DNA of 64,000 nt from the IMG/VR virus record IMGVR_UViG_3300025141_016386, positions 1 to 64,000 of that record; one strand, 5' to 3'. A program made the position numbers and the translations under genes. Below, one piece after another: positions 1 to 64,000 of the stretch (within the stretch, counting starts at the first letter, position 1; each line of letters begins with the position of its first letter). The notes beneath the pieces are model-generated. The model was not told the origin of the DNA. It worked only from the letters and a program-made list of their open reading frames with translations, and searched no databases. Source of the DNA: a virus.

Positions 1-46
1 TCTCCTTTTTAATCATCTCTCTCAACTGTTTTTTTGTCAATTTCAT
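1..46 (-). CDS. 5' end of an unidentified protein, cut by window edge
   Basis: A reading frame opens with ATG at 44-46, three bases after the stop of the preceding gene, and runs off the window. Its visible start reads MKLTKKQLREMIKKE, a short basic amphipathic helix. A purine-rich AAAAGGA stretch lies upstream. Similar basic amphipathic N-termini occur on many proteins of large marine phages, but 15 residues do not allow an identification. It is probably the next gene of the operon that holds the recombination fusion. Confidence 0.4.
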   Translation of the reverse strand, partial: MKLTKKQLREMIKKE

Positions 47-49
47 CTC

Positions 50-250
50 TTAAATTCCTTTTAGTTTAACAATCGCGTCAATTATAGATTGACCACCGAT
101 GTACAGTGCGCTTAAAATAAGCCAATCACCACTTTCAAGATTCGATGTTAGCATCAAGCCAGTAGCGGTCGCCCAAACAAGCAATTTGCGGGAAACCATT
201 TTTTCAAGTGCTCTGTCAATTACACCTTTTGCTGTTTCTACCATGGTCAT
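50..250 (-). CDS. small membrane protein, unknown function
   Basis: This 66-residue protein has a short charged N-terminus (about residues 1-22) followed by a hydrophobic stretch around 24-38 (VWATATGLML) and a second moderately hydrophobic stretch around 43-60 (LILSALYIGG). It could be a one- or two-span inner-membrane protein. A strong AAGGAGG ribosome site lies about 5 nt before the first ATG. Size and layout would fit a holin or another small lysis-related protein, but no lytic enzyme is adjacent and no family was recognised, so function is open. Confidence 0.65.
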   Translation of the reverse strand: MTMVETAKGVIDRALEKMVSRKLLVWATATGLMLTSNLESGDWLILSALYIGGQSIIDAIVKLKGI

Positions 251-280
251 AAACCCTCCTTTTATACTCTATAATTAGTC

Positions 281-3200
281 TCACTGCTCAATAAAGGCAT
301 AACCATTTTTCTTATCAATTGTAATTTGCATATCAACACAGTCTTTTAGGCTATCTAAGTGAGAAATTAACAAAACAGTTTTGAAATATGATCTGATGAG
401 ATCCAAGATGTCAATGAACCCCTGCATGTTTTCTTCGTCAAGGGCCGTGCCGGGTTCGTCAAGAATAAAAATATCAGATTTGGGTAGGGAGGATACACTC
501 AGTAATGACAGGCGGATAGCCATGGCAGCAATTGTTTTTTCTGCGCCAGAGCCCATCTCAAGGGGGCGAGGCTCGTGCCTTGGATGTTTGATGAAGATAT
601 CGAGGCGTTTGCCGTCATCCTCAAAAAAGACCTCAAATTCAACGATATTGGCCAAAATCTTGGCGATCTCTTCGTTGATAACTGGTAATTTGCGACGAAT
701 AACATCGTAGGCAATCCCGTTTGGGTGCATACAACGCATGTAGAGGTCGTATGCTGAAAACTCTTCCTGTAAATCTAAGTATTCCCCCTTCTGGGTCGTT
801 AAGTTGTCCACCTTTTGCTCCAAAGACCCAACGGTCTTGTATAGCGAGAGCATTGATGTATTACAATTATTAAAATTCCCTTGCAAATTTTGAGATTTAA
901 TTTTGATGGTTCTCAAGTTCTTCGTCAAATTCTCAAGGTTTTCGATAACTTCCTTATTCAGCTCATATTCCGAGACCTTCCCCTTTATTTCTTCGATATC
1001 CTTGATAAGAGATTTAATTAAAGTAGAATTTTTCTCTATTTTCAGGTCATAATTTGTTATTTTGTTGGATAATTCATTTCTTTTGTCCACCAAGCTGTTA
1101 TATTTACTGATATGATCATCGACTTGATCGGGATTGATCTCCTGGACGTCTTCGGCTATATCATCAATTTGTTCTGTGAGGTTTTCAACCTCTTTTTCGT
1201 TTAATGGGATTGTGGCTTTCGACACATATGCGTCTTTGATAAACTTGCACTTTGGATATGATGTCCCGCAAGGGATCCCGCTCAAGAGTTTTTCCTTATT
1301 TTTATTCCTTTTAAGCTCTTCTTCTTCGGAAGATAGGAGATTTTCCAACGAAGCGATTTGATCAAGAAGGTCATTGGCGCGCTCTTGTTTGCTGAAGAGA
1401 GCTTCTACATCAAAATCTCCCAAGAAATCCACAACCCTTTGGTAAGTTGCGCGGTCTTCGTCCCTACTTACCTTAAAATCCTCATTTTGATCGGAAACAG
1501 AGATCAGTTGGTTCTTCTTGTCGAGTAAATCCTGCTGTACTTTTAAAACATCGATGATTTCTGCTGGAATTGACTTTATCTTTTCATTAATTTCGGAGAT
1601 TTGAGTATTACACTCTGCCATTTTTAATTTTATGCTTTCACATGACGATTTTTTCTTTTCTAGTTTGTTATTTGCGCCTTCAAGGTCTGCCTCTGCCTCA
1701 AGAATTTCATTATTGAAGTCCCTTCCTTCTGATTTTCGGAGGGCCCCTTTCGTATCAGAAGCATCTTCCTTGGATAATTTGAATTTTCGTTCAAAGAACT
1801 CTAGATCAAGAAATTTGGCGAGGATTTCTTTCCTTCTTGTTGACCCTTCCTTGATGAAAGTTAGAGAATCTAATTGCGAGGCCATCGATGAGCACAAAAA
1901 GTCATCAAGCGTTCCAAAAACCTTACGAATGTTCTTATCAGTTTGATTTCTCGTGAGTCCGTTCAGGCTCTCGGTGTCTCCGAAATTAGGATCGTACATA
2001 TTAAAATCAACGTTAGTTTTTGCCTCTTGAGTTACTTGACCCTTCAATTTTCTAGTATATTTCTCTGATGACCTATCAATATAATAGTCTGAATCTCCAA
2101 TAGAGATTTTAACTCTTCCTTTTCCGAAATCCCGGTTTTGATTGATGATATTTAAGTTCTTGCGGTCATTTTTGGAGGTTGAATTAAAGATGGTATACAA
2201 AATTGAATCGATAATGCTGGATTTGCCGGAAAAGTTCTTCCCGAAGATGCCGACGATGCCCTCAAGGTTATCAAAATTGATACTGTTTTCTTCACCGTAG
2301 TTAAAAAGGTTATCCCACTCTATAGAGCGAAGGCGCCAATTAATATTTCTAGACACCTCTTCGTTTTCTTCTGCAATTTTATTATATTTCAGGTTAAGGT
2401 CTAAGACTCTCCTCATCAAATCGTCGTCTACTTCAAAATCTTTCAGATATTCCTTAATGAGATCTTCTTGGATGCCTATATTTCTTAAATCTTCCGTCTC
2501 TAGGCCTTCGGTAATGCCCTGAACGTTGCCGCGTTGACCTGTGGCGCGATTGAGAAAGGTGATACTTTCTGGCTTAAACCGGCGTTTAGCGACCTCTGTG
2601 GCCTTTCTCATAACATCTATGGGCAAATTGTTGTTAGAAACCAAGCGTAGTCTAGCCTCTTTCGGAACAATCTTGGATGCATTCCTTGGCATCTTACCTG
2701 TGGAGGTTAATTCAATCGTTACAAAAGGCCTCGGATTTTTAAGCTCAATATGCCGACAAGTAAAGCTTTCCTTATCTTGGATGTCCCACAATAAGAACCC
2801 CTTGTCATTCGTTTCCCCATGATTTTGCTGAATTGTTGAACCACAGTACCTAATCCTCCCCTCTTCATCTAATTTCTGATTTGTTTTGTGAATATCACCA
2901 AGAAAGCCATAGTCATGACCTTCAAAAATTTCAATTGGATGCTCGCCGTGGGTCATAACCCAGCCAGTATCAGTTTTTACTCCAGATACGGATCCGTGGT
3001 ATAGAGCGATGTTAATTTTGCTCGGATCGGATGGTTCAACCCAACCTTCTTCGTCGAAAACAGATAGTACGTTAAGCGCCACATTGGCCCCTAGAAACGT
3101 TTCTCCGGAATTCTTAAGTAAATGTAGGTTTGGGTGCGCCAAAGCGTCTGCGATGGGGGTTAAGGCGTCCTGACGACTGCTGTTTTTCAAGTTTCCATCG

Positions 3201-3439
3201 TGGTTTCCGAGGATAACATAGGTCGGGGCGATCTCAGCAAGACTGCTAAAGAAATCAGAGCACATTTCCACGAACTCTGGACTGATTTGTGTTTTTGTGT
3301 GGGCAATATCACCACAATGTACAATGTAGTCTGGCTTTTCTTTCCTCAAAATATCGTATAATTTGTCAAATACAATTTTATATTCATAATGATATTTCAA
3401 ATTTTTGATATGCGTGTCCGCAATGTGAGCAAACTTCAA
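281..3439 (-). CDS. single-chain Mre11-Rad50 (gp47-gp46, SbcD-SbcC) recombination nuclease
   Basis: About 1052 residues fuse two proteins that are normally separate. In numbering from the upstream in-frame TTG, residues 12-220 are a calcineurin-type nuclease with DTH (15-17), GD (50-51), GNHD (85-88), YHG (154-156) and GDIH (188-191). The ATPase follows, with Walker A GKNFSGKSS (407-415), a long coiled coil, a hook-like C-x6-C (731, 738) at its tip, signature SGAEK (971-975) and Walker B LDEPG (1000-1004). T4 gp46/gp47 resects DNA ends for recombination-dependent replication. The start is placed at TTG 3437-3439, giving MKFAHIADTH, because AGGAG lies 6 nt upstream; this also removes an overlap with the primase. 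C-x6-C departs from the usual CxxC hook. It sits just downstream of the primase and RuvC-like genes. Confidence 0.92.
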   Translation of the reverse strand: MKFAHIADTHIKNLKYHYEYKIVFDKLYDILRKEKPDYIVHCGDIAHTKTQISPEFVEMCSDFFSSLAEIAPTYVILGNHDGNLKNSSRQDALTPIADALAHPNLHLLKNSGETFLGANVALNVLSVFDEEGWVEPSDPSKINIALYHGSVSGVKTDTGWVMTHGEHPIEIFEGHDYGFLGDIHKTNQKLDEEGRIRYCGSTIQQNHGETNDKGFLLWDIQDKESFTCRHIELKNPRPFVTIELTSTGKMPRNASKIVPKEARLRLVSNNNLPIDVMRKATEVAKRRFKPESITFLNRATGQRGNVQGITEGLETEDLRNIGIQEDLIKEYLKDFEVDDDLMRRVLDLNLKYNKIAEENEEVSRNINWRLRSIEWDNLFNYGEENSINFDNLEGIVGIFGKNFSGKSSIIDSILYTIFNSTSKNDRKNLNIINQNRDFGKGRVKISIGDSDYYIDRSSEKYTRKLKGQVTQEAKTNVDFNMYDPNFGDTESLNGLTRNQTDKNIRKVFGTLDDFLCSSMASQLDSLTFIKEGSTRRKEILAKFLDLEFFERKFKLSKEDASDTKGALRKSEGRDFNNEILEAEADLEGANNKLEKKKSSCESIKLKMAECNTQISEINEKIKSIPAEIIDVLKVQQDLLDKKNQLISVSDQNEDFKVSRDEDRATYQRVVDFLGDFDVEALFSKQERANDLLDQIASLENLLSSEEEELKRNKNKEKLLSGIPCGTSYPKCKFIKDAYVSKATIPLNEKEVENLTEQIDDIAEDVQEINPDQVDDHISKYNSLVDKRNELSNKITNYDLKIEKNSTLIKSLIKDIEEIKGKVSEYELNKEVIENLENLTKNLRTIKIKSQNLQGNFNNCNTSMLSLYKTVGSLEQKVDNLTTQKGEYLDLQEEFSAYDLYMRCMHPNGIAYDVIRRKLPVINEEIAKILANIVEFEVFFEDDGKRLDIFIKHPRHEPRPLEMGSGAEKTIAAMAIRLSLLSVSSLPKSDIFILDEPGTALDEENMQGFIDILDLIRSYFKTVLLISHLDSLKDCVDMQITIDKKNGYAFIEQ

Positions 3440-3449
3440 ACTTTCTCTC

Positions 3450-4373
3450 CTATAAGTCAAAAATTGCAGAGATTAGTGTATCTTCTTCACTAATCCCTGG
3501 AGCTTCTTGACTTAACTTTTTTACTTCTTCTTTGGACATATCGCCTACATCCCTCTCATCATCGTATTGCAATTCTCGCACTTCAATGCCGTACTTGAAA
3601 AATAATTTTTTGATGTTATTGGCTTTGTATTTTGCATCTGGGTCTAATGCCAACAAAACCGGCGTATTGTTCTGGATTATCTTTTTGAATAATCTAGATG
3701 TTTCTCTAATTGTTGAGCCCAAAATAGGAACCGCATTATCTGCCTTGACGGCATCAAATGCTCCTTCAACAATTGTGACCTCCTTATCAAAATCGACATA
3801 TAATTCATTGAATACTATATCGCGACTGACTGGAGGATTTTTATATCTTCTATAATCGTCTGTAAATGTTCTTGCTATGAAATAATTTAAGTCTCCGTTT
3901 TCGTTAAATGATGGGATTATGATCCTTCCCTTGAATGGGCCACCGGAACAAAAGCCGATTTTCCACTTTAGGATGTCCCTTCTGCTAATGTCTCGCCCCT
4001 CAAGGTACCGCAGGGGTGCCTTAAATTTGCAGTTTCCAGTTAGGGTGTGAAAGTTTGGAGGCATTTCAACGATTTGTTCAAAATTGTCTTCACCCCCTTC
4101 CTCGAAAAGGCTTTCGAAGTCATTTAGGTCTGCCTTGTCTCCAGAAAACGCCTTCCACGCTTCTCGGTCTTTTTGTGAACCAAATTTGCGGACCAATCGA
4201 TAAAGATTTCTACCCTTCTGATCACAAACCCAGCACTTGTAGACACCGCGATGGATGTTGACAGAGAATTTCCTTTTGTGATGTTTACAATAAGGGCATT
4301 GAAAAAGATGCTCATCGTTTGACTTGTAATAAGAGCCAAGAACATTAGATAATAGAGAGATTTTTTCTTTCAT
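3450..4373 (-). CDS. DNA primase, zinc-finger plus TOPRIM
   Basis: This 307-residue protein matches small phage primases that make RNA primers for lagging-strand synthesis. An N-terminal zinc finger has CxxC pairs at C26/C29 and C47/C50. The TOPRIM core shows the glutamate motif VEGAFDAV (E203) and the metal-binding LALDPD (D244, D246), followed by DVGD near 272-275. There is no helicase domain, so the helicase must be separate and is not in this window. A consensus promoter ends 6 nt before the ATG, so the transcript may have almost no leader; no normal ribosome site is visible. It ends 10 nt before the revised start of the gp47-gp46 fusion. Confidence 0.88.
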   Translation of the reverse strand: MKEKISLLSNVLGSYYKSNDEHLFQCPYCKHHKRKFSVNIHRGVYKCWVCDQKGRNLYRLVRKFGSQKDREAWKAFSGDKADLNDFESLFEEGGEDNFEQIVEMPPNFHTLTGNCKFKAPLRYLEGRDISRRDILKWKIGFCSGGPFKGRIIIPSFNENGDLNYFIARTFTDDYRRYKNPPVSRDIVFNELYVDFDKEVTIVEGAFDAVKADNAVPILGSTIRETSRLFKKIIQNNTPVLLALDPDAKYKANNIKKLFFKYGIEVRELQYDDERDVGDMSKEEVKKLSQEAPGISEEDTLISAIFDL

Positions 4374-4379
4374 ACCCTT

Positions 4380-4408
4380 AGTATAGCATCTGATATCTTC
4401 TTTGTCAA
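4380..4408 (-). promoter_or_regulatory. sigma-70 promoter upstream of primase
   Basis: On the minus strand TTGACA (4403-4408) and TATACT (4380-4385) are separated by exactly 17 bp. The expected start of transcription lies about 7 nt past the -10 box, which is at or next to the primase ATG at 4373. This suggests a leaderless or very short-leader mRNA. The other bases of 4374-4424 hold nothing else that I recognise. Confidence 0.8.
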
Positions 4409-4424
4409 GAACTATTTTAGCTTT

Positions 4425-5018
4425 TTACTCTGGCTCTTCGACAGCGTATCCTTTTTTTCCAAATAAATTCTTATTATTGACAAATTTCTTTATCATGGTA
4501 TCAATATCTGGTATCGGAGCATCCGGATTGGCGTTCATCTGTGTTTTCACATCTTTAAACATTTTTTCCATAAATTCTTTTTCTAAACCATCATCAACTA
4601 GTTTTTGAAGGCCGTCGTCTAAATTGAATGCGTCTAAAACTGGAGTTGCCTTGGTGACCTCATCCGGCTCTTGCGCATATGCTTTATATAATCCCTTCAC
4701 CCTCAGGGCTATATTTTTGGTGGCGGCGATAGTACCAACAAAAGGTACAAAAGAAGCCGCCAGATCTATCACGTCGCTGCCCAAATCTTTTGCTAATTGA
4801 GCTTGCTTTTCTCGATTTATCTTTCCTTCTTTTGACGCCTTGGCAATTTCCAGGGCTTTGCTCAACTGTCTCCAGGTTACTTTTCCGGACTTCATTTTCT
4901 CTCTTGACTGGGTGCGCTCATCTTCCTGATCCTGTCTTTGCGCCTCCTCTTCCCATCCTTCTTTTATTTCTGATGTATAATTTCTCCAACTTTCCATCAA
5001 TAACTTCATTTTAGACAT
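4425..5018 (-). CDS. unknown protein, probably virion-associated
   Basis: The start is set at ATG 5016-5018, giving MSKMKLLMESWRNYT, because GGGAG precedes it at proper spacing and it then no longer overlaps the RuvC-like gene. The protein has about 197 residues. A charged helical N-terminal third is followed by a short hydrophobic stretch (VIDLAASFVPFVGTIAAT) and a helical C-terminus ending KKGYAVEEPE. The opening KLLMESWR resembles the short N-terminal peptide seen on several proteins of large aquatic phages, which I have not seen assigned a role. No enzymatic motif was recognised. Confidence 0.6.
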   Translation of the reverse strand: MSKMKLLMESWRNYTSEIKEGWEEEAQRQDQEDERTQSREKMKSGKVTWRQLSKALEIAKASKEGKINREKQAQLAKDLGSDVIDLAASFVPFVGTIAATKNIALRVKGLYKAYAQEPDEVTKATPVLDAFNLDDGLQKLVDDGLEKEFMEKMFKDVKTQMNANPDAPIPDIDTMIKKFVNNKNLFGKKGYAVEEPE

Positions 5019-5025
5019 TTTTAGA

Positions 5026-5538
5026 CTATCTCCCTTGTAATAAATAGTGTCCAGCGCGTGCAACAACAATTGCATCTGCAATATCATAGCAATATTTTTG
5101 AACATTGCCATGGCGCGTGTAAATAATCTCGAACTCTTTGCTTTTAATGAAGTGCTCCATGACGACTTCCTTCGCCTTTTTGCCTCTTGCGACCTTTATT
5201 CCACACTTTGACCTTGCCGAGATGGGGGTTACATAGTTTGGTTCCATATCGAAGAGCTGATAGCATTGCCAAGAGATAATGCCGTTGAATCTCTGGAGAA
5301 CTGACATAGTTTTTGCTGTCGAGCCTCCTCGTCGGAAGAACATTAGAGCCTGTTCAATAAAGATGTGCTCAATATTATGTTCCTTTTTTATTTCTTTGAG
5401 GGAGTCTTGAACTTTTTGAGCTTTTTCGAAGAAGTTTCCGGTTTTTCGCAAGTCGATATACTCCGTATGGACGATTTTGTTGTCGTTCATGACGCATACT
5501 CCGACTATGCTTGTGCTTATGTCTAATCCTAATATCAT
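5026..5538 (-). CDS. RuvC-like Holliday-junction resolvase
   Basis: This 170-residue protein has an RNase H-fold resolvase pattern: GLDIST at 4-9 (D6), IFIEQ at 59-63 (E62) and a C-terminal YDIADAIVVA (D152, D155). RuvC-type phage enzymes cut four-way or branched DNA during recombination and before packaging. The ATG shares four bases with the stop of the upstream structural gene (ATGA). It forms a replication and recombination group with the primase and the gp47-gp46 fusion downstream. All acidic residues of the active site are present, so it is probably active. Confidence 0.85.
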   Translation of the reverse strand: MILGLDISTSIVGVCVMNDNKIVHTEYIDLRKTGNFFEKAQKVQDSLKEIKKEHNIEHIFIEQALMFFRRGGSTAKTMSVLQRFNGIISWQCYQLFDMEPNYVTPISARSKCGIKVARGKKAKEVVMEHFIKSKEFEIIYTRHGNVQKYCYDIADAIVVARAGHYLLQGR

Positions 5539-6713
5539 TGCAAGTCTAATTTTAACTTAAAAGTGAAGTCCCTGTCAAGTGTTTTTTTCACCGGTTTAGA
5601 GACCGACGCTATTCCTATGAGGTTTTTATCTTCATCATAAATGCCAACCTTTGTAATAAAAGTTGTTTTTTCAAAAGTTGCAGCGGGATCGGAATACGGA
5701 CTCTTTACTATGTTTTTTATGGGCTGGCTAGTTTCATTGAAAGAAAGACTATTGTATTCAAAGAAACTTGCTGTGGCCTGGTGTCTCACATACGTCGGAT
5801 TATTTGAATGATTAAGTTCGCCCTTTTCTGCGTGGGCTAGCATCGTCAGAGTTTCAATATAATTGATTCCCTCGAAGTCCATACGATAATTCACATGCGG
5901 AATTGCAGTACCCGACATATCGTTCATCCCGACTCCATAAAATAACCAGGAAGAGGGCATAAGAGAAGTTGGATCTTCTAGATAATTTCGAGTGACACCT
6001 CCGGCCTCTAGGTCCCAACTCCCCGTCAACAGCAAGAACCCCTCGTTATACAATGCAATACCTGCAACAGATCCGGATCCAGTGCTGCCCGAAGGGCCGA
6101 CCTGAATTAATTCTCCGTTTCTATTAACATCTTGAAGTTCGGCGATTAAAGTACCTGACACATAATATTTCAGACTTATGGTTCCATTTTCTTTATTTAT
6201 AGATGAGCCATAAAATATTGATGGAATAGAAATGAGGTTTATTGTCTGCGTTGCTTTATCGCCATATGATGAGCTAAATTGGTAATGTGGACTCCAATAA
6301 GTGTATGAATTTAGGGTCGTCTTTAGGGCACTTACTTTCCTTCTTCCGATCGGGCCTATAATATAATTTCTACTGACGCTGGCTGAAAGAGGGTATGATC
6401 CAGTTATCACGTCTCCATAAGCGAATTCGGAATTAAAAGAGTTCGTAGAAATTGTTCTAAAGCTTGTCAATGTTCCGTCTTTTGTCACGAACGGATAAAT
6501 TAAGCCAGTTTGAGTCGGATTCCTATCGACGTTTAATTCATAGAGAGACTTGAATCCGGTTGGAATACAAGGGACGCTCCCAGTAAAGGCGCCAGAGATC
6601 TCAGATGCATTTTGGAAGTATACTTTCCCGCCGTAAACATCAAATTGGTTCTTTGGGTTGGCCTTCAGGGTATTATTAAAAATGTCATCAGCGCCAAATT
6701 TCTTAAGAGGCAT
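5535..6713 (-). CDS. tail or fibre structural protein, paralogue of the next upstream gene
   Basis: A 392-residue beta-rich protein, high in Ser, Thr, Tyr and Asn, typical of phage fibre or tail proteins. Its C-terminal 45 residues (VGIYDEDKNLIGIAS, then KPVKK and FKLKLDL) match the end of the neighbouring 325-residue protein (VGLYSPDNELLAVAK, then EPLKK and FRVRLDY) position by position, so the two are paralogues with different N-terminal parts. It is the last gene of the long structural block. A GGAGG ribosome site precedes its ATG. The exact place in the virion is not known. Confidence 0.65.
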   Translation of the reverse strand: MPLKKFGADDIFNNTLKANPKNQFDVYGGKVYFQNASEISGAFTGSVPCIPTGFKSLYELNVDRNPTQTGLIYPFVTKDGTLTSFRTISTNSFNSEFAYGDVITGSYPLSASVSRNYIIGPIGRRKVSALKTTLNSYTYWSPHYQFSSSYGDKATQTINLISIPSIFYGSSINKENGTISLKYYVSGTLIAELQDVNRNGELIQVGPSGSTGSGSVAGIALYNEGFLLLTGSWDLEAGGVTRNYLEDPTSLMPSSWLFYGVGMNDMSGTAIPHVNYRMDFEGINYIETLTMLAHAEKGELNHSNNPTYVRHQATASFFEYNSLSFNETSQPIKNIVKSPYSDPAATFEKTTFITKVGIYDEDKNLIGIASVSKPVKKTLDRDFTFKLKLDLQ

Positions 6714-6729
6714 CTGTTAAACCTCCGAT

Positions 6730-7707
6730 TTAATAATCGAGCCTAACGCGGAAGATTAATTCGGTAGCAGGATCTTTCTTGAGTGGTTCAGATAATTTTG
6801 CTACCGCAAGAAGTTCATTATCTGGAGAATAGAGTCCGACAGTCGTAATATAAGAACACGGAGGTTGGGAAACGTTGTTGTTTTTGACAATTATTTGACT
6901 TTGAGACAGATATGTCTGATTCGAGCTATAATTATACTCATTATTTGCGGCGCGGCAGAAGTAAATAGTTGAATTTAATTCTGTCGTGTTTTGAAAATCA
7001 TTATCATCCCACATTCGTCGGACTTCATCTGCGGCGCCAGTTATAGACAAGGCCGAGGCCCAATCTTGCGAAGATGAAAAGAACGAAGATGTAAGTGCGA
7101 CAACGCCGGCTTGATAAAATACAAGACCAACAGAGTCTCCATAGGGGACTGCGGAAGATGTGTATAGTAGGCCAAACTCGCCGGCTGGTGAGTTTACACG
7201 GTAATCAGTATTTGCTCCATAGTCCCCCACTGTCTCAAAAGAAGACCCACTCTGCATCGTGAGAGTATAGGATTGCTTCTTTATTTCATCTTTTACTAAT
7301 AGTCTTGAGTAATTTAGAAAAACACACTCGTCCATGACACCGGACATAGCCGAGGCGCCGAGCCAATTTCCATCTGAATCAAATTTTCTAATTGAACCGG
7401 TCTGGTCGTATCCAACCAAAATTTGGGCCATCTGATTATAAATATTTATTTTTTTTGCGTTCATGGGGTTACTAGCAGAAAGGGTCGATGAATAGCCATA
7501 AGAAATATCAAAAATATGGTTTGCGGATGATGATAGATATGGGTAATCATAAACACTCTCAAACATCCCATGAACGTAGGTTTTGATATTAGCATCGTTG
7601 CTGTAGGTTCCGGAAACTACTGTTCCGGTAATTGGAATTGCTTCATTTAGCAAAGTTCTTGTCATTGCGACATCATTATTTAATAATGTTTTGAAAATAG
7701 TGGCCAT
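6730..7707 (-). CDS. tail or fibre structural protein
   Basis: A 325-residue Ser/Tyr/Asn-rich protein with repeated short beta-strand patterns and no enzymatic motif. Its last 45 residues are shared with the 392-residue protein encoded downstream, which suggests tandem duplication followed by divergence. AAAGGA lies ahead of the ATG. The family is common in the virion gene blocks of large aquatic phages, but I know no defined role. Confidence 0.65.
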   Translation of the reverse strand: MATIFKTLLNNDVAMTRTLLNEAIPITGTVVSGTYSNDANIKTYVHGMFESVYDYPYLSSSANHIFDISYGYSSTLSASNPMNAKKINIYNQMAQILVGYDQTGSIRKFDSDGNWLGASAMSGVMDECVFLNYSRLLVKDEIKKQSYTLTMQSGSSFETVGDYGANTDYRVNSPAGEFGLLYTSSAVPYGDSVGLVFYQAGVVALTSSFFSSSQDWASALSITGAADEVRRMWDDNDFQNTTELNSTIYFCRAANNEYNYSSNQTYLSQSQIIVKNNNVSQPPCSYITTVGLYSPDNELLAVAKLSEPLKKDPATELIFRVRLDY

Positions 7708-7739
7708 CGTTTATCCTTTAAAATCTTAAGTGTACCAAG

Positions 7740-8714
7740 TTACCCTCGGCACTGGGCTGCCTCAACCGTCTTGACGTATCTCACAGGAACGTCAATTTGA
7801 AAACCTGTTGTGAGACCAGTAACTCTCACTACCGAATCGATATAATACATAGTATTGTCACCAGTTGCACCAATGTTGCCTGCATCGAAAGTGCCGCCCA
7901 ATCTCGTAAAAAAGCTTGTGTTAGTTTGCAGGTTTGGGCTCACTTGAATTTGGAATTCCAAAATTGTCCCGCGTGCACCGGAGATCACCTGGTATTCTGC
8001 TCCCTTTTCTGAATTATCCGTAACGAAACTGCTGTTAACATTTCTAGATAAATAGTAAGAAGCTATTTGGTCATCATCGATGAACGATGGAACCGCGAGG
8101 GTTGCGCCTTTTTTATCAATAATCTGGCCAAACCGCGAGTCCATTTCAATCAAATATTGATTTTCATAGAATTCGGTAGAAGGGAGACCATTGGAGGGCA
8201 CTACTAGAGAATTATCTATTCCCTGATCGAGCCTGATATGTGTTCTCAATTGGGAGGGGTCGGCTCCCTGCAAAATCCCATCCGTTGCGAGATTCCAGTT
8301 AGCTCTAGGGCCTAGGGGAAGGCTGGTTGGGGCGCCCAAGGCGCAGCTCGTTTCAGAGTCAGCTGCCACCAAAAATGTGTTAAAAGATGTATTATATTCC
8401 GTCCCCACTTGGAGATTATTTAATTTTATAACTGGCAAATACAGGTGGGTTTGATTATTCGTGTAAGTCTGTAAAAAGGAGTGCATCAAAGAAGTATTGT
8501 TAGTAAAAGCTTCCAAGACCGGCGTCTGCATGATCTCCAAATCTTTTTCCCCTGCTGGCGCTGCGCCGTCATAGGTGCCATAATTTATTTCGTCGTCGCC
8601 TAGAGCAAATTTAACAATTCGAAAAGACCCGTCTCCTCGTGCCAACCTCTTTCTTCCCGTATCAGTCAGGACTGCGTCTAAGATGATATCACCGCTATTG
8701 TCTAAAAATGCCAT
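7740..8714 (-). CDS. virion structural protein with LTxxGR-type N-terminus
   Basis: This 324-residue protein opens with DNSGDIILDAVLTDTGRKRL followed by GDGSFRIVKFALGDDEINYG. The pattern L-D-x-x-L-T-x-x-G-[RK]-x-L, then F-x-x-x-x-[FY]-A, then D-[DE]-x-I-x-Y also occurs at the start of the 330-residue protein at 15146-16138, so the two share an N-terminal domain. I have seen this type of N-terminus in structural genes of large marine phages. A GAGAGGAG ribosome site precedes the ATG. It is likely a tail-fibre connector or similar, which is inference. Confidence 0.7.
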   Translation of the reverse strand: MAFLDNSGDIILDAVLTDTGRKRLARGDGSFRIVKFALGDDEINYGTYDGAAPAGEKDLEIMQTPVLEAFTNNTSLMHSFLQTYTNNQTHLYLPVIKLNNLQVGTEYNTSFNTFLVAADSETSCALGAPTSLPLGPRANWNLATDGILQGADPSQLRTHIRLDQGIDNSLVVPSNGLPSTEFYENQYLIEMDSRFGQIIDKKGATLAVPSFIDDDQIASYYLSRNVNSSFVTDNSEKGAEYQVISGARGTILEFQIQVSPNLQTNTSFFTRLGGTFDAGNIGATGDNTMYYIDSVVRVTGLTTGFQIDVPVRYVKTVEAAQCRG

Positions 8715-8757
8715 TAGTATTCTCCTCTCTCTATAAATAGTATTATACTAATTAAAA

Positions 8758-11385
8758 TTACAATTCATTTTCTACTTTAAAAGTTACGTTTAAATCCAAT
8801 TTTTTACCAGTATGCCTAGAAATGAGCCGAATTTTGAAAGTTTGGCCGGTTTCACTGTCCCCGAAAAGCCTTGGGCTCTCAGTTCCCAAAACAATGTCTG
8901 GCTTATGTTTTGCCACACTATTAACCAAAAGGCCCGTCTCGGAGATTAAGCCTGAAGCCTCATAATCAATTTGTATTTGCGGAAGGGATGGAACTATTTG
9001 TAAGAATTTTTTGAATTCTATAGAATTTTGTTTCGGCTTTTCTGGAGGGCGCATTTCAATTATTTCGACCAAGGGATAAATTGCCCCAGAATCATTAATA
9101 ATCATCACCTTATATACCGGCGATGGGTAAGATTTATGATTATGTATGTCAACAGACCTTACCATATAATAATATTCCGTATTGGGAACGATTGTGTCTT
9201 CGTATGAGGAATCCCAAGAGTAAATTGCTCTAGAGGAGTCACTCTGAAGAGTTGATACCGCGCTTTTGAGATTATTTGAAAAATCTTCATATGAAATTGG
9301 TGCCTTTTCCATCCTATAAATCTCAAAGGCAACAGTTTCATCATCTGTTTTATATGTCACGGGAGAGTCTATTGACATGCCTCGCGAATTTTGGAGGGAT
9401 TCGATAAAATCAAAATCTTCTGAATTTAAAATTACCGGACTATTTGTGTATTCCCCTATTTGAGAGTGCATATTGATGGTCACCTTATTGTCTACCCCCA
9501 CATAAGTTATAAAATTAATATCAGGAATCATCGGAGGGTCATCCAAGATTGATCCATCAAAATCAAATAAATGAGTCTTGATGAGGTCTATGGTTGGCTC
9601 CGTAATGACATCAATTTGAAAATAGTCAACGTTGATATCCGGTGCTGAGCCCGGATTCTGCCCAAAATCGAGTTTTGGATCCGCGACCTGGCGCGCGCCG
9701 GTCAGACGCGAGTCCGAAAAAGATCTTTTGGACCCCGCAATTGCGGGCCCCGCAAAATCCGGTGCTGAGCCTGGATTCTGCCCAAAATCGAGTTTTGGAT
9801 CCGCGACCTGCCGCGCACCGGTCAAACGCGAGTCCGAAAAAGATCTTGTTGGGGAAACGAAAGAGGTCTGAAATGTTGACATGTCGTAAAAATATCTTGT
9901 TCCCACTACAGCACTATAAGCAAACACTCTGTAGAAATATTGCTTATTATATTTCACCTGGGTATCAACATATTCAACTGGATCAACCTGATTGATGTTT
10001 GGGATCCAAATATTTTGAATTGGAGTTGGTGCGTCCGGAGAGGTGTATTTCTCTACCTTATAGAAGACTATTTCCGAATAACTTTTTTGACCTGCATTTA
10101 ATTCCTCAAAAGATCTCAAGTTGTCCCTTGTGATGTCCTTTATTTTTCCGAGAAAAATAGCTGACGATAGAATTTGCTGTAGCGCGGACGTGTTTCCTTT
10201 CGCAATATTGATGGATAATGTTTCTGATCCCAAATAGATTTTATTATCTGTTGCAAATTCTGTTGTTAACCCTTCTAAGATCGTAGTAAGGTCACGCGAC
10301 CAATCCAACAGATTTAAGGTTTCCAGACTGATGGTTGTTGTGACATCCTCGTGGTCATCTTCATGCACGTGTGTTGGGTCAATGTGTTCCTCGTGGTCAT
10401 CTCTTATCTGTGTTTTTTGAAAAAATTTGCTCTCTTTGGCACTCGTATCAAAACTTTGGCGGCTGGCAAGATCTATTAGTGTGGCGTCCAAGTTGGATTT
10501 GTTTAGGGCGTCATAAAAGACCGTCATTCCGGAAATAACAGAGTTGTTTGGGGATAATTTAATTTCTAGAGGAAATACTTTATCGTATCCGTTAAGGGCT
10601 TCAAGATCTTCATAGTTATCCATAGAAATTATAATATTTTCATATGATTTATCTGCCGACGAAGGTGATATATTGCTCGCGTATTCATCTAAGAAGGAAT
10701 CAGGAGGAGGTCCATTGGTTGTTATTATTTTATAAAAATTAGGAAGAGACAACTCCGATATTGACGGTGCGCTTGTTGCATCTTCATAGCTCTTTTCTAA
10801 AAAATTTATAAGAAATTCTTCCTTAACCTCATTTGATCCCCGAAGCGGATTTGTGGTGGTAGAAAAATCCTTTACCACGATTGGAGGGATCACATCATAT
10901 ACGATATCCTGTATTGGGAAATCCGATGTGTGGTTTTTAAAATAATCAACAAAATTCGCCTCTACATATCCTTGAAAGTCGGATTGCGGGTCGGCAGTAG
11001 AAGTCTGAAGCCCTGGTAATTTTTTAGAGATGGGGCGCCCTAAACTCTGGTTGTAGCCGGATGATCCCGGTTGTTTTTGCTTTTGACTAATAGGGTCGAA
11101 GTAAGCGCTGGTTCCCATCTCTGGATTGGTGGTTGCTATTCCGGTTTCTGAATTTGATCTCGCAGAGACACCGAATGATGCATCTTTAATAATCTTTATC
11201 CTTTGCCTTTTCTGATAAAGGGAGGTCGGGCTATCCGTCATTATTGAATTTGAATAGGAAGGTATTAACTTAGTCGGGGATCCCAGAACTGATGTTCCAA
11301 AGTGTGCACCTATCCAATAGGAATTTATTTCCATCCTCAAAGGATCATCAATGTCTAAAACGTATGTTATTCTTCTATCTTCCAT
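8758..11385 (-). CDS. large tail protein with fibronectin-like segments and in-frame repeats
   Basis: An 875-residue structural protein. Two segments have the FN3-like strand pattern Y-x-Y-x-V (KQYFYRVFAYS near 495-505 and TEYYYMVRSVD near 755-765), suggesting beta-sandwich domains. A His/Asp-rich stretch (HEEHIDPTHVHEDDHED) near 335-352 could bind metal. About 30 residues are duplicated at exactly 40-residue spacing (around 520-590), encoded by unusually GC-rich DNA. Another segment, about residues 77-105, is nearly identical to part of the upstream-encoded 1233-residue protein. No enzyme motif was seen. A role as a fibre or baseplate-attached protein is inferred from position. Confidence 0.7.
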   Translation of the reverse strand: MEDRRITYVLDIDDPLRMEINSYWIGAHFGTSVLGSPTKLIPSYSNSIMTDSPTSLYQKRQRIKIIKDASFGVSARSNSETGIATTNPEMGTSAYFDPISQKQKQPGSSGYNQSLGRPISKKLPGLQTSTADPQSDFQGYVEANFVDYFKNHTSDFPIQDIVYDVIPPIVVKDFSTTTNPLRGSNEVKEEFLINFLEKSYEDATSAPSISELSLPNFYKIITTNGPPPDSFLDEYASNISPSSADKSYENIIISMDNYEDLEALNGYDKVFPLEIKLSPNNSVISGMTVFYDALNKSNLDATLIDLASRQSFDTSAKESKFFQKTQIRDDHEEHIDPTHVHEDDHEDVTTTISLETLNLLDWSRDLTTILEGLTTEFATDNKIYLGSETLSINIAKGNTSALQQILSSAIFLGKIKDITRDNLRSFEELNAGQKSYSEIVFYKVEKYTSPDAPTPIQNIWIPNINQVDPVEYVDTQVKYNKQYFYRVFAYSAVVGTRYFYDMSTFQTSFVSPTRSFSDSRLTGARQVADPKLDFGQNPGSAPDFAGPAIAGSKRSFSDSRLTGARQVADPKLDFGQNPGSAPDINVDYFQIDVITEPTIDLIKTHLFDFDGSILDDPPMIPDINFITYVGVDNKVTINMHSQIGEYTNSPVILNSEDFDFIESLQNSRGMSIDSPVTYKTDDETVAFEIYRMEKAPISYEDFSNNLKSAVSTLQSDSSRAIYSWDSSYEDTIVPNTEYYYMVRSVDIHNHKSYPSPVYKVMIINDSGAIYPLVEIIEMRPPEKPKQNSIEFKKFLQIVPSLPQIQIDYEASGLISETGLLVNSVAKHKPDIVLGTESPRLFGDSETGQTFKIRLISRHTGKKLDLNVTFKVENEL
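9637..9847 (-). repeat. in-frame GC-rich direct repeat, 2 x 91 bp at 120-bp spacing
   Basis: Copies at 9637-9727 and 9757-9847 differ at about four positions. The 120-bp period keeps the reading frame (40 residues). The unit is clearly more GC-rich than the flanking gene and is full of palindromes: CCGGTGC (9759-9765) faces GCACCGG (9815-9821), CCAAAA faces TTTTGG across 5 nt, GGATCC, a GGCGCGCGCC core in copy 1, and a 14-bp palindrome in the linker at 9734-9747. This is like the palindromic coding elements (RPEs) of Rickettsia in form; relation by descent is not implied. Confidence 0.9.
11071..11158 (-). repeat. 88-bp coding segment shared with 13184-13271
   Basis: This stretch encodes about 29 residues around NPEMGTSAYFDPISQKQK and matches 13184-13271 in the neighbouring gene with a single mismatch visible by eye. 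Both copies are in frame and in the same orientation. Flanking bases (a GYNQSLG or GHNPSLG-like tail) are less well conserved. Confidence 0.9.
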
Positions 11386-11386
11386 C

Positions 11387-14300
11387 TTAAGTTATTTTCC
11401 TCGACCCAACACTAATTGATTTTAGTGCTTGCGTTGGGATTTCTTCTATCGTCGCCCCCTTGGGCTCTTTTACACTTCTCTTTGCCTCCCTAGAAGGTGC
11501 ACGACCTGTTTCGCTACCTCGATGGTCGATATGTGCAGAACCGGGAGGTGCCGATAGAGAGGCCTCATTTCTTGTGATTAAGAAATAGGTATTTACCTCA
11601 ACCATATTTAATCCAAATGGGGTGTCGGGATTGTCCTTCCTCTCTACCATACACAAAAGAACATCAGATTTATTGTTTTTATTTTTCAAGTTCCTCAAAA
11701 TTTTAGACCACTCTTCCTTAGTGGGCGTTTTAAAGACTGGTCTTTTTATCATAAAATTACCATTACTATCATTTTTATATCCCGCGAAAACAGAAATGTT
11801 AGCTGCCATACCCTGAGTAAGGCTTTGTTTTGGCGAATCTTTGGGAGAGCTTGTTGAGTTTGACCTGTTTTTTATAAATCTTCCGGCGCGCCCACGAGAA
11901 GGGGAACCATTGGCTCTTGGAGTCGATGTATCAAATTTTCCGTTCGTGGCCATAATGTTTGCCAATTCTTGAAAGAGGGGTCCTGCATTGGATTCATTTT
12001 TATATAATTCCATCGCCGTTGCGCCATCGTCGGTGGTGGACGATTGGTCACATGATGCACCCTGTGGCGGCCTTGTACTTTTACTCTGCAAATCATCGGG
12101 GCCCAAGATATCTGATACCGGAATATTCAAAGATATCTTATTTTGACCTTTTGTTAAATTTTCTTGCGCTGCCATAGGGGTGCGGATAGGCTCGACTTGA
12201 ACGTTCAGAACACTCATCAGATGACCTAAATTGCCTTGATTTGTCGAATTGGTCGACGGTATGTGGCCAATAGACTGTGCTACAACTTTATTTTGAAATT
12301 CTGAATATTGCGACGGCTCATCATAATTATCTACTGCGATGGAGCGCTCTATATACGTCCCATCATTTGCGTCAAGAATCCCCGGAGTTATTTGGGGGAT
12401 GACTGGCGCCTGAGCTGGGGACGGCAATATCGTGTGTTGGACCTCTGTCAGTTCCTGGCTATCCTCGGGGGCCAGAGGTGCGCTGGTGACGGCGGATTTG
12501 GCGGCCTCCACCATCCCTTCTTCATCTTCCAGCCTATCTTCAAAAGTGCCAACAGTTACTGCCGCCACGGTCGTCTCTTTTTCGTCGAGGGCCATTTTAT
12601 CGGCATTTAAACTATCAAGATCTCCCTGTGCAGCGTATGGTGTGCCGGCGGGTGGATTTGGAGCGGATTTGGTGCCGCGTGAGTTGGCGAAGCCAATATA
12701 ATCCACGGACGGAAATGTAGATAGTCGTGCGTCAAATAGCTCAACAAAATAGTCCTCAAGTTCGATTACCGAAACCTTCGAATTCCTGGGTGTTCCTCTA
12801 CGCTTTGTTGAGGAATCTGGTATTTCTATCTCTGCGCTTGGGCCCATCATATCTCTGATTTTTTGAGTTAATAAGTCTATGGCGTCGATAACTGAAAGAA
12901 TAGTCTCTGAAGTAGCTATCGCCGGGTTCAACGAGCTGCGGAGCGAGAAGGCTGCTGACTTTGGATCAAAGGAGCTGGAGTATTTCTGCGGTTGGATTAG
13001 ACCAGGGCCTTGATCACGCGTGGGACCCTCTAGGGTGGATTTTTTTGAAAAGGAGCTGGAGTATTTCTGCGGTTGGATTAGACCAGGGCCTTGATCACGC
13101 GTGGGACCCTCTAGGGTGGATTTTTTTGAGCCCACAGTCTTCATTGTGAACCCCAAACTCGGGTTGTGGCCGGGTGTCGCGAATTGTTTTTGCTTTTGAC
13201 TAATAGGGTCGAAGTAAGCGCTGGTTCCCATCTCTGGATTGGTGGGTGCTATTCCGGTTTCTGAATTTGATTCTAATTTTGCTTGCGTTGTCATGAGGGA
13301 GGAGGAAGTTTGAATTCTTTTTGATGTAGATAAAAATGAAAAATCAGAGATTGCCGTGAGGGTGTCGACGATATATGCCGGAGCGAGAATCCACGGGTAT
13401 AGCCGCTCTTTATCTTTCAGATTTCCAATTAACATTCCCATTTCTCTTCCCAACCCTGCAATTTCTGCCCTCTGCTCTCGGTCTACTCGGTCGCGTCGAT
13501 GAGAGGATAATTCATCTAACAAGACGTCATAATATTCTTTAACAGATTTTATTCTTTCATAACTCTTTGTTGGTATTTGAACTAAATTATAATATCCCAC
13601 CAGATATTCCCTAATTGATCTAAGTCTCTTGAGCCTCTCATTTAAGAATCGGATTGTGCCGTCTTCTATTTGTATTTTTACGCCGTATTGAAATGTTCCG
13701 TCTGTAAGATCCCGGATTGATGTGTCAGTGACTGCTATTGTTTTTGTTTGGCGGGGGGAATTACTTATCGGCGGCAGTTCTTTTATGCCTCCTATTAGAT
13801 TATTTTTCTTGTTACCTCTCAAGAATCTCCCCGCCCCAAACGCCCTCATTTCTTTTAGGGCGTTGTTTTTTGATTGATCGGAATAAGTTTCCACGATTAT
13901 TTGAGTTTCAAGATTTAATTCACTCCTACTTATTCCAAGATTTGCCGAAGATAACCTATTATATCCCCTTGCGACCTCAACCTGCCTTCTTGTGATTTGC
14001 AGATTTGTTATTTTTGAATATAAACTTATTTTTTGCTTTGTTTCACGCGAGACAAAAGGGTTTGTTAAAATTTTCCCGAATTTACTCTCCTTAATAAGGG
14101 TATTTTCATAATCAAATTCAAAAATAAATTTACAATTATTATTTCTATCCCTGGATAAGAACGCGTTCGAAATATACGCATCTGGATTTTCGATTGAATT
14201 GTCAAAAACATCCCTGCCTTTAATAACTATTGGGGAAGTTCTGGATTGTACCAAATTCACATTGAGGCTCGGCATTTTACGAAGTATTCTGAGGTCTTGT

Positions 14301-15088
14301 ATTTTTGTATTTTCTACCTCTATTTTTTCCAAATCTATTTTTGGAGATGCTTGCTTTAACTGGGGGGCGCCATTGGGTGTAGGCATCCACCTTGCCGCAC
14401 ACCAAGTTCCCGGAGCGTTGCCGTTTTTTATTTCCAAAACCGGACCTGACCAGAAAGTTCCTCTCAGTTCTTCTGGGAATTGAGACCTTACATAAAAAAT
14501 GTAAGAGACAGAGTTAACTCGGCCACTCGAAATAACCCTCTCTCCGGCGAGAGGGCCAGTTGTTGGCCCTAGGGCTGGGACGTTTGCTATTCCTAACGTT
14601 TTTGCTAAAGATTCTAGGTCCAGATAACAGAATGCGTAATAAGAAAGGTGTGGGATATTTTCTGAATCTTCTATAGTGTCTTCTCTTTGAAATGAGACTT
14701 TGGTTTCTTGATTTTGTGATTTGTTGTCTTTTAAAATATTTTTAAGTGGGCCATGAAATATTTCTTTTACGGCGCCGGTATTGAGTGTTCCAGCATTCTC
14801 TGAAGTTTCTATCCTTTTTGATTCTTGGGCGCTAGTGGACCTAACAACACGAATATTCATATGATCAATTAAATTAACATTCGAGGAGAATAGAGAGTTG
14901 GACATCTTTATGTTCATGCTCATATCTAAATCAATGGCTAAACTCGATCTTTCGCCCCCGAGGGGCCCAGTAGTTTGGTTTTTTAAATCTAGAGTTATTT
15001 TATCAAAAGTAACCGCCGGAATTATCGATGCTACCGTATCATTCGATAAGATTGCGCCCGATGGGGATATCGATGTATACACAGCCAT
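11387..15088 (-). CDS. large virion protein with in-frame repeats
   Basis: A 1233-residue protein with mixed beta-rich and low-complexity regions. The middle contains a perfect tandem 27-residue duplication (around residues 655-710, STLEGPTRDQGPGLIQPQ), preceded by the segment shared with the 875-residue protein. The short peptide TTGPL[GA]GER occurs near residues 37 and 178, the second encoded by DNA holding two adjacent hairpins. The C-terminal third is rich in Pro, Ser, Asn and Ala and looks disordered. No enzymatic motif was recognised. It lies between the 330-residue and 875-residue structural proteins and is probably a tail or baseplate appendage component. Confidence 0.68.
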   Translation of the reverse strand: MAVYTSISPSGAILSNDTVASIIPAVTFDKITLDLKNQTTGPLGGERSSLAIDLDMSMNIKMSNSLFSSNVNLIDHMNIRVVRSTSAQESKRIETSENAGTLNTGAVKEIFHGPLKNILKDNKSQNQETKVSFQREDTIEDSENIPHLSYYAFCYLDLESLAKTLGIANVPALGPTTGPLAGERVISSGRVNSVSYIFYVRSQFPEELRGTFWSGPVLEIKNGNAPGTWCAARWMPTPNGAPQLKQASPKIDLEKIEVENTKIQDLRILRKMPSLNVNLVQSRTSPIVIKGRDVFDNSIENPDAYISNAFLSRDRNNNCKFIFEFDYENTLIKESKFGKILTNPFVSRETKQKISLYSKITNLQITRRQVEVARGYNRLSSANLGISRSELNLETQIIVETYSDQSKNNALKEMRAFGAGRFLRGNKKNNLIGGIKELPPISNSPRQTKTIAVTDTSIRDLTDGTFQYGVKIQIEDGTIRFLNERLKRLRSIREYLVGYYNLVQIPTKSYERIKSVKEYYDVLLDELSSHRRDRVDREQRAEIAGLGREMGMLIGNLKDKERLYPWILAPAYIVDTLTAISDFSFLSTSKRIQTSSSLMTTQAKLESNSETGIAPTNPEMGTSAYFDPISQKQKQFATPGHNPSLGFTMKTVGSKKSTLEGPTRDQGPGLIQPQKYSSSFSKKSTLEGPTRDQGPGLIQPQKYSSSFDPKSAAFSLRSSLNPAIATSETILSVIDAIDLLTQKIRDMMGPSAEIEIPDSSTKRRGTPRNSKVSVIELEDYFVELFDARLSTFPSVDYIGFANSRGTKSAPNPPAGTPYAAQGDLDSLNADKMALDEKETTVAAVTVGTFEDRLEDEEGMVEAAKSAVTSAPLAPEDSQELTEVQHTILPSPAQAPVIPQITPGILDANDGTYIERSIAVDNYDEPSQYSEFQNKVVAQSIGHIPSTNSTNQGNLGHLMSVLNVQVEPIRTPMAAQENLTKGQNKISLNIPVSDILGPDDLQSKSTRPPQGASCDQSSTTDDGATAMELYKNESNAGPLFQELANIMATNGKFDTSTPRANGSPSRGRAGRFIKNRSNSTSSPKDSPKQSLTQGMAANISVFAGYKNDSNGNFMIKRPVFKTPTKEEWSKILRNLKNKNNKSDVLLCMVERKDNPDTPFGLNMVEVNTYFLITRNEASLSAPPGSAHIDHRGSETGRAPSREAKRSVKEPKGATIEEIPTQALKSISVGSRKIT
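12971..13129 (-). repeat. perfect tandem repeat, 81-bp period, in frame
   Basis: Copies at 12971-13048 and 13052-13129 are identical over 78 bp, with a 3-bp junction. The period is 27 codons. Perfect identity at synonymous positions indicates recent duplication or ongoing homogenisation. The unit holds an ACCCT/AGGGT inverted repeat around CTAG and is more GC-rich than its surroundings. It sits about 55 bp from the segment shared with the neighbouring gene. Confidence 0.93.
13184..13271 (-). repeat. second copy of the 88-bp shared coding segment
   Basis: Partner of 11071-11158, about 2.1 kb away in the next gene upstream, same orientation and same frame, one mismatch by eye. Confidence 0.9.
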
Positions 15089-15145
15089 TATTTCTCTCCC
15101 TTGTCAATAATTAGTTTATTATTAAAAAGCACCTTTATAAAATTT

Positions 15146-16138
15146 TCATTCATTCTCACAGACAGCCCCAGTCTTGCCCTCTGCGTATGGGCTTATCATA
15201 AACGGAGAAGACTCACCATCCTCACACTCAATAGATGTATCTATATAAATTCCCTTGGATTTAACACTGTTGATTCCTTCGCAAAGATCTCTTTTCGATA
15301 TTTTAGAGTCTGTCTGAAGATCAAAATAATATTCCACGAAAGTATCATCCAGTTCCACTTCGGGGGATGGCTTTGAGTCTACAATAAGTAAATTATTGAC
15401 AATTGTTGGATCCTTTTTCATAAAAGATAAGGGAGAAAATGAGCCATCAGAAGAATCAACCGTGAATACCTCTATATCAAAGTTATTTTTGTCGAAATTT
15501 ACGCCCGACTCTTCTATCATCAATAAAAGATTTTTATTTCCGCCACCGAATGAAATATTTAAAGAAGATCCATCTCGAAAAATAATATTCTCGACGTCTT
15601 CTTCGGAAATTCCTATCTTTTTTTCCGTCTCATCTTTATCCAATGTCTTCGCAGTATAAATCAGATTTAAATTAACCTGCGGGATTCTCAACGTCTGGTA
15701 TGAACTTGTCAAAAAATAAGAAGCATTTTTAATTTCCCCCTCCAAGAGCGTTATTTTCCAAGTGGGCGCCGAAGTCGATTGAAAATCTGACTCTCCCATT
15801 GAATTTACTAATGAAAATTCTTTCTCCGGGGTTGATTGTACTCTGATTCTATCTACCTCTGGAATAGTGATGTCTTCATGGGCATTCAAATATGACGAGA
15901 AATTAGTCTCTACAGATGTGAATAAGTGCTGCGTCTTATTTTGTGGTGTTTTTTCTTGAATTCTACCTTCTGTGTCATTTTGATTTTCCTCGAAAGAGGC
16001 ATGTGCAGAATCATATAAAATATTGTCATCATAAAATGCATAATAAACCGGCTTAAATTTTCCTGTTGATAATAGTTGCTTTCCAAATTGTGTTAATTTT
16101 ATATCTAGAACTTCTTCTTTCTTGTTAAAAAATGTCAT
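15146..16138 (-). CDS. virion structural protein with LTxxGK-type N-terminus
   Basis: This 330-residue protein begins with EEVLDIKLTQFGKQLLSTGK followed by FKPVYYAFYDDNILYD, the same pattern found at the start of the 324-residue protein at 7740-8714. The rest is acidic, with a Gly-rich FGGGNKN stretch and a C-terminus rich in Asp and Glu. Its start overlaps the stop of the upstream LamG gene by four bases. A structural role is inferred from the gene block and from the shared N-terminal domain. Confidence 0.68.
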   Translation of the reverse strand: MTFFNKKEEVLDIKLTQFGKQLLSTGKFKPVYYAFYDDNILYDSAHASFEENQNDTEGRIQEKTPQNKTQHLFTSVETNFSSYLNAHEDITIPEVDRIRVQSTPEKEFSLVNSMGESDFQSTSAPTWKITLLEGEIKNASYFLTSSYQTLRIPQVNLNLIYTAKTLDKDETEKKIGISEEDVENIIFRDGSSLNISFGGGNKNLLLMIEESGVNFDKNNFDIEVFTVDSSDGSFSPLSFMKKDPTIVNNLLIVDSKPSPEVELDDTFVEYYFDLQTDSKISKRDLCEGINSVKSKGIYIDTSIECEDGESSPFMISPYAEGKTGAVCENE

Positions 16139-19100
16139 TTCTTTCTTTTACCTGCCTTCTTTCTTTTGGATTTTGGGCGGCCTTTTCCAACTTTCAACGG
16201 ATTCTCTGAAGCTTCTGCCGCTTCTTTGGCGGGCCCACTAGACTGGGGGGCTTGACCGAATCCTATTTTTGTATCGATGTTTACAAACTCAACGAGCGAA
16301 AAGAAATCATAGGGCCAATTGTAACTAAATGGGAATTGTTCTGTCTTCGGGCCCGATTCTTTCGAAATCTTGCTAAAATAATTATTGTTAGCTTTTTGCT
16401 TTACCTTGAAAACCATCCACTGCAAGCCATCCTTAATCGGATCCTCGCTTTCTTGCCCGAACGTTCCCATTAATTCGTTGGCTAAAAGCTTGTGGGAAAT
16501 TTCAACCTCCTTGTTGATAAATTTCGCGCTTCGATTTGGAGGAGAAATATTTTGCCACATATATGCCAAGTCATCTTGAGTGAAGGTATAATCAAATTCG
16601 AAGATGTACATCGCAAATGGTGTCACTTTGCCTAAATTTTGTACGAAATCCATATTTGGCGGGAATACAAACTTTTTCATTTTATTAACCATATCTCTTA
16701 TTGTGTCTGAAACTTTATCGGAAGTGTCCTCGTCTCGATCGAGTTGGTTCGCCGTTGTGGTGCCGGCAGCTGCCGCTGCGGCTCTTACTTTTGCAGCGCG
16801 GAGGTCACCCTTATTATCAAATAAATCTTTATTATCGTCGAGGCCTCGGATGGCAGATTTGATGGCTAGGCTAGATTGACTAATTGATTTATCAGAAGAG
16901 ATTATATTAAGGTCACCAATGGCGCGCCTTATAGCATCCTCGGGAATTTGAAAAAATTGTTTTTCCCCGGCCTTAATTATAAAGGGTACAGCAACAACAG
17001 CTTCGGAAACAGTTAATGATTTAGCAGTATTTCCCATCTTTTTGCTAGATTCAAAGCCAACTAATTTACTTAAATCTTTAAAATTATCATTTTGATATAT
17101 ACTCAAATCTATACCGGACAATAACTCTGTCTTGAATCCACGATTGGGATCTGCGTATCCCCTAACCTTTCTCCACTTATTTGGAATACTATCTACTTCA
17201 ATATAGATTCCTTTGTCAGATTCGAGAGTTCCAAACTGATGCCACATTCCTCTTGGTACCGATTCTGAACCGTTTGTTGGTATTGTGAGAGAATTACTGG
17301 CGCTCGATATTGGACGAATTGATGTTTCTGAATTGAAATTGTAGTGTGGTGTTTCGAACTTTGGCTCGATGACCCACCTGTCTCCCCTCTTTCCAAGCAA
17401 ATTGAATGAAGAATCTAACTTCATGGCATTAGCGTTGGCATGAGAGGTTCTCATTGGGGCGTTATAGTCATTAACTTCCGAAATCTCGTTACTGCTCCAA
17501 ATGGCCTGCTGGCGGGAATCTCCATAAAGAGTTCCAGTTACAGAGCTGGTTATTCCATTCAAGATGGGGTCCGCATCAATTCCCCATAAATTAACCGTCA
17601 CATTTGAAAGAATTTCATCTAGCGTCACTCTTCCGGTCTCCGAGGCCTTATAAACAATGTCTGCCCAAGACTCTCTCCCATAATAGGGGGGAGTATATGA
17701 TGGGTCTATCCCCATCAAACTATCAGATGGGTATAGATCGGTATTATAATCAATATTCGCCATTTGATTCGGAATAAGACCAGAACCTAGAAGTTGGTTT
17801 TTAAATCCCAGATAAGATGTTGCAGCAACTGGGGGCCCAAAAGCAGATGGCCGGCTGTACATCGTAAAAGTTTCTCTCAAATTCTCTGTCTGGCCAAAAA
17901 GAACTCTTGGGTCCTGCGGAACATCGTAAGTTATTACCGATTCATCATGCGCATAAGTTCTCCATATGCGGTTTTTATTCATTGTTCTTCTTAATTTTAC
18001 CCTCATGCCATAAGATGTTCCAGACTGAACTGTGGCGAAGTCACTTTCTGACTTACTCTTTAAGCTCGTAAACTCTCCGTTTGGCAAGAAAAATTCTGGA
18101 ATTGCTGCGAGGTAATTGTGCATCATCCTCTTATATAGATCATCTCCTTGGCCAGACCACTTCGCCTGCACATCTATTGCAGAACTGGGATGGGGCTCCA
18201 TATCATAAAATTTAACCCCAGCAACATACCTCTCGGGTTCGATTACCGCCTCAAAAGGTATCCTCAAATCCCAGCTAGACGTACCTTGATAATCTTCATC
18301 ACTCTGATCAGTGTTGGTACCCAAGGCATAATAATCTGAATAGTAGTCTTTACGAGGAAGTTTCTGGTAGAACGATTTGTAGTTAATAACTTGGTAGGAG
18401 CTAGTATAGATTGGGAAATCCACAGCGATTCCTGATTTTATTGTGTTATAAACAATACCGGGCCTGAAAAACGGTGTTAAAAATGGTCTGAATTTTGCTT
18501 TTGTCAAATTTTTATCCAACCCGCTATATTCTATAAATTTTCCATAAGATTTCGAAAATTGATTTGCAATCTGTAGGCTTCTCTCTGAAGGGAAGAACCC
18601 ATCATAAGGTAGAAATTTCATTAATGCCTTACATTTCATAGCGATTGTAGAAGGGCTGGCGAAGCCCTCATGGTCTTTCTTGATCACAGAGAAGTGCCTT
18701 AAAAAATCAGAATTAGAAAAAATTTCATAAAATCCGTTTTCTGAACTATCCGTGGGTACCCTGGATGAACCAGTAGAGGTACCCTTTATTTTTAATTGCG
18801 AGGGATTTGGTGATAGAGAATTACCCTTTTGTTTATTTAAATAAAAATCTATTTGATCACTTATTATAAATTCCGGAACGATTGAATAGTCCTGATTTTT
18901 CAATCTCATATTCTGGTTATATTCTTGATAAGTATTATATGATGGCAACTGCGAAGAGCTAACCCAGGTGCCATTGACCAAATAGCCAGCCAATCTGTCA
19001 GATTCCCATTCAGCCGAGCCTCCACATGTCTGAATTGCTCCGAGGGGCGTCCTATAAACAGGAAAATTAGAGCCTGGAGGCCCAGAGACGGGATATTGAT

Positions 19101-20670
19101 CTCTCCAAGCTGCGATTGAGGCGCTAGTTTCTGGGATTGGCATTGATAGGGTTCTATTGTAATAATCCTGCGATGCGGGATATGATGCCTTTGGTGGGGC
19201 CCATCCAAAATGGGTTGTCGAAAAGACAGAACTAAGAGAGTGTTTCCTGTTGTAGATTGGAGATGCTATTAAATTCTGTTTGTTTGTGTTATTGGATCCG
19301 GCTGGACAGGGGCCTGTGTTTTTGAAGTCTAGATATGTTTGTAATACACCAACACTTTTGTCGATCGATAAAACTGGATATCCATCTCCTGTTGCGTAGA
19401 AAAATTGATCTCCGTAGTATGACGGGCCCCACTCCCACCCAACAGCGTTTACGGCGCGCGCAACCGAACAATTGCCGGGCATGGACTGATCCCAAGATGC
19501 GCTTCCTGGGCTATCGCCCGGGCCAGTGCCGGCGGCCCCTTCGGCTCCGGGAATTGGCGCCGAACAAGTGATGGCTCCGAGTCTATAATATCCAACCGGG
19601 CGCTGATCTAAATTGTAAAAAACAGGCAACTTTGTCATGTCGGGAGGACAACCACCATTATACATCAGGGCCGAGAGGTTTTCGTTGAACGAGTGCAGAG
19701 AATAATTGAAAATACTTAATTCAGAAATTTCCCCCTGAAACACATTATTAATAAAATAATTAGGATTTGCAATTTGAGATCCCGTTATGGTATTAAATTG
19801 GAGATCCGATCCTGCGTTATTACCTATCGCGCCAGTTGACGGGTTGATTTTTCCATAAATCGGGAGCGCGCTGGGTGGTGTAATACCCGAAGTGTTTCCG
19901 AGGGACGATAATTCCCCATTAATATAAATTTTAATTCTCTCGTCGACTTCCGATTCTATATCTGGAGTAGTGGCGTCATAACATACTAAGACGTGTGACC
20001 AATCATTTTGCGGGATTGTCACGCTTGAGGTTGCAAAATCAACCATATAGCCAGAGCTATAGGATAGAACGGTTTCTGATCCAACATAATAGTCGACAGC
20101 GCCGGAAAAGGGGGATCCGCCTGTCAGAAAAAACCTAACAGAACATGTGGCGGCGGTTAATCCAGCGGAAGATGTGGGGTGATCCGAAGATTGAAAAGAG
20201 ACTATGTTGTATGGTTTGCCGGAGAGGAGGCCGGCGAGCCCCGTATTTCTTCCTCGGGGATAAACCCAAGCAGAAATACTATATGCGTTCGGAGTACCCG
20301 CAGGTGCGGCGTTTCCAACAGCGTGTTCTGCAAATGTTCTCGGATTGGTTTTCCATCTGGGGTCTCCGCTGTTGTATCCCACCAAACGAGACCCAAACCT
20401 TAAGGGAATAGTGTCTGCGGCGCCGGGAGAGACTGCAAGTTCGACATTGTCGACACTACAGCTTAATCCCCACGAACTAGTAAAGAGTGAAGATCCAAAA
20501 CATTGAGAATAATTATTTTGTAATTCCCCAGCAGAACCCGAGATACCATATTTTGGTCCGGAAGTTTCGTTAACGTCTGCTGATGTATATATTGGCGCTG
20601 TTGTAAATTCTTCTACTGCGTCCAAAGCCCATGCGCTTTGTGATATATTATAGCCTTGCGAATTTGGCAT
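16135..20670 (-). CDS. giant tail protein with LamG/ConA-like domain
   Basis: The start is set at ATG 20668-20670 (MPNSQGYNIS), where GGAGATGATTG precedes it and TGATG couples it to the upstream stop; a TTG one codon earlier is less likely. About 1511 residues. Residues near 120-340 have the LamG/concanavalin-like pattern: SISAWVYPRG, then WSHVLVCYD, IKIYINGELSS, GEISELSIFNYSL and LMYNGGCP. The C-terminus is basic (GRPKSKRKKAGKRKK). A short Ala-rich stretch (RAAAAAAG) lies near residue 1300. LamG domains in tail proteins may bind glycans or serve as assembly modules. The function in adsorption is inferred. Confidence 0.75.
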   Translation of the reverse strand: MPNSQGYNISQSAWALDAVEEFTTAPIYTSADVNETSGPKYGISGSAGELQNNYSQCFGSSLFTSSWGLSCSVDNVELAVSPGAADTIPLRFGSRLVGYNSGDPRWKTNPRTFAEHAVGNAAPAGTPNAYSISAWVYPRGRNTGLAGLLSGKPYNIVSFQSSDHPTSSAGLTAATCSVRFFLTGGSPFSGAVDYYVGSETVLSYSSGYMVDFATSSVTIPQNDWSHVLVCYDATTPDIESEVDERIKIYINGELSSLGNTSGITPPSALPIYGKINPSTGAIGNNAGSDLQFNTITGSQIANPNYFINNVFQGEISELSIFNYSLHSFNENLSALMYNGGCPPDMTKLPVFYNLDQRPVGYYRLGAITCSAPIPGAEGAAGTGPGDSPGSASWDQSMPGNCSVARAVNAVGWEWGPSYYGDQFFYATGDGYPVLSIDKSVGVLQTYLDFKNTGPCPAGSNNTNKQNLIASPIYNRKHSLSSVFSTTHFGWAPPKASYPASQDYYNRTLSMPIPETSASIAAWRDQYPVSGPPGSNFPVYRTPLGAIQTCGGSAEWESDRLAGYLVNGTWVSSSQLPSYNTYQEYNQNMRLKNQDYSIVPEFIISDQIDFYLNKQKGNSLSPNPSQLKIKGTSTGSSRVPTDSSENGFYEIFSNSDFLRHFSVIKKDHEGFASPSTIAMKCKALMKFLPYDGFFPSERSLQIANQFSKSYGKFIEYSGLDKNLTKAKFRPFLTPFFRPGIVYNTIKSGIAVDFPIYTSSYQVINYKSFYQKLPRKDYYSDYYALGTNTDQSDEDYQGTSSWDLRIPFEAVIEPERYVAGVKFYDMEPHPSSAIDVQAKWSGQGDDLYKRMMHNYLAAIPEFFLPNGEFTSLKSKSESDFATVQSGTSYGMRVKLRRTMNKNRIWRTYAHDESVITYDVPQDPRVLFGQTENLRETFTMYSRPSAFGPPVAATSYLGFKNQLLGSGLIPNQMANIDYNTDLYPSDSLMGIDPSYTPPYYGRESWADIVYKASETGRVTLDEILSNVTVNLWGIDADPILNGITSSVTGTLYGDSRQQAIWSSNEISEVNDYNAPMRTSHANANAMKLDSSFNLLGKRGDRWVIEPKFETPHYNFNSETSIRPISSASNSLTIPTNGSESVPRGMWHQFGTLESDKGIYIEVDSIPNKWRKVRGYADPNRGFKTELLSGIDLSIYQNDNFKDLSKLVGFESSKKMGNTAKSLTVSEAVVAVPFIIKAGEKQFFQIPEDAIRRAIGDLNIISSDKSISQSSLAIKSAIRGLDDNKDLFDNKGDLRAAKVRAAAAAAGTTTANQLDRDEDTSDKVSDTIRDMVNKMKKFVFPPNMDFVQNLGKVTPFAMYIFEFDYTFTQDDLAYMWQNISPPNRSAKFINKEVEISHKLLANELMGTFGQESEDPIKDGLQWMVFKVKQKANNNYFSKISKESGPKTEQFPFSYNWPYDFFSLVEFVNIDTKIGFGQAPQSSGPAKEAAEASENPLKVGKGRPKSKRKKAGKRKK

Positions 20671-23600
20671 CAATCATCTCCGTTTCTGAATTTTTCTTCT
20701 CCCATAGATGAGCGCTCTGCTCGGGAAGAATTGTAATAGTTGTTATTATAATTAGTCCTTTCTCTATTCTCTGCGCTGAATTTATTTGCAGGTGAGGGAA
20801 AGGTGGGGGCCGTATATATCGCTTCTACAAAAACATCTACCGGAGAGGATTTATTTTCTAACCCTCCGTTTAGATAAGTTCCGGCGATCACACCATAGGC
20901 TGTATCTTTCTTCAGACAAGAGGCTTCGGAGGGGTCCTGAGTGGAAGACCCTGGAATCCAGGGTCTTTTAAAAGACCCTGGAGGCTGTTTTATTATTTCT
21001 TTTATTCCCACGGAGCAGCGCCTTAAGGCCGGATTAACAAAATCGTAAGCGTTAATTAGAGAAGCTGCTAGAGCAACAGCTTGAGTCGCCTGTTTCGACT
21101 TTATGCCAACAGTCCATACCAGCGGTGACGAAACTTTCTGAACGGCAGGCTCATAATAAAAGGTGGTATAAGTATTTTCTGCCACCACTGTCTTTGAAGA
21201 ATTTCCGGGACCTTTTAATGTCAGATATCTATCCTGAGTGCATCCAATAAAATTTCTTTTTCTCAAATATCTAGATATCTTATGTTGACCTGTTCTAGAT
21301 TGCTTCCAAGAAGGGTGTTGATACGGACCATTTCTGTGTAGGTTTAGTGCGTTTAGAACGTTACCAGGATTAATTGTTGCAAGACTTCGGTTTCGGAATT
21401 CATTACTTAATTGATAATTAAAATTATTGGCCTCTGATGCATCCAGAGCGCTCTCAATAAGTACACGAAGGGGGGCTTCGACACTGCCAAATGCAGAATA
21501 AATAGTCGCCTTAAATGCCGAAGTGTATCTTTCGGGTATTGGCTCGTAAATATAATTATTCATACCGACGAAGTCTATTTCCAGATTCAATTGAGAAGAG
21601 GAAACAAAGCTGGCTGGCTGCTGAAATGCATCCGTCAGCGATGGGACATAAAATTCTTTTGGCCAGTAGCCGAAGCCGGTGGGATTGATTGTCTGCACCG
21701 ACGCGGTGATCCAAGAATATCGCAAGTCGGTGGCTGGGATAGGCTTTTGGACGTAATAATTGTCATAAGAATATGAGGTTGTCGTGCCAGAGCCGCTTTT
21801 TATGAGCCTCATCCTGGAGTTTCTATTAATCTGGTAGAAGGATCCTGTGCCACTATAATTCGTGGCGTTCGCTGCCGAACCAGGGATCAAATTTTCTACA
21901 CCGCCATAATATCCAAATTGATTAACGTGGGGAGTCAGCATCCATTTTTTTAGTGGATCTCTGGTGGAGTTATTTCTCCAGTTTAGGTCGTTGTTTGGCG
22001 AAAATTCTGCCGCATATCTATCCAGGCCTGGGCCGCCGTTGCTATCCCCCATAGTATCTGGGCCGCCTGGAGCAGAAAATCTATTAACCATTACATGCTC
22101 TGTTCTGCCCCTCTGAATTCTCGGCTCATCGTACATGCCAGAGACGAAAATTGACGATGTTAAGTGTGTTGGATCTTGGGCGTCTAGAAGGCTCCATGGA
22201 CCATTTCGTGTCCAAGCTCTATTATTCGCGGTTCTACCGCCGGCTGCTTGAACGATTTCATAATCTTTTTTGTAATTTCCGATCTTCGAATGAAGGGTTC
22301 CAGAAACAAAGCCCGTGGGCGCGCCATTGGCCTGTTTAATGTTTCGAATATTTACCGGGCGTTTTGCGACGAGGTCACGATAAAGGGTGGCCCTGGGGCT
22401 GCTTACTGGCTGGCTGGCCAACTTTACAACGCCAGTTGCAGTTTTGATCTGCCATGCTTCTGGCCGGTTATCTTTGTTATCAGAAGCATCTTCGTTTAAA
22501 TCAATATGTCTGGATTGGAGGCCTCCTACAAATTTTTCAGTGAAAGGGCCCTGAAGTGGCACTCCGATTGTGGCGCCATATGAATCGTTATGATTATTCG
22601 TTATTTCCGCGTTGCAACCAAGCGAGGAGACAATATCTCCAGAATATGAATTGACATGAGAGGCGCTATAAATACTAAATGGTACAAACCGGTTGCCTTT
22701 TCCTGATCGATAATCATACGGATTGGCCGAATTACTCATTCCGGCTTCGTCGGTATAAACTCCAAAATTTAATTTTCTTTTTTTGGTTGAATCCAAATCT
22801 ATGCAAGTATTTTGCTCAACATTTCCGGAAGTTATATAAATTCCCTTTGGGCCAGCTGCGGTGTCTACCCAGGGTATAGTATTTTTAGCATAGTTAACAA
22901 TTTTATTTTGGGAGAAATTTGCGCCCCCAACATTGATGTCTTGCTGTTTTATGCTGAATTTGTATGGGGTGCTGTAGCTTCTGTTTAGGACTCGCAAACT
23001 TGCATTTAAATATGATTCTCTGTTTGAATCAACAGCTGGGTTTCCAGAAGAAATTATGCCAGATCTCTCGGCGCGTTGGTTCCACCAAAAACATTTCTCG
23101 TCTTGATTATCCGAGAGGGGGTGGTGGCCGGTTTCCCAATTATATAAAAGCTCATTGATCGCATTGAGCCCAGATACCAAATCTGGAGTTTTCATATCTA
23201 TTGTTGGGAATTTTGTCCAATATTTATTTCTCTCCAAAACATGGCTTTCTACGGTAGTTCTCATATTATCAGAAAATCTAGCCGAAGCCGGTATTAGTTG
23301 ATTTAAGAAATTTGACAAGGAATTGTCTATCCATTTATAAAATTCTATATACCTATCTAAATCTGGTTCATTTTGAACTCTTTCAAAAAACAACTGACGT
23401 AATTTGGATAATTGCTTATATTCTTGCCTATACCTATTTACTGGATCTCCAACAATGGTATTAAAATCCACTATTGACGCGAAGACATTCAAGATTTCTT
23501 CTGAAATGTTCTGGTACATGCTTTTTTCAATCGAAAAGAAGTATTCTTCTGGGCGAGTTGTCAGCTTGAAAATATTATCATTTTCATCAATATTTACCAT

Positions 23601-26573
23601 ATCTGAGCTTTGAATATTTTCTGGAAGTGTTTGTTTTCCTGTGTAAATAAATTTAGTATCTAAGACTTTACTGCTGGCTTTTGGAAAGAAATTGCCCCTA
23701 CCTGGGTGTCTCATGCCAACAACGTTGCCTAACCATCCGTATTGAGCCCTTTTGGATACCGAACCAGAAGATAAATCCGGAACATTAAATTTTCCCAGCA
23801 GGTTAGAGCCGGTCAAAGTGTCGAAAGACCAATTGAGGGCCAGTGTTTCCATTTCTGGAACGATTACACCTGTAAGGCTTGTCTGATATAAATATGTGCT
23901 TTTTCCGGGGCTAAGTACTCCATAATTTTCTGGATCTCTGGCGTGTGTTTTGATCACCTCGTTGTCTAGATGAGACGTCCAGTATCTCACAGATCCGAGC
24001 TTGATGTCTGTTTTGTGAACTGTGGAGCCTGTAAAGTTTGTATGGAGTGCACCTGCATATACTCTTTTGGGCTTCCAAAGCCACGAAGATCGTATATCCC
24101 AGAAGCCGAGGAATGGAATTTCCTCTCTTATTATAAATTCGTTCGCCGTCACACCTGCGTCATTGTTTGCGCCGTATAATTCCATAAAATAATGAGGAGG
24201 AGTTGAGCCAGTAATTAAATCTGATCCATGTTCTTCGGGATAAAATCTTACTGCGAAGTTCCATTTATTATTGTCGTATACGTCATAAAATACAGAACTC
24301 GTATAAATTCCAAGCTGGGTTTCGAAGGCAAACCTTACATTTGAGGATTCTGGCTCATCGCGTAGCGCATAGACGTTTACATAAGCATCTTCGGTGGGCC
24401 AAGTAAAGTCGCCAGGGGTCGTTTCATCGGCCGTATGGAATCCGAAAAGAGATGAGGTTGTAAACGGGGTAGAAAAAAAGTCTTCGTGTCGGTGAGTTAA
24501 TTTTTTTGGAAATACAACTTCAGCTTCTAGGGTAAAAGAAGTATATTTTTCTTGAGAATCAGAAGCTACCCATGCTGAGCCTCCGGAGGCACTTATAAAT
24601 GATTGGCTGTCCGGACCTAAGCCGATACCATGTTGATAAATTGTGCCATCAAAGTGTCGCGGATTATTAAAATCTATATATTTTTTTCGGGTTGTTCCTA
24701 CCTCAAAATTATCTCGGTACCGATAAGTTGTATTATCTCCATACAGATTTATTTTAATCAAGTCTGTATCTATTCCATAACACCTCATCAAGTTTCGGAA
24801 AGATTTCATATTTCCCTTGGACTTATAAATGTACGCTAGGTTGTTATAAATGTTTTTATAAATTAGATTTTTTATGTCTGTTAATTCGTGGTCAAATTTT
24901 TTATTTTCATTTCTGTTCGCAATTTGTTCTAAAATCGTGGCATCTACAAAAATTTCAGAAGTGGATAAACCTGCGGAGTCTAGCAATTTGTGGGCAAAAG
25001 GAAATGGCTTCGCCTCCTCGCCAGGGTAAAAGATATCTTTAATTTTTGGATAATTTTCAATCTGAAGATATAAAGTGTCGAAATAACTTGATAGAATTTG
25101 ACTTAATTTTAATAATTCTTGGCCCGATTCGTCATCCTCCTCGACTATCCATGATGGAAGGGTATAATAGAAGGAAGAATTATTTTTTAAATCATGTGAA
25201 GATCCAGAAAATTCCAAAGCTGTTCGGCAATCTTTGACCTCCGGGTGGAATGGATAAATAATAGGATCCCTAAACTCGCGGGGCTTCCCAAGGAATAGAT
25301 CAATGGCAGAGGCCGTAGATCTGGCGGCTTGTGTATACCCAACCCACCTACCATTAGAAATTCTACCAGAATAATCAAGAGCGACAGAGTCGGTTGACGC
25401 AATCCCCGTGATTCCCTCGTTGAATTTTAGATAAACACCGAGATCCGTATTCGCGATGTCGTTGTTGGTGCCTCCCCCGTATTGTGTGAACCAATATCTG
25501 CCAATTTCTTCTGATGTTCTTGCTGTCTTCCAATAACGGAATTCATCAAGAGAGGCCGAAAGCTTTGCGGCGCCCTCTGGAATTCCTGCCACGCTTGGAC
25601 CGTATGAGGCCGAATTTGACCACGGACGCATGGCGCCGACATTAGCGATTAAAGATCCAGTCACATTTCCAAATGTTGCCCCGAGTTCGACGCGGGTGGA
25701 TTTGAGCTGGCCGTCTAAATAGCCGCGTGAGAGGGTATCGCTCCCTGAATTTTGGAAAGAAAGTGCCACATGGTGCCAGTTGCCGTCGATTAAGTCTCCG
25801 GTTGTTATTTCCGGATATGAAAATCCTCGCTGGGTTGTACCGGAAATTATGGTCACCGCTAGCGGATCATCGGAGACTGCTGTCTTTGTCGCGTCCAAGA
25901 CCACATAGAGAGATCCGGAAGTATTTGTGCCGGTTTCATCATTTGTTATGTGAAAAATGGTTTCATAGAGTGAATCGGCGGCCGGAATAAGCGCGGCTTT
26001 TTTAATCCAAGTTTCAATTGTAACACCCTGATTAAAATCAAATTTTAAATTTGATTCTCTATTTTTGTCCGGGTCATAAAAGTTAGAATTTTCAAAAGTA
26101 TTTAAAAGCTCTTTCCCGATCATTCCTCCGGAAGCTGTATGTGGGCCTCCAATAACCTGAATATATTCTATGATACTCGGCAAGCCAACGGATCCGACAG
26201 TCGAAGCTACCGTCCCCCAGCCATTCGGGGAAATTATAGCATAACCAGTTGTTCTTGGATAAACATTGTCGAAAATGTATAAATCTAGGTATGTAGAGTT
26301 ATTTAAATATTCTGTTCGCTCCCTCAAAGAGCCATCATACGGGTATTGATTGGCAATCCTATCAAAAGAATCACTATAATATTTTACAGCAGACCCAAAC
26401 TTGGCGAAATTCGAAGGATCGGCATAGTTCTTTTGCGGAATAAATCTATTCTTTTCAGCAACTCTTTGTAAAATATTGCCCGAAGATTCTACAGACTTTC
26501 CCAAATCTTCCATATTGGTGGAAGATACTATAGATTGTGGGATATTTTTATCAAAAAGTTTTCTTATGCTCAT
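20670..26573 (-). CDS. giant tail protein with two LamG-like regions
   Basis: The start is set at ATG 26571-26573 (MSIRKLFDKN), which overlaps the upstream stop as ATGA. About 1967 residues, the second largest gene here. LamG-like regions lie near residues 180-385 (VTIETWIKK, WHHVALSFQ, GYLDGQLKS, ASLDEFRYW) and near 690-900 (FTLEAEVVFP, KWNFAVRFYP, GSVRYWTS). The N-terminal 100 residues (RKLFDK, RFIPQKNYADPSNFAKFGSA, YPYDGS) resemble conserved openings of structural proteins in large aquatic phages. The coding DNA contains a perfect 24-bp palindrome near its 3' end. Likely part of the fibre or baseplate periphery. Confidence 0.75.
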   Translation of the reverse strand: MSIRKLFDKNIPQSIVSSTNMEDLGKSVESSGNILQRVAEKNRFIPQKNYADPSNFAKFGSAVKYYSDSFDRIANQYPYDGSLRERTEYLNNSTYLDLYIFDNVYPRTTGYAIISPNGWGTVASTVGSVGLPSIIEYIQVIGGPHTASGGMIGKELLNTFENSNFYDPDKNRESNLKFDFNQGVTIETWIKKAALIPAADSLYETIFHITNDETGTNTSGSLYVVLDATKTAVSDDPLAVTIISGTTQRGFSYPEITTGDLIDGNWHHVALSFQNSGSDTLSRGYLDGQLKSTRVELGATFGNVTGSLIANVGAMRPWSNSASYGPSVAGIPEGAAKLSASLDEFRYWKTARTSEEIGRYWFTQYGGGTNNDIANTDLGVYLKFNEGITGIASTDSVALDYSGRISNGRWVGYTQAARSTASAIDLFLGKPREFRDPIIYPFHPEVKDCRTALEFSGSSHDLKNNSSFYYTLPSWIVEEDDESGQELLKLSQILSSYFDTLYLQIENYPKIKDIFYPGEEAKPFPFAHKLLDSAGLSTSEIFVDATILEQIANRNENKKFDHELTDIKNLIYKNIYNNLAYIYKSKGNMKSFRNLMRCYGIDTDLIKINLYGDNTTYRYRDNFEVGTTRKKYIDFNNPRHFDGTIYQHGIGLGPDSQSFISASGGSAWVASDSQEKYTSFTLEAEVVFPKKLTHRHEDFFSTPFTTSSLFGFHTADETTPGDFTWPTEDAYVNVYALRDEPESSNVRFAFETQLGIYTSSVFYDVYDNNKWNFAVRFYPEEHGSDLITGSTPPHYFMELYGANNDAGVTANEFIIREEIPFLGFWDIRSSWLWKPKRVYAGALHTNFTGSTVHKTDIKLGSVRYWTSHLDNEVIKTHARDPENYGVLSPGKSTYLYQTSLTGVIVPEMETLALNWSFDTLTGSNLLGKFNVPDLSSGSVSKRAQYGWLGNVVGMRHPGRGNFFPKASSKVLDTKFIYTGKQTLPENIQSSDMVNIDENDNIFKLTTRPEEYFFSIEKSMYQNISEEILNVFASIVDFNTIVGDPVNRYRQEYKQLSKLRQLFFERVQNEPDLDRYIEFYKWIDNSLSNFLNQLIPASARFSDNMRTTVESHVLERNKYWTKFPTIDMKTPDLVSGLNAINELLYNWETGHHPLSDNQDEKCFWWNQRAERSGIISSGNPAVDSNRESYLNASLRVLNRSYSTPYKFSIKQQDINVGGANFSQNKIVNYAKNTIPWVDTAAGPKGIYITSGNVEQNTCIDLDSTKKRKLNFGVYTDEAGMSNSANPYDYRSGKGNRFVPFSIYSASHVNSYSGDIVSSLGCNAEITNNHNDSYGATIGVPLQGPFTEKFVGGLQSRHIDLNEDASDNKDNRPEAWQIKTATGVVKLASQPVSSPRATLYRDLVAKRPVNIRNIKQANGAPTGFVSGTLHSKIGNYKKDYEIVQAAGGRTANNRAWTRNGPWSLLDAQDPTHLTSSIFVSGMYDEPRIQRGRTEHVMVNRFSAPGGPDTMGDSNGGPGLDRYAAEFSPNNDLNWRNNSTRDPLKKWMLTPHVNQFGYYGGVENLIPGSAANATNYSGTGSFYQINRNSRMRLIKSGSGTTTSYSYDNYYVQKPIPATDLRYSWITASVQTINPTGFGYWPKEFYVPSLTDAFQQPASFVSSSQLNLEIDFVGMNNYIYEPIPERYTSAFKATIYSAFGSVEAPLRVLIESALDASEANNFNYQLSNEFRNRSLATINPGNVLNALNLHRNGPYQHPSWKQSRTGQHKISRYLRKRNFIGCTQDRYLTLKGPGNSSKTVVAENTYTTFYYEPAVQKVSSPLVWTVGIKSKQATQAVALAASLINAYDFVNPALRRCSVGIKEIIKQPPGSFKRPWIPGSSTQDPSEASCLKKDTAYGVIAGTYLNGGLENKSSPVDVFVEAIYTAPTFPSPANKFSAENRERTNYNNNYYNSSRAERSSMGEEKFRNGDD
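20958..20981. repeat. perfect 24-bp palindrome inside a coding sequence
   Basis: The two 12-bp halves (CCAGGGTCTTTT and its complement) meet at 20969/20970 without a loop. A further 10-bp copy of one arm (AAGACCCTGG) lies 3 nt away at 20945-20954, so alternative hairpins can form. It lies in the last 100 codons of the 1967-residue gene and encodes SFKRPWIPGSST. Confidence 0.95.
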
Positions 26574-28780
26574 ACTTTTTCTACTCTGAATTTCCACTCA
26601 TAAGGTTGTTCGACATAGCTATTAACTGTTTCATCAAAATACGCGACCTTAATTCCATATGAATATCCAGATTCTAAAAAATCCATTTTTAAGTCAAAAT
26701 AATTTCCGCTTACGTCATAAGACATTTCTGTCCCACTATTACTTCCCGTACTAAACGGCATAACAATTAAATCATCTATTATTCTATGGATCTGGTAAGA
26801 TGCGCTTTCGATTATCTGTGTGTCTATTTCCTTATTTGCTACTGTATAAATAGTTGGGCTCCAATCTTTTTCTCGAACATAAAATCTAAGGCGCGCCGTT
26901 TCATAATTTGAGTAAGCGGGGCGTAGATTTGTCAAATTTGTGACTAAATTTGGATAAGGATTATAGGTGCTGGCTGCAAACTGTTTGACATTAAATTTAC
27001 CAACATGATAAAGATCCATAAAAGTTGTATTGTACCACCTGTCGTAAACTACGCTAGCTGAGGTGTCTAAGGCGAATGACGCTGTATAGATTCCCTTTGA
27101 AAAATAGCCGGCTGTGACGGTCGCTCCCAATTGGTCGCCGGCGCTTGCACTTGTATAAAGTTTGACTCGCAAATCCCCCGCTCCAATTTCTGGAATATTT
27201 ACCAGGCGCCCATTGATTACGTTATAGAGATAGAGAGTCTGCATATTGTAGGGGCCCGGGACAAGAGAACTACTAGCGTAAAAACTCCCCCTGTCATCCT
27301 TTATTGAAGAATCCCACACTGCTTCGATTGATGGGCGTTTAAAGAAGAATTCCGATCCTCGGCCGAAGAATTTCTTTGTGTAATATGTTTCTTTTACTCC
27401 GGCGGTATTAATTAATTGGCCATCTGACTCTCGACCCACAGTTCCGTTTTGGGCGGTGCACGCACCAGTTACGATGGACATGCCTCCCGAACCGGTGGCA
27501 TAAAGATTCGCGGTACCAACCCTGTCATAAATACTTATTTCTGTTGGGGGAGTTCCAAGATTAATTTCATCTCTAGGATCATCGCCGTGAACCCACCAAT
27601 TTGAGAGATTTTCATAAATAGAAAGCTCTTTAATTGGGGCCGGACATGCGCCGTTATAAAGCTCAGTTATTTCTCCGGGACTTAAAATTTTATCAAAAGA
27701 TGCTACATCATCGATATATCCACTAAAATTAAAGGAAGCTCCCGATTTTGAGCCCCCAATGGCAAACATATCGACATCATCTAATGCAGAACCTGCGCCC
27801 TGTGTGACCGTTGCGGAAGCGGAGATTGAGTTTATATAAATTGAGGGAATATCTGCTGAGTCTTGTGTGTCCGTCACTGTTATGTGGGTCCAGGTATTTA
27901 GAGGAAGGGGATCATCAGTTGTTATTGTGGTGGTCCCTAGGGAGTACATCTTTCTATAAACAACTGCTGAGCCGGCCGGATTTATTTGTAAAACCCTCCT
28001 GAAACTTGTTGCCGCACTTCTTTGCCAAAAAAGCACATATCTCGTGCCCGTGTTGTTAGATTGCTTAATCCAGGCGGATATTGTAGAAGGTTTTTGCAGA
28101 TCGGTATCTGATGTTCCTGAAAGGAACGCGGCGCCGTCAAATTGTACAGCTTCTCTTGGGTAATATTCTGCGAAATAAGCTTCCTGGCTTGAAGTTAGGT
28201 GAACTCCAACGCCGTAATTTGTAATTGTTCCCGCAATCCAATCTTCTACGAGCGGAGTAATGTCCATCCTTAGATCTTCATTTCCAATGGGGAAAGTCTG
28301 AGAATATATTGGGGATGATAAATAATCTCCGCCCATTCTTGTCCAGGGGGCGCCCTCCGAAGCAGTCGTCCAGCTGGATCCTGGGCTGGATCCCGGGCTG
28401 GATCCTAAGACGTCCTTATATCCTTCCATATCCAATCCTGTGCCTTCTTGCCAGGATTGAGAAATTGGGGCCACTACAAAGGTTGCCGATCGGGGAGTTG
28501 TTTGATTGTGCCTAGCATTATACATATTTAAATAAAAATTAATTTTTCCAGGGCCGGGAATTATTCCCGATGCTCGATCTTCCACGATTTTACTGACCGG
28601 AAATTCTATCAAGACTCTCTCTAGCTCTGTGGAGCCCGAACTAGCCTGGCCGTATATTGAAAACACCTCAAGGACGTCGGAGGCTCCCATATTTGCATTT
28701 GTGCCGCGCGTTTGCAAGTTGGGCCTAAAGGCACTCGTTATTGTATTGTCTTTGTTTGCGAAATATTTCTTTATTGCCAT
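26570..28780 (-). CDS. tail protein with DNRLRE-like and LamG domains
   Basis: A 736-residue protein. Residues about 10-205 have the pattern of DNRLRE/CBM96-like beta modules (GASDVLEVFSIYG, ERVLIEFPVSKI, INFYLNMYNA, SQSWQEGTG, LVEDWIAG). Residues 212-395 are LamG-like (STISAWIKQ, TWTHITVTDT, SIYINSISAS, YIDDVASFDKILS, ELYNGACP). The C-terminal part ends in a beta sandwich-like region (FRVEKV). Three GSSP-type codon blocks repeat near residues 126-136. It follows the gp6-like baseplate gene and precedes two larger LamG proteins, so it may begin the peripheral baseplate or fibre assembly. Confidence 0.75.
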   Translation of the reverse strand: MAIKKYFANKDNTITSAFRPNLQTRGTNANMGASDVLEVFSIYGQASSGSTELERVLIEFPVSKIVEDRASGIIPGPGKINFYLNMYNARHNQTTPRSATFVVAPISQSWQEGTGLDMEGYKDVLGSSPGSSPGSSWTTASEGAPWTRMGGDYLSSPIYSQTFPIGNEDLRMDITPLVEDWIAGTITNYGVGVHLTSSQEAYFAEYYPREAVQFDGAAFLSGTSDTDLQKPSTISAWIKQSNNTGTRYVLFWQRSAATSFRRVLQINPAGSAVVYRKMYSLGTTTITTDDPLPLNTWTHITVTDTQDSADIPSIYINSISASATVTQGAGSALDDVDMFAIGGSKSGASFNFSGYIDDVASFDKILSPGEITELYNGACPAPIKELSIYENLSNWWVHGDDPRDEINLGTPPTEISIYDRVGTANLYATGSGGMSIVTGACTAQNGTVGRESDGQLINTAGVKETYYTKKFFGRGSEFFFKRPSIEAVWDSSIKDDRGSFYASSSLVPGPYNMQTLYLYNVINGRLVNIPEIGAGDLRVKLYTSASAGDQLGATVTAGYFSKGIYTASFALDTSASVVYDRWYNTTFMDLYHVGKFNVKQFAASTYNPYPNLVTNLTNLRPAYSNYETARLRFYVREKDWSPTIYTVANKEIDTQIIESASYQIHRIIDDLIVMPFSTGSNSGTEMSYDVSGNYFDLKMDFLESGYSYGIKVAYFDETVNSYVEQPYEWKFRVEKV

Positions 28781-30576
28781 TATCTTACGGCCCCCTTGAT
28801 ATCTATACTCGGAAATTTAATTTCAAAAGCTACATTATCTGGAGCCTTTATATATCTTCCATCCGGCGACATCAACTCCTCTATCTTGACAGAAACATCA
28901 GAATAAGATCCCCCAGTCTTGTTGGTAATTTTTACCTTTGTTGTATCCACGACACCTACAACATCATTCAAATAATTATAGACATCCGTTATATAAAATG
29001 GTTCACCAATCATGAGCGGGTCTCGAAGCTTTATTGCTAAACTATTCGCACACGTAGTAAGTACATCATATTTATTGTAATCCAGATCGTGTATTATTTC
29101 AAATTCTATGGCTACATTCACCACATGCGCATCGACAATATCGATTGTATCATTGATCATTTTATTTTTATTTAGCCAGGTTTTGAGATTATTTTTGAGA
29201 GTTTGACTGGCGTGAGATAGGGCCCCAGAGACATCCTCCGATAATACAAATAAATTTAAATTTCTGCGAAAGGATCCCTGATCTTGGACGACCTTGCACC
29301 TCTTAATTGCGCCAAATTTGTGAGGCATGCGATAAGCCATCGATTCATAATCTTGCTTTGTGACGGCTCGGTTTTGAGTTGCAAAATAATCAATAGATCT
29401 CTGCCTTATTTCTTCCGAGGTTGGATTTGATATATCTCCAAGTAGGGGCCCTGGGTTTATACACTCTACAGATTCCCGAACTGCCATAACCTTTGCGCGA
29501 TTTAAATTGCTGACGTCTCGAAATGACCAATATGAGGTGTCGACGCGCTTTATAGTTCCGGCGGCTGCGTTTACGTCATTTTCTGTATTTATCCTATAAG
29601 AGATTGTTAAGGTTGTGTTTGTTGGCGATATCCCGAATTTATCAGACGAAATTAATTTTGAAGGATCGAAAGATTCATCGCTTATATAATCTTTCGCATG
29701 AAACTTTAGTATCGTATTTGATGGATCTACGGGAGAAGCTTGGGCTATTTCGTCATCGGAGCCAAATCCAAATTGCAAATAAGAAATTTCTCCAGACGTC
29801 TCGACTACAAAGCGCCTTGGGACTGAATATGGCCTTATGACAGATGGCACCACAGAACTATCTGAAGCTCTGTTGATTACATCCTTATAGATTATGTCTT
29901 GTGATAGGTGATCCACTTCATAATATTCATTTCCCTCTGCATCAAAGACATTAATCACTTCTGCCACGCGTTGACTAGAGAGTACCAATTTCCTGAATCT
30001 TTTATATTCTTCGACTGTGAAAGTTTCTTGAACGAATTTGCCAGAAATTACTTTACCAATGGCTTTTACCGCATAACTAGTCGGAACGCCAGTGGTCGAA
30101 TTTGTTCTGGCTGCGACGATCTGATTTTTTGGATGGGAAAAATCTATATCCGAAATTAAAATATAACTGCCGCCGCCGAGGCCGGAACACAATGACCCTC
30201 TTTTCAAAATTGGTAAATAATCCGTGTCCGGGCCTAGGCCTAGCGAGTTCGCCGGAGCAATGATAAAAAATTCCACCAACCCAGTTGTGGAAGGGGCTCC
30301 TTTGTTTTTATATCCCTGCTGTCTGGCTAGCCTTATTACATTATTATATTCAGCCGCAGAGTCAAGAAAAGATTCGTTTACTTGATAATCCAAGTAGAAA
30401 GATAAAATATCGCCGACATAAGAAACAGTATCCATCATCAGGGCCCCGAAGGAGGCCTCACCAAAGTCTCTATAAGATTCTGGATAATATCTTTTTGCAT
30501 ATTCCACCAGATCCTGCTTGATAGTGGCGAATTCTCTACTAGTATATCTAACTGGTGTTCTTTTTTTATCGGCCAT
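28780..30576 (-). CDS. baseplate wedge protein, T4 gp6 / baseplate J family
   Basis: This 598-residue protein opens with VRYTSREFATIKQDLVEYAKRYYPE and continues with FGALMMDTVSYVGDILSFYLDYQVNESFL, the conserved N-terminal signature of gp6-type baseplate wedge proteins. The central region has the R-x-x-D-Y-E motif (RAVTKQDYESMAYRMP), also typical. gp6 homologues form the inner ring of the contractile-tail baseplate. The gene directly follows the gp25-like gene, the usual order in myoviruses. This is the strongest evidence for a contractile tail. Confidence 0.9.
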   Translation of the reverse strand: MADKKRTPVRYTSREFATIKQDLVEYAKRYYPESYRDFGEASFGALMMDTVSYVGDILSFYLDYQVNESFLDSAAEYNNVIRLARQQGYKNKGAPSTTGLVEFFIIAPANSLGLGPDTDYLPILKRGSLCSGLGGGSYILISDIDFSHPKNQIVAARTNSTTGVPTSYAVKAIGKVISGKFVQETFTVEEYKRFRKLVLSSQRVAEVINVFDAEGNEYYEVDHLSQDIIYKDVINRASDSSVVPSVIRPYSVPRRFVVETSGEISYLQFGFGSDDEIAQASPVDPSNTILKFHAKDYISDESFDPSKLISSDKFGISPTNTTLTISYRINTENDVNAAAGTIKRVDTSYWSFRDVSNLNRAKVMAVRESVECINPGPLLGDISNPTSEEIRQRSIDYFATQNRAVTKQDYESMAYRMPHKFGAIKRCKVVQDQGSFRRNLNLFVLSEDVSGALSHASQTLKNNLKTWLNKNKMINDTIDIVDAHVVNVAIEFEIIHDLDYNKYDVLTTCANSLAIKLRDPLMIGEPFYITDVYNYLNDVVGVVDTTKVKITNKTGGSYSDVSVKIEELMSPDGRYIKAPDNVAFEIKFPSIDIKGAVR

Positions 30577-30595
30577 TTAATTTTTTCCTTATAAT

Positions 30596-31003
30596 TTAAT
30601 TAGAGATCGGCAAAGTTAAAACATTTGAAATATCAGAAGAAGAAATTTTGTAAAGAATATGTACATATAAAGCACCGGTTTCTTCGATGGTGATCAGGTC
30701 CTGCCTATATGAGGAGCCGGGCGTATATCTAATGTCCAAAATTTCAACGGAGCTTAAATATTTTCTCGCCTGTTTAATTATTTTTCTTGTAATGTCTCCC
30801 TGAAAGCCTGTGTTTGCTAATTCAAATAGATATCGTCGGATGCCAACTCCGAAATCAGGATCCATTATTCTTTCGCCAGGGTTTGTCAAAATTAAATTTT
30901 TTAAATTTTGAGAAATTGCTTCCACCACCGTCTTAGTTAATCGATATGGGCCGTCAGTTTTATCAACCACCAGGGGCAATGCTGGTGATAATCCTATTGC
31001 CAT
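30596..31003 (-). CDS. baseplate wedge protein, T4 gp25 (W) family
   Basis: This 135-residue protein carries the gp25/GPW pattern: an N-terminal beta part, then the motif LKNLILTNPGERIMDPDFGVGIRRYLFE. The E-R-x-x-x-P-x-F-G segment is the hallmark of this lysozyme-like baseplate family, which joins baseplate and sheath. Its ATG follows the stop of the 2253-residue gene directly (TAGATG), with GGAG 9 nt upstream. It pairs with gp6 as in other contractile phages. Confidence 0.9.
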   Translation of the reverse strand: MAIGLSPALPLVVDKTDGPYRLTKTVVEAISQNLKNLILTNPGERIMDPDFGVGIRRYLFELANTGFQGDITRKIIKQARKYLSSVEILDIRYTPGSSYRQDLITIEETGALYVHILYKISSSDISNVLTLPISN

Positions 31004-34000
31004 CTATTTGCACTCCGAGGCTGGCTTTGGTACCTGGCGCCTCTTTTTCCACCAAGAGATTTGCTTATCTGCTGGAATTCTTTTCTTAACTTTGAGTTTT
31101 TTTCTTGTCTTTTCTTCACCAGTTTCCATCTCCTCATCTTTATAATATGGATCCCTAGAGTAGTAAAAAGCCTCAAAAAGCCTTCTAAGGTTTCTCTTTG
31201 TTTTCTTAAAGTTGGAATCTTTATTCCACCTTTTAAACTGACTTGATTCTCCGGCTGTTTCATCCCACTCTGCTCCAATTGATAATAAAAATGTCTCCGT
31301 GATATAAATAGTAACCAAAGAAAGTAATGATTGCAAAGGAATACAATAATTAAAAAGAGTTTTATATTCAGGGGTAGCTATCAGCTCTGAAATCATACAA
31401 TTTATGTCATATTTGTCGATTAAATCTATAGTTGGGGTTGTCCGAGTCCCCATCGGAACTTCGGCCGATGCGACCGGAATTACATACCTGCGCTCGTCTT
31501 TTGGTCCAAATTTTAGCGACTTGATGGCATCGACTTGATCGTCAGTAATTGATTCGTCAAAGAGGTCCGTATTAAACGGGCCGGCGCTATGTAACATTGT
31601 TTCAGACATAATCATTGAAATTCTTAGGCCGTAAGACCAAGATGCCAGATTCTTGGTGATCACGGGTTCAATGTCCGGTGAAAGTGCTTTTCCAGTTAAA
31701 GTGCCTGTAGATTTTCCTGCTGCGAGGTTTTCCACCTCCCCTTTCCAATAATCTAAGCCGAAAATTTGTGGAGCAGCTGAAGAAGCCGCATCCGGAAGGG
31801 GTTCTACTTTTATATATTTTTCGAGAATAAACGGGAAGTATCCCCCTCCGTAAGTTTCCGTCTCTTTAATATCTATAGCTAAAATTTTTGCCGTTGTAGG
31901 ATCTGTCGGGTTGAGGGGGTCGGTGGCGACATCCATTGGACCTTCACTAGAAATGGCGCCGGCTGACATCCAAATTGGAGAACCGAAAACCCAACTTTCC
32001 AAGTTGGGAATTGATGGCTCTAGTGCCTCACTAAATAATTTTCCAACTTCCTCCACCTGTTCCGAAATATAATAATTTAATAAAATCAAACAACTTGATT
32101 CTGCTGCGGAAATCCAAGCTAAATATTTTTTGTGGAGGCGTTTTTTGTAATTTATTCTTGGCTTTCTGGGTGGCTTTTGCCACTGCGCCTGCATATCATT
32201 TATAGCTTCCATTGCAGAAAGTTGGGAACTATTGGGTGTTATTTCTCCAAGGTCGACTTTTTTTCCAAAGTTTTGCACTACTTCTTCCAAAAAGGTATAA
32301 TAATAATTTTCCCGGGTGCGTTTTACGCGGAAGCTTCTTCCAGTATTTAAAAGGCCTATTTTTATTTTTTCAGCGATATAGCTAGACAAGGTGTCGTTAT
32401 ATACTTGAGGGAATTTTGGATCGAATAAAGAAAAAGAGGGAATACCTTGGATAAATGATTGCATAACATAAAGCCTGACTGTTGATCTTATTGCGCCGTC
32501 GCAGCCTGCTAGGGCAGCTTTTGGCATGATTCTATCGAATGGGCGCTCTGTATCAATCGCGCAGGCGGCAGGGATTTGCAGTCTCGGATCTTCTTTTAAT
32601 TTATCACTATAGCCTGCTGTCTTTTCGGATACTGAACTGAAATTTAATATGGGTACCCTGGAGCAGTCATCAGTCTCTGGTACAATATCATCATAGAGGC
32701 CCATCCAACCAGCATATTTTGGCGGGATTACATAGAAAGCCGGATTCTTTTCAGTACCGCCATATTCGTTGTGATCAAGCGACGATGTTGCTGTCTTGGC
32801 ATTTGGATCATATCCGAAATCGAATGCTCTAATATTCTCGGAAATTTTAAGAGCAAATTTCTCAATTGATTTTTCAGTTAAATATTCGAATAGACGACCA
32901 GAGAAATGTGACCCTATTTCTTCTGCCTGATTTGTTGTGTATTCTGACCACGCTGTGCGTCCTATGTTCCCAAACACAAAAGCCTGATTTGAAAGAGATC
33001 GATCTCTATCGGGCGAAGAGAGAGATTCTATTCTTTCGTAAGTCTCTTTATCGTAGGATTGCGGAGCGTTAAAAATAAGAGGCTCATCAAATTTATCATC
33101 TTCGGAATAAATGGCCATGTTTATCAACTTATCATCGTCTCTATCATAATTATAGTCTATTTTAAGGTAGCCGGGCCCGAAACCTAGGGGGCCCTTGTCC
33201 CAAATATCAAAACTTAAAGTGAGGTTGGGGCTGGATCCGTTACTAAAGACGACATCTAATCCGGGTTGTTTCAAATTAGGCGTATCGCCGGTGCCGAGCG
33301 TTTTACCGGTTCCGGCCAATATATCTTGCAGGTATGGGGCGACCTTGTCTGGATAAAATCCCATCGGGAAGCCATCTACTAATTTAGACAATATTGCCCA
33401 TTTGCCGGCGGAGCCAGAATCGTTTACATAAAATCCGAATGGACCCAACTTATCTGCCGACGGGTTGCCGAAGAAATTTATTAAAAATTCATTATGTTTT
33501 TTAAAGCCGACGCCTTGGGTATCCGAAAGGATCATGTTTAATACTCCCCTCTTTGTGAGGAGTTCTTTCATAAAGATGGAATTTATCGCATCGTCGTTCG
33601 AATTAAACATTTCTTGAGTTTGTCTTTTTGTCTCCGGGTCTTCGCCGGGGTAAATTCCGGATTCGGGACAGGTGGGATCCCCCAAGACATCTAAATCTCC
33701 GAAATAATTCTCGTTTAAAACGTTCGCTAAATCATCAAAATCTTGTAATGTTTTTTCTTTTAATTTTTCAAGCTGCTCAGCACATTCGTCTTCTGTCAGG
33801 CCTTTTTCTTGGAGAATTGAACGGCGGACCTCATCAAACAGCTCCAAATGGGCGGGAGATGCGCAAATAGCTGGACTAATTGGCCTATAAGACGTGGCCC
33901 GGATTCTATCTCTTATAGCCTCTCTGTCAAATATTCTCCCCATACCAACAAATAAGTTCCTTATATGATCGTCAGTCGGGAGCTGAATTCTCAAGGCATC

Positions 34001-37000
34001 GATTCCATCAACCACCTGTCTGACATATGAGACGGCTTCGGCTGTCGCCTCTCCGTCCAGTAGGTCTAGTAATTCCTGTTGGGTTAAAATGGCAGATGTA
34101 CCGTCCATAAAATCACCCATGTCCTGGTCTGTTGGTTTTGGCGCGCCTGGTAGACCCAAGGATCCCAGTGCGGCGTTTAGTTTATTTAGACTGGCGTTCA
34201 ATTCGCCATCGTTGAGACTATCTCCACAAAGATTATTCGCGACAATTTCTCTGAAGCTGGCTCCACCTGCCACATCTTTAAGAATTCCAGCTACATCCTT
34301 AATCATTTCACAGGAGACATTCAGGGAAATAGCTAGGAGCTTCTCAAGTATCAATGTAAGCGCCTTTACCACTAATTGCTCCATGGCGTCTTCAGCTGCC
34401 TCGATTAATATAGTCTTGATGTCCATCCATGGCCGTGCCGGCATTTTTCTTATTACCGGGAGGGTGATAGCATAATGACCATTACAGAAGTCAAGCTCTA
34501 GAGTTTTAAGAACATCATCCAGAGGAGGAGAAAAAAGTGGAGGACGCGGGCATTCTAAAATTTCTGATATGGCGCCTTTAACTAGGGCTGCGCCTGGGAG
34601 TTTGTCAATAAATTTCATAAGCGCTTGGGCTGAAATTATGTTTTCCTCTATTGCTTTTATTAATGCGTCTTTTAAGTGTATGATTGCATTGTCGGCGATG
34701 GCATCTAATGCAGTACCTACGGATCCTGCGTGTGCGAAGGGCCCAGCAAATCCTTTTGGGCCTAGACCTGGGGCAGCGGAAACTTTATCTGGGGGAGCCA
34801 CCATAATTTCATTGCCATCTGCATCTAATTTTCCAGTTGGGACCGGGTCAGATGACTTGAATTTTTGTTCCTGCTCTTCTATCGTTGTTTTTGCTTTGGC
34901 GCGGAAGCTTTTGAGTTCACCATCTTCATCATATTTCGTAGTGATCTCTTCTTCATCTTGTTCACCCTCATAAAATCCGGTTTTTTCTAGTCGTTTTTCC
35001 AGAGAGCCGGAGGCGGCCGAGAATTCGGCAGAATATTTAACTCCGGCGGCTTGATAGCTGCCGGGTCGATAGCCAGCCTCCCACGGAAGAGGGATTGATG
35101 TTATTTCCGAGACCGAATCTCTAATAAATTTTTGTAAAGAGGGGTCCATGGCGAAAAACATTTTTTCCATCTCTTTCTCGGTTGCATTTTTCAAAAATGA
35201 TTTTACTAGAACCTCCATCGAGACGTTTATGTCAATACCCTTTAGTAAACACCCCAGACCATCCATAACTAACGAAGAAATACCGCAAACACCCAATTTA
35301 TCAAGTATCTCTGTATATAATTCCTTCAAATTATTTACTTCTTCTAATTTATGCGGCAAGTCTGCAAAGATTTGATCACCGGTGAATAGTTTTCTCGTAT
35401 TTATATCCTTCCAGCGCTGGTCGATATCTTTAAGGATCTTGTATTTCTCGTCTTCTTGCTCTTTTGCCTCGGTGGTTAGGCAGGTTTTTTGTGCGACTGA
35501 CTTAAAAAACAACTCCGGGAATGAAAGGGCTGTTCCTGCCACTTCAGATCCCAATATAACTGCCGGTTTTAGTAGGTTTGCTGCAAGTTCCGCAGCATTG
35601 CAGCCGTTTTCATCAACAAACTCCTGTACCATTGTTAGTTCTTGACCTATTTGTTCCTCAATTTTAGGATAATAGTATTTCTTTAAGAAAGGAGCCACAA
35701 CTATGGGATTATCGGAAGTAACATCATCATAAATTGATGGGATATTTGCAACGAAAGCCAATGTTGTCGGGTAATTGGCAACAGATTTCTTCAAAAACGA
35801 GTTCCAGCCCGCGCCACCAGCGACTTTATCCTTGTTCGTTCCCAATTCTACCGCATCACACCCCACATTATTAGCTTTTATATACTCTATGCCAGAGAAA
35901 TCTTTTTTAAATCCGATTTCTACAGCCTCAAGGATGCCTCGCTTCTTTCTGAGAGGATTGAACTTGAATTTTTGGTCCTTAAGTAGGCCAATTAATGCTT
36001 TTTTAAACTGCCTTATTCGATCTCCTTCCTTTTTTAATAAAATGTTCTTTGGAAGGCCGGCGAGCTTACCCCGAAAGAGGAGTATTTCATATTGTTGGGA
36101 ATATTTGTTCCCTATTGCTCGACTGACTAAGTTAAACATAGAACCATCTCCTCGAATATCCTCTCTTGTCAATACAACATTGAGTGGAAATTCCGAAGAA
36201 GCCTCCGTGGGGCTCGATTCAGACGATTCTTCTTTTTCTTCCAACAGAAAAGTGGCATCCGTTGGCAGCTTAATCAAAACTCTTACTTTGGCGCCCGTGC
36301 GGAAGTCCACGAAGTAATCAGCACTAACTTGAGAAACAAGAGATAAAATTATATCTTCCGTAGATTCTTTACCTACAAAATCTAAAATTAATTTTATTCC
36401 CGTTTCAATATTCTCATTTATGATAGCGGTTGCTGGACGTTCTATGACATTGTCATACTTCGTAACTATAGGGGCCCAATATTCACATGTTCTTTCATTT
36501 AAGTATGGCTGTTCATTTGGTGCGGAGGTCCAATCTAAAACTGTAGCTGAGGGGTTGGGCTTGCAGCCCAAAGTGCACAACTCTTCTTCTTTTTCTTCTG
36601 GCGGGAGCTTACAAGAATCTGGGTCGAATTTATAAATATCCCCTTGTTCATATTTTTCCCTTTTTAGTTCCTCAACCAGGGATTGATCAATATCACCGGT
36701 GTAGAACTTTTCAATAAAAATGTTCCAAAAAAGACTAGCTTCACTGTAAGTCAGGGTGGAGGAATTACCAAAAGGCTTGGATTTTGAGGCCCAGTCACTT
36801 TCATAATCCTCATATAGGGATGCGTTGTTTTCCAAATCAGCTTCGAGATCCAAGATTGTTGCCACGTCAAAAAGCGCGAATATTTCTTTTAAATCTCTGA
36901 ATGAGTCATATAGTTTTCTTTCATAATTGAATCTGTGGGTGTATAATTTCGTTCCTAGAATTCTATACCAGAATTTTTTAACCGAAGTTTTATAAAATTG

Positions 37001-37765
37001 GCCAGTGGATGGAATGATTTCACTGTCATCTTCCGGATCTTTGATGCTTCCGGGCCCTAATTGGAAAATTCCCGCATAAGTTCCATTTTTTTCATTGTCG
37101 TCGTGTGTTTCAAGATAGTCACGGAAGAGTGAGGGAATTAAATTCATCAAGGGCTCGTATCTTTTTTGATCAATATGCCGCGCGATGTCACCATATAGGT
37201 CGTTCGAAAGAGCTTCTTCGTATACTTCATCTAAATTTATCATTTTTTCCCAATGGGGATCAACTAAAATTTGGAGAGCGGAGGCGAAAAAATAGAAAAA
37301 ATCTTCAGGATTGTAAGAGACCTTCGAAAAGTCCTGAATGCGGCTCCAAATCGTATGCATAAAGAGCTTGTTAAAGTCTGAATCATAAATATCCTCCAAT
37401 CTAGTTCGAGCCCAGGAAATATTAAATCCCGTCATCTCGTCTTCCGGATTTATTTTTACGCCGGTGATGCCCCCCGAATTCGACTTCTTATAAACCGGCT
37501 CAGTATAGTAGTTTAATTCGGATGCATCCATATATGGATGCATCCAGAAACCTGCGGATTCGTTTGCATCCTGACCTTCACCCGTCAAGTCTGGAAGCTC
37601 CATATGATAGTAGGAGTGCTTTTTACCAGGCTCTTCTGCCGAGTTATGTATGAAGGCCTGCTCTTGCAAGCCAAGATTAATTTTTAAAATTTGATTCACA
37701 GCAAAGCCGGTGGGTGGCCACTCGTCATCAACAAATCTTTTTGCTATTTCATGAAAAACGCTCAT
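31004..37765 (-). CDS. giant structural protein, unknown domain content
   Basis: A 2253-residue protein, the largest in the window. It mixes helical stretches (for example around ATAEAVSYVRQVVDG) with long loop-rich regions and has a strongly basic C-terminus (KTRKKLKVKKRIPADKQ). Several Cys residues occur near 390-420 (CKLPPEEKEEELCTLGCKP). No transglycosylase or peptidase motif stood out. It lies between the spike candidate and the gp25/gp6 pair, where phages often place hub or tape-measure-like proteins. Coiled-coil content looks low for a tape measure, so a baseplate or virion-interior role is more likely. Its DNA contains a perfect 26-bp palindrome. Confidence 0.7.
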   Translation of the reverse strand: MSVFHEIAKRFVDDEWPPTGFAVNQILKINLGLQEQAFIHNSAEEPGKKHSYYHMELPDLTGEGQDANESAGFWMHPYMDASELNYYTEPVYKKSNSGGITGVKINPEDEMTGFNISWARTRLEDIYDSDFNKLFMHTIWSRIQDFSKVSYNPEDFFYFFASALQILVDPHWEKMINLDEVYEEALSNDLYGDIARHIDQKRYEPLMNLIPSLFRDYLETHDDNEKNGTYAGIFQLGPGSIKDPEDDSEIIPSTGQFYKTSVKKFWYRILGTKLYTHRFNYERKLYDSFRDLKEIFALFDVATILDLEADLENNASLYEDYESDWASKSKPFGNSSTLTYSEASLFWNIFIEKFYTGDIDQSLVEELKREKYEQGDIYKFDPDSCKLPPEEKEEELCTLGCKPNPSATVLDWTSAPNEQPYLNERTCEYWAPIVTKYDNVIERPATAIINENIETGIKLILDFVGKESTEDIILSLVSQVSADYFVDFRTGAKVRVLIKLPTDATFLLEEKEESSESSPTEASSEFPLNVVLTREDIRGDGSMFNLVSRAIGNKYSQQYEILLFRGKLAGLPKNILLKKEGDRIRQFKKALIGLLKDQKFKFNPLRKKRGILEAVEIGFKKDFSGIEYIKANNVGCDAVELGTNKDKVAGGAGWNSFLKKSVANYPTTLAFVANIPSIYDDVTSDNPIVVAPFLKKYYYPKIEEQIGQELTMVQEFVDENGCNAAELAANLLKPAVILGSEVAGTALSFPELFFKSVAQKTCLTTEAKEQEDEKYKILKDIDQRWKDINTRKLFTGDQIFADLPHKLEEVNNLKELYTEILDKLGVCGISSLVMDGLGCLLKGIDINVSMEVLVKSFLKNATEKEMEKMFFAMDPSLQKFIRDSVSEITSIPLPWEAGYRPGSYQAAGVKYSAEFSAASGSLEKRLEKTGFYEGEQDEEEITTKYDEDGELKSFRAKAKTTIEEQEQKFKSSDPVPTGKLDADGNEIMVAPPDKVSAAPGLGPKGFAGPFAHAGSVGTALDAIADNAIIHLKDALIKAIEENIISAQALMKFIDKLPGAALVKGAISEILECPRPPLFSPPLDDVLKTLELDFCNGHYAITLPVIRKMPARPWMDIKTILIEAAEDAMEQLVVKALTLILEKLLAISLNVSCEMIKDVAGILKDVAGGASFREIVANNLCGDSLNDGELNASLNKLNAALGSLGLPGAPKPTDQDMGDFMDGTSAILTQQELLDLLDGEATAEAVSYVRQVVDGIDALRIQLPTDDHIRNLFVGMGRIFDREAIRDRIRATSYRPISPAICASPAHLELFDEVRRSILQEKGLTEDECAEQLEKLKEKTLQDFDDLANVLNENYFGDLDVLGDPTCPESGIYPGEDPETKRQTQEMFNSNDDAINSIFMKELLTKRGVLNMILSDTQGVGFKKHNEFLINFFGNPSADKLGPFGFYVNDSGSAGKWAILSKLVDGFPMGFYPDKVAPYLQDILAGTGKTLGTGDTPNLKQPGLDVVFSNGSSPNLTLSFDIWDKGPLGFGPGYLKIDYNYDRDDDKLINMAIYSEDDKFDEPLIFNAPQSYDKETYERIESLSSPDRDRSLSNQAFVFGNIGRTAWSEYTTNQAEEIGSHFSGRLFEYLTEKSIEKFALKISENIRAFDFGYDPNAKTATSSLDHNEYGGTEKNPAFYVIPPKYAGWMGLYDDIVPETDDCSRVPILNFSSVSEKTAGYSDKLKEDPRLQIPAACAIDTERPFDRIMPKAALAGCDGAIRSTVRLYVMQSFIQGIPSFSLFDPKFPQVYNDTLSSYIAEKIKIGLLNTGRSFRVKRTRENYYYTFLEEVVQNFGKKVDLGEITPNSSQLSAMEAINDMQAQWQKPPRKPRINYKKRLHKKYLAWISAAESSCLILLNYYISEQVEEVGKLFSEALEPSIPNLESWVFGSPIWMSAGAISSEGPMDVATDPLNPTDPTTAKILAIDIKETETYGGGYFPFILEKYIKVEPLPDAASSAAPQIFGLDYWKGEVENLAAGKSTGTLTGKALSPDIEPVITKNLASWSYGLRISMIMSETMLHSAGPFNTDLFDESITDDQVDAIKSLKFGPKDERRYVIPVASAEVPMGTRTTPTIDLIDKYDINCMISELIATPEYKTLFNYCIPLQSLLSLVTIYITETFLLSIGAEWDETAGESSQFKRWNKDSNFKKTKRNLRRLFEAFYYSRDPYYKDEEMETGEEKTRKKLKVKKRIPADKQISWWKKRRQVPKPASECK
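37520..37545. repeat. perfect 26-bp palindrome inside a coding sequence
   Basis: Two 13-bp arms (GGATGCATCCATA and its complement) meet at 37532/37533. Each arm itself contains the 10-bp palindrome GGATGCATCC. It lies about 75 codons into the 2253-residue gene and encodes part of WMHPYMDASE. It could form a cruciform or a strong mRNA hairpin early in the message. Confidence 0.95.
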
Positions 37766-38713
37766 TTATGTTGTCCTATTGTAACGACTACAGATCCATT
37801 GATCAGCATACGGCTTTAAAAAATTGTTCTTGAAATTAGACAAATTTGTGGATTGGGCCCAGGATGTAGAACCTGAGTTTATATGTTGTTTTATGTTCGC
37901 AAGTAAATAATTCGGCACCAAATCTACTGAAGGTTCTGTTGGCTTGGGGAGTGGGGCCACGGTGTGAACGTGTAGCTGAATAGCTCTATTATATTCTACC
38001 TGTGCTGACGAAAAATGATGGAATCTAGTTGCTAAATCCCCGAGCTGAGTTGCCAACTCATCAAGAGCGCCAATGAGGTTATCGCCCTTAACAATCGGCT
38101 GTAGAAATTTTTTCTTTTTTGTTGTTCCTTTTATTTTTTGATTGGAATCATCGTTGCCGGCTATGAGATCAATCCCATAAGTAGATTTGATTCCTCCACC
38201 TTGGGAATTTTTCTTATCTGTTCCGGTAACCAGTTTAATGCCCTCTCTGGCTATGACCCTTACGGCGTCGGCTTTAATACCTATGCCAGAACGACCCTTT
38301 GAGGTGCCAACGTTGCCGGCTACCAAATTAAAATTCTCGTCAAGATCTGTTCTTTGGCTAATATAGATTCTTGCAGCATCGGAGGTAAAGTTCGGACTAA
38401 CCCAGGTTTTTGATTTTGGACCACCCTCTACAGATGACATTCTACCAACCACCAGATCGATAGATCCACACTGGGTTGCACCCTGGCCACCATATCCAGA
38501 TGGAGGCGTGGATGGGCGATCTCTTCCTAAAATTATCCAGGAATTATTTTTATTTTTAATAATTTTTTCGCAGGGAGTTTTATTATACTTGGGGACCGGC
38601 TCTCGTAAATTTGATCCGTTAAGGCCGGCGGTTTTATTTTTATTTTCTTTCGCGGTTTCTAGCTCCGGTTCGGGGAGATTTTCTAAATCTTTTAATTTTC
38701 TCTCTTCTGGCAT
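37766..38713 (-). CDS. baseplate spike or hub candidate
   Basis: A 315-residue protein with a basic N-terminus. The central part (NSWIILGRDRP, IDLVVGRMS, AARIYISQRTD, AVRVIAREGIKLVTGTD) has the short beta-strand repeats typical of the beta-helical needle of gp5/gpV-type spikes. The C-terminal 100 residues are helical and include HVHTVAPLPKPT. It is followed by the giant protein and preceded by the amidase gene, consistent with a cell-puncturing complex. The call rests on the pattern of repeats, not on a clear family match; another virion protein is possible. Confidence 0.55.
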   Translation of the reverse strand: MPEERKLKDLENLPEPELETAKENKNKTAGLNGSNLREPVPKYNKTPCEKIIKNKNNSWIILGRDRPSTPPSGYGGQGATQCGSIDLVVGRMSSVEGGPKSKTWVSPNFTSDAARIYISQRTDLDENFNLVAGNVGTSKGRSGIGIKADAVRVIAREGIKLVTGTDKKNSQGGGIKSTYGIDLIAGNDDSNQKIKGTTKKKKFLQPIVKGDNLIGALDELATQLGDLATRFHHFSSAQVEYNRAIQLHVHTVAPLPKPTEPSVDLVPNYLLANIKQHINSGSTSWAQSTNLSNFKNNFLKPYADQWICSRYNRTT

Positions 38714-38743
38714 TCTTTGCTCCTGCTGCGGGCGTGGCTATCG

Positions 38744-40078
38744 TTATGAAGTGCCTGCGTATGATTTTACTCTTGCGAGGAAATCATCCCAATCCCAATA
38801 ATTTCCGGGAGGGGCTGGGTTTTTCTTAGATTTTCTTCCGAGATTATTGCCCGGGTCGAACCGGCTATTACTTATATTATAGTGGCCGATGATGCCCGGG
38901 TCTTTGCCTGTTACCCTAACGATTGGGATATTATATTTTGTTGTTAGTTTGGCGACCAATTTGGCAGTCGCATCAATAATTTGATCATTATACATTTTTG
39001 AGTATTTACCGTCAAGCCCCTGGCCCGGGCCATCAGCCGGTCTACCGTTCATTTCGATTCCGACTGAATTTCTATCCATGTATCCTCCGGCATGATTAGC
39101 TATATCTTTTTCCAAGACGCCCTGAACAACATTTCCTCCCTGATCGATGGCATAGTGAATTGAAGTCTTGACGGGCGTTTCGACGCGTTTTCTTTTTTCA
39201 TGACAGATGGTCCCTTCAGGCAGTTTGCCGTCGACCTCCTCAACCAAAGTACATTTTGGATTTGCTATTTTTTCTCCAGTTTTTTTATTTGTCCAATCAA
39301 ATCTTAAAGTTGGGCCCTCGGCGAAGCGATGAATAGTGTGCGCGGCGCGCCCAGCACCAGAGGTTCCGTCAGTAGAGTGAAGCACCACATTATTAATCTC
39401 GTTGGGGCCTCTATTCGCCTCTGTATAATATTTTGCCTGGTTTTCACCCAAAGATGTTGGCTCTTGGGTGTCAAGGTAGGTGCCATCTGCGGCCGAAGAA
39501 AAGAGGCCTGCGAGGGACGGGGATGGTCGCGTGGGGCCCAGGATGGGTGTATTATTCGGGCCTTTTGCGATTAATTTTTGAAATGTCGCGGTAGTCCAAG
39601 TGTCATCATCAAATTTTACTTCTATAATATCTTTTGGATCCAGCGTGAGGGCTACGTCGGCGGGCATATAAAAATAGGGATGAATAGAGATTAGAAATTT
39701 TTCATGAGGGCCCTGGTTTAATTTTGATGAATTATCAATCTCTTTTAAATCGGCGTCAGTCTCAATTGCTCTCGGCCTAGGCAAGTTCGAATGAAGACTA
39801 TCTACCCTGAAATATACTTTAACTTGCGGGTTCCTTGATGAATAATTTAAGTTTCCAATTAAAGTTGAATAAGGCACATCAGTTGATGAGTGCGATCTGT
39901 GAATGACTTCTGCTGAGAATGTAGTTTGCGAGAGGAGAGGATTTTTTTCGCGCAAGACCTCTGTGATGGCGGTGCGGACTTGCAGATGGCCGTCGTCAAT
40001 ATTCGTCCTATCGCTTGGTTTCGATGACGTATTTATGGAGAAAATATTTGTCTTAATATAAGTCCAGAGGCCGGCCAT
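38744..40078 (-). CDS. virion-associated N-acetylmuramoyl-L-alanine amidase
   Basis: 444 residues. About 1-190 form an unidentified structural domain. About 225-440 are a PGRP/Amidase_2 fold with zinc ligands expected at H234 (VVLHSTDG), H399 (IIGHYNIS) and D408 (RFDPG); NHAGGYMDRNSVGIEM (328-343) is the typical second motif. Such enzymes cut the bond between the glycan strand and the stem peptide in peptidoglycan. The fused N-terminal domain and the position among baseplate genes suggest a tail lysin that opens the wall at infection rather than a free endolysin, but dual use is possible. No separate endolysin was recognised. Confidence 0.82.
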   Translation of the reverse strand: MAGLWTYIKTNIFSINTSSKPSDRTNIDDGHLQVRTAITEVLREKNPLLSQTTFSAEVIHRSHSSTDVPYSTLIGNLNYSSRNPQVKVYFRVDSLHSNLPRPRAIETDADLKEIDNSSKLNQGPHEKFLISIHPYFYMPADVALTLDPKDIIEVKFDDDTWTTATFQKLIAKGPNNTPILGPTRPSPSLAGLFSSAADGTYLDTQEPTSLGENQAKYYTEANRGPNEINNVVLHSTDGTSGAGRAAHTIHRFAEGPTLRFDWTNKKTGEKIANPKCTLVEEVDGKLPEGTICHEKRKRVETPVKTSIHYAIDQGGNVVQGVLEKDIANHAGGYMDRNSVGIEMNGRPADGPGQGLDGKYSKMYNDQIIDATAKLVAKLTTKYNIPIVRVTGKDPGIIGHYNISNSRFDPGNNLGRKSKKNPAPPGNYWDWDDFLARVKSYAGTS

Positions 40079-40081
40079 TAT

Positions 40082-40369
40082 TCACTCTCTCCCTTTCTGT
40101 AGCATGTCGAAGATAACTGTTTTGTCATCTTCGGATAAGGATTCGTTCTTTGTTTCTTTCTTTTGAATGAGTGTGGCCACCTTTACTAATTGCTCATTTG
40201 ATCGTTGTAGGGTTTCAACATATTTGGCGGCGGTAATGCCAACCTCTCTGTGTCGCTCATCACTTTTGCTCAAATATACCATTACGTCGTCCAATAAACG
40301 ACGAGTTATATCCCTGTCTGTCCTAATATTTTTGATCGCCTCATCAATATAATTTTCGAGTTTTTTCAT
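40082..40369 (-). CDS. small helical protein, unknown function
   Basis: Start set at ATG 40367-40369 (MKKLENYIDE), which has TGGAG 5 nt upstream and overlaps the stop of the sigma-like gene as ATGA. The protein has 95 residues, is almost entirely helical and highly charged (DERHREVGITAAKYVETLQRS). It could be a small assembly chaperone or a partner of the sigma factor. No family recognised. Confidence 0.6.
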   Translation of the reverse strand: MKKLENYIDEAIKNIRTDRDITRRLLDDVMVYLSKSDERHREVGITAAKYVETLQRSNEQLVKVATLIQKKETKNESLSEDDKTVIFDMLQKGRE

Positions 40370-41103
40370 AGATCTCCACGGTCCCATTTTGTTTTGAAAA
40401 TTTTATACCGGTGCCTCATCTTGTTTAAAGAATTCACAACTTGCTTTGTATTCAATCCGGTTATTTCCCTTATATACAAATAAATAGCCTTCTTATTAAA
40501 AATTTCTATTTCATCCGGCGAACTTAAGATAATTTTTATTGCTTCGAGAACTTTTCTTTCATTTTCTCGGAGCTTCATTTTGTCCCAGGCAGCTATTTCA
40601 GTCCAAAGATGGGCCCAAAACTCGTCTTTTTCCCGGACTTCGTCATAATCCATTTCAACTGCGACATATTTCAATTCCATTTCTTTTGACAAATCTTGGA
40701 ATTCTATTTCTCTTTGTCGGCTTCTTTTGTTTTTCTTTACTTTTTGGATAAACCAGTTTTTTGTGATCACCGAGAAGTAAGAAAAGGCTTTTGAGCCCTT
40801 CTCTGGTTTGAATTTATCAAGAACAGTCGTGAGCCAAACTTTACAATCTTCGCGCAAAGTATCGATGTTTGGAAGGGTTGTGAACCTGTAGGTGAAAACA
40901 ATCTTGTCGACCATTTCGCTCAAAGGAGGTTGAATAAGTGTTTTGTAAAGCTCTTCTCTCCTTTTAAAGTCATCACAATTATTATATTCCACAATCGCAT
41001 CTTCATTGACTTTTGTAAAATATCTTCTTGAATTTTTGCTTCTTCTTATTCTGCGGCGGCGCTTCTTCGGTGCCTTAACTTTCTCTTCTTGTGATGTCGT
41101 CAT
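40366..41103 (-). CDS. RNA polymerase sigma factor, T4 gp55-like (late genes)
   Basis: 245 residues. A very basic N-terminal tail (KAPKKRRRRIRRSKNSRR, about 10-27) precedes a helical region with the sigma region 2 pattern around residues 60-125: MVDKIVF, then FKPEKGSKAFSYFSVITKNWFI. The latter matches the core-binding and DNA-melting helix of gp55-type factors in T4-like phages. The C-terminal part (EITGLNTKQVVNSLNKMRHRY) looks like a small HTH. gp55 directs host RNA polymerase to late promoters. It lies directly upstream of the whole structural block, which lacks recognisable sigma-70 promoters. GGAGG precedes its ATG. It could instead be a diverged ECF-like factor. Confidence 0.72.
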   Translation of the reverse strand: MTTSQEEKVKAPKKRRRRIRRSKNSRRYFTKVNEDAIVEYNNCDDFKRREELYKTLIQPPLSEMVDKIVFTYRFTTLPNIDTLREDCKVWLTTVLDKFKPEKGSKAFSYFSVITKNWFIQKVKKNKRSRQREIEFQDLSKEMELKYVAVEMDYDEVREKDEFWAHLWTEIAAWDKMKLRENERKVLEAIKIILSSPDEIEIFNKKAIYLYIREITGLNTKQVVNSLNKMRHRYKIFKTKWDRGDL

Positions 41104-41407
41104 TTATATTTTCCTCCGCCATATCGCTGTTAGAATATAGGTCATATTGCTCGAAAACTGATGTTAGATCTTCGGCATGCGCCAACAAGTGGCGCAGGGT
41201 TTCATCACCGTAAAATGTCTCCATCTCGTAAACAGACCTCAAGTGATTAGTAAAATTTGTGATAACCGTGATGTTTTCTGTTAATTCTTCATCGTAGTAT
41301 TTAACCTGGTTTACCAAGTTGATCAAATACCATGCCACGGCTCCGTGAACAACAAGGCTGACAATCAACATTAGGAGTAAGATTATAAAAATCAATGTCC
41401 AACTCAT
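41075..41407 (-). CDS. small single-span membrane protein
   Basis: 110 residues. Residues about 4-31 (LIFIILLLMLIVSLVVHGAV) form one strong transmembrane helix or uncleaved signal anchor, followed by a 75-residue acidic cytoplasmic or periplasmic tail. Its 3' end overlaps the start of the sigma-like gene by 29 bases. The layout resembles phage Rz-like spanins or membrane-anchored regulators, but no spanin partner was recognised. Confidence 0.65.
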   Translation of the reverse strand: MSWTLIFIILLLMLIVSLVVHGAVAWYLINLVNQVKYYDEELTENITVITNFTNHLRSVYEMETFYGDETLRHLLAHAEDLTSVFEQYDLYSNSDMAEENINDDITRRES

Positions 41408-41664
41408 GCTTTATATTCCTTTTCTCTCAATTTCTTTTTTTCTTCAGAAATAGATTTTTTATTCTTCTTTATGTAATCTTCAACAACGGATCCAACTTTT
41501 TTGTCGGAACTCTTGTTGATTTTGTTTATATAAGAAGGTATAGATGGAACACGACGAAAGGCCTGGGAGTTACAAATATTGCAATTCTCCAGACTTTCCG
41601 ACATGCTATGTTTTATTTCGAAGTATTCATCGCAATCTTGGCAATGATAATTATACCTCGGCAT
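41404..41664 (-). CDS. FmdB-type zinc-ribbon protein
   Basis: Start set at ATG 41662-41664 because family members begin MPxYxY; here it reads MPRYNYHCQDC. Two CxxC pairs (HCQDC and NCNIC) form a zinc ribbon, followed by the family's RRVPSIPS. The 86-residue protein ends in a Lys/Glu-rich helix. FmdB-like ribbons are thought to be regulatory; in phages they are common and unassigned. It lies in the small-gene group with the gp55-like factor, and its start overlaps the upstream gene by 14 nt. Confidence 0.78.
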   Translation of the reverse strand: MPRYNYHCQDCDEYFEIKHSMSESLENCNICNSQAFRRVPSIPSYINKINKSSDKKVGSVVEDYIKKNKKSISEEKKKLREKEYKA

Positions 41665-41842
41665 CTGGCTGTTCTTCTTCTTGTTGACCAAACTCTAAAA
41701 TGGGTGGATTTTCCACTACCAGCCCCTCTTCGGTCTCTTTAAAGACGAATTCTTGAAAAACAGGAACGATATCTGATTGTTCCATCAATGATTTTTGTAG
41801 CGCCATCATTACTGCGCCAATTGCTTGATTTGATAAATGCAT
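41651..41842 (-). CDS. small acidic protein, unknown function
   Basis: 63 residues, helical at the N-terminus (NQAIGAVMMALQKSLMEQ) and acidic at the C-terminus (FGQQEEEQPDAEV). AAAGGAG precedes the ATG at good spacing, and a consensus promoter lies directly upstream. It is the first gene of a short operon leading to the sigma-like gene. The pattern ALQKSLMEQSDIVP is familiar from small phage proteins without a role. Confidence 0.65.
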   Translation of the reverse strand: MHLSNQAIGAVMMALQKSLMEQSDIVPVFQEFVFKETEEGLVVENPPILEFGQQEEEQPDAEV

Positions 41843-41863
41843 AATTATCTCCTTTGTATCTAT

Positions 41864-41892
41864 ATTATAACCCTTTATTCGCCATTTGTCAA
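41864..41892 (-). promoter_or_regulatory. perfect-consensus sigma-70 promoter before the late-regulator genes
   Basis: TTGACA (41887-41892) and TATAAT (41864-41869), minus strand, with exactly 17 bp between them. It lies in the 53-bp gap between the sugar island and the zinc-ribbon and sigma genes, so it would give those genes expression independent of the island. No terminator was seen in the gap. Confidence 0.88.
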
Positions 41893-41895
41893 GGA

Positions 41896-42588
41896 TTAAA
41901 GTAAATTATTTTGATTTTTATATAATTTTTCTGCCACTTCAAACTGCCATTCATAATCTATGTCAAAACTTTCAAGCTCTTCCATAACAAAAAGATCGAG
42001 GTTGGGAGGAGATTCAGTGTTCATCCAATAACCTTCGCCAATAATATCCATTCTGCTGGCATATAAACAGTGGGCAGCTTCGTAAATAGGGTCCACAAAT
42101 TTAGTATTCATTGAAGTAATTCCTTTCCAATCGGTTAAATTATTTTTATTCTTATCCCAGTAATAAGTCTTTTTTTCAAAGACTGCAAAGCAATTATCTT
42201 CTTTTGAAGATAAAAAATGCTCAATAAAAGAATCAATAGTCTCTATTTTCAAAAGGGGATTGCAGGCGCTCACCATTATAACATACTTATATGGTAAATT
42301 ATGCCATTCAAAAATTTCTTGTAGTTCTATTCCTTCTGAATTTAAAGACCTTTGAGATCGTTCGAAAATATTAATGTTATGCTTTAATCCTATCTTCTTT
42401 AATTCAATATCGCACACAGAAAAATAAATGTTTTCTCTTGGAACTATGGACGATTTAGAGAGCTTTTTGAATAGTATATCAACCAACGTTGTACCTGCGA
42501 ATGGTTTTATCATTTTTTGAGGTACTCGGGTGGATTCAAGGCGAGCTTGGACCATTATGCAGATCTCTGAAATTTTTTTATTATTCAT
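41896..42588 (-). CDS. CMP-sugar (nonulosonate) cytidylyltransferase, SpsF/NeuA-like, copy 1
   Basis: 230 residues. It opens with the nucleotide-binding motif MVQARLESTRVPQKMIKPF, the SpsF/NeuA/KdsB pattern of enzymes that activate sugar acids with CTP. IMVSACNPLLKIETID carries the expected mid-protein motif, and FDIDYEWQFEVAE is the C-terminal signature, with Asp residues for metal. It is clearly paralogous to the enzyme at 45460-46161 along its full length. The substrate is inferred from neighbours to be a pseudaminic or legionaminic-type acid. It is the last gene of the sugar island. Confidence 0.78.
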   Translation of the reverse strand: MNNKKISEICIMVQARLESTRVPQKMIKPFAGTTLVDILFKKLSKSSIVPRENIYFSVCDIELKKIGLKHNINIFERSQRSLNSEGIELQEIFEWHNLPYKYVIMVSACNPLLKIETIDSFIEHFLSSKEDNCFAVFEKKTYYWDKNKNNLTDWKGITSMNTKFVDPIYEAAHCLYASRMDIIGEGYWMNTESPPNLDLFVMEELESFDIDYEWQFEVAEKLYKNQNNLL

Positions 42589-42596
42589 CGGCAGTC

Positions 42597-43874
42597 CTAT
42601 AAAATTTCATCTATATTTTCAACCACTTTGTGTATTCCATTGACGATGTTCTGCATATGATTCATATCGTAAGGTGGACGGATATCTAAAGTGGAAATAA
42701 GCTCTTTGTTGAATAATCTCTCAACTACTGGACATCCGGGATTTTCATAATCTACATGTTTTGCATAGTCTCTAATTACCCAGTGCTTATTGGATCGATA
42801 AATATCTTGCTTATAAAGCGGAGGAACATATCCACAGCCAAAATTTAAACCCTCCGCGTTTAAAGCTTTCACAAACTTTTCACGAGTAACAGCGGGGCCA
42901 GTATATCTCAGTGGAAAATTATACCAAGATGGTTCGTGAGAATAATCAGGAATCATATTTTCTACTCCGGGGATACCTGCCAAATTTCTTCTCAGGAAAG
43001 CGCCCATCTGGCGCTTTTTCTCTAAAATCGCCTCTAATTTTTTCCACTGCGGAATTCCAAATGCTGCGCTCAACTCGGTCATCCTGAAGTTATAACCAAT
43101 TATGCCCGAGTTCCCATTCACATCAAAACAGTAGTCGTAGTCGGTTGATCCAGAATATTCTTTGGCGGTACAACCAACCTCCCCATGGTTCCTAACATAT
43201 CTCATCCCATTATTTATCTTCACGTCATTTGTGATGGCGACACCCCCCTCACCAGAAGTAATGTGTTTTGACTGGGTGAAACTAAAGCCGCCGACGTCTC
43301 CAATGGTCCCGCAGATTTTTCCTTTATACAAGGCCATGGGTGATTGGGCACAATCTTCAAAAACAAATAGATTATGTTGGCGCGCCAAATGCATTAATTT
43401 GTCCATATCGGCTGGAAGGCCGAAGAGGTGCACTACAAAAATAGCTTTTGTTCTATGTGTTATCTTTCTTGCTACATCTTCTGGGTCTATACACCCAGTG
43501 TCCTCGCATACGTCTGCGAAAATGGGGATGGCTCCGCAGGAAATAATAGAAGTTGCGCACGAAGTCATAGTGTAGGGTGTGATTATTACTTCGTCTCCGG
43601 CCTCCAAGCCAAGAGAGAGCATAGATGCAACGATTCCATTAGACCAAGTATCGAAGGCCACCGCATAAGATGCCCCGGTTGAATCCTTAATACTTTTTTC
43701 AAATTCCATTACTGACTGGCCGCCATCATAATTTCCTGCTCGAAAGCCAGAAAAAGACTGCCTCTTAAAACATGAGATGATTTCCTCCACCTCTTCGTAA
43801 CCGGTGTTTGGCCAAGGGTGGGATACTGGATTTGTTATTAATGGTGTTCCACCATTGATTGCTAATTTAGACAT
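42597..43874 (-). CDS. PLP sugar aminotransferase, DegT/PseC-like
   Basis: 425 residues of the DegT/DnrJ/EryC1/StrS family. The PLP lysine is expected at K203 (SFTQSKHIT), with SGEGG (207-211) following and FEDCAQS (172-178, D174) contacting the cofactor nitrogen. Family members aminate keto sugars made by 4,6-dehydratases; in pseudaminic acid synthesis PseC aminates at C4. AAGGAG lies before the ATG. The usual family length is about 370-400, so there is a slightly extended C-terminus. PseC/SpsC-like activity is inferred from the island. Confidence 0.85.
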   Translation of the reverse strand: MSKLAINGGTPLITNPVSHPWPNTGYEEVEEIISCFKRQSFSGFRAGNYDGGQSVMEFEKSIKDSTGASYAVAFDTWSNGIVASMLSLGLEAGDEVIITPYTMTSCATSIISCGAIPIFADVCEDTGCIDPEDVARKITHRTKAIFVVHLFGLPADMDKLMHLARQHNLFVFEDCAQSPMALYKGKICGTIGDVGGFSFTQSKHITSGEGGVAITNDVKINNGMRYVRNHGEVGCTAKEYSGSTDYDYCFDVNGNSGIIGYNFRMTELSAAFGIPQWKKLEAILEKKRQMGAFLRRNLAGIPGVENMIPDYSHEPSWYNFPLRYTGPAVTREKFVKALNAEGLNFGCGYVPPLYKQDIYRSNKHWVIRDYAKHVDYENPGCPVVERLFNKELISTLDIRPPYDMNHMQNIVNGIHKVVENIDEIL

Positions 43875-43898
43875 AGTTAATTCTCCTTATTGATTATT

Positions 43899-44933
43899 TT
43901 ATATGAATGTTAATTGGGCGTGGTTTGTTGCTGATGTATGCATGGCCTTCAATACCACCAAGGCGTCTAGCGCGTCTTGGCCGGTGGATAAGACCTGATT
44001 TTCGGTGCCGTTCAAAATTTTAGCTAAATGGGCAGCACCATTGAGCATATAATTGTTGTTTGTGTTTGAGTACAAATTTAAAATATCACTACACGCTTCT
44101 GTTTCCCTTGTAAATTTAGATGACCCTTTAAAATAATTATTTTTCTCTCTACTCTCGACCTCTAGAAAAGGTTGGTCATTGAAAAGAGCCGCAGCATTAA
44201 TATGAAATCTAAATTTATCAGTAGTGATATCTAGGTCGAAAATCCCCGGAAGTGCGTGGCCATAAATGGAGGCCCTCATTGGCTTCTCAAATTGTATAAA
44301 AGCATCCAAATTTGGATCTTCTTTTGTTGCATTTGTATTGAAGCTGAAGTGTGCAGAAACTGATTTTATTTTTCCAAAATATAACCTAAGTAAATCTACT
44401 AAGTGTGTTCCGCTGTTATAGATTCCTCCCGAATATCCGGCAGATGCAGCCACAACTTTTCCATATTTTCCCTGCTGCAAGGATTCCGCGAAAAGACGAT
44501 GAAATTCTGAAAACCTCCTCATATGATTTACCATCAATATTGTTCCGGATTTTTCACACATTTTTATTGTTTTTTTTGCGACAGAAACCGAAGTATTGAT
44601 GGGCTTCTCACAATATATAGCTTGAACCCCAAAACGCACACATTCCCTAATTATTTCATGATGAGATTCCGGGCCAGTACAAACAGACACCACATCCGGA
44701 GTATGTCTTTCTAACATTTTTTTATAATCAGTTTCCGGAATTGTTGAATATTTCTTTGCATATTTATTAGCTTTTGACTCATCGATGTCGCACAAAGAGA
44801 CCAAATTATAGTATGGGGATCTATAATATGTTCCGGCGTGAGTATATATTAAATTACCTCGTCGTGAAATATTATCATCGAATTCGCACCCAATTCGGCC
44901 GCATCCGATTACTGCTGCTCGATATTTTTTCAC
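43899..44933 (-). CDS. Gfo/Idh/MocA-family sugar oxidoreductase
   Basis: 344 residues. Residues 7-15 (AVIGCGRIG) are the Rossmann dinucleotide-binding motif, and YCEKP (107-111) is the family catalytic lysine motif. Family members oxidise or reduce sugar ring positions using NAD(P). The start codon is GTG, overlapping the upstream stop (GTGA), with GAGAGG upstream. It is not part of the core pseudaminic pathway, so it may modify the sugar or supply a separate precursor. The substrate is unknown. Confidence 0.82.
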   Translation of the reverse strand: MKKYRAAVIGCGRIGCEFDDNISRRGNLIYTHAGTYYRSPYYNLVSLCDIDESKANKYAKKYSTIPETDYKKMLERHTPDVVSVCTGPESHHEIIRECVRFGVQAIYCEKPINTSVSVAKKTIKMCEKSGTILMVNHMRRFSEFHRLFAESLQQGKYGKVVAASAGYSGGIYNSGTHLVDLLRLYFGKIKSVSAHFSFNTNATKEDPNLDAFIQFEKPMRASIYGHALPGIFDLDITTDKFRFHINAAALFNDQPFLEVESREKNNYFKGSSKFTRETEACSDILNLYSNTNNNYMLNGAAHLAKILNGTENQVLSTGQDALDALVVLKAMHTSATNHAQLTFI

Positions 44934-45460
44934 TGTGTGCCTCTCAATAATACAGCCATTCGGATTGAATTATAATACCTACCATTGCGATAGAGATCAT
45001 CTTTTAAAATTCCCTCCACTTTATATCCGGCCTTTTTGTAGGCTCTTACGGCGCCTGCATTTTCCTCAGTCACTCCCAAAAAAATTCTATTCATATTTAA
45101 TCTATCAAATCCATAGTCGGTAACTAGCTTAGTGGTTTCTGTTCCCAAACCCTTTCCTCGACCTTCTCCCAGCAAAATTCTAAATTCTGCTTTGCGGGCC
45201 GTTGGATTAATATCATAAAGGCCGGCCATTCCAATAGGCAACTGCGTCTGAAGATCCTCCACTATGAACACAACATTTGAAGAATTTTCGAATTGTTCTC
45301 TATAGATTGATGTAGAGGCACTTAGTGAAGTTGGGCGTTGGCCCGTGAACATATAAAATGTTGTTTTTTCATCGTTAACCCATCGGTTGATTTCTTTAAA
45401 ATCCTCGTCTTTATATGGTCTTAGACCAATTTTTTCGCCTTTTAAAAAATATTCTGTCAT
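44930..45460 (-). CDS. GNAT acetyltransferase, RimL/PseH-like
   Basis: 176 residues. The acetyl-CoA pyrophosphate motif reads GEGRGKGLGTE (about 108-118), and NRIFLGVTEENAGAVRAYKKAGY is the conserved motif B. In Helicobacter and Campylobacter, PseH N-acetylates the 4-amino sugar, and SpsD is the equivalent in spore coat clusters. Island context makes PseH-like function the best guess; a ribosomal RimL-type role is the alternative. Its ATG shares one base with the upstream stop, preceded by AGAGGAG. Confidence 0.8.
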   Translation of the reverse strand: MTEYFLKGEKIGLRPYKDEDFKEINRWVNDEKTTFYMFTGQRPTSLSASTSIYREQFENSSNVVFIVEDLQTQLPIGMAGLYDINPTARKAEFRILLGEGRGKGLGTETTKLVTDYGFDRLNMNRIFLGVTEENAGAVRAYKKAGYKVEGILKDDLYRNGRYYNSIRMAVLLRGTQ

Positions 45461-46161
45461 TATTTATTCTCCTCTAAAAATATCCTTTTATACATTACCT
45501 CTGCCACTTCAAACTGCCACAAATAATCAATGTCAAAACATTCCTCCTCTTTCATAATAAAAAATTCTGGGTCTGTTTTTGTTTGGAAAGTCCCATATAA
45601 AACATCTCTTTCTATGTCCTCCATAGACCCACCGTAAAGAGCGGCGGCCGCTTCATATACTGGCTCCAACTGCTTGGTATCGAACAAAAATTTTTCCTTA
45701 TCTCCCAAATAATTATTCAACATTTTGTGGTTCACATCATAGAGAAAATGCTTTTTTTCAAATACCGAGAATAAACCATTAGACTCGCTTGACATGAAAT
45801 TATTTATAAATTCATTAATTGTCTCCACCCTCAACAGAGGGCAACAAGGACTCATGAGAATATAATAATCATAATCTAAGTCGCAGTACCATCCAAAAAT
45901 ATCTTTAATTCCTGCGCCCTCCTGTACAGATTCTGGTGTACGGTGGTATATATTTATCTTATATTTGGTGGCAATGTCAATCAGCTCCTTGTCGCAGATG
46001 GATAGGAATAAATTTTCTCTTGGAAAGTCCGATTGAAGCACCTTTCCGATGGCTTTTTCAATAAGACTGGAATCTGCGAATGGCCTTATCATCTTTTTAT
46101 TCAATCGCGTGGAATTTACTCGGGCCTGTATTATAAAACAAACTCTCTTATTATCTTTCAT
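45460..46161 (-). CDS. CMP-sugar (nonulosonate) cytidylyltransferase, SpsF/NeuA-like, copy 2
   Basis: 233 residues, paralogue of the 41896-42588 enzyme. It shows IIQARVNSTRLNKKMIRPF at the N-terminus, LMSPCCPLLRVETIN in the middle and FDIDYLWQFEVAE at the end. Both copies keep the same motifs, so both may be active, possibly on different nonulosonic acids or anomers. It is translationally coupled to both neighbours. Confidence 0.78.
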   Translation of the reverse strand: MKDNKRVCFIIQARVNSTRLNKKMIRPFADSSLIEKAIGKVLQSDFPRENLFLSICDKELIDIATKYKINIYHRTPESVQEGAGIKDIFGWYCDLDYDYYILMSPCCPLLRVETINEFINNFMSSESNGLFSVFEKKHFLYDVNHKMLNNYLGDKEKFLFDTKQLEPVYEAAAALYGGSMEDIERDVLYGTFQTKTDPEFFIMKEEECFDIDYLWQFEVAEVMYKRIFLEENK

Positions 46162-47060
46162 TTACCCTCCTTTAAAATATCTGCAAAAGACTTATAAGGC
46201 ACTACAGAATTTATAAGAGTATATTTGTCTTCTATAGTGCTGTAGATCTTCATGCCATGAATTTTAGTAGTGTCTATCCATTTTTTTACATAACCCAGAG
46301 CGACTTCTAGCTGAGGCTTCGAGTTCGCGGCGTGGCGGCCCGCAACATAACCATGTTGGCCGGTTTTTTTGCCCCAAGAAGCTGAGTCTATCCCATAGTC
46401 ATAAAATCGCTTTCCGACAAAATCAAAACCCATAACATATAATTCTTTTGTTCCCAAAAATTGTGCTATTGGGAATATGGAACTGCTAACTTTATTTTCT
46501 AACCCCCATTTGTATTTCATTCCGATGACAGTTTCTGAATCAAAAGCTGCTGTTCCAAAGATTAAATCACAGGACTCTGAGAATCTACTTTCAAACCCGA
46601 GATCACAATAGTCAGGAGCCGGCTGGCTTTTAAAACTTGATAAAGCATCATTTTTAACTGTATTTGCATCGATAATCCAAATATTAAATTTTTTTCTCTT
46701 TATTTCATTGATCAAATTTAAATATTGGGGCCATTTCTGACCCTTTAGGGCACTTGTTCCGGAAAATCTCCTGAATGTTTGGTAAGTATCTGCCAAAAAA
46801 TGAGGAATTATTATAAGCATTTTTTGGAATTTCTCGTAATCTGGATTTGTCGAATCTAAGTTTTTTAAAAATTCTAGACCCTCCAGCGCTGCGTTGGGGT
46901 CTGACCAAGTCCAAAAGGTGGGGACGATATTATAGAATTTATACCCCCACGGAAAAACCGATTGAAAAAAAATAGTTTCTAAATTTCTATTTTTTATTTC
47001 TTCGAGTGACTGCCTATAATTCAAGGTAGATTCGCCCGGCCCGAGGGCCCACAAATTCAT
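46158..47060 (-). CDS. putative sialyltransferase-like (GT42/DUF115-type) glycosyltransferase
   Basis: 300 residues. The opening WALGPGESTLNYRQSLEEI resembles the CMP-binding start of GT42 and DUF115 proteins (G-x-GPSL pattern). Near 215-232, FLGTKELYVMGFDFV is close to the LGYKEIYLSGIDFY motif of Campylobacter Cst sialyltransferases, followed by a His-containing loop (GQHGYVAGRHA). This suggests transfer of a nonulosonic acid from CMP. The match is by eye and short, so confidence is moderate. It is coupled to the second CMP-transferase gene. Confidence 0.5.
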   Translation of the reverse strand: MNLWALGPGESTLNYRQSLEEIKNRNLETIFFQSVFPWGYKFYNIVPTFWTWSDPNAALEGLEFLKNLDSTNPDYEKFQKMLIIIPHFLADTYQTFRRFSGTSALKGQKWPQYLNLINEIKRKKFNIWIIDANTVKNDALSSFKSQPAPDYCDLGFESRFSESCDLIFGTAAFDSETVIGMKYKWGLENKVSSSIFPIAQFLGTKELYVMGFDFVGKRFYDYGIDSASWGKKTGQHGYVAGRHAANSKPQLEVALGYVKKWIDTTKIHGMKIYSTIEDKYTLINSVVPYKSFADILKEGK

Positions 47061-47260
47061 TCGGAACTTCCAGTTTTATCATTGTCGGCCAATTGTTCTA
47101 AGAGAATATTTATATCTCTATCGCATTTCTTTATTTTTTTAAAAATATTTCTAGCGCTGACCGGATCTAGTTCAAAGGCCAACCTAACTACGTCCATCCA
47201 ATGAGTATTGTTAGATGTTCTTATTTTTTGAATCTCTCCAATGATTTCTTCATCGGTCAT
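47057..47260 (-). CDS. small helical protein of the sugar island
   Basis: 67 residues, helical and charged (MTDEEIIGEIQKIRTSNNTHWMDVVRLAFELDP). I associate similar short proteins with sialic-acid-type gene clusters, but cannot name a family with certainty. It overlaps both neighbours by a few bases, so it is an integral operon member. An accessory or scaffolding role is possible. Confidence 0.55.
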   Translation of the reverse strand: MTDEEIIGEIQKIRTSNNTHWMDVVRLAFELDPVSARNIFKKIKKCDRDINILLEQLADNDKTGSSE

Positions 47261-47834
47261 TTTTTATCCTCCCCAAAACATCACCAATAGAAATGCTCCA
47301 TTCAGTAATATTTAATTTTTCCATCAATTGTCTAGTTTGTTTCTTGCTATGATAAGAGCCTAAATTTGTGGACTGCTTCATACGCTTGTAATTATTATAC
47401 ATTATATTTTCCCAGTTGTCAATGAATAATTTCTCTATTTTATTCCGAAGTAAATTATAGGAATCTTGAAGTGTTTTTGTATTATCAAAAAACACTTCCT
47501 CTTGAAATAAAATATCTCCCGTATCTATTCCTTCGTCTAAAAAGTGGATAGTTACTCCCTTTTTAGTATTTGTCACAACGGACCACAAATTAGGGCTAAC
47601 GCCGCCATTCCAAGGGAGGAAAGAGATGTGCAAATTCAATATTCTATCTTTATATTCATCAACTATATTTTTTTTTATAATATGTTGATATCCATAACTA
47701 ATAATCCATTCTGGCTCAAAATCTCTTATTTGTTCAAAAGTTAATTTGTCGCTCGTTATGCATAGATCATAATTTTTTGACTTATAAAAGTCAATTATTG
47801 AATTTTTTTGATATCCAAGAAATAATATTTTCAT
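47250..47834 (-). CDS. sugar N-formyltransferase (formyl-THF dependent)
   Basis: 194 residues of the Formyl_trans_N fold. The catalytic triad region reads ILNLHISFLPWNGG (N67, H69) with GIDTGDIL (D104), as in methionyl-tRNA and sugar formyltransferases. The protein is short and lacks the C-terminal tRNA-binding domain, which favours an amino-sugar substrate. N-formyl groups occur on pseudaminic acid in some bacterial glycans. It is coupled to the acetyltransferase gene upstream (ATGA). Confidence 0.82.
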   Translation of the reverse strand: MKILFLGYQKNSIIDFYKSKNYDLCITSDKLTFEQIRDFEPEWIISYGYQHIIKKNIVDEYKDRILNLHISFLPWNGGVSPNLWSVVTNTKKGVTIHFLDEGIDTGDILFQEEVFFDNTKTLQDSYNLLRNKIEKLFIDNWENIMYNNYKRMKQSTNLGSYHSKKQTRQLMEKLNITEWSISIGDVLGRIKNDR

Positions 47835-48235
47835 TTTTGATGGGCCCCTTTTTCGAGGATAAAAAATTCATACTCAAAAGAGCAGGATTCAAATAATGCC
47901 AAACTTGCTTTATTTGAATTTCTCACTGTCGCATATAATTTACGTCCTTTATATTTTTCAGTGACATATTGAATCATAAATTTTCCAACGCCGGCGCGAC
48001 GGAAGTCAGAGGAGACTGCTACGGAAATATATCCTCGCTTGTCAACCCCAACATAGCCGGCTGGTTTTTCGCGAACTGTACAAATATAATATTGATCTCC
48101 GTAAGTTTCCATATAGGCCCTGTGTTCTTCTATCATGATTTCTTTAGAATTCATGGAGCTTTGTCTGGCTAAGGGATCATTGCGAAGAACTCGAATAAAT
48201 TCCCAATATATCTCACTGTTGTCGATCATTTTCAT
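47831..48235 (-). CDS. second GNAT acetyltransferase
   Basis: 134 residues. The acetyl-CoA loop reads SSDFRRAGVGKFMI and motif B reads LYATVRNSNKASLALFESCSF. It has a shorter N-terminal part than the GNAT at 44930-45460 and is not closely related to it. AAGGAG precedes the ATG. Possible roles are the PseH step or a second N-acetylation of the sugar acid. Confidence 0.72.
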   Translation of the reverse strand: MKMIDNSEIYWEFIRVLRNDPLARQSSMNSKEIMIEEHRAYMETYGDQYYICTVREKPAGYVGVDKRGYISVAVSSDFRRAGVGKFMIQYVTEKYKGRKLYATVRNSNKASLALFESCSFEYEFFILEKGAHQK

Positions 48236-48239
48236 AATT

Positions 48240-49316
48240 TTAGCTCCTTGGCTGTAAGATATATCCAGATTTTAAAATCTCGTCTTTTTGCAAATCTTTC
48301 TTTGCAACCATCCCAAGCACCTCATAATAATTCAACGCTGGGATGGAATCTTCTAACAATGGACGTTTTGTTGTTATGTTGTTTTCAGTTAGAGTTTCTC
48401 CTTTCCTTATTTTATGTGAAGCCACTACTGATCTACGACCTTTACTAAATTCTTTTTCACTTTCTGTATAGACACTCTCTTTAACGCCTAAACATTTCTC
48501 TGCTATTCTTATATTTGAAACCATTTGTTTTAATTCGTGCGGTTCGATTGCAAAAGGGTGATCTGGGCCCTCTAATGCCCTGCTTAAAGTATAGTGTTTT
48601 TCAATTACTTTGGCGCCGAGGGCGACTGCAAGAGGTGGTATTAAAATCCCCTCGGTATGATCAGAGAGGCCGATTTTTGTATTTCTAAGCCACTTGTGAT
48701 TCTCGCTTAACCCCTTGAGGTATCGAAGATTCCCCAAATTTATATCCTCAAATGGAGTGGGATAGGCACTATTACAGTGTAAGTAAGTTACATCCGGATT
48801 ATCTGAAAAGTCAAATGTTCCCAGGTGTATTTTTGGATCGTTCATCACAGATGGGCCTAGAATCCATTCCTGTATTTTTAGCATTGTATCGTAATTTGCA
48901 CCAGACCCCATCGAAATAATTAGTGGAAGCCCCGTGGAGGCCACATGCTTCACCCACCTTGGATCGGTTGATTCAAAGCCAGCTATCTTGAATCTCTTTA
49001 CTCCCAGTTCATAAAGCTCTTCGACAGCCTTCTCATCGAAAGGAGTTGACATAAATTCTATCCCCAAATCATCGCAATATAACTTTAAATCCTTCTGCCA
49101 TGACCGAGGCAACTCAATGTCCTTGATGAGTTTTGTAATGTTTTTATAGCCAGCAAAATCAGGAGTATATCTAGAATATAATGTTTCGGAAGAATATGTT
49201 TGAAATTTTACTGCGTCGGCGCCTGATTCCGAAGCTTCTCTGATTAATTGAGTTGCTATGTCCCAGTCACGATTGTGATTTGCGCCAGCTTCGGCAATAA
49301 TAAAAGTTTTTTTCAT
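48240..49316 (-). CDS. neuB: nonulosonic acid synthase, NeuB/PseI family
   Basis: 358 residues with the normal two-domain layout. Residues 1-285 form the TIM-barrel synthase with EAGANHN (9-15), KFQTY (37-41), SDHT (218-221, H220) and EKHYT (239-243, H241); these His residues match the metal ligands of NeuB. GPDHPFAIEP (250-259) is a family motif. Residues about 294-354 are the antifreeze-like SAF domain. The enzyme condenses phosphoenolpyruvate with a 6-carbon amino sugar to give a 9-carbon acid. NeuB, PseI and LegI cannot be separated by eye; the methylase and dehydratase next to it favour PseI. Confidence 0.92.
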   Translation of the reverse strand: MKKTFIIAEAGANHNRDWDIATQLIREASESGADAVKFQTYSSETLYSRYTPDFAGYKNITKLIKDIELPRSWQKDLKLYCDDLGIEFMSTPFDEKAVEELYELGVKRFKIAGFESTDPRWVKHVASTGLPLIISMGSGANYDTMLKIQEWILGPSVMNDPKIHLGTFDFSDNPDVTYLHCNSAYPTPFEDINLGNLRYLKGLSENHKWLRNTKIGLSDHTEGILIPPLAVALGAKVIEKHYTLSRALEGPDHPFAIEPHELKQMVSNIRIAEKCLGVKESVYTESEKEFSKGRRSVVASHKIRKGETLTENNITTKRPLLEDSIPALNYYEVLGMVAKKDLQKDEILKSGYILQPRS

Positions 49317-49933
49317 GGCACAACAATTCTATAACACTGTCTTTGATATATACCAGAAGAACCCGGTACATTAACAAAACACTCCCCCTCTACTTCCAAA
49401 GACGGGACGAAAGATTTCCAAATTGACAAAAATGGGGCGCGCCAATAAAAGTCTTTGGACCCTCGATAAGAACAAGAGATAGTTTCCGGGCTATAGTCTT
49501 CGATTCCTAAAATATATTTATTACTACATCTTATCATCTCTACCATAGCCGCAGGTAGACTGTTTTCTGGATTTTGGTGGATCAACACCCCCGAAGAGAA
49601 TATAACGTCAAAAGAGCGATTCTTGAATGGCAGCTCCAACAGGGATCCAAGATGAAAATTTACATTTGGTAATCTTTTTTGAGCCTCTGCAAGGGCGGGG
49701 GCCCCGATGTCCAATCCAGACAGATTAGTGAATCCCAAGTTGTCGAGAATTTGTAAATTTATTCCACAATTGCATCCAACCTCTAAAATAGAAATATCTC
49801 TATCGAAGGAGTCAAAAAGATCATAAAAAGCTTTCCTCTCCTCGTATCTCCCGTCTCCATCAAAATTTCTCCCAAGATAAGAGGTACCCTCCGTTCCAGC
49901 CCAGAATATCTCTTGTTTGGTCTTAGTTCGCAT
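49313..49933 (-). CDS. SAM methyltransferase, pseudaminic-acid-associated type
   Basis: The start is set at ATG 49931-49933 (MRTKTKQEIFWAG) because GAGAGGA precedes it; a TTG two codons earlier is less likely. 206 residues. ILEVGCNCGINL is motif I for SAM binding, and LPFKNRSFDVIFSSGVLIHQ covers motifs II-III. The N-terminal KQEIFWAGTEGTSYLGRN strongly resembles the TIGR03587 family, described as methylases of pseudaminic acid gene clusters. Methylation of the sugar acid is inferred. Confidence 0.75.
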   Translation of the reverse strand: MRTKTKQEIFWAGTEGTSYLGRNFDGDGRYEERKAFYDLFDSFDRDISILEVGCNCGINLQILDNLGFTNLSGLDIGAPALAEAQKRLPNVNFHLGSLLELPFKNRSFDVIFSSGVLIHQNPENSLPAAMVEMIRCSNKYILGIEDYSPETISCSYRGSKDFYWRAPFLSIWKSFVPSLEVEGECFVNVPGSSGIYQRQCYRIVVP

Positions 49934-50891
49934 CTTCAATTCCTCTCACGATTAAACAAACCAGATTATCAACATCGATATCCAAATGAAGAGAAGAATT
50001 AAATTCTCTACCATCATATGATTCACTGTGTGTGTGTGTTTTATTTGTGTATTGTGGCAGAACCGCGAGCAAGCCACCATCCACCTCTCTCGTAAATGGA
50101 AGCTCTGTCGCGGCCAACATATCTTCGTGTAACTTTTCTCCGGGGCGCATGCCAATATTTTTAATTGTAATTTGATCACTTTTGGTAATTTGTTTTACAG
50201 ATTGAATAATAGTATTCATGGAGAATGATTTAATTTTTGGAATAAATACCTCACCTCCCTGCGCTTGATTTAGGGCGCTAAGGACAGTATCTACCGCATC
50301 CCCTAGAGTAAATAAAAATCTACTACACTCCTCCGAAGTGACTGTGATTTCCCCGCCTTTTTCAATTTGATCAATCCACAGTGGGATAAATGAACCCCTA
50401 GAGGCGATCACATTGCCATACCTTACTGAGGCGAAGATGGTCGATTCGGAATTATAATCATAATTGGTGAACATTCTCTCGGCGATGAATTTTGATGAAC
50501 CATATACATTTACAGGCTGGCATGCCTTATCTGTGGAGATAAGCATACACTTTTTAACTGAATTTTCGAAAGAGGCTATGGCGACGTTTTCACTTCCGTA
50601 AACATTTGTTTTCATACACTCGTCTGGGTGAAATTCCATATCATCGACTCGCTTAAGTGCTGCTGCATGGATTACATAATCTGGCTTATGAATTCTCATT
50701 GTAGTGTTGAGTTTTTTAAAATCTCTTACGTCTCCGATGACGCACTTTACTCTCTCTACATTTTTAAATATTTTAGCCTGCTTTCCCTCATCTCGACTAT
50801 AGACAATTACAGTGCTGCTGGGGTCTTTTAGGATTTTTTTGATAAGAGCTTTTCCCAAAGAGCCAGTACCACCTGTTATGAAATATTTCAT
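49923..50891 (-). CDS. pseB: UDP-GlcNAc 4,6-dehydratase, PseB-like
   Basis: 322 residues of the PseB/FlaA1/CapD short-chain dehydrogenase group. GGTGSLG (7-13) binds NADP, YSRDEGKQ (31-38) follows as in PseB, HAAALKRVDDME (75-86), STDKA (119-123) and YGSSK (130-134) give the catalytic Asp/Lys and Tyr-Lys residues, and RYGNVIASRGS is the signature loop. PseB removes C6 hydroxyl with inversion at C5, the committed step of pseudaminic acid synthesis. The retaining LegB-type route cannot be fully excluded. Coupled to the glycosyltransferase gene upstream (ATGA). Confidence 0.82.
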   Translation of the reverse strand: MKYFITGGTGSLGKALIKKILKDPSSTVIVYSRDEGKQAKIFKNVERVKCVIGDVRDFKKLNTTMRIHKPDYVIHAAALKRVDDMEFHPDECMKTNVYGSENVAIASFENSVKKCMLISTDKACQPVNVYGSSKFIAERMFTNYDYNSESTIFASVRYGNVIASRGSFIPLWIDQIEKGGEITVTSEECSRFLFTLGDAVDTVLSALNQAQGGEVFIPKIKSFSMNTIIQSVKQITKSDQITIKNIGMRPGEKLHEDMLAATELPFTREVDGGLLAVLPQYTNKTHTHSESYDGREFNSSLHLDIDVDNLVCLIVRGIEDAN

Positions 50892-52927
50892 TTGATTTCT
50901 AACCTTTCTATTGAATCTGGGGCCGGATTGATGTTAGAGATTATTTTCAATGTTGTACCTTTCGAGTTCAACCAATCTGCGAATGGGCCAATAGCATCGG
51001 AAGTGATTTTTGCCTCATGTTCCAGAGTTTTAACTGCTTCTTCATTTTCAGCCACCTCATTGTGGTGGATAAAATCGTTCTTATTGTGAGAACTCCCCTC
51101 TTTGTCATAGAAATGTTGCTTGTCGGCGCCGTCTGGCAGCAAAGAGTTATCCCACCCAACTGTAATAATCTCTGAAACACCTAAGTGTTGTGCTAAATAG
51201 AACACGGATTCATACATAATTCCGGGGCCATATGGGCGCAGTACTGTTGAATTTTCATAAGTGCCAGCCTCTAGGTCTCCGGTTGCAGAGATCGATTTAT
51301 TAAAATCCCTCTCTCTAATAAAAAACTTGAGATCGCACGGGCCAAGAGGGCGAGGAGTCGTAGATGCCTCAACCACAATCGGATTGTTTGTTGAATAATC
51401 ATAGTTCTTGAAGTTGGCACAATTGTAGGTATGAAAATCCACATGCTCTCCGAACAAATCAAATGCCTGCTTTACAGAGATTACGAGATTATCTTTCAAT
51501 AGGCTTTTTAGTTTTACCTCATCATGATCAGTCAGTGTTGGGCCGCAGGATAGAATATAACATTTCTTTCCCTTAAAGGAATCTTTTAGTAATTCAATCT
51601 TCTCTGTTTGAGAGTTAAGTTCGGTGATTGCCAATTTTAGGGAAGCTGCCCTTTCTTTAACATTCTCAATTTCTAAGATCGAATCCCTAACTTTCGATAT
51701 ATTTTCAACATTATTAATTCCCGGAAATACGCCCTCTACAAATTGAGAGTTTATCTTTTCTTCAGTGAAATTCTCGACGAGGTGTTTCTGCAACTTCTTT
51801 GCATTTCTCTTGAATCTGGAATATTCCTTACGAACTTCACGCAACCTCCGCTTAAAAGATCCCTCCCTTGGGAAAGCCCATTGAGAGTCTGCTTGAATAA
51901 CGTTATTCCAAACTGCCTCTTTCTGAACATTTTGAAGGTCATATTCAACAGATGCGAACATTGGTTTCTTTTTCCCCGATTTTCTTCGAGCATCTGGCAT
52001 ATAAAGGAAATCACAGTGACCCGACCATCCGGAAACAACTACTGGCAATCCATTGTAGGCTGCCTCAAATAGTGGGAGGCCGTAGCCTTCTCCGTGTGCC
52101 GTGGAAACAAGTGCCTTAATTTTGGAATGCTGATATAGGCCGTTCATTTCTTCCGGAGTTAAATCTCCATGCAAAAGATATACCTTACACTTACAGTTGT
52201 CTCCTCCATATCTTTGAAGCAGAGATTTGAGCCTTGATCCGGTGTGCTCCCTGTCAATGATGCTATTATTTTTGACAGAAGTCTTAAGGACAAGTCCAAC
52301 TTCTTGATCAAAATTCTCTTCCAGGAACCACTTGACGAGGTTATCAAAGTTCTTTCTTGGGCCCCATTGGGAAATTGCAAGGTAATTGAAGTCGTAATCG
52401 AGCTTTAAATTGAGTTTTTGTTTCTTGAAATTACGAACAGGATAATTGACTGCGATAATTGGTGTCTGACAGGTCAAATTAACAATCTGGCCTGTTTGAT
52501 TATTTTGTCCCTGATAGGTTGTGTCTTCAAAAACATCCTTCGAGTGATTCGAGACGACGATGATCTTATCCATCTCGTTAGCTTTTTGAAGCCAAACCGG
52601 AGCTACCTTTGTCGTCTCGATCCCTGCGGTATACCCGACATTTACTGTGGCTAGTCGCTCCCACTCATTGGGGATTGTTACCTGCAACGACATATCAAAT
52701 TGGCCGCCCTGCTGGGTGAAGACATGTGTTTGCGCGATCCTTTGGTCCATCCATGTTCTTTCTTCGTTTGCATCACTTACCCAGCCGGTCTGGCCCCACA
52801 CCGTGGGAATAATATAAATGTCAAATATATCCTCCCTAGATTTTAATGCTCGAAGGGCAAATCTCGCCTGCTCTCCATATCCAGATTGCGAAAGAACTGG
52901 ACCTCTTACTACTATTTTCTGCTTCAT
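50888..52927 (-). CDS. bifunctional glycosyltransferase: GT4 fused to DUF115/Maf-like domain
   Basis: Start set at ATG 52925-52927 (MKQKIVVRGP), with GGAG 8 nt upstream and ATGA overlap. About 679 residues. Residues 1-405 are a GT-B family 4 glycosyltransferase, with the nucleotide-sugar loop HGEGYGLPLFEAAYNG near 278-293. Residues about 450-640 form a second domain beginning GKKCYILSCGPTLTDHD and containing VFYLAQHLGVSEIITVGWDNS, as in DUF115/MAF_flag10 and GT42-like proteins. Bacterial Maf proteins put pseudaminic or legionaminic acid on flagellin. The fusion could add a linker sugar and then the nonulosonic acid to one target. Confidence 0.75.
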   Translation of the reverse strand: MKQKIVVRGPVLSQSGYGEQARFALRALKSREDIFDIYIIPTVWGQTGWVSDANEERTWMDQRIAQTHVFTQQGGQFDMSLQVTIPNEWERLATVNVGYTAGIETTKVAPVWLQKANEMDKIIVVSNHSKDVFEDTTYQGQNNQTGQIVNLTCQTPIIAVNYPVRNFKKQKLNLKLDYDFNYLAISQWGPRKNFDNLVKWFLEENFDQEVGLVLKTSVKNNSIIDREHTGSRLKSLLQRYGGDNCKCKVYLLHGDLTPEEMNGLYQHSKIKALVSTAHGEGYGLPLFEAAYNGLPVVVSGWSGHCDFLYMPDARRKSGKKKPMFASVEYDLQNVQKEAVWNNVIQADSQWAFPREGSFKRRLREVRKEYSRFKRNAKKLQKHLVENFTEEKINSQFVEGVFPGINNVENISKVRDSILEIENVKERAASLKLAITELNSQTEKIELLKDSFKGKKCYILSCGPTLTDHDEVKLKSLLKDNLVISVKQAFDLFGEHVDFHTYNCANFKNYDYSTNNPIVVEASTTPRPLGPCDLKFFIRERDFNKSISATGDLEAGTYENSTVLRPYGPGIMYESVFYLAQHLGVSEIITVGWDNSLLPDGADKQHFYDKEGSSHNKNDFIHHNEVAENEEAVKTLEHEAKITSDAIGPFADWLNSKGTTLKIISNINPAPDSIERLEIK

Positions 52928-54189
52928 TTTGTAATCTCCGTGAATGCCCAAGGCTTATATCCCTTTCGTGTTTCCCAAGAGCCGTGGTCTTCTACGACCG
53001 AATCGATCAGATCGATCCACTGCTTTTGGAAGTTTTCAAAATTGTAATTTTTTGCGACGTGTTGTCGACCTTTCATGCCTAAAAGCTTCCTTTCTTCGGG
53101 GCTCATCGAAAAAACGTCTCTCAGAGCCTGTATAAAGTCTTCCTTGGAAACCCTATCCTCATAGATGTATGGAACCTGTTGAGAGCCTATGATGGCCTTT
53201 GAGGCCGGCGTGAGGCCTATTCCAAACCATTGTTCCCCGTCTGTGACTTGTTCCTGCAATCCACCCGTCATATTGACGATAATTGGGGTTTGACAAGAAA
53301 GACTTTCAAGTGTTGCCAATCCAAATCCCTCTGCATCTGAAATATTGATGGTGCAATCTGCCATATTATACACTGATGCAAGAGCTTGTGCTGCAATTTT
53401 ATTTGTCGAAAGAATTACGCGGCCGTCAGTGGCCCCAAGATTATTTAGAATGGCCTCTAAGTCTTGTCCGTTTGGATCTTTGGGGTCTGTATGCATGATA
53501 AGTCGTACTTTTTCTGGTCCAACTTCTTCGGCGAACTCATTAAACCAATGGATTAGTGAGCCGCTCATCTTCCGGCGTGCATTCCTGTTGTTCCAGAAGA
53601 AGATTACCCGGTTATCTGTGTCTCCATCTAAATGTTTTTCTCGCAGTGTTTTGATGTCCTCGTCTGAAAACGGACGAAAAATACTGGTATCTACAGCATG
53701 TGGAACATAGTGATTCTCAACATGAGGAGAAACATTGTTGACAATATCGTGTGTAACTTTTGAGATTGATGCAATAACATCTGTCGAACTATAAAATTTA
53801 TTGTTGAACTTCGGAAGAGGATAATTGTCCCAAACATGATAATAAACCATAGGAATATGCTTTCTAATTTCATTCTCGATCATCCATAGCCACCCGTAAA
53901 ATCGAGGATCCGTCATAAACCAAATCATGTCAGGGCGCTCGTTGAAGAGAGCAGATCGAACCATTTCTGGCGTTCCATATCCTTTCACAGGATATACAAT
54001 CCAGTCTTCTTCCCATCCTTCTACCTTTTGAGGTTTATAATCTTTATGGGCAACTGCTCCACCAAGACATACAACTTGATAGCGACCGGTCTTCAGCAAT
54101 GTTTCAATAATATACTTTGTTTGTGTGCCGACTCCCGATGGAGCCAGCGGGTGATCAGAGATCACCAAAATCTTCTTTTTTTCTGTCAT
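52924..54189 (-). CDS. glycosyltransferase family 4
   Basis: 421 residues. The N-terminal half begins KKILVISDHPLAPSGVGTQTKYI, the acceptor-side Gly loop of GT4 enzymes; the C-terminal half has SDAEGFGLATLESLSCQTP, the E-x7-E donor-binding motif. It would transfer a hexose or amino sugar from a nucleotide donor. AGGTTTAA precedes the ATG. It is the first gene of the sugar island after the PD-(D/E)XK nuclease gene. Related enzymes in phages may modify virion proteins, DNA or host surface glycans. Confidence 0.85.
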   Translation of the reverse strand: MTEKKKILVISDHPLAPSGVGTQTKYIIETLLKTGRYQVVCLGGAVAHKDYKPQKVEGWEEDWIVYPVKGYGTPEMVRSALFNERPDMIWFMTDPRFYGWLWMIENEIRKHIPMVYYHVWDNYPLPKFNNKFYSSTDVIASISKVTHDIVNNVSPHVENHYVPHAVDTSIFRPFSDEDIKTLREKHLDGDTDNRVIFFWNNRNARRKMSGSLIHWFNEFAEEVGPEKVRLIMHTDPKDPNGQDLEAILNNLGATDGRVILSTNKIAAQALASVYNMADCTINISDAEGFGLATLESLSCQTPIIVNMTGGLQEQVTDGEQWFGIGLTPASKAIIGSQQVPYIYEDRVSKEDFIQALRDVFSMSPEERKLLGMKGRQHVAKNYNFENFQKQWIDLIDSVVEDHGSWETRKGYKPWAFTEITK

Positions 54190-54197
54190 TTAAACCT

Positions 54198-54959
54198 CTA
54201 TGGACATTCCGGCGATCTACAAAATTCACACTTTGTACAAGACCGCTTATCCTTAATATAATTTTTCTTCTTAATATTAAAAAGCGCCTTCTTTAAAAGA
54301 TTTGTGGCGTTCTCTATTTTCTTGCTTCCACTTGTAACTCTAAAAATTTCTACCCTATCTTTTTTAGCTGTTCGCTTTAATAGCGCGAAATGTGTTTCAA
54401 TGTCTTTCAAGTCAATTCCGCGCTTCTTTGCAAAGAAAACCTTGTATAATGTTAGTTGGTAAGTTACCATTGGATCAGAACGGCGGCGCATATCCCAGCC
54501 CCACGAACAGGATTTCCAATCAATAATGTGGTATTTTCCATCCGAGGTCTTCACAACTGCATCGATATACCCCTTGAAATTATAATCCTCGGCCTCAATT
54601 GGTACCATCAATGGCTCTTCTGTTGAAATCACCTCATAGCCAGCTGGGAAGTATTCGGCGATCGCTGGCATAATTTCTGGTAAGATTCCCATGGCTTGTG
54701 TCGCCATTTTTTCAGGATCTTCGCGGAAAACAATGTCGTTGTCGAGTTCCGATAAACATTCTTCAAACCTTTTAACAAAGAATTCTTGAGCTTCGAATGT
54801 TTCATTTAACATCTTCTTCTCGGCGACGTCATGAATTGCCGTCCCAAAGGCAGTATATTCATTTCCCCTAAATCCTTTTAATTTATCAATATAAGTTAAT
54901 TTGTGATAAAAAGGACAGAAATTCCAATTTTTTAATTCCGAAAACGAAATGTGTGACAA
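54198..54959 (-). CDS. PD-(D/E)XK nuclease, Cas4/RecB-like with 4Fe-4S-type cysteines
   Basis: 253 residues, TTG start with TGAGGA upstream. FGTAIHDVAE (H43), KGYIDAVV (D133) and YHIIDWKS (D147, K149) form the nuclease core. One Cys near the N-terminus (C15) and four at the C-terminus (C241, C244, C247, C252) fit the iron-sulphur cluster of Cas4/AddB-type exonucleases. Phages use these in recombination and DNA end processing. A consensus promoter lies just upstream. There are no CRISPR genes near it, so a Cas4 role in adaptation is unlikely. Confidence 0.85.
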   Translation of the reverse strand: MSHISFSELKNWNFCPFYHKLTYIDKLKGFRGNEYTAFGTAIHDVAEKKMLNETFEAQEFFVKRFEECLSELDNDIVFREDPEKMATQAMGILPEIMPAIAEYFPAGYEVISTEEPLMVPIEAEDYNFKGYIDAVVKTSDGKYHIIDWKSCSWGWDMRRRSDPMVTYQLTLYKVFFAKKRGIDLKDIETHFALLKRTAKKDRVEIFRVTSGSKKIENATNLLKKALFNIKKKNYIKDKRSCTKCEFCRSPECP

Positions 54960-54996
54960 ATTATTCCTCAGTCAAGTATTCTTTCTACTATTATTT

Positions 54997-55025
54997 AATA
55001 TAACAACTTTAGGGAGCTTTGTCAA
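54997..55025 (-). promoter_or_regulatory. sigma-70 promoter upstream of the nuclease and sugar island
   Basis: TTGACA (55020-55025) and TATATT (54997-55002), minus strand, exactly 17 bp apart. It overlaps the 3' end of the upstream gene. The transcript could run through the nuclease gene into the whole sugar island, in which no further promoter of this type was seen until 41.9 kb. Confidence 0.83.
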
Positions 55026-55341
55026 GTACTTTTTTTCTTTTTCTTGATCTTGTTGATTTTGAAGGTAGGCGCCTATTGGTGCTTGCTGGCTTTTTGGCCT
55101 CTTTAATTGGAATATATTTTTGGAATACCCATTGACCAGATAAAATCGGGGGTGCACAGTTATTTGTTAGAAATGGGGGGCCCGCTAACAATCTCTCAAC
55201 TTTTATATTTTTTTCAGAGATAATTTTTTCCACATCAGATAAAATCACTTTTTGTTTTATAGGGTGATTTTTACCATGATATTTCTTAATCTCGATATTA
55301 ACATAAATTTTTTCTTTATCTTCTTTCACTTCAACTTTCAT
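55009..55341 (-). CDS. unknown protein with basic C-terminus
   Basis: 110 residues. The first 50 are charged and helix or beta-prone (KIYVNIEIKKYHGKNHP); the last 35 are strongly basic (RRLPSKSTRSRKRKK) and could bind nucleic acid. It overlaps the stop of the metallopeptidase gene upstream by 11 bases, and its own 3' end contains the -35 box of the next promoter. No family recognised. Confidence 0.55.
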   Translation of the reverse strand: MKVEVKEDKEKIYVNIEIKKYHGKNHPIKQKVILSDVEKIISEKNIKVERLLAGPPFLTNNCAPPILSGQWVFQKYIPIKEAKKPASTNRRLPSKSTRSRKRKKVLDKAP

Positions 55342-56029
55342 AATCGTGTAATTCCTCTAATTTCTTATAAAGTTGTGGACATATTTTAGCCAAATATTGT
55401 CTATCATCTAAGAAATAGTATTCAAATCCATTTGCAAAATATTCTCTTAAAGAAGTTGCAGAATAGGCTGATGTGAATAAGCCATAAGAAGAGCAGATAA
55501 AATTTAATCTATCATAGCCCACATCTTCGTAAAGATACATATCTAATTTTTTGGTATATTCTGGATTTCTAAACAATTTCTTATTTGGCTTTAGATCTTC
55601 AGCTTCTAGGATCTCGTAAAGCTTCGCCCTCTTCATCAAGAATTCCTGCTCTACTTTACCATTGCCATAAATTAAATACCCGTATGGAGATTCTAAAGAG
55701 TGGGCGATTTCATGAATAATATCATCCATCATATCCTGTTCGTCATCTTGATCATTACTTAAATAAATGGCGCCATCTTTAAACATGGCGTTTATTTCCA
55801 TTTCTTCAAACTCATCAAATATACCAACAAAAATGGAATCAATTTCAGAAACTAGGTGTGAAGGGATAGCATTGCTAATTTTTTCCATAACAGCCCTGAC
55901 GTCGACTTCGCGGGTGAGGGGATCTTTTATATAGAGATTAATGTTTTCGCTCAAATGAAATTCCCTCCGTTGACTCTCCGACCTCTTTATTGACTCTTGT
56001 AAGTAGTCTGTATTGTATTTATTTGTCAT
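55331..56029 (-). CDS. putative zinc metallopeptidase (HExxH)
   Basis: 232 residues. HEIAH at 106-110 is a gluzincin motif, and SLREYFANGFEYYFLD places a likely third ligand at E196, as in anthrax-lethal-factor-like peptidases. The N-terminal 100 residues have no known domain. In phages such proteins are seen but their substrates are unknown; processing of a host or virion protein is possible. No signal peptide, so it acts in the cytoplasm or virion. Confidence 0.7.
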   Translation of the reverse strand: MTNKYNTDYLQESIKRSESQRREFHLSENINLYIKDPLTREVDVRAVMEKISNAIPSHLVSEIDSIFVGIFDEFEEMEINAMFKDGAIYLSNDQDDEQDMMDDIIHEIAHSLESPYGYLIYGNGKVEQEFLMKRAKLYEILEAEDLKPNKKLFRNPEYTKKLDMYLYEDVGYDRLNFICSSYGLFTSAYSATSLREYFANGFEYYFLDDRQYLAKICPQLYKKLEELHDYES

Positions 56030-56285
56030 CTTTGGGGGTTCCTGGGACTACAACAGATCGGGAACCAGTGTCCTCAAGACCCTGTGTATAACCTCTAATA
56101 AAATTCTCCTCGGCTAGAGCCAGGACAATATCCGGAAAATCTTGGGCTAAAACTGAAATTACCATTTCAATATTAATTTGGCCGTTTGGGGGATTTATTT
56201 TTTCCCCAACATAATTTACAATGAATGTTTTCAATTCACTATCTGACTCTACTTCCTTCTCCAGCAGTTCTCTTTCATTAACCAT
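56019..56285 (-). CDS. small protein, unknown function
   Basis: The start is set at ATG 56283-56285 (MVNERELLEKE) because AAGGAGAT precedes it and the promoter -10 box lies within the upstream 40 nt. 88 residues, acidic N-terminus, a helical middle (INIEMVISVLAQDFPDIVLALAEENFIRGY) and a flexible tail. No family recognised. It is the first gene of the operon with the metallopeptidase. Confidence 0.55.
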   Translation of the reverse strand: MVNERELLEKEVESDSELKTFIVNYVGEKINPPNGQINIEMVISVLAQDFPDIVLALAEENFIRGYTQGLEDTGSRSVVVPGTPKDDK

Positions 56286-56312
56286 TTTATAAACTATCTC
56301 CTTGTTGTTATA

Positions 56313-56341
56313 ATTATAACCCATTCTACCGACGTTGTCAA
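56313..56341 (-). promoter_or_regulatory. perfect-consensus sigma-70 promoter
   Basis: TTGACA (56336-56341) and TATAAT (56313-56318), minus strand, 17 bp apart, in the gap between the PhoH gene and the small gene at 56285. Confidence 0.88.
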
Positions 56342-56350
56342 GAAAAAAGA

Positions 56351-57721
56351 TTATAAAATCTTCGAGGCCAGTGTCGCGATTGCAGAACGTTCGCCCTTTT
56401 TAAGGGTTATGTGGCCTGCTAATTCTGACGTTTTGAATTTTTCTACGGCATGAACAAGACCTGTGGATGTCTCATCAACATAAATATTGTCAATTTGCTC
56501 CACATCCCCGGTTAGAACTATTTTCGTGCCCTCCCCAACGCGCGTCATAATTGTTTTAATTTCGTGCGAAGACAGGTTTTGGGCCTCGTCGATAATAATG
56601 TAGGCGTTAGAAATTGACCTTCCTCGAATATAAGTTAGAGCCTCTATTTCGATAGTTCCCCTTTCGGCGTATTCTTCAATGGTTAATTTATCACTACCCA
56701 TTATAAATTGTAAATTATCTTGAATTGGCATTAACCATGGATGCATTTTTTCTTGTAAGGTTCCGGGTAAAAATCCAATATCTTTTCCCATTGGTTGGAC
56801 CGGTCTTGAAATTACTAGTTTTTTATAAGGACTTTCTCCGGTGGTTTCGAAGGGGTCGCGAATTACTTGGGAAATACCAGCAGCGATTGCCAGAAGAGTT
56901 TTACCACTTCCAGCTTTGCCAACAAGGCTTACAAAAGGGATCTTTGGATCCAACAGCAGGTCAAATGCGAATGCTTGCTCTTTATTTCGGTGTCGAACAC
57001 CCCAGAGGCCCTTTTTGTCAATTGTATATAACATTTTCAGTGGATGTCTTGGGCCCACAAAGCGCGTCAATGCTGACTTTTTTTCATTTGAAGAAGAAAC
57101 CAACATAACTAATTGATTTGGAAACAGCGTCTCGGCGACATCCAAACATTCAGTAAAAATGTCCTCCCCCAGATAAAATCGATCGATTATTTCATCATCG
57201 ACCAAAATTGATGCGGAGCCATCATAAAGACTGGAATTATCATCCAAAACCTTATCTGAAGTATAGTCTTCTGATTTTATTTTTAAAGAATCACAAATAA
57301 CCCTCATATTGATATCTCTAGATACCATGATAACTTCCATATCGGGGTTGTTAATTGTAGCCAACAAGGCTGTTGAAATTATGATGTGATCCGCGACATC
57401 ACTGACTAAGTCCTCTGGCAACAAATTCTTGTCTCCGGAAGACACCCTCAACGTGGCCAAATTTGTCTCGGATAATCTAACCCCTTCCTGAAGGTTTCCT
57501 CGATCTCTCAATGTATCGAAAATCTTTATGATTTTTCTGGCTGTGAGACCGACAGCATCTTGTCTTTTTTTGTGATTATCAATCTCTTCCAAGACTTTCA
57601 GGGGAATGATAATATTGTTGTCTTCAAATTTATATAAACAGGAAGATTCTGTTAGGCAAACGCTTGTATCTAATACATATATTTTGTTGCTCATCTGATT
57701 ATAACTAGTTTGTTCTTGCAC
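56351..57721 (-). CDS. phoH: PhoH-family ATPase with N-terminal PIN domain
   Basis: 456 residues. About 13-150 are a PIN RNase domain (YVLDTSVCL, KVLEEIDNHK, IMVSRDINM provide the acidic residues). About 240-456 are the PhoH RNA helicase-like ATPase with Walker A GKAGSGKT (268-275), SRPVQPMGKDIGFLPG and Walker B IIIDEAQN (375-382). The PhoH2-like PIN-PhoH arrangement binds and cuts RNA in bacteria. PhoH genes are frequent in marine phages. The first possible start is GTG at 57719-57721; ATG nine codons later is the alternative, and neither has a strong ribosome site. Confidence 0.88.
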   Translation of the reverse strand: MQEQTSYNQMSNKIYVLDTSVCLTESSCLYKFEDNNIIIPLKVLEEIDNHKKRQDAVGLTARKIIKIFDTLRDRGNLQEGVRLSETNLATLRVSSGDKNLLPEDLVSDVADHIIISTALLATINNPDMEVIMVSRDINMRVICDSLKIKSEDYTSDKVLDDNSSLYDGSASILVDDEIIDRFYLGEDIFTECLDVAETLFPNQLVMLVSSSNEKKSALTRFVGPRHPLKMLYTIDKKGLWGVRHRNKEQAFAFDLLLDPKIPFVSLVGKAGSGKTLLAIAAGISQVIRDPFETTGESPYKKLVISRPVQPMGKDIGFLPGTLQEKMHPWLMPIQDNLQFIMGSDKLTIEEYAERGTIEIEALTYIRGRSISNAYIIIDEAQNLSSHEIKTIMTRVGEGTKIVLTGDVEQIDNIYVDETSTGLVHAVEKFKTSELAGHITLKKGERSAIATLASKIL

Positions 57722-57743
57722 TTAATTTGCGCCTTTTCGTTTA

Positions 57744-58019
57744 TTAATCAATTACTTTTTTATCAACCCAGACAATCGTTTTGCTTGTTGGGGGTCCGTA
57801 TAAATCTTTGATTTTGTCGATTTCAACCTCAACAGCCACCAGGTTGTCGTGGCCGCAAACCCATGTTTTAAGCCTTGGATCTTCGATATCTTTAGAAACT
57901 TCCGTCATTCCACCCAAACTAAAAATCGGATACCAAAAACCATTATGGCCCTGAGTAGAAACGAAACAGGTGGTACCGGCTTTTATTATCTTACTTCCTA
58001 TTTTTAAGTCTGGCTCCAA
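57744..58019 (-). CDS. small protein, unknown function
   Basis: 91 residues. It starts with TTG; AGAGGA lies 8 nt upstream, inside the end of the preceding gene, which it overlaps by 29 nt. It looks like a small beta-rich domain (IGSKIIKAGTTCFV, KTWVCGHDNLVAVEVE). The KIGSKIIKAGT stretch resembles the DEIIKPGQNG stretch of the neighbouring protein, which hints at a distant relation between the two. Confidence 0.55.
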   Translation of the reverse strand: MEPDLKIGSKIIKAGTTCFVSTQGHNGFWYPIFSLGGMTEVSKDIEDPRLKTWVCGHDNLVAVEVEIDKIKDLYGPPTSKTIVWVDKKVID

Positions 58020-58245
58020 AATATTCCTCTACTGCTGATTCGATTATTGTTGCGCACGGGCGGCGCTGGCCACGTTCTTTGTGATATTTTATTACAAAGT
58101 CATGAGGGATCACATACATAAGTCCAAACGGAGCCTCCATAATCCCTGGATCCATTGAGCATCTACCAACGCCATTTTGTCCAGGCTTAATTATCTCATC
58201 TCCATCAATTATATTTTCTTTTACTACATACAAAAACCAGTTCAT
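57991..58245 (-). CDS. small protein, unknown function
   Basis: 84 residues, with VVKENIIDGDEIIKPGQNG near the N-terminus and a C-terminal helix (TIIESAVEEYFGARLK). No recognised motif. It overlaps the following gene by 29 nt. No strong ribosome site at its ATG, so it may be translated by coupling to the small membrane protein gene upstream. Confidence 0.55.
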   Translation of the reverse strand: MNWFLYVVKENIIDGDEIIKPGQNGVGRCSMDPGIMEAPFGLMYVIPHDFVIKYHKERGQRRPCATIIESAVEEYFGARLKNRK

Positions 58246-58253
58246 GTTAGTAA

Positions 58254-58409
58254 CTATTCGCTGGCTTTGTCATTTCGACTTTTTTTATGTAAAAAACCAT
58301 TATATAAAAAATTTATTATGAGTGTGCCAGAGACCGCTGTCCAAAAACCAACATGTAGGATTAGTTTTTTTACTTTTTTTGTTGGTGATTTTTTCTCTCT
58401 AGTTTCCAC
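58254..58409 (-). CDS. 51-residue single-span membrane protein, GTG start
   Basis: A reading frame of 51 residues with GTG at 58407-58409, two bases after the stop of the nucleotidyltransferase gene, ending with TAG at 58254-58256. A Lys-rich N-terminus (ETREKKSPTKKVKK) leads into a hydrophobic helix (LILHVGFWTAVSGTLIINF), then a short basic tail. The positive residues before the helix favour an N-in topology. AGG lies about 8 nt upstream. It fills an otherwise empty 165-nt gap, and its layout is like the other small membrane protein at 58848. Confidence 0.6.
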   Translation of the reverse strand: METREKKSPTKKVKKLILHVGFWTAVSGTLIINFLYNGFLHKKSRNDKASE

Positions 58410-58411
58410 TT

Positions 58412-58855
58412 CTAACCTATCTTATGGCCATCTCCGGGTGCGCTCGCTGCCACCACCAAATCCGATGAAGATTGGATTTTCTGACCGCCAATATTCCATA
58501 GCATCTTAATTCCTAATTCTTCACAAACGCGCTTTTCTGGGGTATTTGTCGAGGTCCTATCTCCCCCATTTGCAAAGTATGTTGGGCCAAATCGACGTAG
58601 GGCTTCGCAAACAGTGCCATCTTTGTCATCTACTGAAATAACATCTACAACTCCCTTGATGGCCATGAGGATTTCTTTTCTCTCGATGAAACCCATAAAA
58701 TTATATCCCTTTTTTCGGTATAGCCAGTCATCGGAATTAGCCACAACAATAACATCTCCATGCTGCGCGGCCTCTCTAATCATTCTCACATGTCCGACGT
58801 GAATTGGATCAAATCCGCCAGAGACCATTACCGTATCATACGGTGTCTTACTCAT
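58412..58855 (-). CDS. HxGH nucleotidyltransferase (cytidylyltransferase-like)
   Basis: 147 residues. SGGFDPIHVGHVRMI (12-26) holds the HxGH catalytic motif (19-22) of the glycerol-3-phosphate cytidylyltransferase and HldE/RfaE family. KIQSSSDLV near the C-terminus matches the family's second substrate motif. It would join CTP or ATP to a sugar or polyol phosphate. It may supply an activated sugar to the glycosyltransferases, or act on cofactors. The ATG overlaps the stop of the small membrane protein gene. Confidence 0.8.
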   Translation of the reverse strand: MSKTPYDTVMVSGGFDPIHVGHVRMIREAAQHGDVIVVANSDDWLYRKKGYNFMGFIERKEILMAIKGVVDVISVDDKDGTVCEALRRFGPTYFANGGDRTSTNTPEKRVCEELGIKMLWNIGGQKIQSSSDLVVAASAPGDGHKIG

Positions 58856-59024
58856 TTAATTTTTCCTCCAAGCATTGCTTAATTTTTAATGTTTTTTCCA
58901 GATCTGGGTTTCCATATGCCATAGTCATCATTGACCAGGAAACCACAGATGCGATTACTGATCCTACCAAGACCCCCAAACCAAAGGCCAAGTAGGATTT
59001 TATGAATTTCTTAAATAATTTCAT
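58848..59024 (-). CDS. 58-residue single-span membrane protein
   Basis: ATG at 59022-59024 overlaps the end of the ClpP-like gene by 14 nt; the stop at 58848-58850 overlaps the start of the nucleotidyltransferase gene by 8 nt. Basic N-terminus (KLFKKFIKS), a hydrophobic helix (YLAFGLGVLVGSVIASVVSW), and a charged C-terminal helix (DLEKTLKIKQCLEEKLNE). Exact coupling to both neighbours supports it as real. Function unknown; an inner-membrane anchor or superinfection-exclusion type protein is possible. Confidence 0.68.
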   Translation of the reverse strand: MKLFKKFIKSYLAFGLGVLVGSVIASVVSWSMMTMAYGNPDLEKTLKIKQCLEEKLNE

Positions 59025-59625
59025 CTACAAGGCCGTATTTAAGACATGTTTCTGCGTCCCACCACAAATCATGCTTTAATAATTTATCCAACTCTTTCTT
59101 TGGAATCTTAGTGTGATTTTCATAAATCGAAATAATCATCTGCATGAGCCTATCGTTATTTTCCATACTGTCTTTTTGTTCTTGGTATTTTCCCCACATG
59201 CCAGAGGATAACTGATGGATTAACATATAAGCATGCTTATTAATTTGCCTGTGGTTTGCTGTGACACTCATGATTGTAGCAGCGGAAGCAGCACAGCCAT
59301 CGATTACTGATACTGTTGGTACTTTACAATTGCGGATATAATCAACAGATGAAAACCCAGCAAACACAGACCCCCCATAAGAGTTAATATGGAGGAAGAT
59401 CTTACGGGGATCTCCACCAGCTAGTTGGGCGCCATGGAGAAGATCATTTTCTAGACCTTTGAGGGCCAGATTTAATTCAAGATTTTTAGCTCTAGAAACT
59501 TCAGAATAAAAATAAATTTTATTATGCTTCTTCTCAATTTTATTATTATCATCAGGCTTTGCATTTTCCAAATCAGAACCCGGGACGTGTGTTGGCAATG
59601 AAGCCCAGTAAATATCTCTTAGCAT
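59011..59625 (-). CDS. clpP: ClpP-like serine protease
   Basis: 204 residues, the usual ClpP length. The catalytic triad can be read as S114 (DGCAASAAT), H137 (YMLIHQLS) and D186 (LKHDLWWD), followed by the conserved YGLVDEI end. SYGGSVFAG replaces the usual NSPGG oxyanion strand (N81, S82, G84, G85). ClpP degrades proteins with a Clp ATPase; in phages ClpP-like enzymes can serve as head maturation proteases, but no head genes are adjacent here. It may instead redirect host proteolysis. Confidence 0.87.
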   Translation of the reverse strand: MLRDIYWASLPTHVPGSDLENAKPDDNNKIEKKHNKIYFYSEVSRAKNLELNLALKGLENDLLHGAQLAGGDPRKIFLHINSYGGSVFAGFSSVDYIRNCKVPTVSVIDGCAASAATIMSVTANHRQINKHAYMLIHQLSSGMWGKYQEQKDSMENNDRLMQMIISIYENHTKIPKKELDKLLKHDLWWDAETCLKYGLVDEII

Positions 59626-59647
59626 TTTTTTCCTTTTCTTATTTAAG

Positions 59648-59723
59648 TGGCACCTCCGACACGATTCGAACGTGTAACCCTCGGCTTAGAAGGCCGATGC
59701 TCTATCCGTTGAGCTACGGAGGC
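59648..59723 (-). tRNA. tRNA-Arg (anticodon UCU)
   Basis: Minus-strand cloverleaf of 76 nt. Acceptor stem GCCTCCG pairs with CGGAGGT (one G-U), the D arm is GCTCAACGGATAGAGC, the anticodon stem TCGGC/GCCGA encloses CTTCTAA, and the T arm is ACACG-TTCGAAT-CGTGT. CCA is encoded (59648-59650). It begins directly after the stop codon of the upstream gene with no spacer, so it must be cut from a common transcript. It reads AGA codons, frequent in this AT-rich genome. Confidence 0.95.
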
Positions 59724-60191
59724 TTAATCTTCTTCAATCTCCAGAACACCCAGGGGGTGATCTACTTCAATATCCCAACCGGCCAATTCAAAATCGGCCA
59801 TTTCATAAATGTTTTTTGCCTTTGTTTCTAGAACAGCAGTGACCTCGGTATAACCCCTTTTATAGTCATAGCGCTCTGTTGATGTTTCAATCCAATCATA
59901 ATCTCGCCAGTTTTCGGCGATTACTTCCTCGACGTACTGCTCAAATTCATTGCGGCCGCGTTCGTAATCATCAAGCAGACCTTCGGCCCTCATTTCTTGA
60001 AGAATATGATTGTTTCCAAGAGCCGGATTGATAACCATTTCACTCAAATAGTTGGTGATCAAAGTCCCTGCGATGACTTCTTCTTCAAAGCCGTCATGAC
60101 AATGAATGACGCTGCCGCCGTCTCGAAACGTTAGGCGAATTGTTGTATCATCTTTGACATTGGCAATTTTTAATTTTTGAATTTTTGACAT
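59724..60191 (-). CDS. unknown acidic protein
   Basis: 155 residues, acidic, starting MSKIQKLKIANVKDDTTIRLTFRDGG, then a helical middle with GNNHILQEMRAEGLLDDYERGRNEFEQYVEEVI and an end DHPLGVLEIEED. No known motif. It is placed between two tRNAs and its stop touches tRNA-Arg. Likely an early gene, given the promoter upstream of the tRNA-CAU. Confidence 0.6.
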   Translation of the reverse strand: MSKIQKLKIANVKDDTTIRLTFRDGGSVIHCHDGFEEEVIAGTLITNYLSEMVINPALGNNHILQEMRAEGLLDDYERGRNEFEQYVEEVIAENWRDYDWIETSTERYDYKRGYTEVTAVLETKAKNIYEMADFELAGWDIEVDHPLGVLEIEED

Positions 60192-60207
60192 TATTTTCTC
60201 CTTTTTT

Positions 60208-60284
60208 TGGTGGGCCCATCAGGACTTGAACCTGAGACAGTCCGGGTATGAGCCGGGTGCTCTGACCAACTGAGCTATAAGCCC
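60208..60284 (-). tRNA. tRNA with CAU anticodon (elongator Met or Ile2)
   Basis: Minus-strand cloverleaf of 77 nt. Acceptor GGGCTTA pairs with TGGGCCC (two wobbles), discriminator A, CCA encoded. D arm GCTCAGTTGGTCAGAGC; anticodon loop CTCATAC; T arm TCAGG-TTCAAGT-CCTGA. The anticodon stem has a C-A mismatch at its outer pair. A paired first base excludes initiator tRNA. Lysidine-modified Ile2 and elongator Met cannot be separated here; reading AUA codons would suit an AT-rich phage. Confidence 0.92.
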
Positions 60285-60297
60285 CCTCTACAATATT

Positions 60298-60326
60298 AAT
60301 ATAACACTTTCTGAGGCTCATGTCAA
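60298..60326 (-). promoter_or_regulatory. sigma-70 promoter for tRNA-CAU
   Basis: TTGACA (60321-60326) and TATATT (60298-60303), minus strand, 17 bp apart. Expected transcription start is about 7 nt upstream of the mature 5' end of the tRNA. Confidence 0.85.
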
Positions 60327-60333
60327 GAGTTAT

Positions 60334-60999
60334 TTAACTTTGTTCCGAATAATTTCTCAATCTTACTACGCCATTATCTATTTCGACATAAGTTGAATGA
60401 GAAACCCAATCTCCGGAGTTGACATATGTTTTTATGTTTTCATTCTCGTCAATCCAAATAACAGCCTCTGGAATGTGAGTGTGGCCTACAATTAAAACGT
60501 CGACGTCGTTATTTAAATCGATTATATCCCACAATCTTTTTATTTTTCTTTTATTTATTTTTAAATTATTGAACCAAGTGGAGACGTCTAAATTTAAATA
60601 TCTTTCTAAGAAATCTTGAAAAACGGAAATTATTTTCATTACCGTCCTATAGTGTACAATTCCCCTCTCGTATCTATCACCGTGCTCTATTCTAAATTTT
60701 CTGCCTGCGGATTCAAACTCATATTGTGCCATGAAACGAATTCCAAACATCTCTTTATCAACAAATTGCGCAAGGGCCCGATCATGATTTCCTATAATAT
60801 AAATTATTTCTTTTGAATAGTCAACTTTCTTAATTATTTCCATACAACCCTCTGTGAAGGTTGGTATTTTCAAAAATTCTATTATATCTCCGTTTAAAAT
60901 GAGTTGATCATATTCTTCAGAATTTAAAAAATCAAAAAGTTCTCTTTCTCTGTAAAACTTCGATCCTATATGCGTATCTGAAATGATCAGTCTTTTCAA
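60334..60999 (-). CDS. calcineurin-like metallophosphoesterase (LpxH-like)
   Basis: 221 residues, TTG start, coupled to the upstream gene by TTGA. Motifs in order: ISDTHIG (D8, H10), NGDIIEF (D38), IGNHD (N71, H72), EHGD (H106) and VGHTHIPE near 175-182. This is the two-metal phosphoesterase core. The spacing resembles LpxH (UDP-diacylglucosamine hydrolase), but phages also carry generic members acting on nucleotides. It is not related to the fused nuclease at 281-3439 beyond the shared fold. Confidence 0.82.
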   Translation of the reverse strand: MKRLIISDTHIGSKFYRERELFDFLNSEEYDQLILNGDIIEFLKIPTFTEGCMEIIKKVDYSKEIIYIIGNHDRALAQFVDKEMFGIRFMAQYEFESAGRKFRIEHGDRYERGIVHYRTVMKIISVFQDFLERYLNLDVSTWFNNLKINKRKIKRLWDIIDLNNDVDVLIVGHTHIPEAVIWIDENENIKTYVNSGDWVSHSTYVEIDNGVVRLRNYSEQS

Positions 61000-61265
61000 T
61001 ACAGAATATCCTCCAAGTCTGGCTTGTAATCATGGCGATAAACAACCACTGTTCTCATTTTATTATAATTAGGTGGGAGATCTCCGCGAAGCATTTTTGC
61101 GTTCTTTTGGCCGCAAACCATAAATTCTATGTGTCGGCCGCCTCCGTCACTAGTAATTTTAATTTCAAGATTGGCTGACTTTGGAAGTCTAGTAGTATAT
61201 TCTGAATATGCTAAATTAATAATCTCGTCCGGTGTCATCCCCTCTATCATGTCTTTATGTAGCAC
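60996..61265 (-). CDS. small protein, unknown function
   Basis: 89 residues, start GTG. A short helical N-terminus (MTPDEIINLAYSEYTTR) is followed by a beta-rich part (SANLEIKITSDGGGRHIEFMVCG) and a flexible end. No family recognised. It is expressed with the phosphoesterase, behind a promoter and a leader of about 180 nt. Confidence 0.55.
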   Translation of the reverse strand: MLHKDMIEGMTPDEIINLAYSEYTTRLPKSANLEIKITSDGGGRHIEFMVCGQKNAKMLRGDLPPNYNKMRTVVVYRHDYKPDLEDILY

Positions 61266-61335
61266 TTTTTCTCTCTTTTGTTATTTTATTTTTAAAAAAT
61301 GGGATAAAAAGGGATTGGTTTGCTCGCAGTGCCAA
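61255..61335 (-). CDS. possible 26-residue leader peptide
   Basis: TTG at 61333-61335 preceded by AGAGAGGA at normal spacing opens a 26-codon frame (MALRANQSLFIPFFKNK and a basic end) that stops inside the first codons of the 89-residue gene. This arrangement could couple translation. Short length and TTG start keep the confidence low. Confidence 0.28.
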   Translation of the reverse strand: MALRANQSLFIPFFKNKITKERKSAT

Positions 61336-61454
61336 TTTGCTATCCTCTCTTTAATTTAGGATTTAGAAGAAATGCCCCTTTTCCTTGGGATCGTGAGAGA
61401 TATTGATCCCGTTTCGTTTGTTTATATTATAACGCCCTTTTTTCCCTTTCTTAT

Positions 61455-61483
61455 ATTATACTATTTTTCCTTTTCTTTGTCAA
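61455..61483 (-). promoter_or_regulatory. perfect-consensus sigma-70 promoter and 180-nt leader
   Basis: TTGACA (61478-61483) and TATAAT (61455-61460), minus strand, 17 bp apart, overlapping the 3' end of the HTH gene. A second TATAAT lies at 61424-61429 without a good -35. The leader to 61266 contains a GGGATC/GATCCC hairpin (around 61388-61411), an ATTGG/CCAAT hairpin and the possible leader peptide, but no recognised riboswitch. Confidence 0.85.
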
Positions 61484-61832
61484 CGAAATAGTCATCAATA
61501 CCAAATTTTTTTCTTAGGATGTGGAAAGACTGCTCTTTTAGTCCCAAGAAGCGCATTGCTTCGGCCTGAGTTCTTGTAGCTGAAAAAGCATATTTGAAAA
61601 CCGCGTCTTGTACAATGGCCTGTAGGGAATTCCAAATGGGTATACCATATAGTCGGCCTGAGACAGGTTTGGTTGAAAGCTCTAATTTGAGAGCTATTAC
61701 TTCTTCTAGTGTTAAATTGGACAGCATAATTTCGAACTCATCGTTAGATCGTCTTTCTTTTTTAAGTTTATTACTTATGCTATAATTTTTATTTTTACCA
61801 TTATAGTTTTTCTTTCGTTTCCAAGAAATCAT
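61461..61832 (-). CDS. Fis-type HTH DNA-binding protein
   Basis: 123 residues. The N-terminal 30 residues are strongly basic (SWKRKKNYNGKNKN). Residues about 76-112 (AVFKYAFSATRTQAEAMRFLGLKEQSFHILRKKFGI) match the Fis/HTH_8 helix-turn-helix. Middle residues 35-55 (MLSNLTLEEVIALKLEL) may dimerise. It probably regulates transcription of phage or host genes. Its mRNA has an unusual G-free repeat leader directly upstream, which could contain its own binding sites. Confidence 0.78.
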   Translation of the reverse strand: MISWKRKKNYNGKNKNYSISNKLKKERRSNDEFEIMLSNLTLEEVIALKLELSTKPVSGRLYGIPIWNSLQAIVQDAVFKYAFSATRTQAEAMRFLGLKEQSFHILRKKFGIDDYFVDKEKEK

Positions 61833-61852
61833 GATAACCTATATTAGTATGC

Positions 61853-61975
61853 TTAGTGTGATTAAGTATTAGAGTGTTTATATATTAGAGTGTTTAGGGT
61901 GTTTATATATTAGAGTGTTTAGAATGTATAGAGTGATTAGTGTGATTAGAATGATTAGTGTTATTATAAATATAA
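61853..61975 (-). repeat. 123-nt G-free leader with degenerate 9-mer repeats
   Basis: The plus strand lacks any C from 61853 to 61975, so the transcribed RNA lacks G. It is built of about a dozen units near TTAGAGTGT or TTAGTGTGA (plus strand) interspersed with TTATATA, including a perfect 24-bp duplication (61874-61897 and 61899-61922, 25-bp period). It lies between a promoter and the ATG of the HTH gene; AGG lies 5 nt before the ATG. Confidence 0.9.
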
Positions 61976-61997
61976 CAACGTTATTGCATCTTGTCAA
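61969..61997 (-). promoter_or_regulatory. sigma-70 promoter for the HTH gene
   Basis: TTGACA (61992-61997) and TATATT (61969-61974), minus strand, 17 bp apart. Expected start near 61962, giving a 5' leader of about 130 nt made of the G-free repeats. Confidence 0.84.
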
Positions 61998-62016
61998 GAA
62001 AAAAGATGTAATTTTT

Positions 62017-62919
62017 TTATAATTCGAACTCTGTTTCTTCTTCAGCTTCAAGACCCATGTCATCGTCACCACCTAAATCGATTTCTTCTTCCTCTCCACC
62101 AGACTCAATATCAATTTGAGTTTCTGGAGTTTTTCCAAAGAATTCATCTTCATATCTTCCAGCCCACAGGACAAGATTTTTCTTAAAATAAATTTGAAAA
62201 AGATCTCTTTCTGATAATTCACCAGGTTGATATTCTTTTCCGTCAATTTCTACGCCTTTCTTAAGCATGCTGTCTTTTTCAATCTGGCCATAATATCTTC
62301 TCAAAGAAGGTCCAACTCTCTTATAGGCTTCGCGACTATAGATTTTAACACCAGAATCAGGCTCAGGCTCTTCTTCAATTTCTATACCCTCTCCATCCTC
62401 GCCAAGAGTGAGTTCTTCCTCATCATCTTCAGCAGGAGTCAAATCTCCGCCATTATCTTCTAAATCTCCTACAGAGACAGTAATGACCTCATCTTCTTCA
62501 GGTTCTTCAATTTCTTCAGGCTCGTCTTCAACGAATCCTTTTTCAACAAAATCTTGGCCAAGTGGTTTTGGCTGCTTATTGGCGTCCATGGTCTTGAAAT
62601 CTTCATTTGCAAAATCCAAAAGGAATTCAGTGAAAACCTCTCTGTCTTCGGGCCCAGAACTCAGATCAGTATATGCGTCTTTAAATGCCGGATTACTATC
62701 TGGCTTAGAGGGATCCCCTACAGTTTCTTTGATGAAATGTGCCAAAAGATTGAGGGCAGTATATTCATATTTTACAGTACTGCCTTCTTTGATGAGTTGT
62801 CTCACAATTTTACGCACATAATCTTCTTTCAGATTCCTGCGACCTTTCACAACGCTAATTGCTTTTCGAATGTTCTCTCTTAGGAGTTGTTCTTCTAAAA
62901 TTTCTTTTCTTTCTCTCAT
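62017..62919 (-). CDS. acidic protein, possible scaffold-like or virion component
   Basis: 300 residues. Basic, helical N-terminus (residues 1-50, with EDYVRKIVRQLIKEG), a middle low-complexity stretch extremely rich in Glu and Asp (about 133-195), a short folded part (REAYKRVGPSLRRYYGQIEKD) and an acidic C-terminus. The charge distribution is like prohead core or scaffold proteins, but no family was recognised. It follows the nucleotidyltransferase fusion. Confidence 0.6.
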   Translation of the reverse strand: MRERKEILEEQLLRENIRKAISVVKGRRNLKEDYVRKIVRQLIKEGSTVKYEYTALNLLAHFIKETVGDPSKPDSNPAFKDAYTDLSSGPEDREVFTEFLLDFANEDFKTMDANKQPKPLGQDFVEKGFVEDEPEEIEEPEEDEVITVSVGDLEDNGGDLTPAEDDEEELTLGEDGEGIEIEEEPEPDSGVKIYSREAYKRVGPSLRRYYGQIEKDSMLKKGVEIDGKEYQPGELSERDLFQIYFKKNLVLWAGRYEDEFFGKTPETQIDIESGGEEEEIDLGGDDDMGLEAEEETEFEL

Positions 62920-62944
62920 AAAATAAGTTCCCAGTTTCTTATAA

Positions 62945-63988
62945 TTAGTTTGTTTTAGATCTTCTCTTTGATTTTTTTCTTCTTTTGATGGTTATACCGG
63001 GGAAAGGCCCCACTCCACCAGTAACTCCCCCCATGGCCATGCCGGCTTCCTCTTCAAGTTCACCACGCTCTTCATAAGAGTAGGCAATTGCAGCACATTG
63101 CTTTGGATTATCATCACATTCGCCTTTTTCTGTCATCTTGCTGATCTTTTCTCCAACTCGCTCTTGACCAGCTTTGGATACTTGTGTTTCCTTTTCTTCC
63201 AAGACCTCTTCAATAATATTGTAAAGAAGTTCTGAAAAATCTACCCCTTCCTGTAGTGCAGGAGCATTATCACTGATATTCACAATAGCTTTGAAATCTT
63301 CGATATCTACATCGGAAGGAAGGTGGGCTCGTATCGTTTCATCGTCGCCGATCATTAACGCTTTTGCTAATATAGATCCGCTTAATTTAACATCACCCTC
63401 AGAAAAAGCAACGCATGCGGGATAAACCCCGACCCTCATATCATGAAGATCCAGATTATCTCTTGCGGGGCCCTGAGCTTTGCCATCTTTTTCTAGCCAT
63501 GCGGCAAATTCTTCGGCCCTCCGGGAATCAGGAATTCCTTTATTGTCCTTCTTGTCGCTACACCCCAGAGCTATGGTCGCGCCTGAATGATATTCTCCGA
63601 AAAGATCATCGCTCAAGAGGTTAAATGCAAGGCCCATGGGACTATCCGCCTTCGAATTGATGAACTCTATTTTTGGATCATCAAGTTTATAAAGCTCGCG
63701 AAATACTCTTTCTGACATCTCCCTAGTGACGCCTGCGCGAGTAAGTCCTTCTCCACTAATTACAACAACTTTTTCGACATCTGGCTGGTCGGCATAATGC
63801 TGAATCATTTCTTTGTGACCCTTGTGTGGAGGTTTAAATCCTCCCGGGATCAAAATAACATATTTTTCTTGCCCTAACTGCCCTTCCATCAAGACGCTGA
63901 AAACCTCGTCAATCAAACTCTCATCAATCTTCTCCATGGCTGGAATTCCCTTGCGTCCGTATTTGAAAAGACCAAGGAGTTGGTTCAT
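62945..63988 (-). CDS. HxGH nucleotidyltransferase fused to a basic C-terminal domain
   Basis: 347 residues from the ATG at 63986-63988; the frame remains open to the window edge, so the true start may lie outside. Residues about 42-200 form a cytidylyltransferase-like Rossmann fold with ILIPGGFKPPHKGHKEMI (HKGH at 55-58). Residues about 250-347 hold a helical segment, KGECDDNPKQCAAIAYS, a Gly-rich stretch (AMGGVTGGVG) and a basic end (KRRKKSKRRSK). This unusual tail suggests a virion-bound or DNA-bound enzyme. It is not closely related to the HxGH enzyme at 58412-58855. Confidence 0.72.
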   Translation of the reverse strand: MNQLLGLFKYGRKGIPAMEKIDESLIDEVFSVLMEGQLGQEKYVILIPGGFKPPHKGHKEMIQHYADQPDVEKVVVISGEGLTRAGVTREMSERVFRELYKLDDPKIEFINSKADSPMGLAFNLLSDDLFGEYHSGATIALGCSDKKDNKGIPDSRRAEEFAAWLEKDGKAQGPARDNLDLHDMRVGVYPACVAFSEGDVKLSGSILAKALMIGDDETIRAHLPSDVDIEDFKAIVNISDNAPALQEGVDFSELLYNIIEEVLEEKETQVSKAGQERVGEKISKMTEKGECDDNPKQCAAIAYSYEERGELEEEAGMAMGGVTGGVGPFPGITIKRRKKSKRRSKTN

Positions 63989-64000
63989 GGGAGCAAAGTT

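Follow-up and report, generated by a model that had tools for sequence, protein, structure and literature searches.

In-frame repeats in two adjacent genes

The window, i.e. the whole stretch of 64,000 nucleotides analysed here, corresponds to positions 1-64,000 of a 68,074-bp viral record that is itself a partial genome. Two adjacent genes in the window, coding for p875 and p1233, carry three families of in-frame repeats (Table 1). The first of these, unit A, was described in the original prediction as two 91-bp copies at 120-bp spacing that are duplicated in frame in a tail gene, and self-comparison reproduced this description: the coordinates hold, the copies are 96% identical, the start-to-start distance of 120 nt equals 40 codons, and both copies are in frame in the p875 ORF, which is open throughout. 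The 68,074-bp record contains these two copies of unit A and no others. Self-comparison also identified two further families near unit A, B and C, that the original prediction had missed.

Table 1. Features of the p875/p1233 locus (positions refer to the window)
Feature	Position	Strand	Description
p875	8758..11385	-	tail-cluster protein of 875 aa, FN3-like domains; contains family A and one B copy; orthologues with conserved gene order
Loop 1 of p875	10981..11163	-	aa 75-135; 61 aa here, 0-32 aa in relatives; low AF2 confidence
Family B, copy 1	11038..11158	-	in loop 1 of p875; SNSETGIATTNPEMGTSAYFDPISQKQKQPGSSGYNQSLG
Loop 2 of p875	9622..9867	-	hypervariable; aa 507-588, flanked by strands 483-508 and 588-611
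Unit A, copy met first in p875	9757..9847	-	aa 514-543; peptide RSFSDSRLTGARQVADPKLDFGQNPGSAPD
Unit A spacer	9728..9756	-	unique, GC-rich; 29 nt, about aa 544-553, FAGPAIAGSK; 14-bp perfect palindrome inside
Unit A, second copy in p875	9637..9727	-	aa 554-583; same peptide, 4 synonymous differences
p1233	11387..15088	-	1233-aa neighbour protein; contains B copy 2 and the tandem C copies
Loop 3 of p1233	12944..13291	-	aa 600-715; length 116 aa in the window, 7-11 aa for most relatives
Family B, copy 2	13151..13271	-	in p1233; SNSETGIAPTNPEMGTSAYFDPISQKQKQFATPGHNPSLG
Family C copy	13049..13129	-	81 bp; 100% identical to partner; SKKSTLEGPTRDQGPGLIQPQKYSSSF
Family C copy	12968..13048	-	81 bp; half of a perfect head-to-tail pair in p1233

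The two copies of unit A are translated into one identical 30-aa peptide and differ at four synonymous and no nonsynonymous sites, an outcome with a chance probability of about 0.005-0.01 for this sequence. This pattern suggests that the peptide matters and, because the copies differ at synonymous sites only, it looks as if the peptide rather than a DNA structure has been conserved, with four differences being a small sample. The unique spacer that parts the copies implies that the duplication was no clean head-to-tail event. Family B is 121 nt long, about 92% identical between its copies and in frame in both p875 and p1233. Given that the first 88 coding nt of the B copies contain one difference and the last 33 nt about 10, mostly nonsynonymous, B looks like an older duplicate, the core of which may have been re-homogenised by recombination. 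Nothing pointed to a dedicated mechanism of mobility for the 121-bp B module, which is present in the two adjacent genes.

An assembly artefact would be a trivial explanation for repeats in a single metagenomic contig, and the 100% identity of the C copies is what misassembly could give. We find this explanation hardly credible: there are four differences between the A copies and about 11 between the B copies, with the frame kept throughout, and a unique spacer lies between the A copies.

The repeats map to loops of low predicted order

Gene order and fold suggest that p875 is a tail protein, and a baseplate wedge homologue is present in the same cluster. In an AF2 model of p875 built on 22 sequences (mean pLDDT 72.7), residues about 616-767 have an FN3 fold that matches many FN3 chains in the PDB (VIA Z about 9, rmsd 1.9-2.9), and a first FN3-like domain at about 434-611 is less certain. 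A Pfam scan gave no FN3 match for p875 of the window. In a Foldseek comparison with viral models, unnamed viral proteins ranked top, followed by tip attachment protein J. Loop 2 lies between two long strands of the first FN3-like domain and, judging from the predicted model, is probably its F-G loop.

In the same model, pLDDT is below 50 at nearly all of residues 75-130, at 331-348 and at 513-583, and these stretches cover B copy 1 and both A copies. Similarly, a fragment model of p1233 has low confidence (about 31-54) over most of residues 585-705, where B copy 2 and family C are located. The A-bearing loop (residues 513-583) is presumably disordered and surface-exposed. Pfam matches of the modules to Synapsin_N, PDE6_gamma and BrnA fell below the cut-off and were rejected. 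Elsewhere in the window, at 281-3460, one 1059-aa ORF, as read from its sequence, appears to join a gp47-like phosphoesterase and a gp46-like ATPase.

The loops are variable in relatives and unit A is absent from the relatives searched

No relatives were found with single-sequence p875 as a direct query. Relatives (designated by L numbers) were reached by a scan with the gp46/47-like protein, which gave 47 loci, most with conserved gene order and a p875 orthologue, and by a p875 profile scan, which found 340 relatives of which 80 were kept. In the closest relative, L003, gp46/47 is 92% identical to that of the window and p875 about 50%.

Across 78 orthologues, loop 2 varies in length from about 3 to 380 aa and, close relatives excepted, its sequence is unrelated between orthologues, while it is bounded by a conserved TQVKYNK..YxYxVxAY segment and an EPTxDLI...DDPP segment. 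Even between the window and L003 loop 2 is only 28% identical as compared to 58% and 68% for the flanks, and several relatives have almost no loop at these sites. The site in p1233 that holds B copy 2 and family C spans 37-72 aa in L008, L044 and L003. In most relatives, the loops that carry families B and C in the window are short or missing. Units A and C were not found in any relative searched, and a separate search of 26 relatives' records for unit A was likewise negative. The comparison of orthologous tail genes proposed in the original prediction thus revealed relatives without unit A and with different sequence in its place; an ancestral domain repeat, which would place the unit at one and the same site in every distant orthologue, does not agree with its absence from every relative searched. 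In L008, the p875 loop that holds unit A in the window carries a B-like peptide, GIVTTNPNLGAGLGFDPYGQK (41% identity over 44 aa, E 3e-5; 4.8e-5 for that genome).

Several other features of the relatives were observed. The start of gp46/47 in L047 is 97% identical to that of the window, and since p324, p325 and p392 are only 45-64% identical, a recombinant junction near gp46/47 is suggested for L047. At window positions 16135-26597, and in L055 and L058, a gene split or fusion is seen: L008 and L013 have a single ORF of 3477-3557 aa in place of the two, of about 1512 and 1975 aa, that the window and L003 have. Direct repeats of 50-90 bp, possibly regulatory or intergenic, are present in L003 (14589-14656/14934-15001), in L005 (14893-14981/15177-15264/21305-21373) and, in similar form, in L020 and L021. 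Large complex repeat arrays are located at two places of one contig in both L022 (1-860 and 6600-7200) and L023 (1-890 and 7140-7600).

Unit A as a proposed palindromic or mobile element

Unit A was originally taken to be much more GC-rich than its gene, packed with palindromes and equipped with facing CCGGTGC/GCACCGG ends, and was on these grounds compared to Rickettsia palindromic elements (RPEs). Each of these properties is present in part. The GC contents of the copies, 0.59 and 0.56, exceed those of most 100-nt windows of the p875 gene (roughly 0.34-0.48), but the excess is weaker than claimed and is owed in part to amino-acid composition (R, A, G, P), because third-position GC is 0.57 and 0.50 in the copies as compared to a gene value of 0.38, and because a value of 0.56 is reached by about 6% of the 30-codon windows across the phage. 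In comparison with dinucleotide shuffles, six-base palindromes are in excess over the whole 211-nt A stretch (10 observed vs 4.5 expected, P 0.01), but less clearly so in copy 1 (5 vs 2.1, P 0.07), and the most prominent palindrome, of 14 bp (CCCGCAATTGCGGG, 9734-9747), lies in the spacer, outside unit A. A 10-bp palindrome of copy 1, GGCGCGCGCC, is lost from copy 2, and the inverted ends are exact in copy 2 only, copy 1 reading GCGCCGG. Folding of unit A as RNA (z-scores -1.46, -0.49 and -0.95) and as DNA (-1.42 and -1.20) revealed no significant hairpin. With unremarkable folds, ends that are exact in one copy alone and a GC level that about 6% of windows reach, the DNA-structure side of the original observation is weak.

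RPEs are described as palindromic elements of about 150 bp with multiple integrations into genes that are unrelated to each other (PMC10969869). Unit A resembles them in being in frame, in coding for an unstructured protein segment and in its size range of about 90-120 bp (PMC10969869; Ogata et al. 2000, 2002), and its open frame, the pLDDT below 50 and its absence from orthologues are what in-frame insertion of an RPE or coding MITE into an unstructured segment would give. An RPE- or MITE-like palindromic coding element that enters tolerant loops by dedicated or hijacked mobility would also account for the GC content of unit A relative to its gene, for the presence of family B in two genes, for the B-like peptide of L008 at the site of unit A and for the palindrome in the spacer. 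Unlike RPEs, the repeats have neither a significant hairpin nor a dispersed family: unit A is confined to one gene and family B to two adjacent ones, no copies dispersed in unrelated genes were found in the 68-kb partial record, and no homologues of unit A were found in the 26 relatives' records or in collections of viral contigs, phages and plasmids. The sole match in a genome collection, to the Aminicenantes MAG L074 (71% over 21 aa), is isolated, has no unit repeat around it and was rejected as a chance match. Moreover, families B and C lack the palindrome excess, and no Y1 transposase was found in the (incomplete) record. With the hairpin, dispersal and homologue tests all negative, we rejected an RPE- or MITE-like origin of unit A, and we consider this explanation of the repeats very improbable.

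Two other element classes were considered. No RVT_1 reverse transcriptase was detected in the (incomplete) record under conditions in which the controls were, and the differences between the B copies are not confined to adenine positions; therefore, the repeats were rejected as targets of a diversity-generating retroelement. Palindromic amphipathic repeat coding elements (PARCELs) are 25-aa DUF285-type tandem repeats (PMC2996958), which, like the modules described here, are short, protein-coding and to some degree dyad-symmetric. A Pfam scan of the modules gave no match to DUF285.

Duplicated and shared modules are sporadic

To what extent p875 orthologues and their neighbours carry internal repeats was scored in 146 proteins by a diagonal scan that recovers units A and C of the window. 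Apart from the two proteins of the window, a single protein, of L136, had non-trivial internal repeats; in L136, repeats of about 21 aa (SSGRDPFQTLSNDRDPQ) lie in an ORF (310-4899) adjoining the p875 orthologue; all other matches were low-complexity or marginal, and several relatives hold low-complexity tracts in these proteins. Repeats of the A, B and C kind are rare in the orthologues and so provide no support for a general repeat-generating mechanism. The loops are always variable and module duplication is sporadic.

Sharing of a module between p875 and p1233, as for family B, has a parallel in L013 and L035, in which a different 30-aa module is common to p1233 and loop 2 of p875, and the peptide is kept with divergence being largely synonymous. 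Such sharing was found in 3 of the 17 genomes in which both proteins were identified and in 3 of 81 in a wider set. In a test of same-genome against other-genome pairs, the own pair of L005 came first, but barely and outside the loops; because a clear signal is confined to the window, L013 and L035, p875/p1233 sharing is no clade-wide rule.

These observations bear on the possibility that the window's modules A, B and C, like that of L013/L035, are portable docking motifs for a common virion partner, e.g. an adhesin, with selection both for the presence of a motif in p875 and p1233 alike and for its multiplication. Family B in both proteins, an unrelated module that is common to and kept in the same two proteins of L013 and L035, and the B-like motif at a different p875 loop in L008 are all in line with docking peptides. 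Given that sharing is restricted to so few genomes and that most changes in the diverged last third of B are nonsynonymous, we regard this scenario as distinctly unlikely. A related scheme, in which portable in-frame peptide modules circulate among the exposed loops of the two neighbouring tail proteins, are copied between genes by recombination and are under selection as docking or receptor-binding motifs that can replace one another, we likewise regard as unlikely, if slightly less so; if true, it would describe a modular form of tail variation that leaves folded domains untouched.

Origin and retention of the repeats

By combining these data, we suggest that unit A is probably an in-frame segmental duplication in a hypervariable, presumably disordered tail-protein loop, which would have arisen by ordinary recombination or slippage and the peptide of which would have been retained for function. 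In this model, (i) the loops of p875 and p1233 turn over fast as short in-frame segments are gained, duplicated in tandem and exchanged, (ii) three segments, A, B and C, were duplicated in this lineage, with ordinary phage recombination or slippage in replication as the putative source, and (iii) duplicates would be retained because the peptide acts, most likely by providing the virion with a second copy of a peptide for binding or spacing. The candidate target of the duplicated peptide would be the host receptor or a partner tail protein touched by both p875 and p1233. A loop that varies in all relatives, the absence of unit A from them and two more in-frame duplications in equivalent loops fit the second reading offered in the original prediction, a recombination-prone module for tail variation; the first, a mobile coding element of the RPE type, is unsupported for the 91-bp unit.

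Alternatively, the repeats may be functionless products of neutral linker drift, in which disordered loops tolerate in-frame duplications. Hypervariable loops that are nearly absent in several relatives, a fresh perfect duplicate in family C and low-complexity tracts in several relatives are all compatible with drift, but the A copies differ at synonymous sites only, four in number, and the L013/L035 peptide was kept while its synonymous sites diverged. Thus, we consider drift an unlikely, though not a negligible, explanation.

In-frame duplications in tail genes are known from other phages. In Pseudomonas phage K8, the gp6-like wedge protein gp075 carries a 7-aa in-frame duplication with an effect on host range that was shown by testing (PMC9887876), and an in-frame tail-gene duplication with an effect on host range is cited there for T4 gp37 (Tetart et al. 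1996, cited in PMC9887876). The repeats described here are of the same kind, i.e. lineage-specific, short, in frame and in a gene with a putative tail role: as in K8 and T4, a short duplication in a tail or baseplate gene is found within a lineage and is missing from relatives. Unlike the 7-aa duplication in K8 gp075, the units here comprise about 27-40 aa, lie in predicted disordered loops and include one that is common to two genes. FN3 F-G loops bind ligands in fibronectin (RGD loop) and in monobodies (PMC7140400). p875 shares with F-G loop proteins and the phage tip attachment protein J an FN3-like fold with a variable loop after the YxYxVxAY-bearing strand, but its loop, the putative F-G loop, is far longer (to several hundred residues) and predicted to be disordered. 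While duplications in tail and baseplate genes are known, an FN3-type loop that varies throughout a clade and modules common to two neighbouring tail proteins are new here.

If the modules are functional, an FN3-like loop of the F-G type would be a natural site for peptide insertion and duplication in uncultivated phages, as in engineered monobodies, and the modules would point to exact candidate residues for binding of a receptor or partner in a widespread phage group (340 relatives in one scan). If they are functionless, they would still provide a clear example of the growth of disordered tail loops.

Two further features of the window lie outside the tail cluster. An AT-rich intergenic array of degenerate 9-bp TTAGAGTGT-type units is present at 61840-61966. 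A sugar-nucleotide cluster at 41896-50891, near glycosyltransferase-like ORFs, codes for NeuB, a DegT-type aminotransferase, a Polysacc_synt_2 protein, a formyltransferase and two paralogous CTP_transf_3 cytidylyltransferases that are 42% identical, and in its predicted gene content resembles a nonulosonic-acid pathway.

Follow-up and report, generated by a model that had tools for sequence, protein, structure and literature searches.

Why would a virus carry, just ahead of the gene for a helix-turn-helix (HTH) protein, 123 nucleotides without a single G? The question was raised by an earlier note on the window, by which we mean the whole 64,000-nt stretch analysed here (positions 1 to 64,000 of IMG/VR record IMGVR_UViG_3300025141_016386). 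The extent given there is exact, once refined to the minus strand: a direct count in the window finds zero C on the plus strand over exactly 123 nt (61853-61975), so the minus strand, which is the coding strand, contains no G there, and the genes flanking the run all lie on that strand. Elsewhere in the window the longest stretch lacking C or G measures 57 nt, and in 60 simulated windows (second-order Markov) the longest such run averaged 53 nt, with a maximum of no more than 71. The run is indeed as improbable as the earlier note's "vanishing probability" implied, but its cause, as set out below, is a repeated G-free word and not a constraint against G.

The run forms part of a promoter and leader read from the minus strand. 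The end of a gene for a 300-aa acidic protein (62919-62017, minus strand) is the upstream neighbour of a near-consensus sigma-70-type promoter, TTGACA-17-(TG)-TATATT (61969..61997, minus strand; 11/12 matches, with TG preceding the -10). Directly upstream of this promoter an A/T tract, read directly as AAAAAATTACATCTTTTTTC (61998..62016, minus strand), may possibly serve as an UP element; a comparable tract occupies the equivalent position in the related contigs L001, L002 and L032, and partly in L005 and L007. Downstream of the -10 lies a leader of 136 nt (61833..61968, minus strand), with the mRNA start predicted near 61962. Because the G-free run as first noted takes in the -10 hexamer (61974-61969), its transcribed part begins near 61962. 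The window leader has no strong Shine-Dalgarno (SD) sequence and a predicted fold energy of -1.9 kcal/mol, and no known RNA family was matched at it. A further promoter, matching at 12/12 positions (TTGACA-17-TATAAT; 61483-61455, minus strand), sits at the end of the HTH gene, and the leader that follows it contains G. Elsewhere in the window we noted a perfect 81-bp tandem duplication (12968-13129) within an ORF at 11387-15088 (minus strand), whose protein has a duplicated 27-aa stretch; two glycosyltransferase genes and a nucleotide-sugar epimerase gene in succession (49923-54189, minus strand); and a PhoH-PIN gene (56351-57721) with a head-maturation-protease-like ClpP gene (59011-59625) nearby.

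Within the leader we found a tandem array of 9-mers, A-Y-W-C-T-A-A-W-C (61841..61960, minus strand), spaced at 9 nt with some units shortened. Eleven units are CTA-anchored, with spacings of 9, 9, 9, 9, 9, 16, 9, 16, 16 and 9, and about 14 are present once degenerate ones are counted; TRF reports a period-9 array at 61843-61966. A nucleotide search and an exact 18-mer of the window returned nothing useful. We also considered a coding array and rejected it, since TAA comes up repeatedly and a reading frame would not survive the spacings of 15-18.

The same arrangement of promoter, leader of ~9-nt units and HTH gene is present in nine uncultured phages (the window and L001, L002, L003, L004, L005, L007, L008 and L032), with leaders of 98-147 nt. 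A promoter of 10-11/12 matches occupies the equivalent place in 7/8 relatives; the contig of L003 stops inside the leader. A recognisable SD is often absent from the relatives' HTH genes. A cyclic profile fitted to the nine leaders gives the unit consensus A-Y-W-C-T-A-A-W-C over about 105 units, some of which lose one or two bases, and departures from it affect some 5% of positions. Unit spacing is 9 in 59/83 intervals and mostly 15-18 in the remainder. Within the clade's arrays the units are tandem direct repeats of fixed orientation, and the unit has no dyad.

This unit accounts for the missing G. Leader cores contain 0-2 G each and about 26% C, yet at the 638 positions where the motif does not call for C there are 6 G and 7 C. 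As G is not depleted relative to C outside the C positions, the lack of G is a side effect of the motif, and an extreme anomaly of base composition such as 123 nt without G can stem from the repetition of a recognition word and not from selection on the composition of the RNA. The W positions hold A or T in 205 cases, C in 1 and G in 6. This pattern, in which A and T are interchangeable but T is not replaced by C, would be typical of minor-groove or shape readout of double-stranded DNA and odd for single-stranded RNA.

We collected HTH homologs in viral contigs twice, obtaining 33 and then 69 loci in two overlapping sets. In a 72-row tree the nine array carriers form one clade (support 98/93), and the array was found in 0/63 further homologs. 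The nine arrays share one origin, and since units spread through duplication, their counts are not independent observations. Unit turnover is fast among near-identical genes, which makes the clade a natural series for the evolution of an operator array. The earlier note had named lack of conservation in related phages as part of what would count against it; within the clade the repeats are kept. Two other homologs, in L087 and L097, have near-perfect sigma-70 promoters with the -10 finishing a few bases short of the HTH ATG, and their HTH mRNAs are possibly leaderless.

In each genome the tandem motif occurs at a single locus. In the two long contigs used, G005 (193 kb) and G009 (168 kb), no other G-free run is as long as the leader (131 and 134 nt), the next being at most 74 nt. 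Other strong promoters of these two genomes are followed by 9-30 G within 100 nt after the -10, and many have a short, SD-bearing leader. An unbiased scan of 2.9 million viral contigs for 27-mers made of three perfect units yielded six stretches, four of which are clade leaders, the others being in L035 and L038. Given a single tandem locus per genome, a scan that returns mostly clade leaders and G in the leaders of other promoters, the array is an element specific to the HTH gene alone. In three genomes the 10-mer motif was no commoner outside the array than chance predicts, and together with the single array per genome this fits a cis operator of one gene. A strict scan for other G-free leaders of >70 nt after consensus promoters, designed so that leaders as long as the clade's were excluded, gave five stretches, none with the motif. 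In L165 (4089-4226, minus strand) a G-free leader with tandem repeats of about 20 nt follows a consensus promoter and precedes a HAD-phosphatase-like ORF.

The candidate ligand of the array is the protein encoded directly downstream (61461..61832, minus strand), 123 aa long, Fis/NtrC-like and with a basic N-terminal tail. Its AlphaFold model (pLDDT 82) is all helical, with a long helix at 66-85 followed by helices at 89-96 and 100-109. A profile of the protein matches the NtrC DNA-binding domain (4l5e) weakly (E 0.27), and a fold search places Fis on top, also weakly (E about 5). Across its family, HTH_28 is matched by 8/34 members (weak profile matches) and HTH_8 by 6/34 (best E 3.6e-4), the window protein itself being without an HTH_8 match; no BldC/MerR match was found for it, the family's best being HTH_28, HTH_8 and Fis. 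The protein can safely be called a helix-turn-helix protein, and is likely of the Fis/NtrC type. The clade is marked by His104, which falls in the putative recognition helix, and by the tail NYNGKNK (NYN tail), but as marks linked to the array both are confounded by common descent. A search of 50,697 phage records found no match to the protein, and no cultured phage has it.

Based on these observations, we consider it about an even call that the array is a double-stranded DNA operator, a set of docking sites for cooperative, head-to-tail, autoregulatory binding by the downstream HTH protein. About 14 head-to-tail 9-bp sites would span the DNA from just past the transcription start of this very strong promoter to the start codon of the HTH gene. 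Binding would be cooperative, with each protomer of the protein occupying 9 bp, and the resulting filament would block the protein's own promoter or early elongation. Such negative feedback would allow strong initial firing followed by shut-off once protein accumulates, and the G-free, SD-poor leader RNA would be a by-product of the G-free recognition word. Autoregulatory sites for a Fis-like protein had been one of three ideas in the earlier note, and it is the best supported of them, although the binding, its cooperativity, the repression and the timing are what we infer. The conservation of promoter, array and HTH gene as a set in the nine-phage clade and its absence from the 63 homologs argue for it, as do the A/T tolerance at the W positions, the yield of the unbiased scan, the lack of motif enrichment elsewhere, a reversed 9-mer upstream of a distant homolog's gene (L112, below), the Fis/NtrC-HTH-like character of the protein and the precedent of BldC. 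Against it, the arrays lie wholly inside the transcript in 9/9 clade members, which is where an RNA element would be; the usual sites of HTH_8/Fis proteins are inverted repeats occupied by dimers, whereas the unit has no dyad; and the Fis-like fold match is weak.

More tentatively still, and with considerable doubt, we propose that the 9-bp direct repeats filling the whole 5' leader of the gene are covered by a head-to-tail filament of the gene's own product, a Fis/NtrC-type HTH protein of large phages, with a burst of expression and then a filament-type shut-off. Head-to-tail filaments on direct repeats have been described for BldC and, to our knowledge, not for Fis-like domains. The locus offers a compact test of whether an HTH domain of the Fis/NtrC type can form head-to-tail polymers along short direct repeats.

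The reversed units belong to an HTH homolog in L112 that is 46-47% identical and lies outside the array clade. Upstream of its gene GATTAGTATA occurs three times at 10-bp spacing; its complement contains ATACTAATC, an exact unit, so that the units run opposite to the gene. This array is non-coding and occurs nowhere else in its 185-kb contig, and a random tandem 10-mer of L112 composition contains the unit word with P 0.0016. Arrays of this 10-bp-period kind form six stretches in the whole viral collection, only L112's adjoining an HTH homolog, and L112 is the sole non-array homolog whose HTH gene is preceded by a clear short-period array outside coding sequence. As a possible independent case of the array-HTH association it is suggestive rather than proof, because the array was recognised after the motif was already known and because the motif is not enriched upstream across the 63 non-array homologs beyond L112 itself. 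If the case holds, orientation would be irrelevant and G-free RNA would not be the conserved feature. In L174 and L175, near a 10-bp-period array, ACTCTAATC units at 10-bp spacing lie close to a DnaA-box-like TTATCCACA and look like replicon iterons.

The main rival, which we regard as rather unlikely, assigns recognition to the leader mRNA: its UAA word every 9 nt would be coated by a single-strand-binding protein (SSB), the phage's own of gp32 type, or by another sequence-specific RNA binder, and translation blocked as for T4 gp32. This would explain why the array exactly fills the interval from predicted mRNA start to ATG in 9/9 phages and why the leaders are predicted to be unfolded (about 0 to -2.2 kcal/mol) and lack a strong SD; gp32 is encoded by both G005 and G009. 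The T4 gp32 operator itself has UUAAA/UAAA repeats in an unstructured stretch (PMC535899), and in another phage group the gp32 gene (PF08804; L040-L044, L046) is preceded by CTAAACAYWCTAAACACT, in which two units of the 9-mer kind lie downstream of a hairpin and ahead of the SD. However, the gp32 leaders of G005 and G009 are repeat-free, a strict 9-mer with A/T and not C at W exceeds the need of a sequence-tolerant SSB, and L112 has the unit word on the opposite strand. RB69 RegA selects UAA triplets in SELEX, as far as a reference listed in PMC3014915 indicates, and RegA was not found in 15 records by a search that had no positive control. As separate observations, the CTAAACAYWCTAAACACT variants in the gp32 leaders of L040-L044 and L046 vary at the identical Y and W positions, and the gp32 leaders of L071 and L073 have AGAGATTTGT...ACTTTAGC around a hairpin in common, which may be a pseudoknot operator absent from Rfam.

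It is less probable again that the array serves some other DNA-binding factor of host or phage (e.g., a host repressor, a BldC-like or a ribbon-helix-helix (RHH) protein) acting only here, with the HTH protein as the regulated product. Similar promoter-array leaders do precede other genes, a MazE/AbrB-like gene in L061 (an Omnitrophota MAG) and an 80-aa ORF in L035, and the WATCACW heptads of ParB-omega (PMC9499535) overlap AATCACW, a common unit here. Across millions of contigs such promoter-array leaders before other genes are rare, and slippage may have produced them; against this reading the association with the HTH family recurs in L112. The L061 locus (about 430-565) consists of TTGACA-TATACT, several ATACTAAWC-type units, an RBS and the MazE/AbrB-like gene, followed by an efflux-type operon; that in L035, an unrelated contig (10329-10434), has a promoter-like sequence, an array of ACACTAAAC units, an SD and the ORF, which has no family match.

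We think it very improbable that the G-less, C-rich leader matters as such, whether as a Rho utilisation site or as RNA kept free of G for stability or pause-free transcription. The near-absence of G at a C content of about a quarter, and the G found after other strong promoters, would suit this idea, which the earlier note had also raised; it is weakened by Rho-preferred YC dinucleotides falling below the shuffle mean in 9/9 leaders and by the base counts outside C positions, which make a separate anti-G constraint unnecessary. T4 origins combine a promoter with an AT-rich tract. The remaining idea of that note, that the array forms the iterons of an origin, is equally improbable, as is the array serving as an AT-rich unwinding element (R-loop-like): the promoter and AT-rich tract and the adjacency of direct repeats to a DNA-binding-protein gene resemble an origin, but neither a GC-skew inflection nor a change in gene orientation occurs at the array in G005 and G009, the homolog loci outside the clade lack it, and a T4-type SSB is present with no initiator seen. 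Two further candidates were rejected: -10-like sigma pause elements, by the reasoning that W-C-T-A-A-W has C where a -10 needs A, and a likeness to boxA/NusB (CUCUAAACA against CUCUUUAACA), as CTAA is preceded by T in no more than about half of the units.

Among known systems, the Fis/NtrC DNA-binding domain (Pfam HTH_8) resembles the C-terminal half of the protein weakly in profile and fold; unlike Fis/HTH_8, the window protein has no profile match and the phage sites are direct repeats without a dyad. The leader is like the T4/RB69 gene 32 translational operator (PMC535899, PMC3014915) in that words containing UAA recur along an unstructured 5' leader ahead of the gene, and unlike it in having a strict 9-mer and a weak or absent SD. 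The 5' pseudoknot nucleation site of the gp32 operator is impossible here because the leader is G-free, and, in contrast to T4 autogenous control, the gene behind the leader encodes an HTH protein and not an SSB, gp32 being encoded elsewhere with a repeat-free leader.

The proposed autoregulatory DNA operator has two precedents. The parS/operator sites of ParB-omega (pSM19035) are WATCACW heptads in arrays over the binder's own promoter (PMC9499535). Both systems have tandem short non-palindromic repeats (7-10 in ParB-omega) at the promoter of the binder, or here of the candidate binder, and a common phage unit contains AATCACW. The phage array differs in its period of 9 and its unit A-Y-W-C-T-A-A-W-C, against contiguous 7-bp heptads, and no RHH or ParA gene was seen adjoining it, whereas ParB-omega is an RHH protein acting with ParA in partition. 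In Streptomyces, protomers of the MerR-like winged HTH protein BldC each bind a 9-bp direct repeat head to tail, at sites made of an AT-rich tetramer, 4 bp and C (PMC5859096). The phage array likewise consists of 9-bp head-to-tail direct repeats in variable copy number beside the gene for a small HTH protein, its unit reads TAAW-CAYW-C (an AT-rich tetramer, then C 4 bp later), and the AT positions are degenerate. It differs in its 11-14 units, each lying beyond the transcription start, to which the protein would putatively bind, and in a protein that is Fis/NtrC-like and not a MerR-like winged HTH; the comparison is one of how the systems work only. Because each BldC protomer takes 9 bp, the steric objection to 9-bp direct repeats as sites for an HTH protein is answered, and with the precedents of BldC and ParB-omega we therefore favour an autoregulatory DNA operator.
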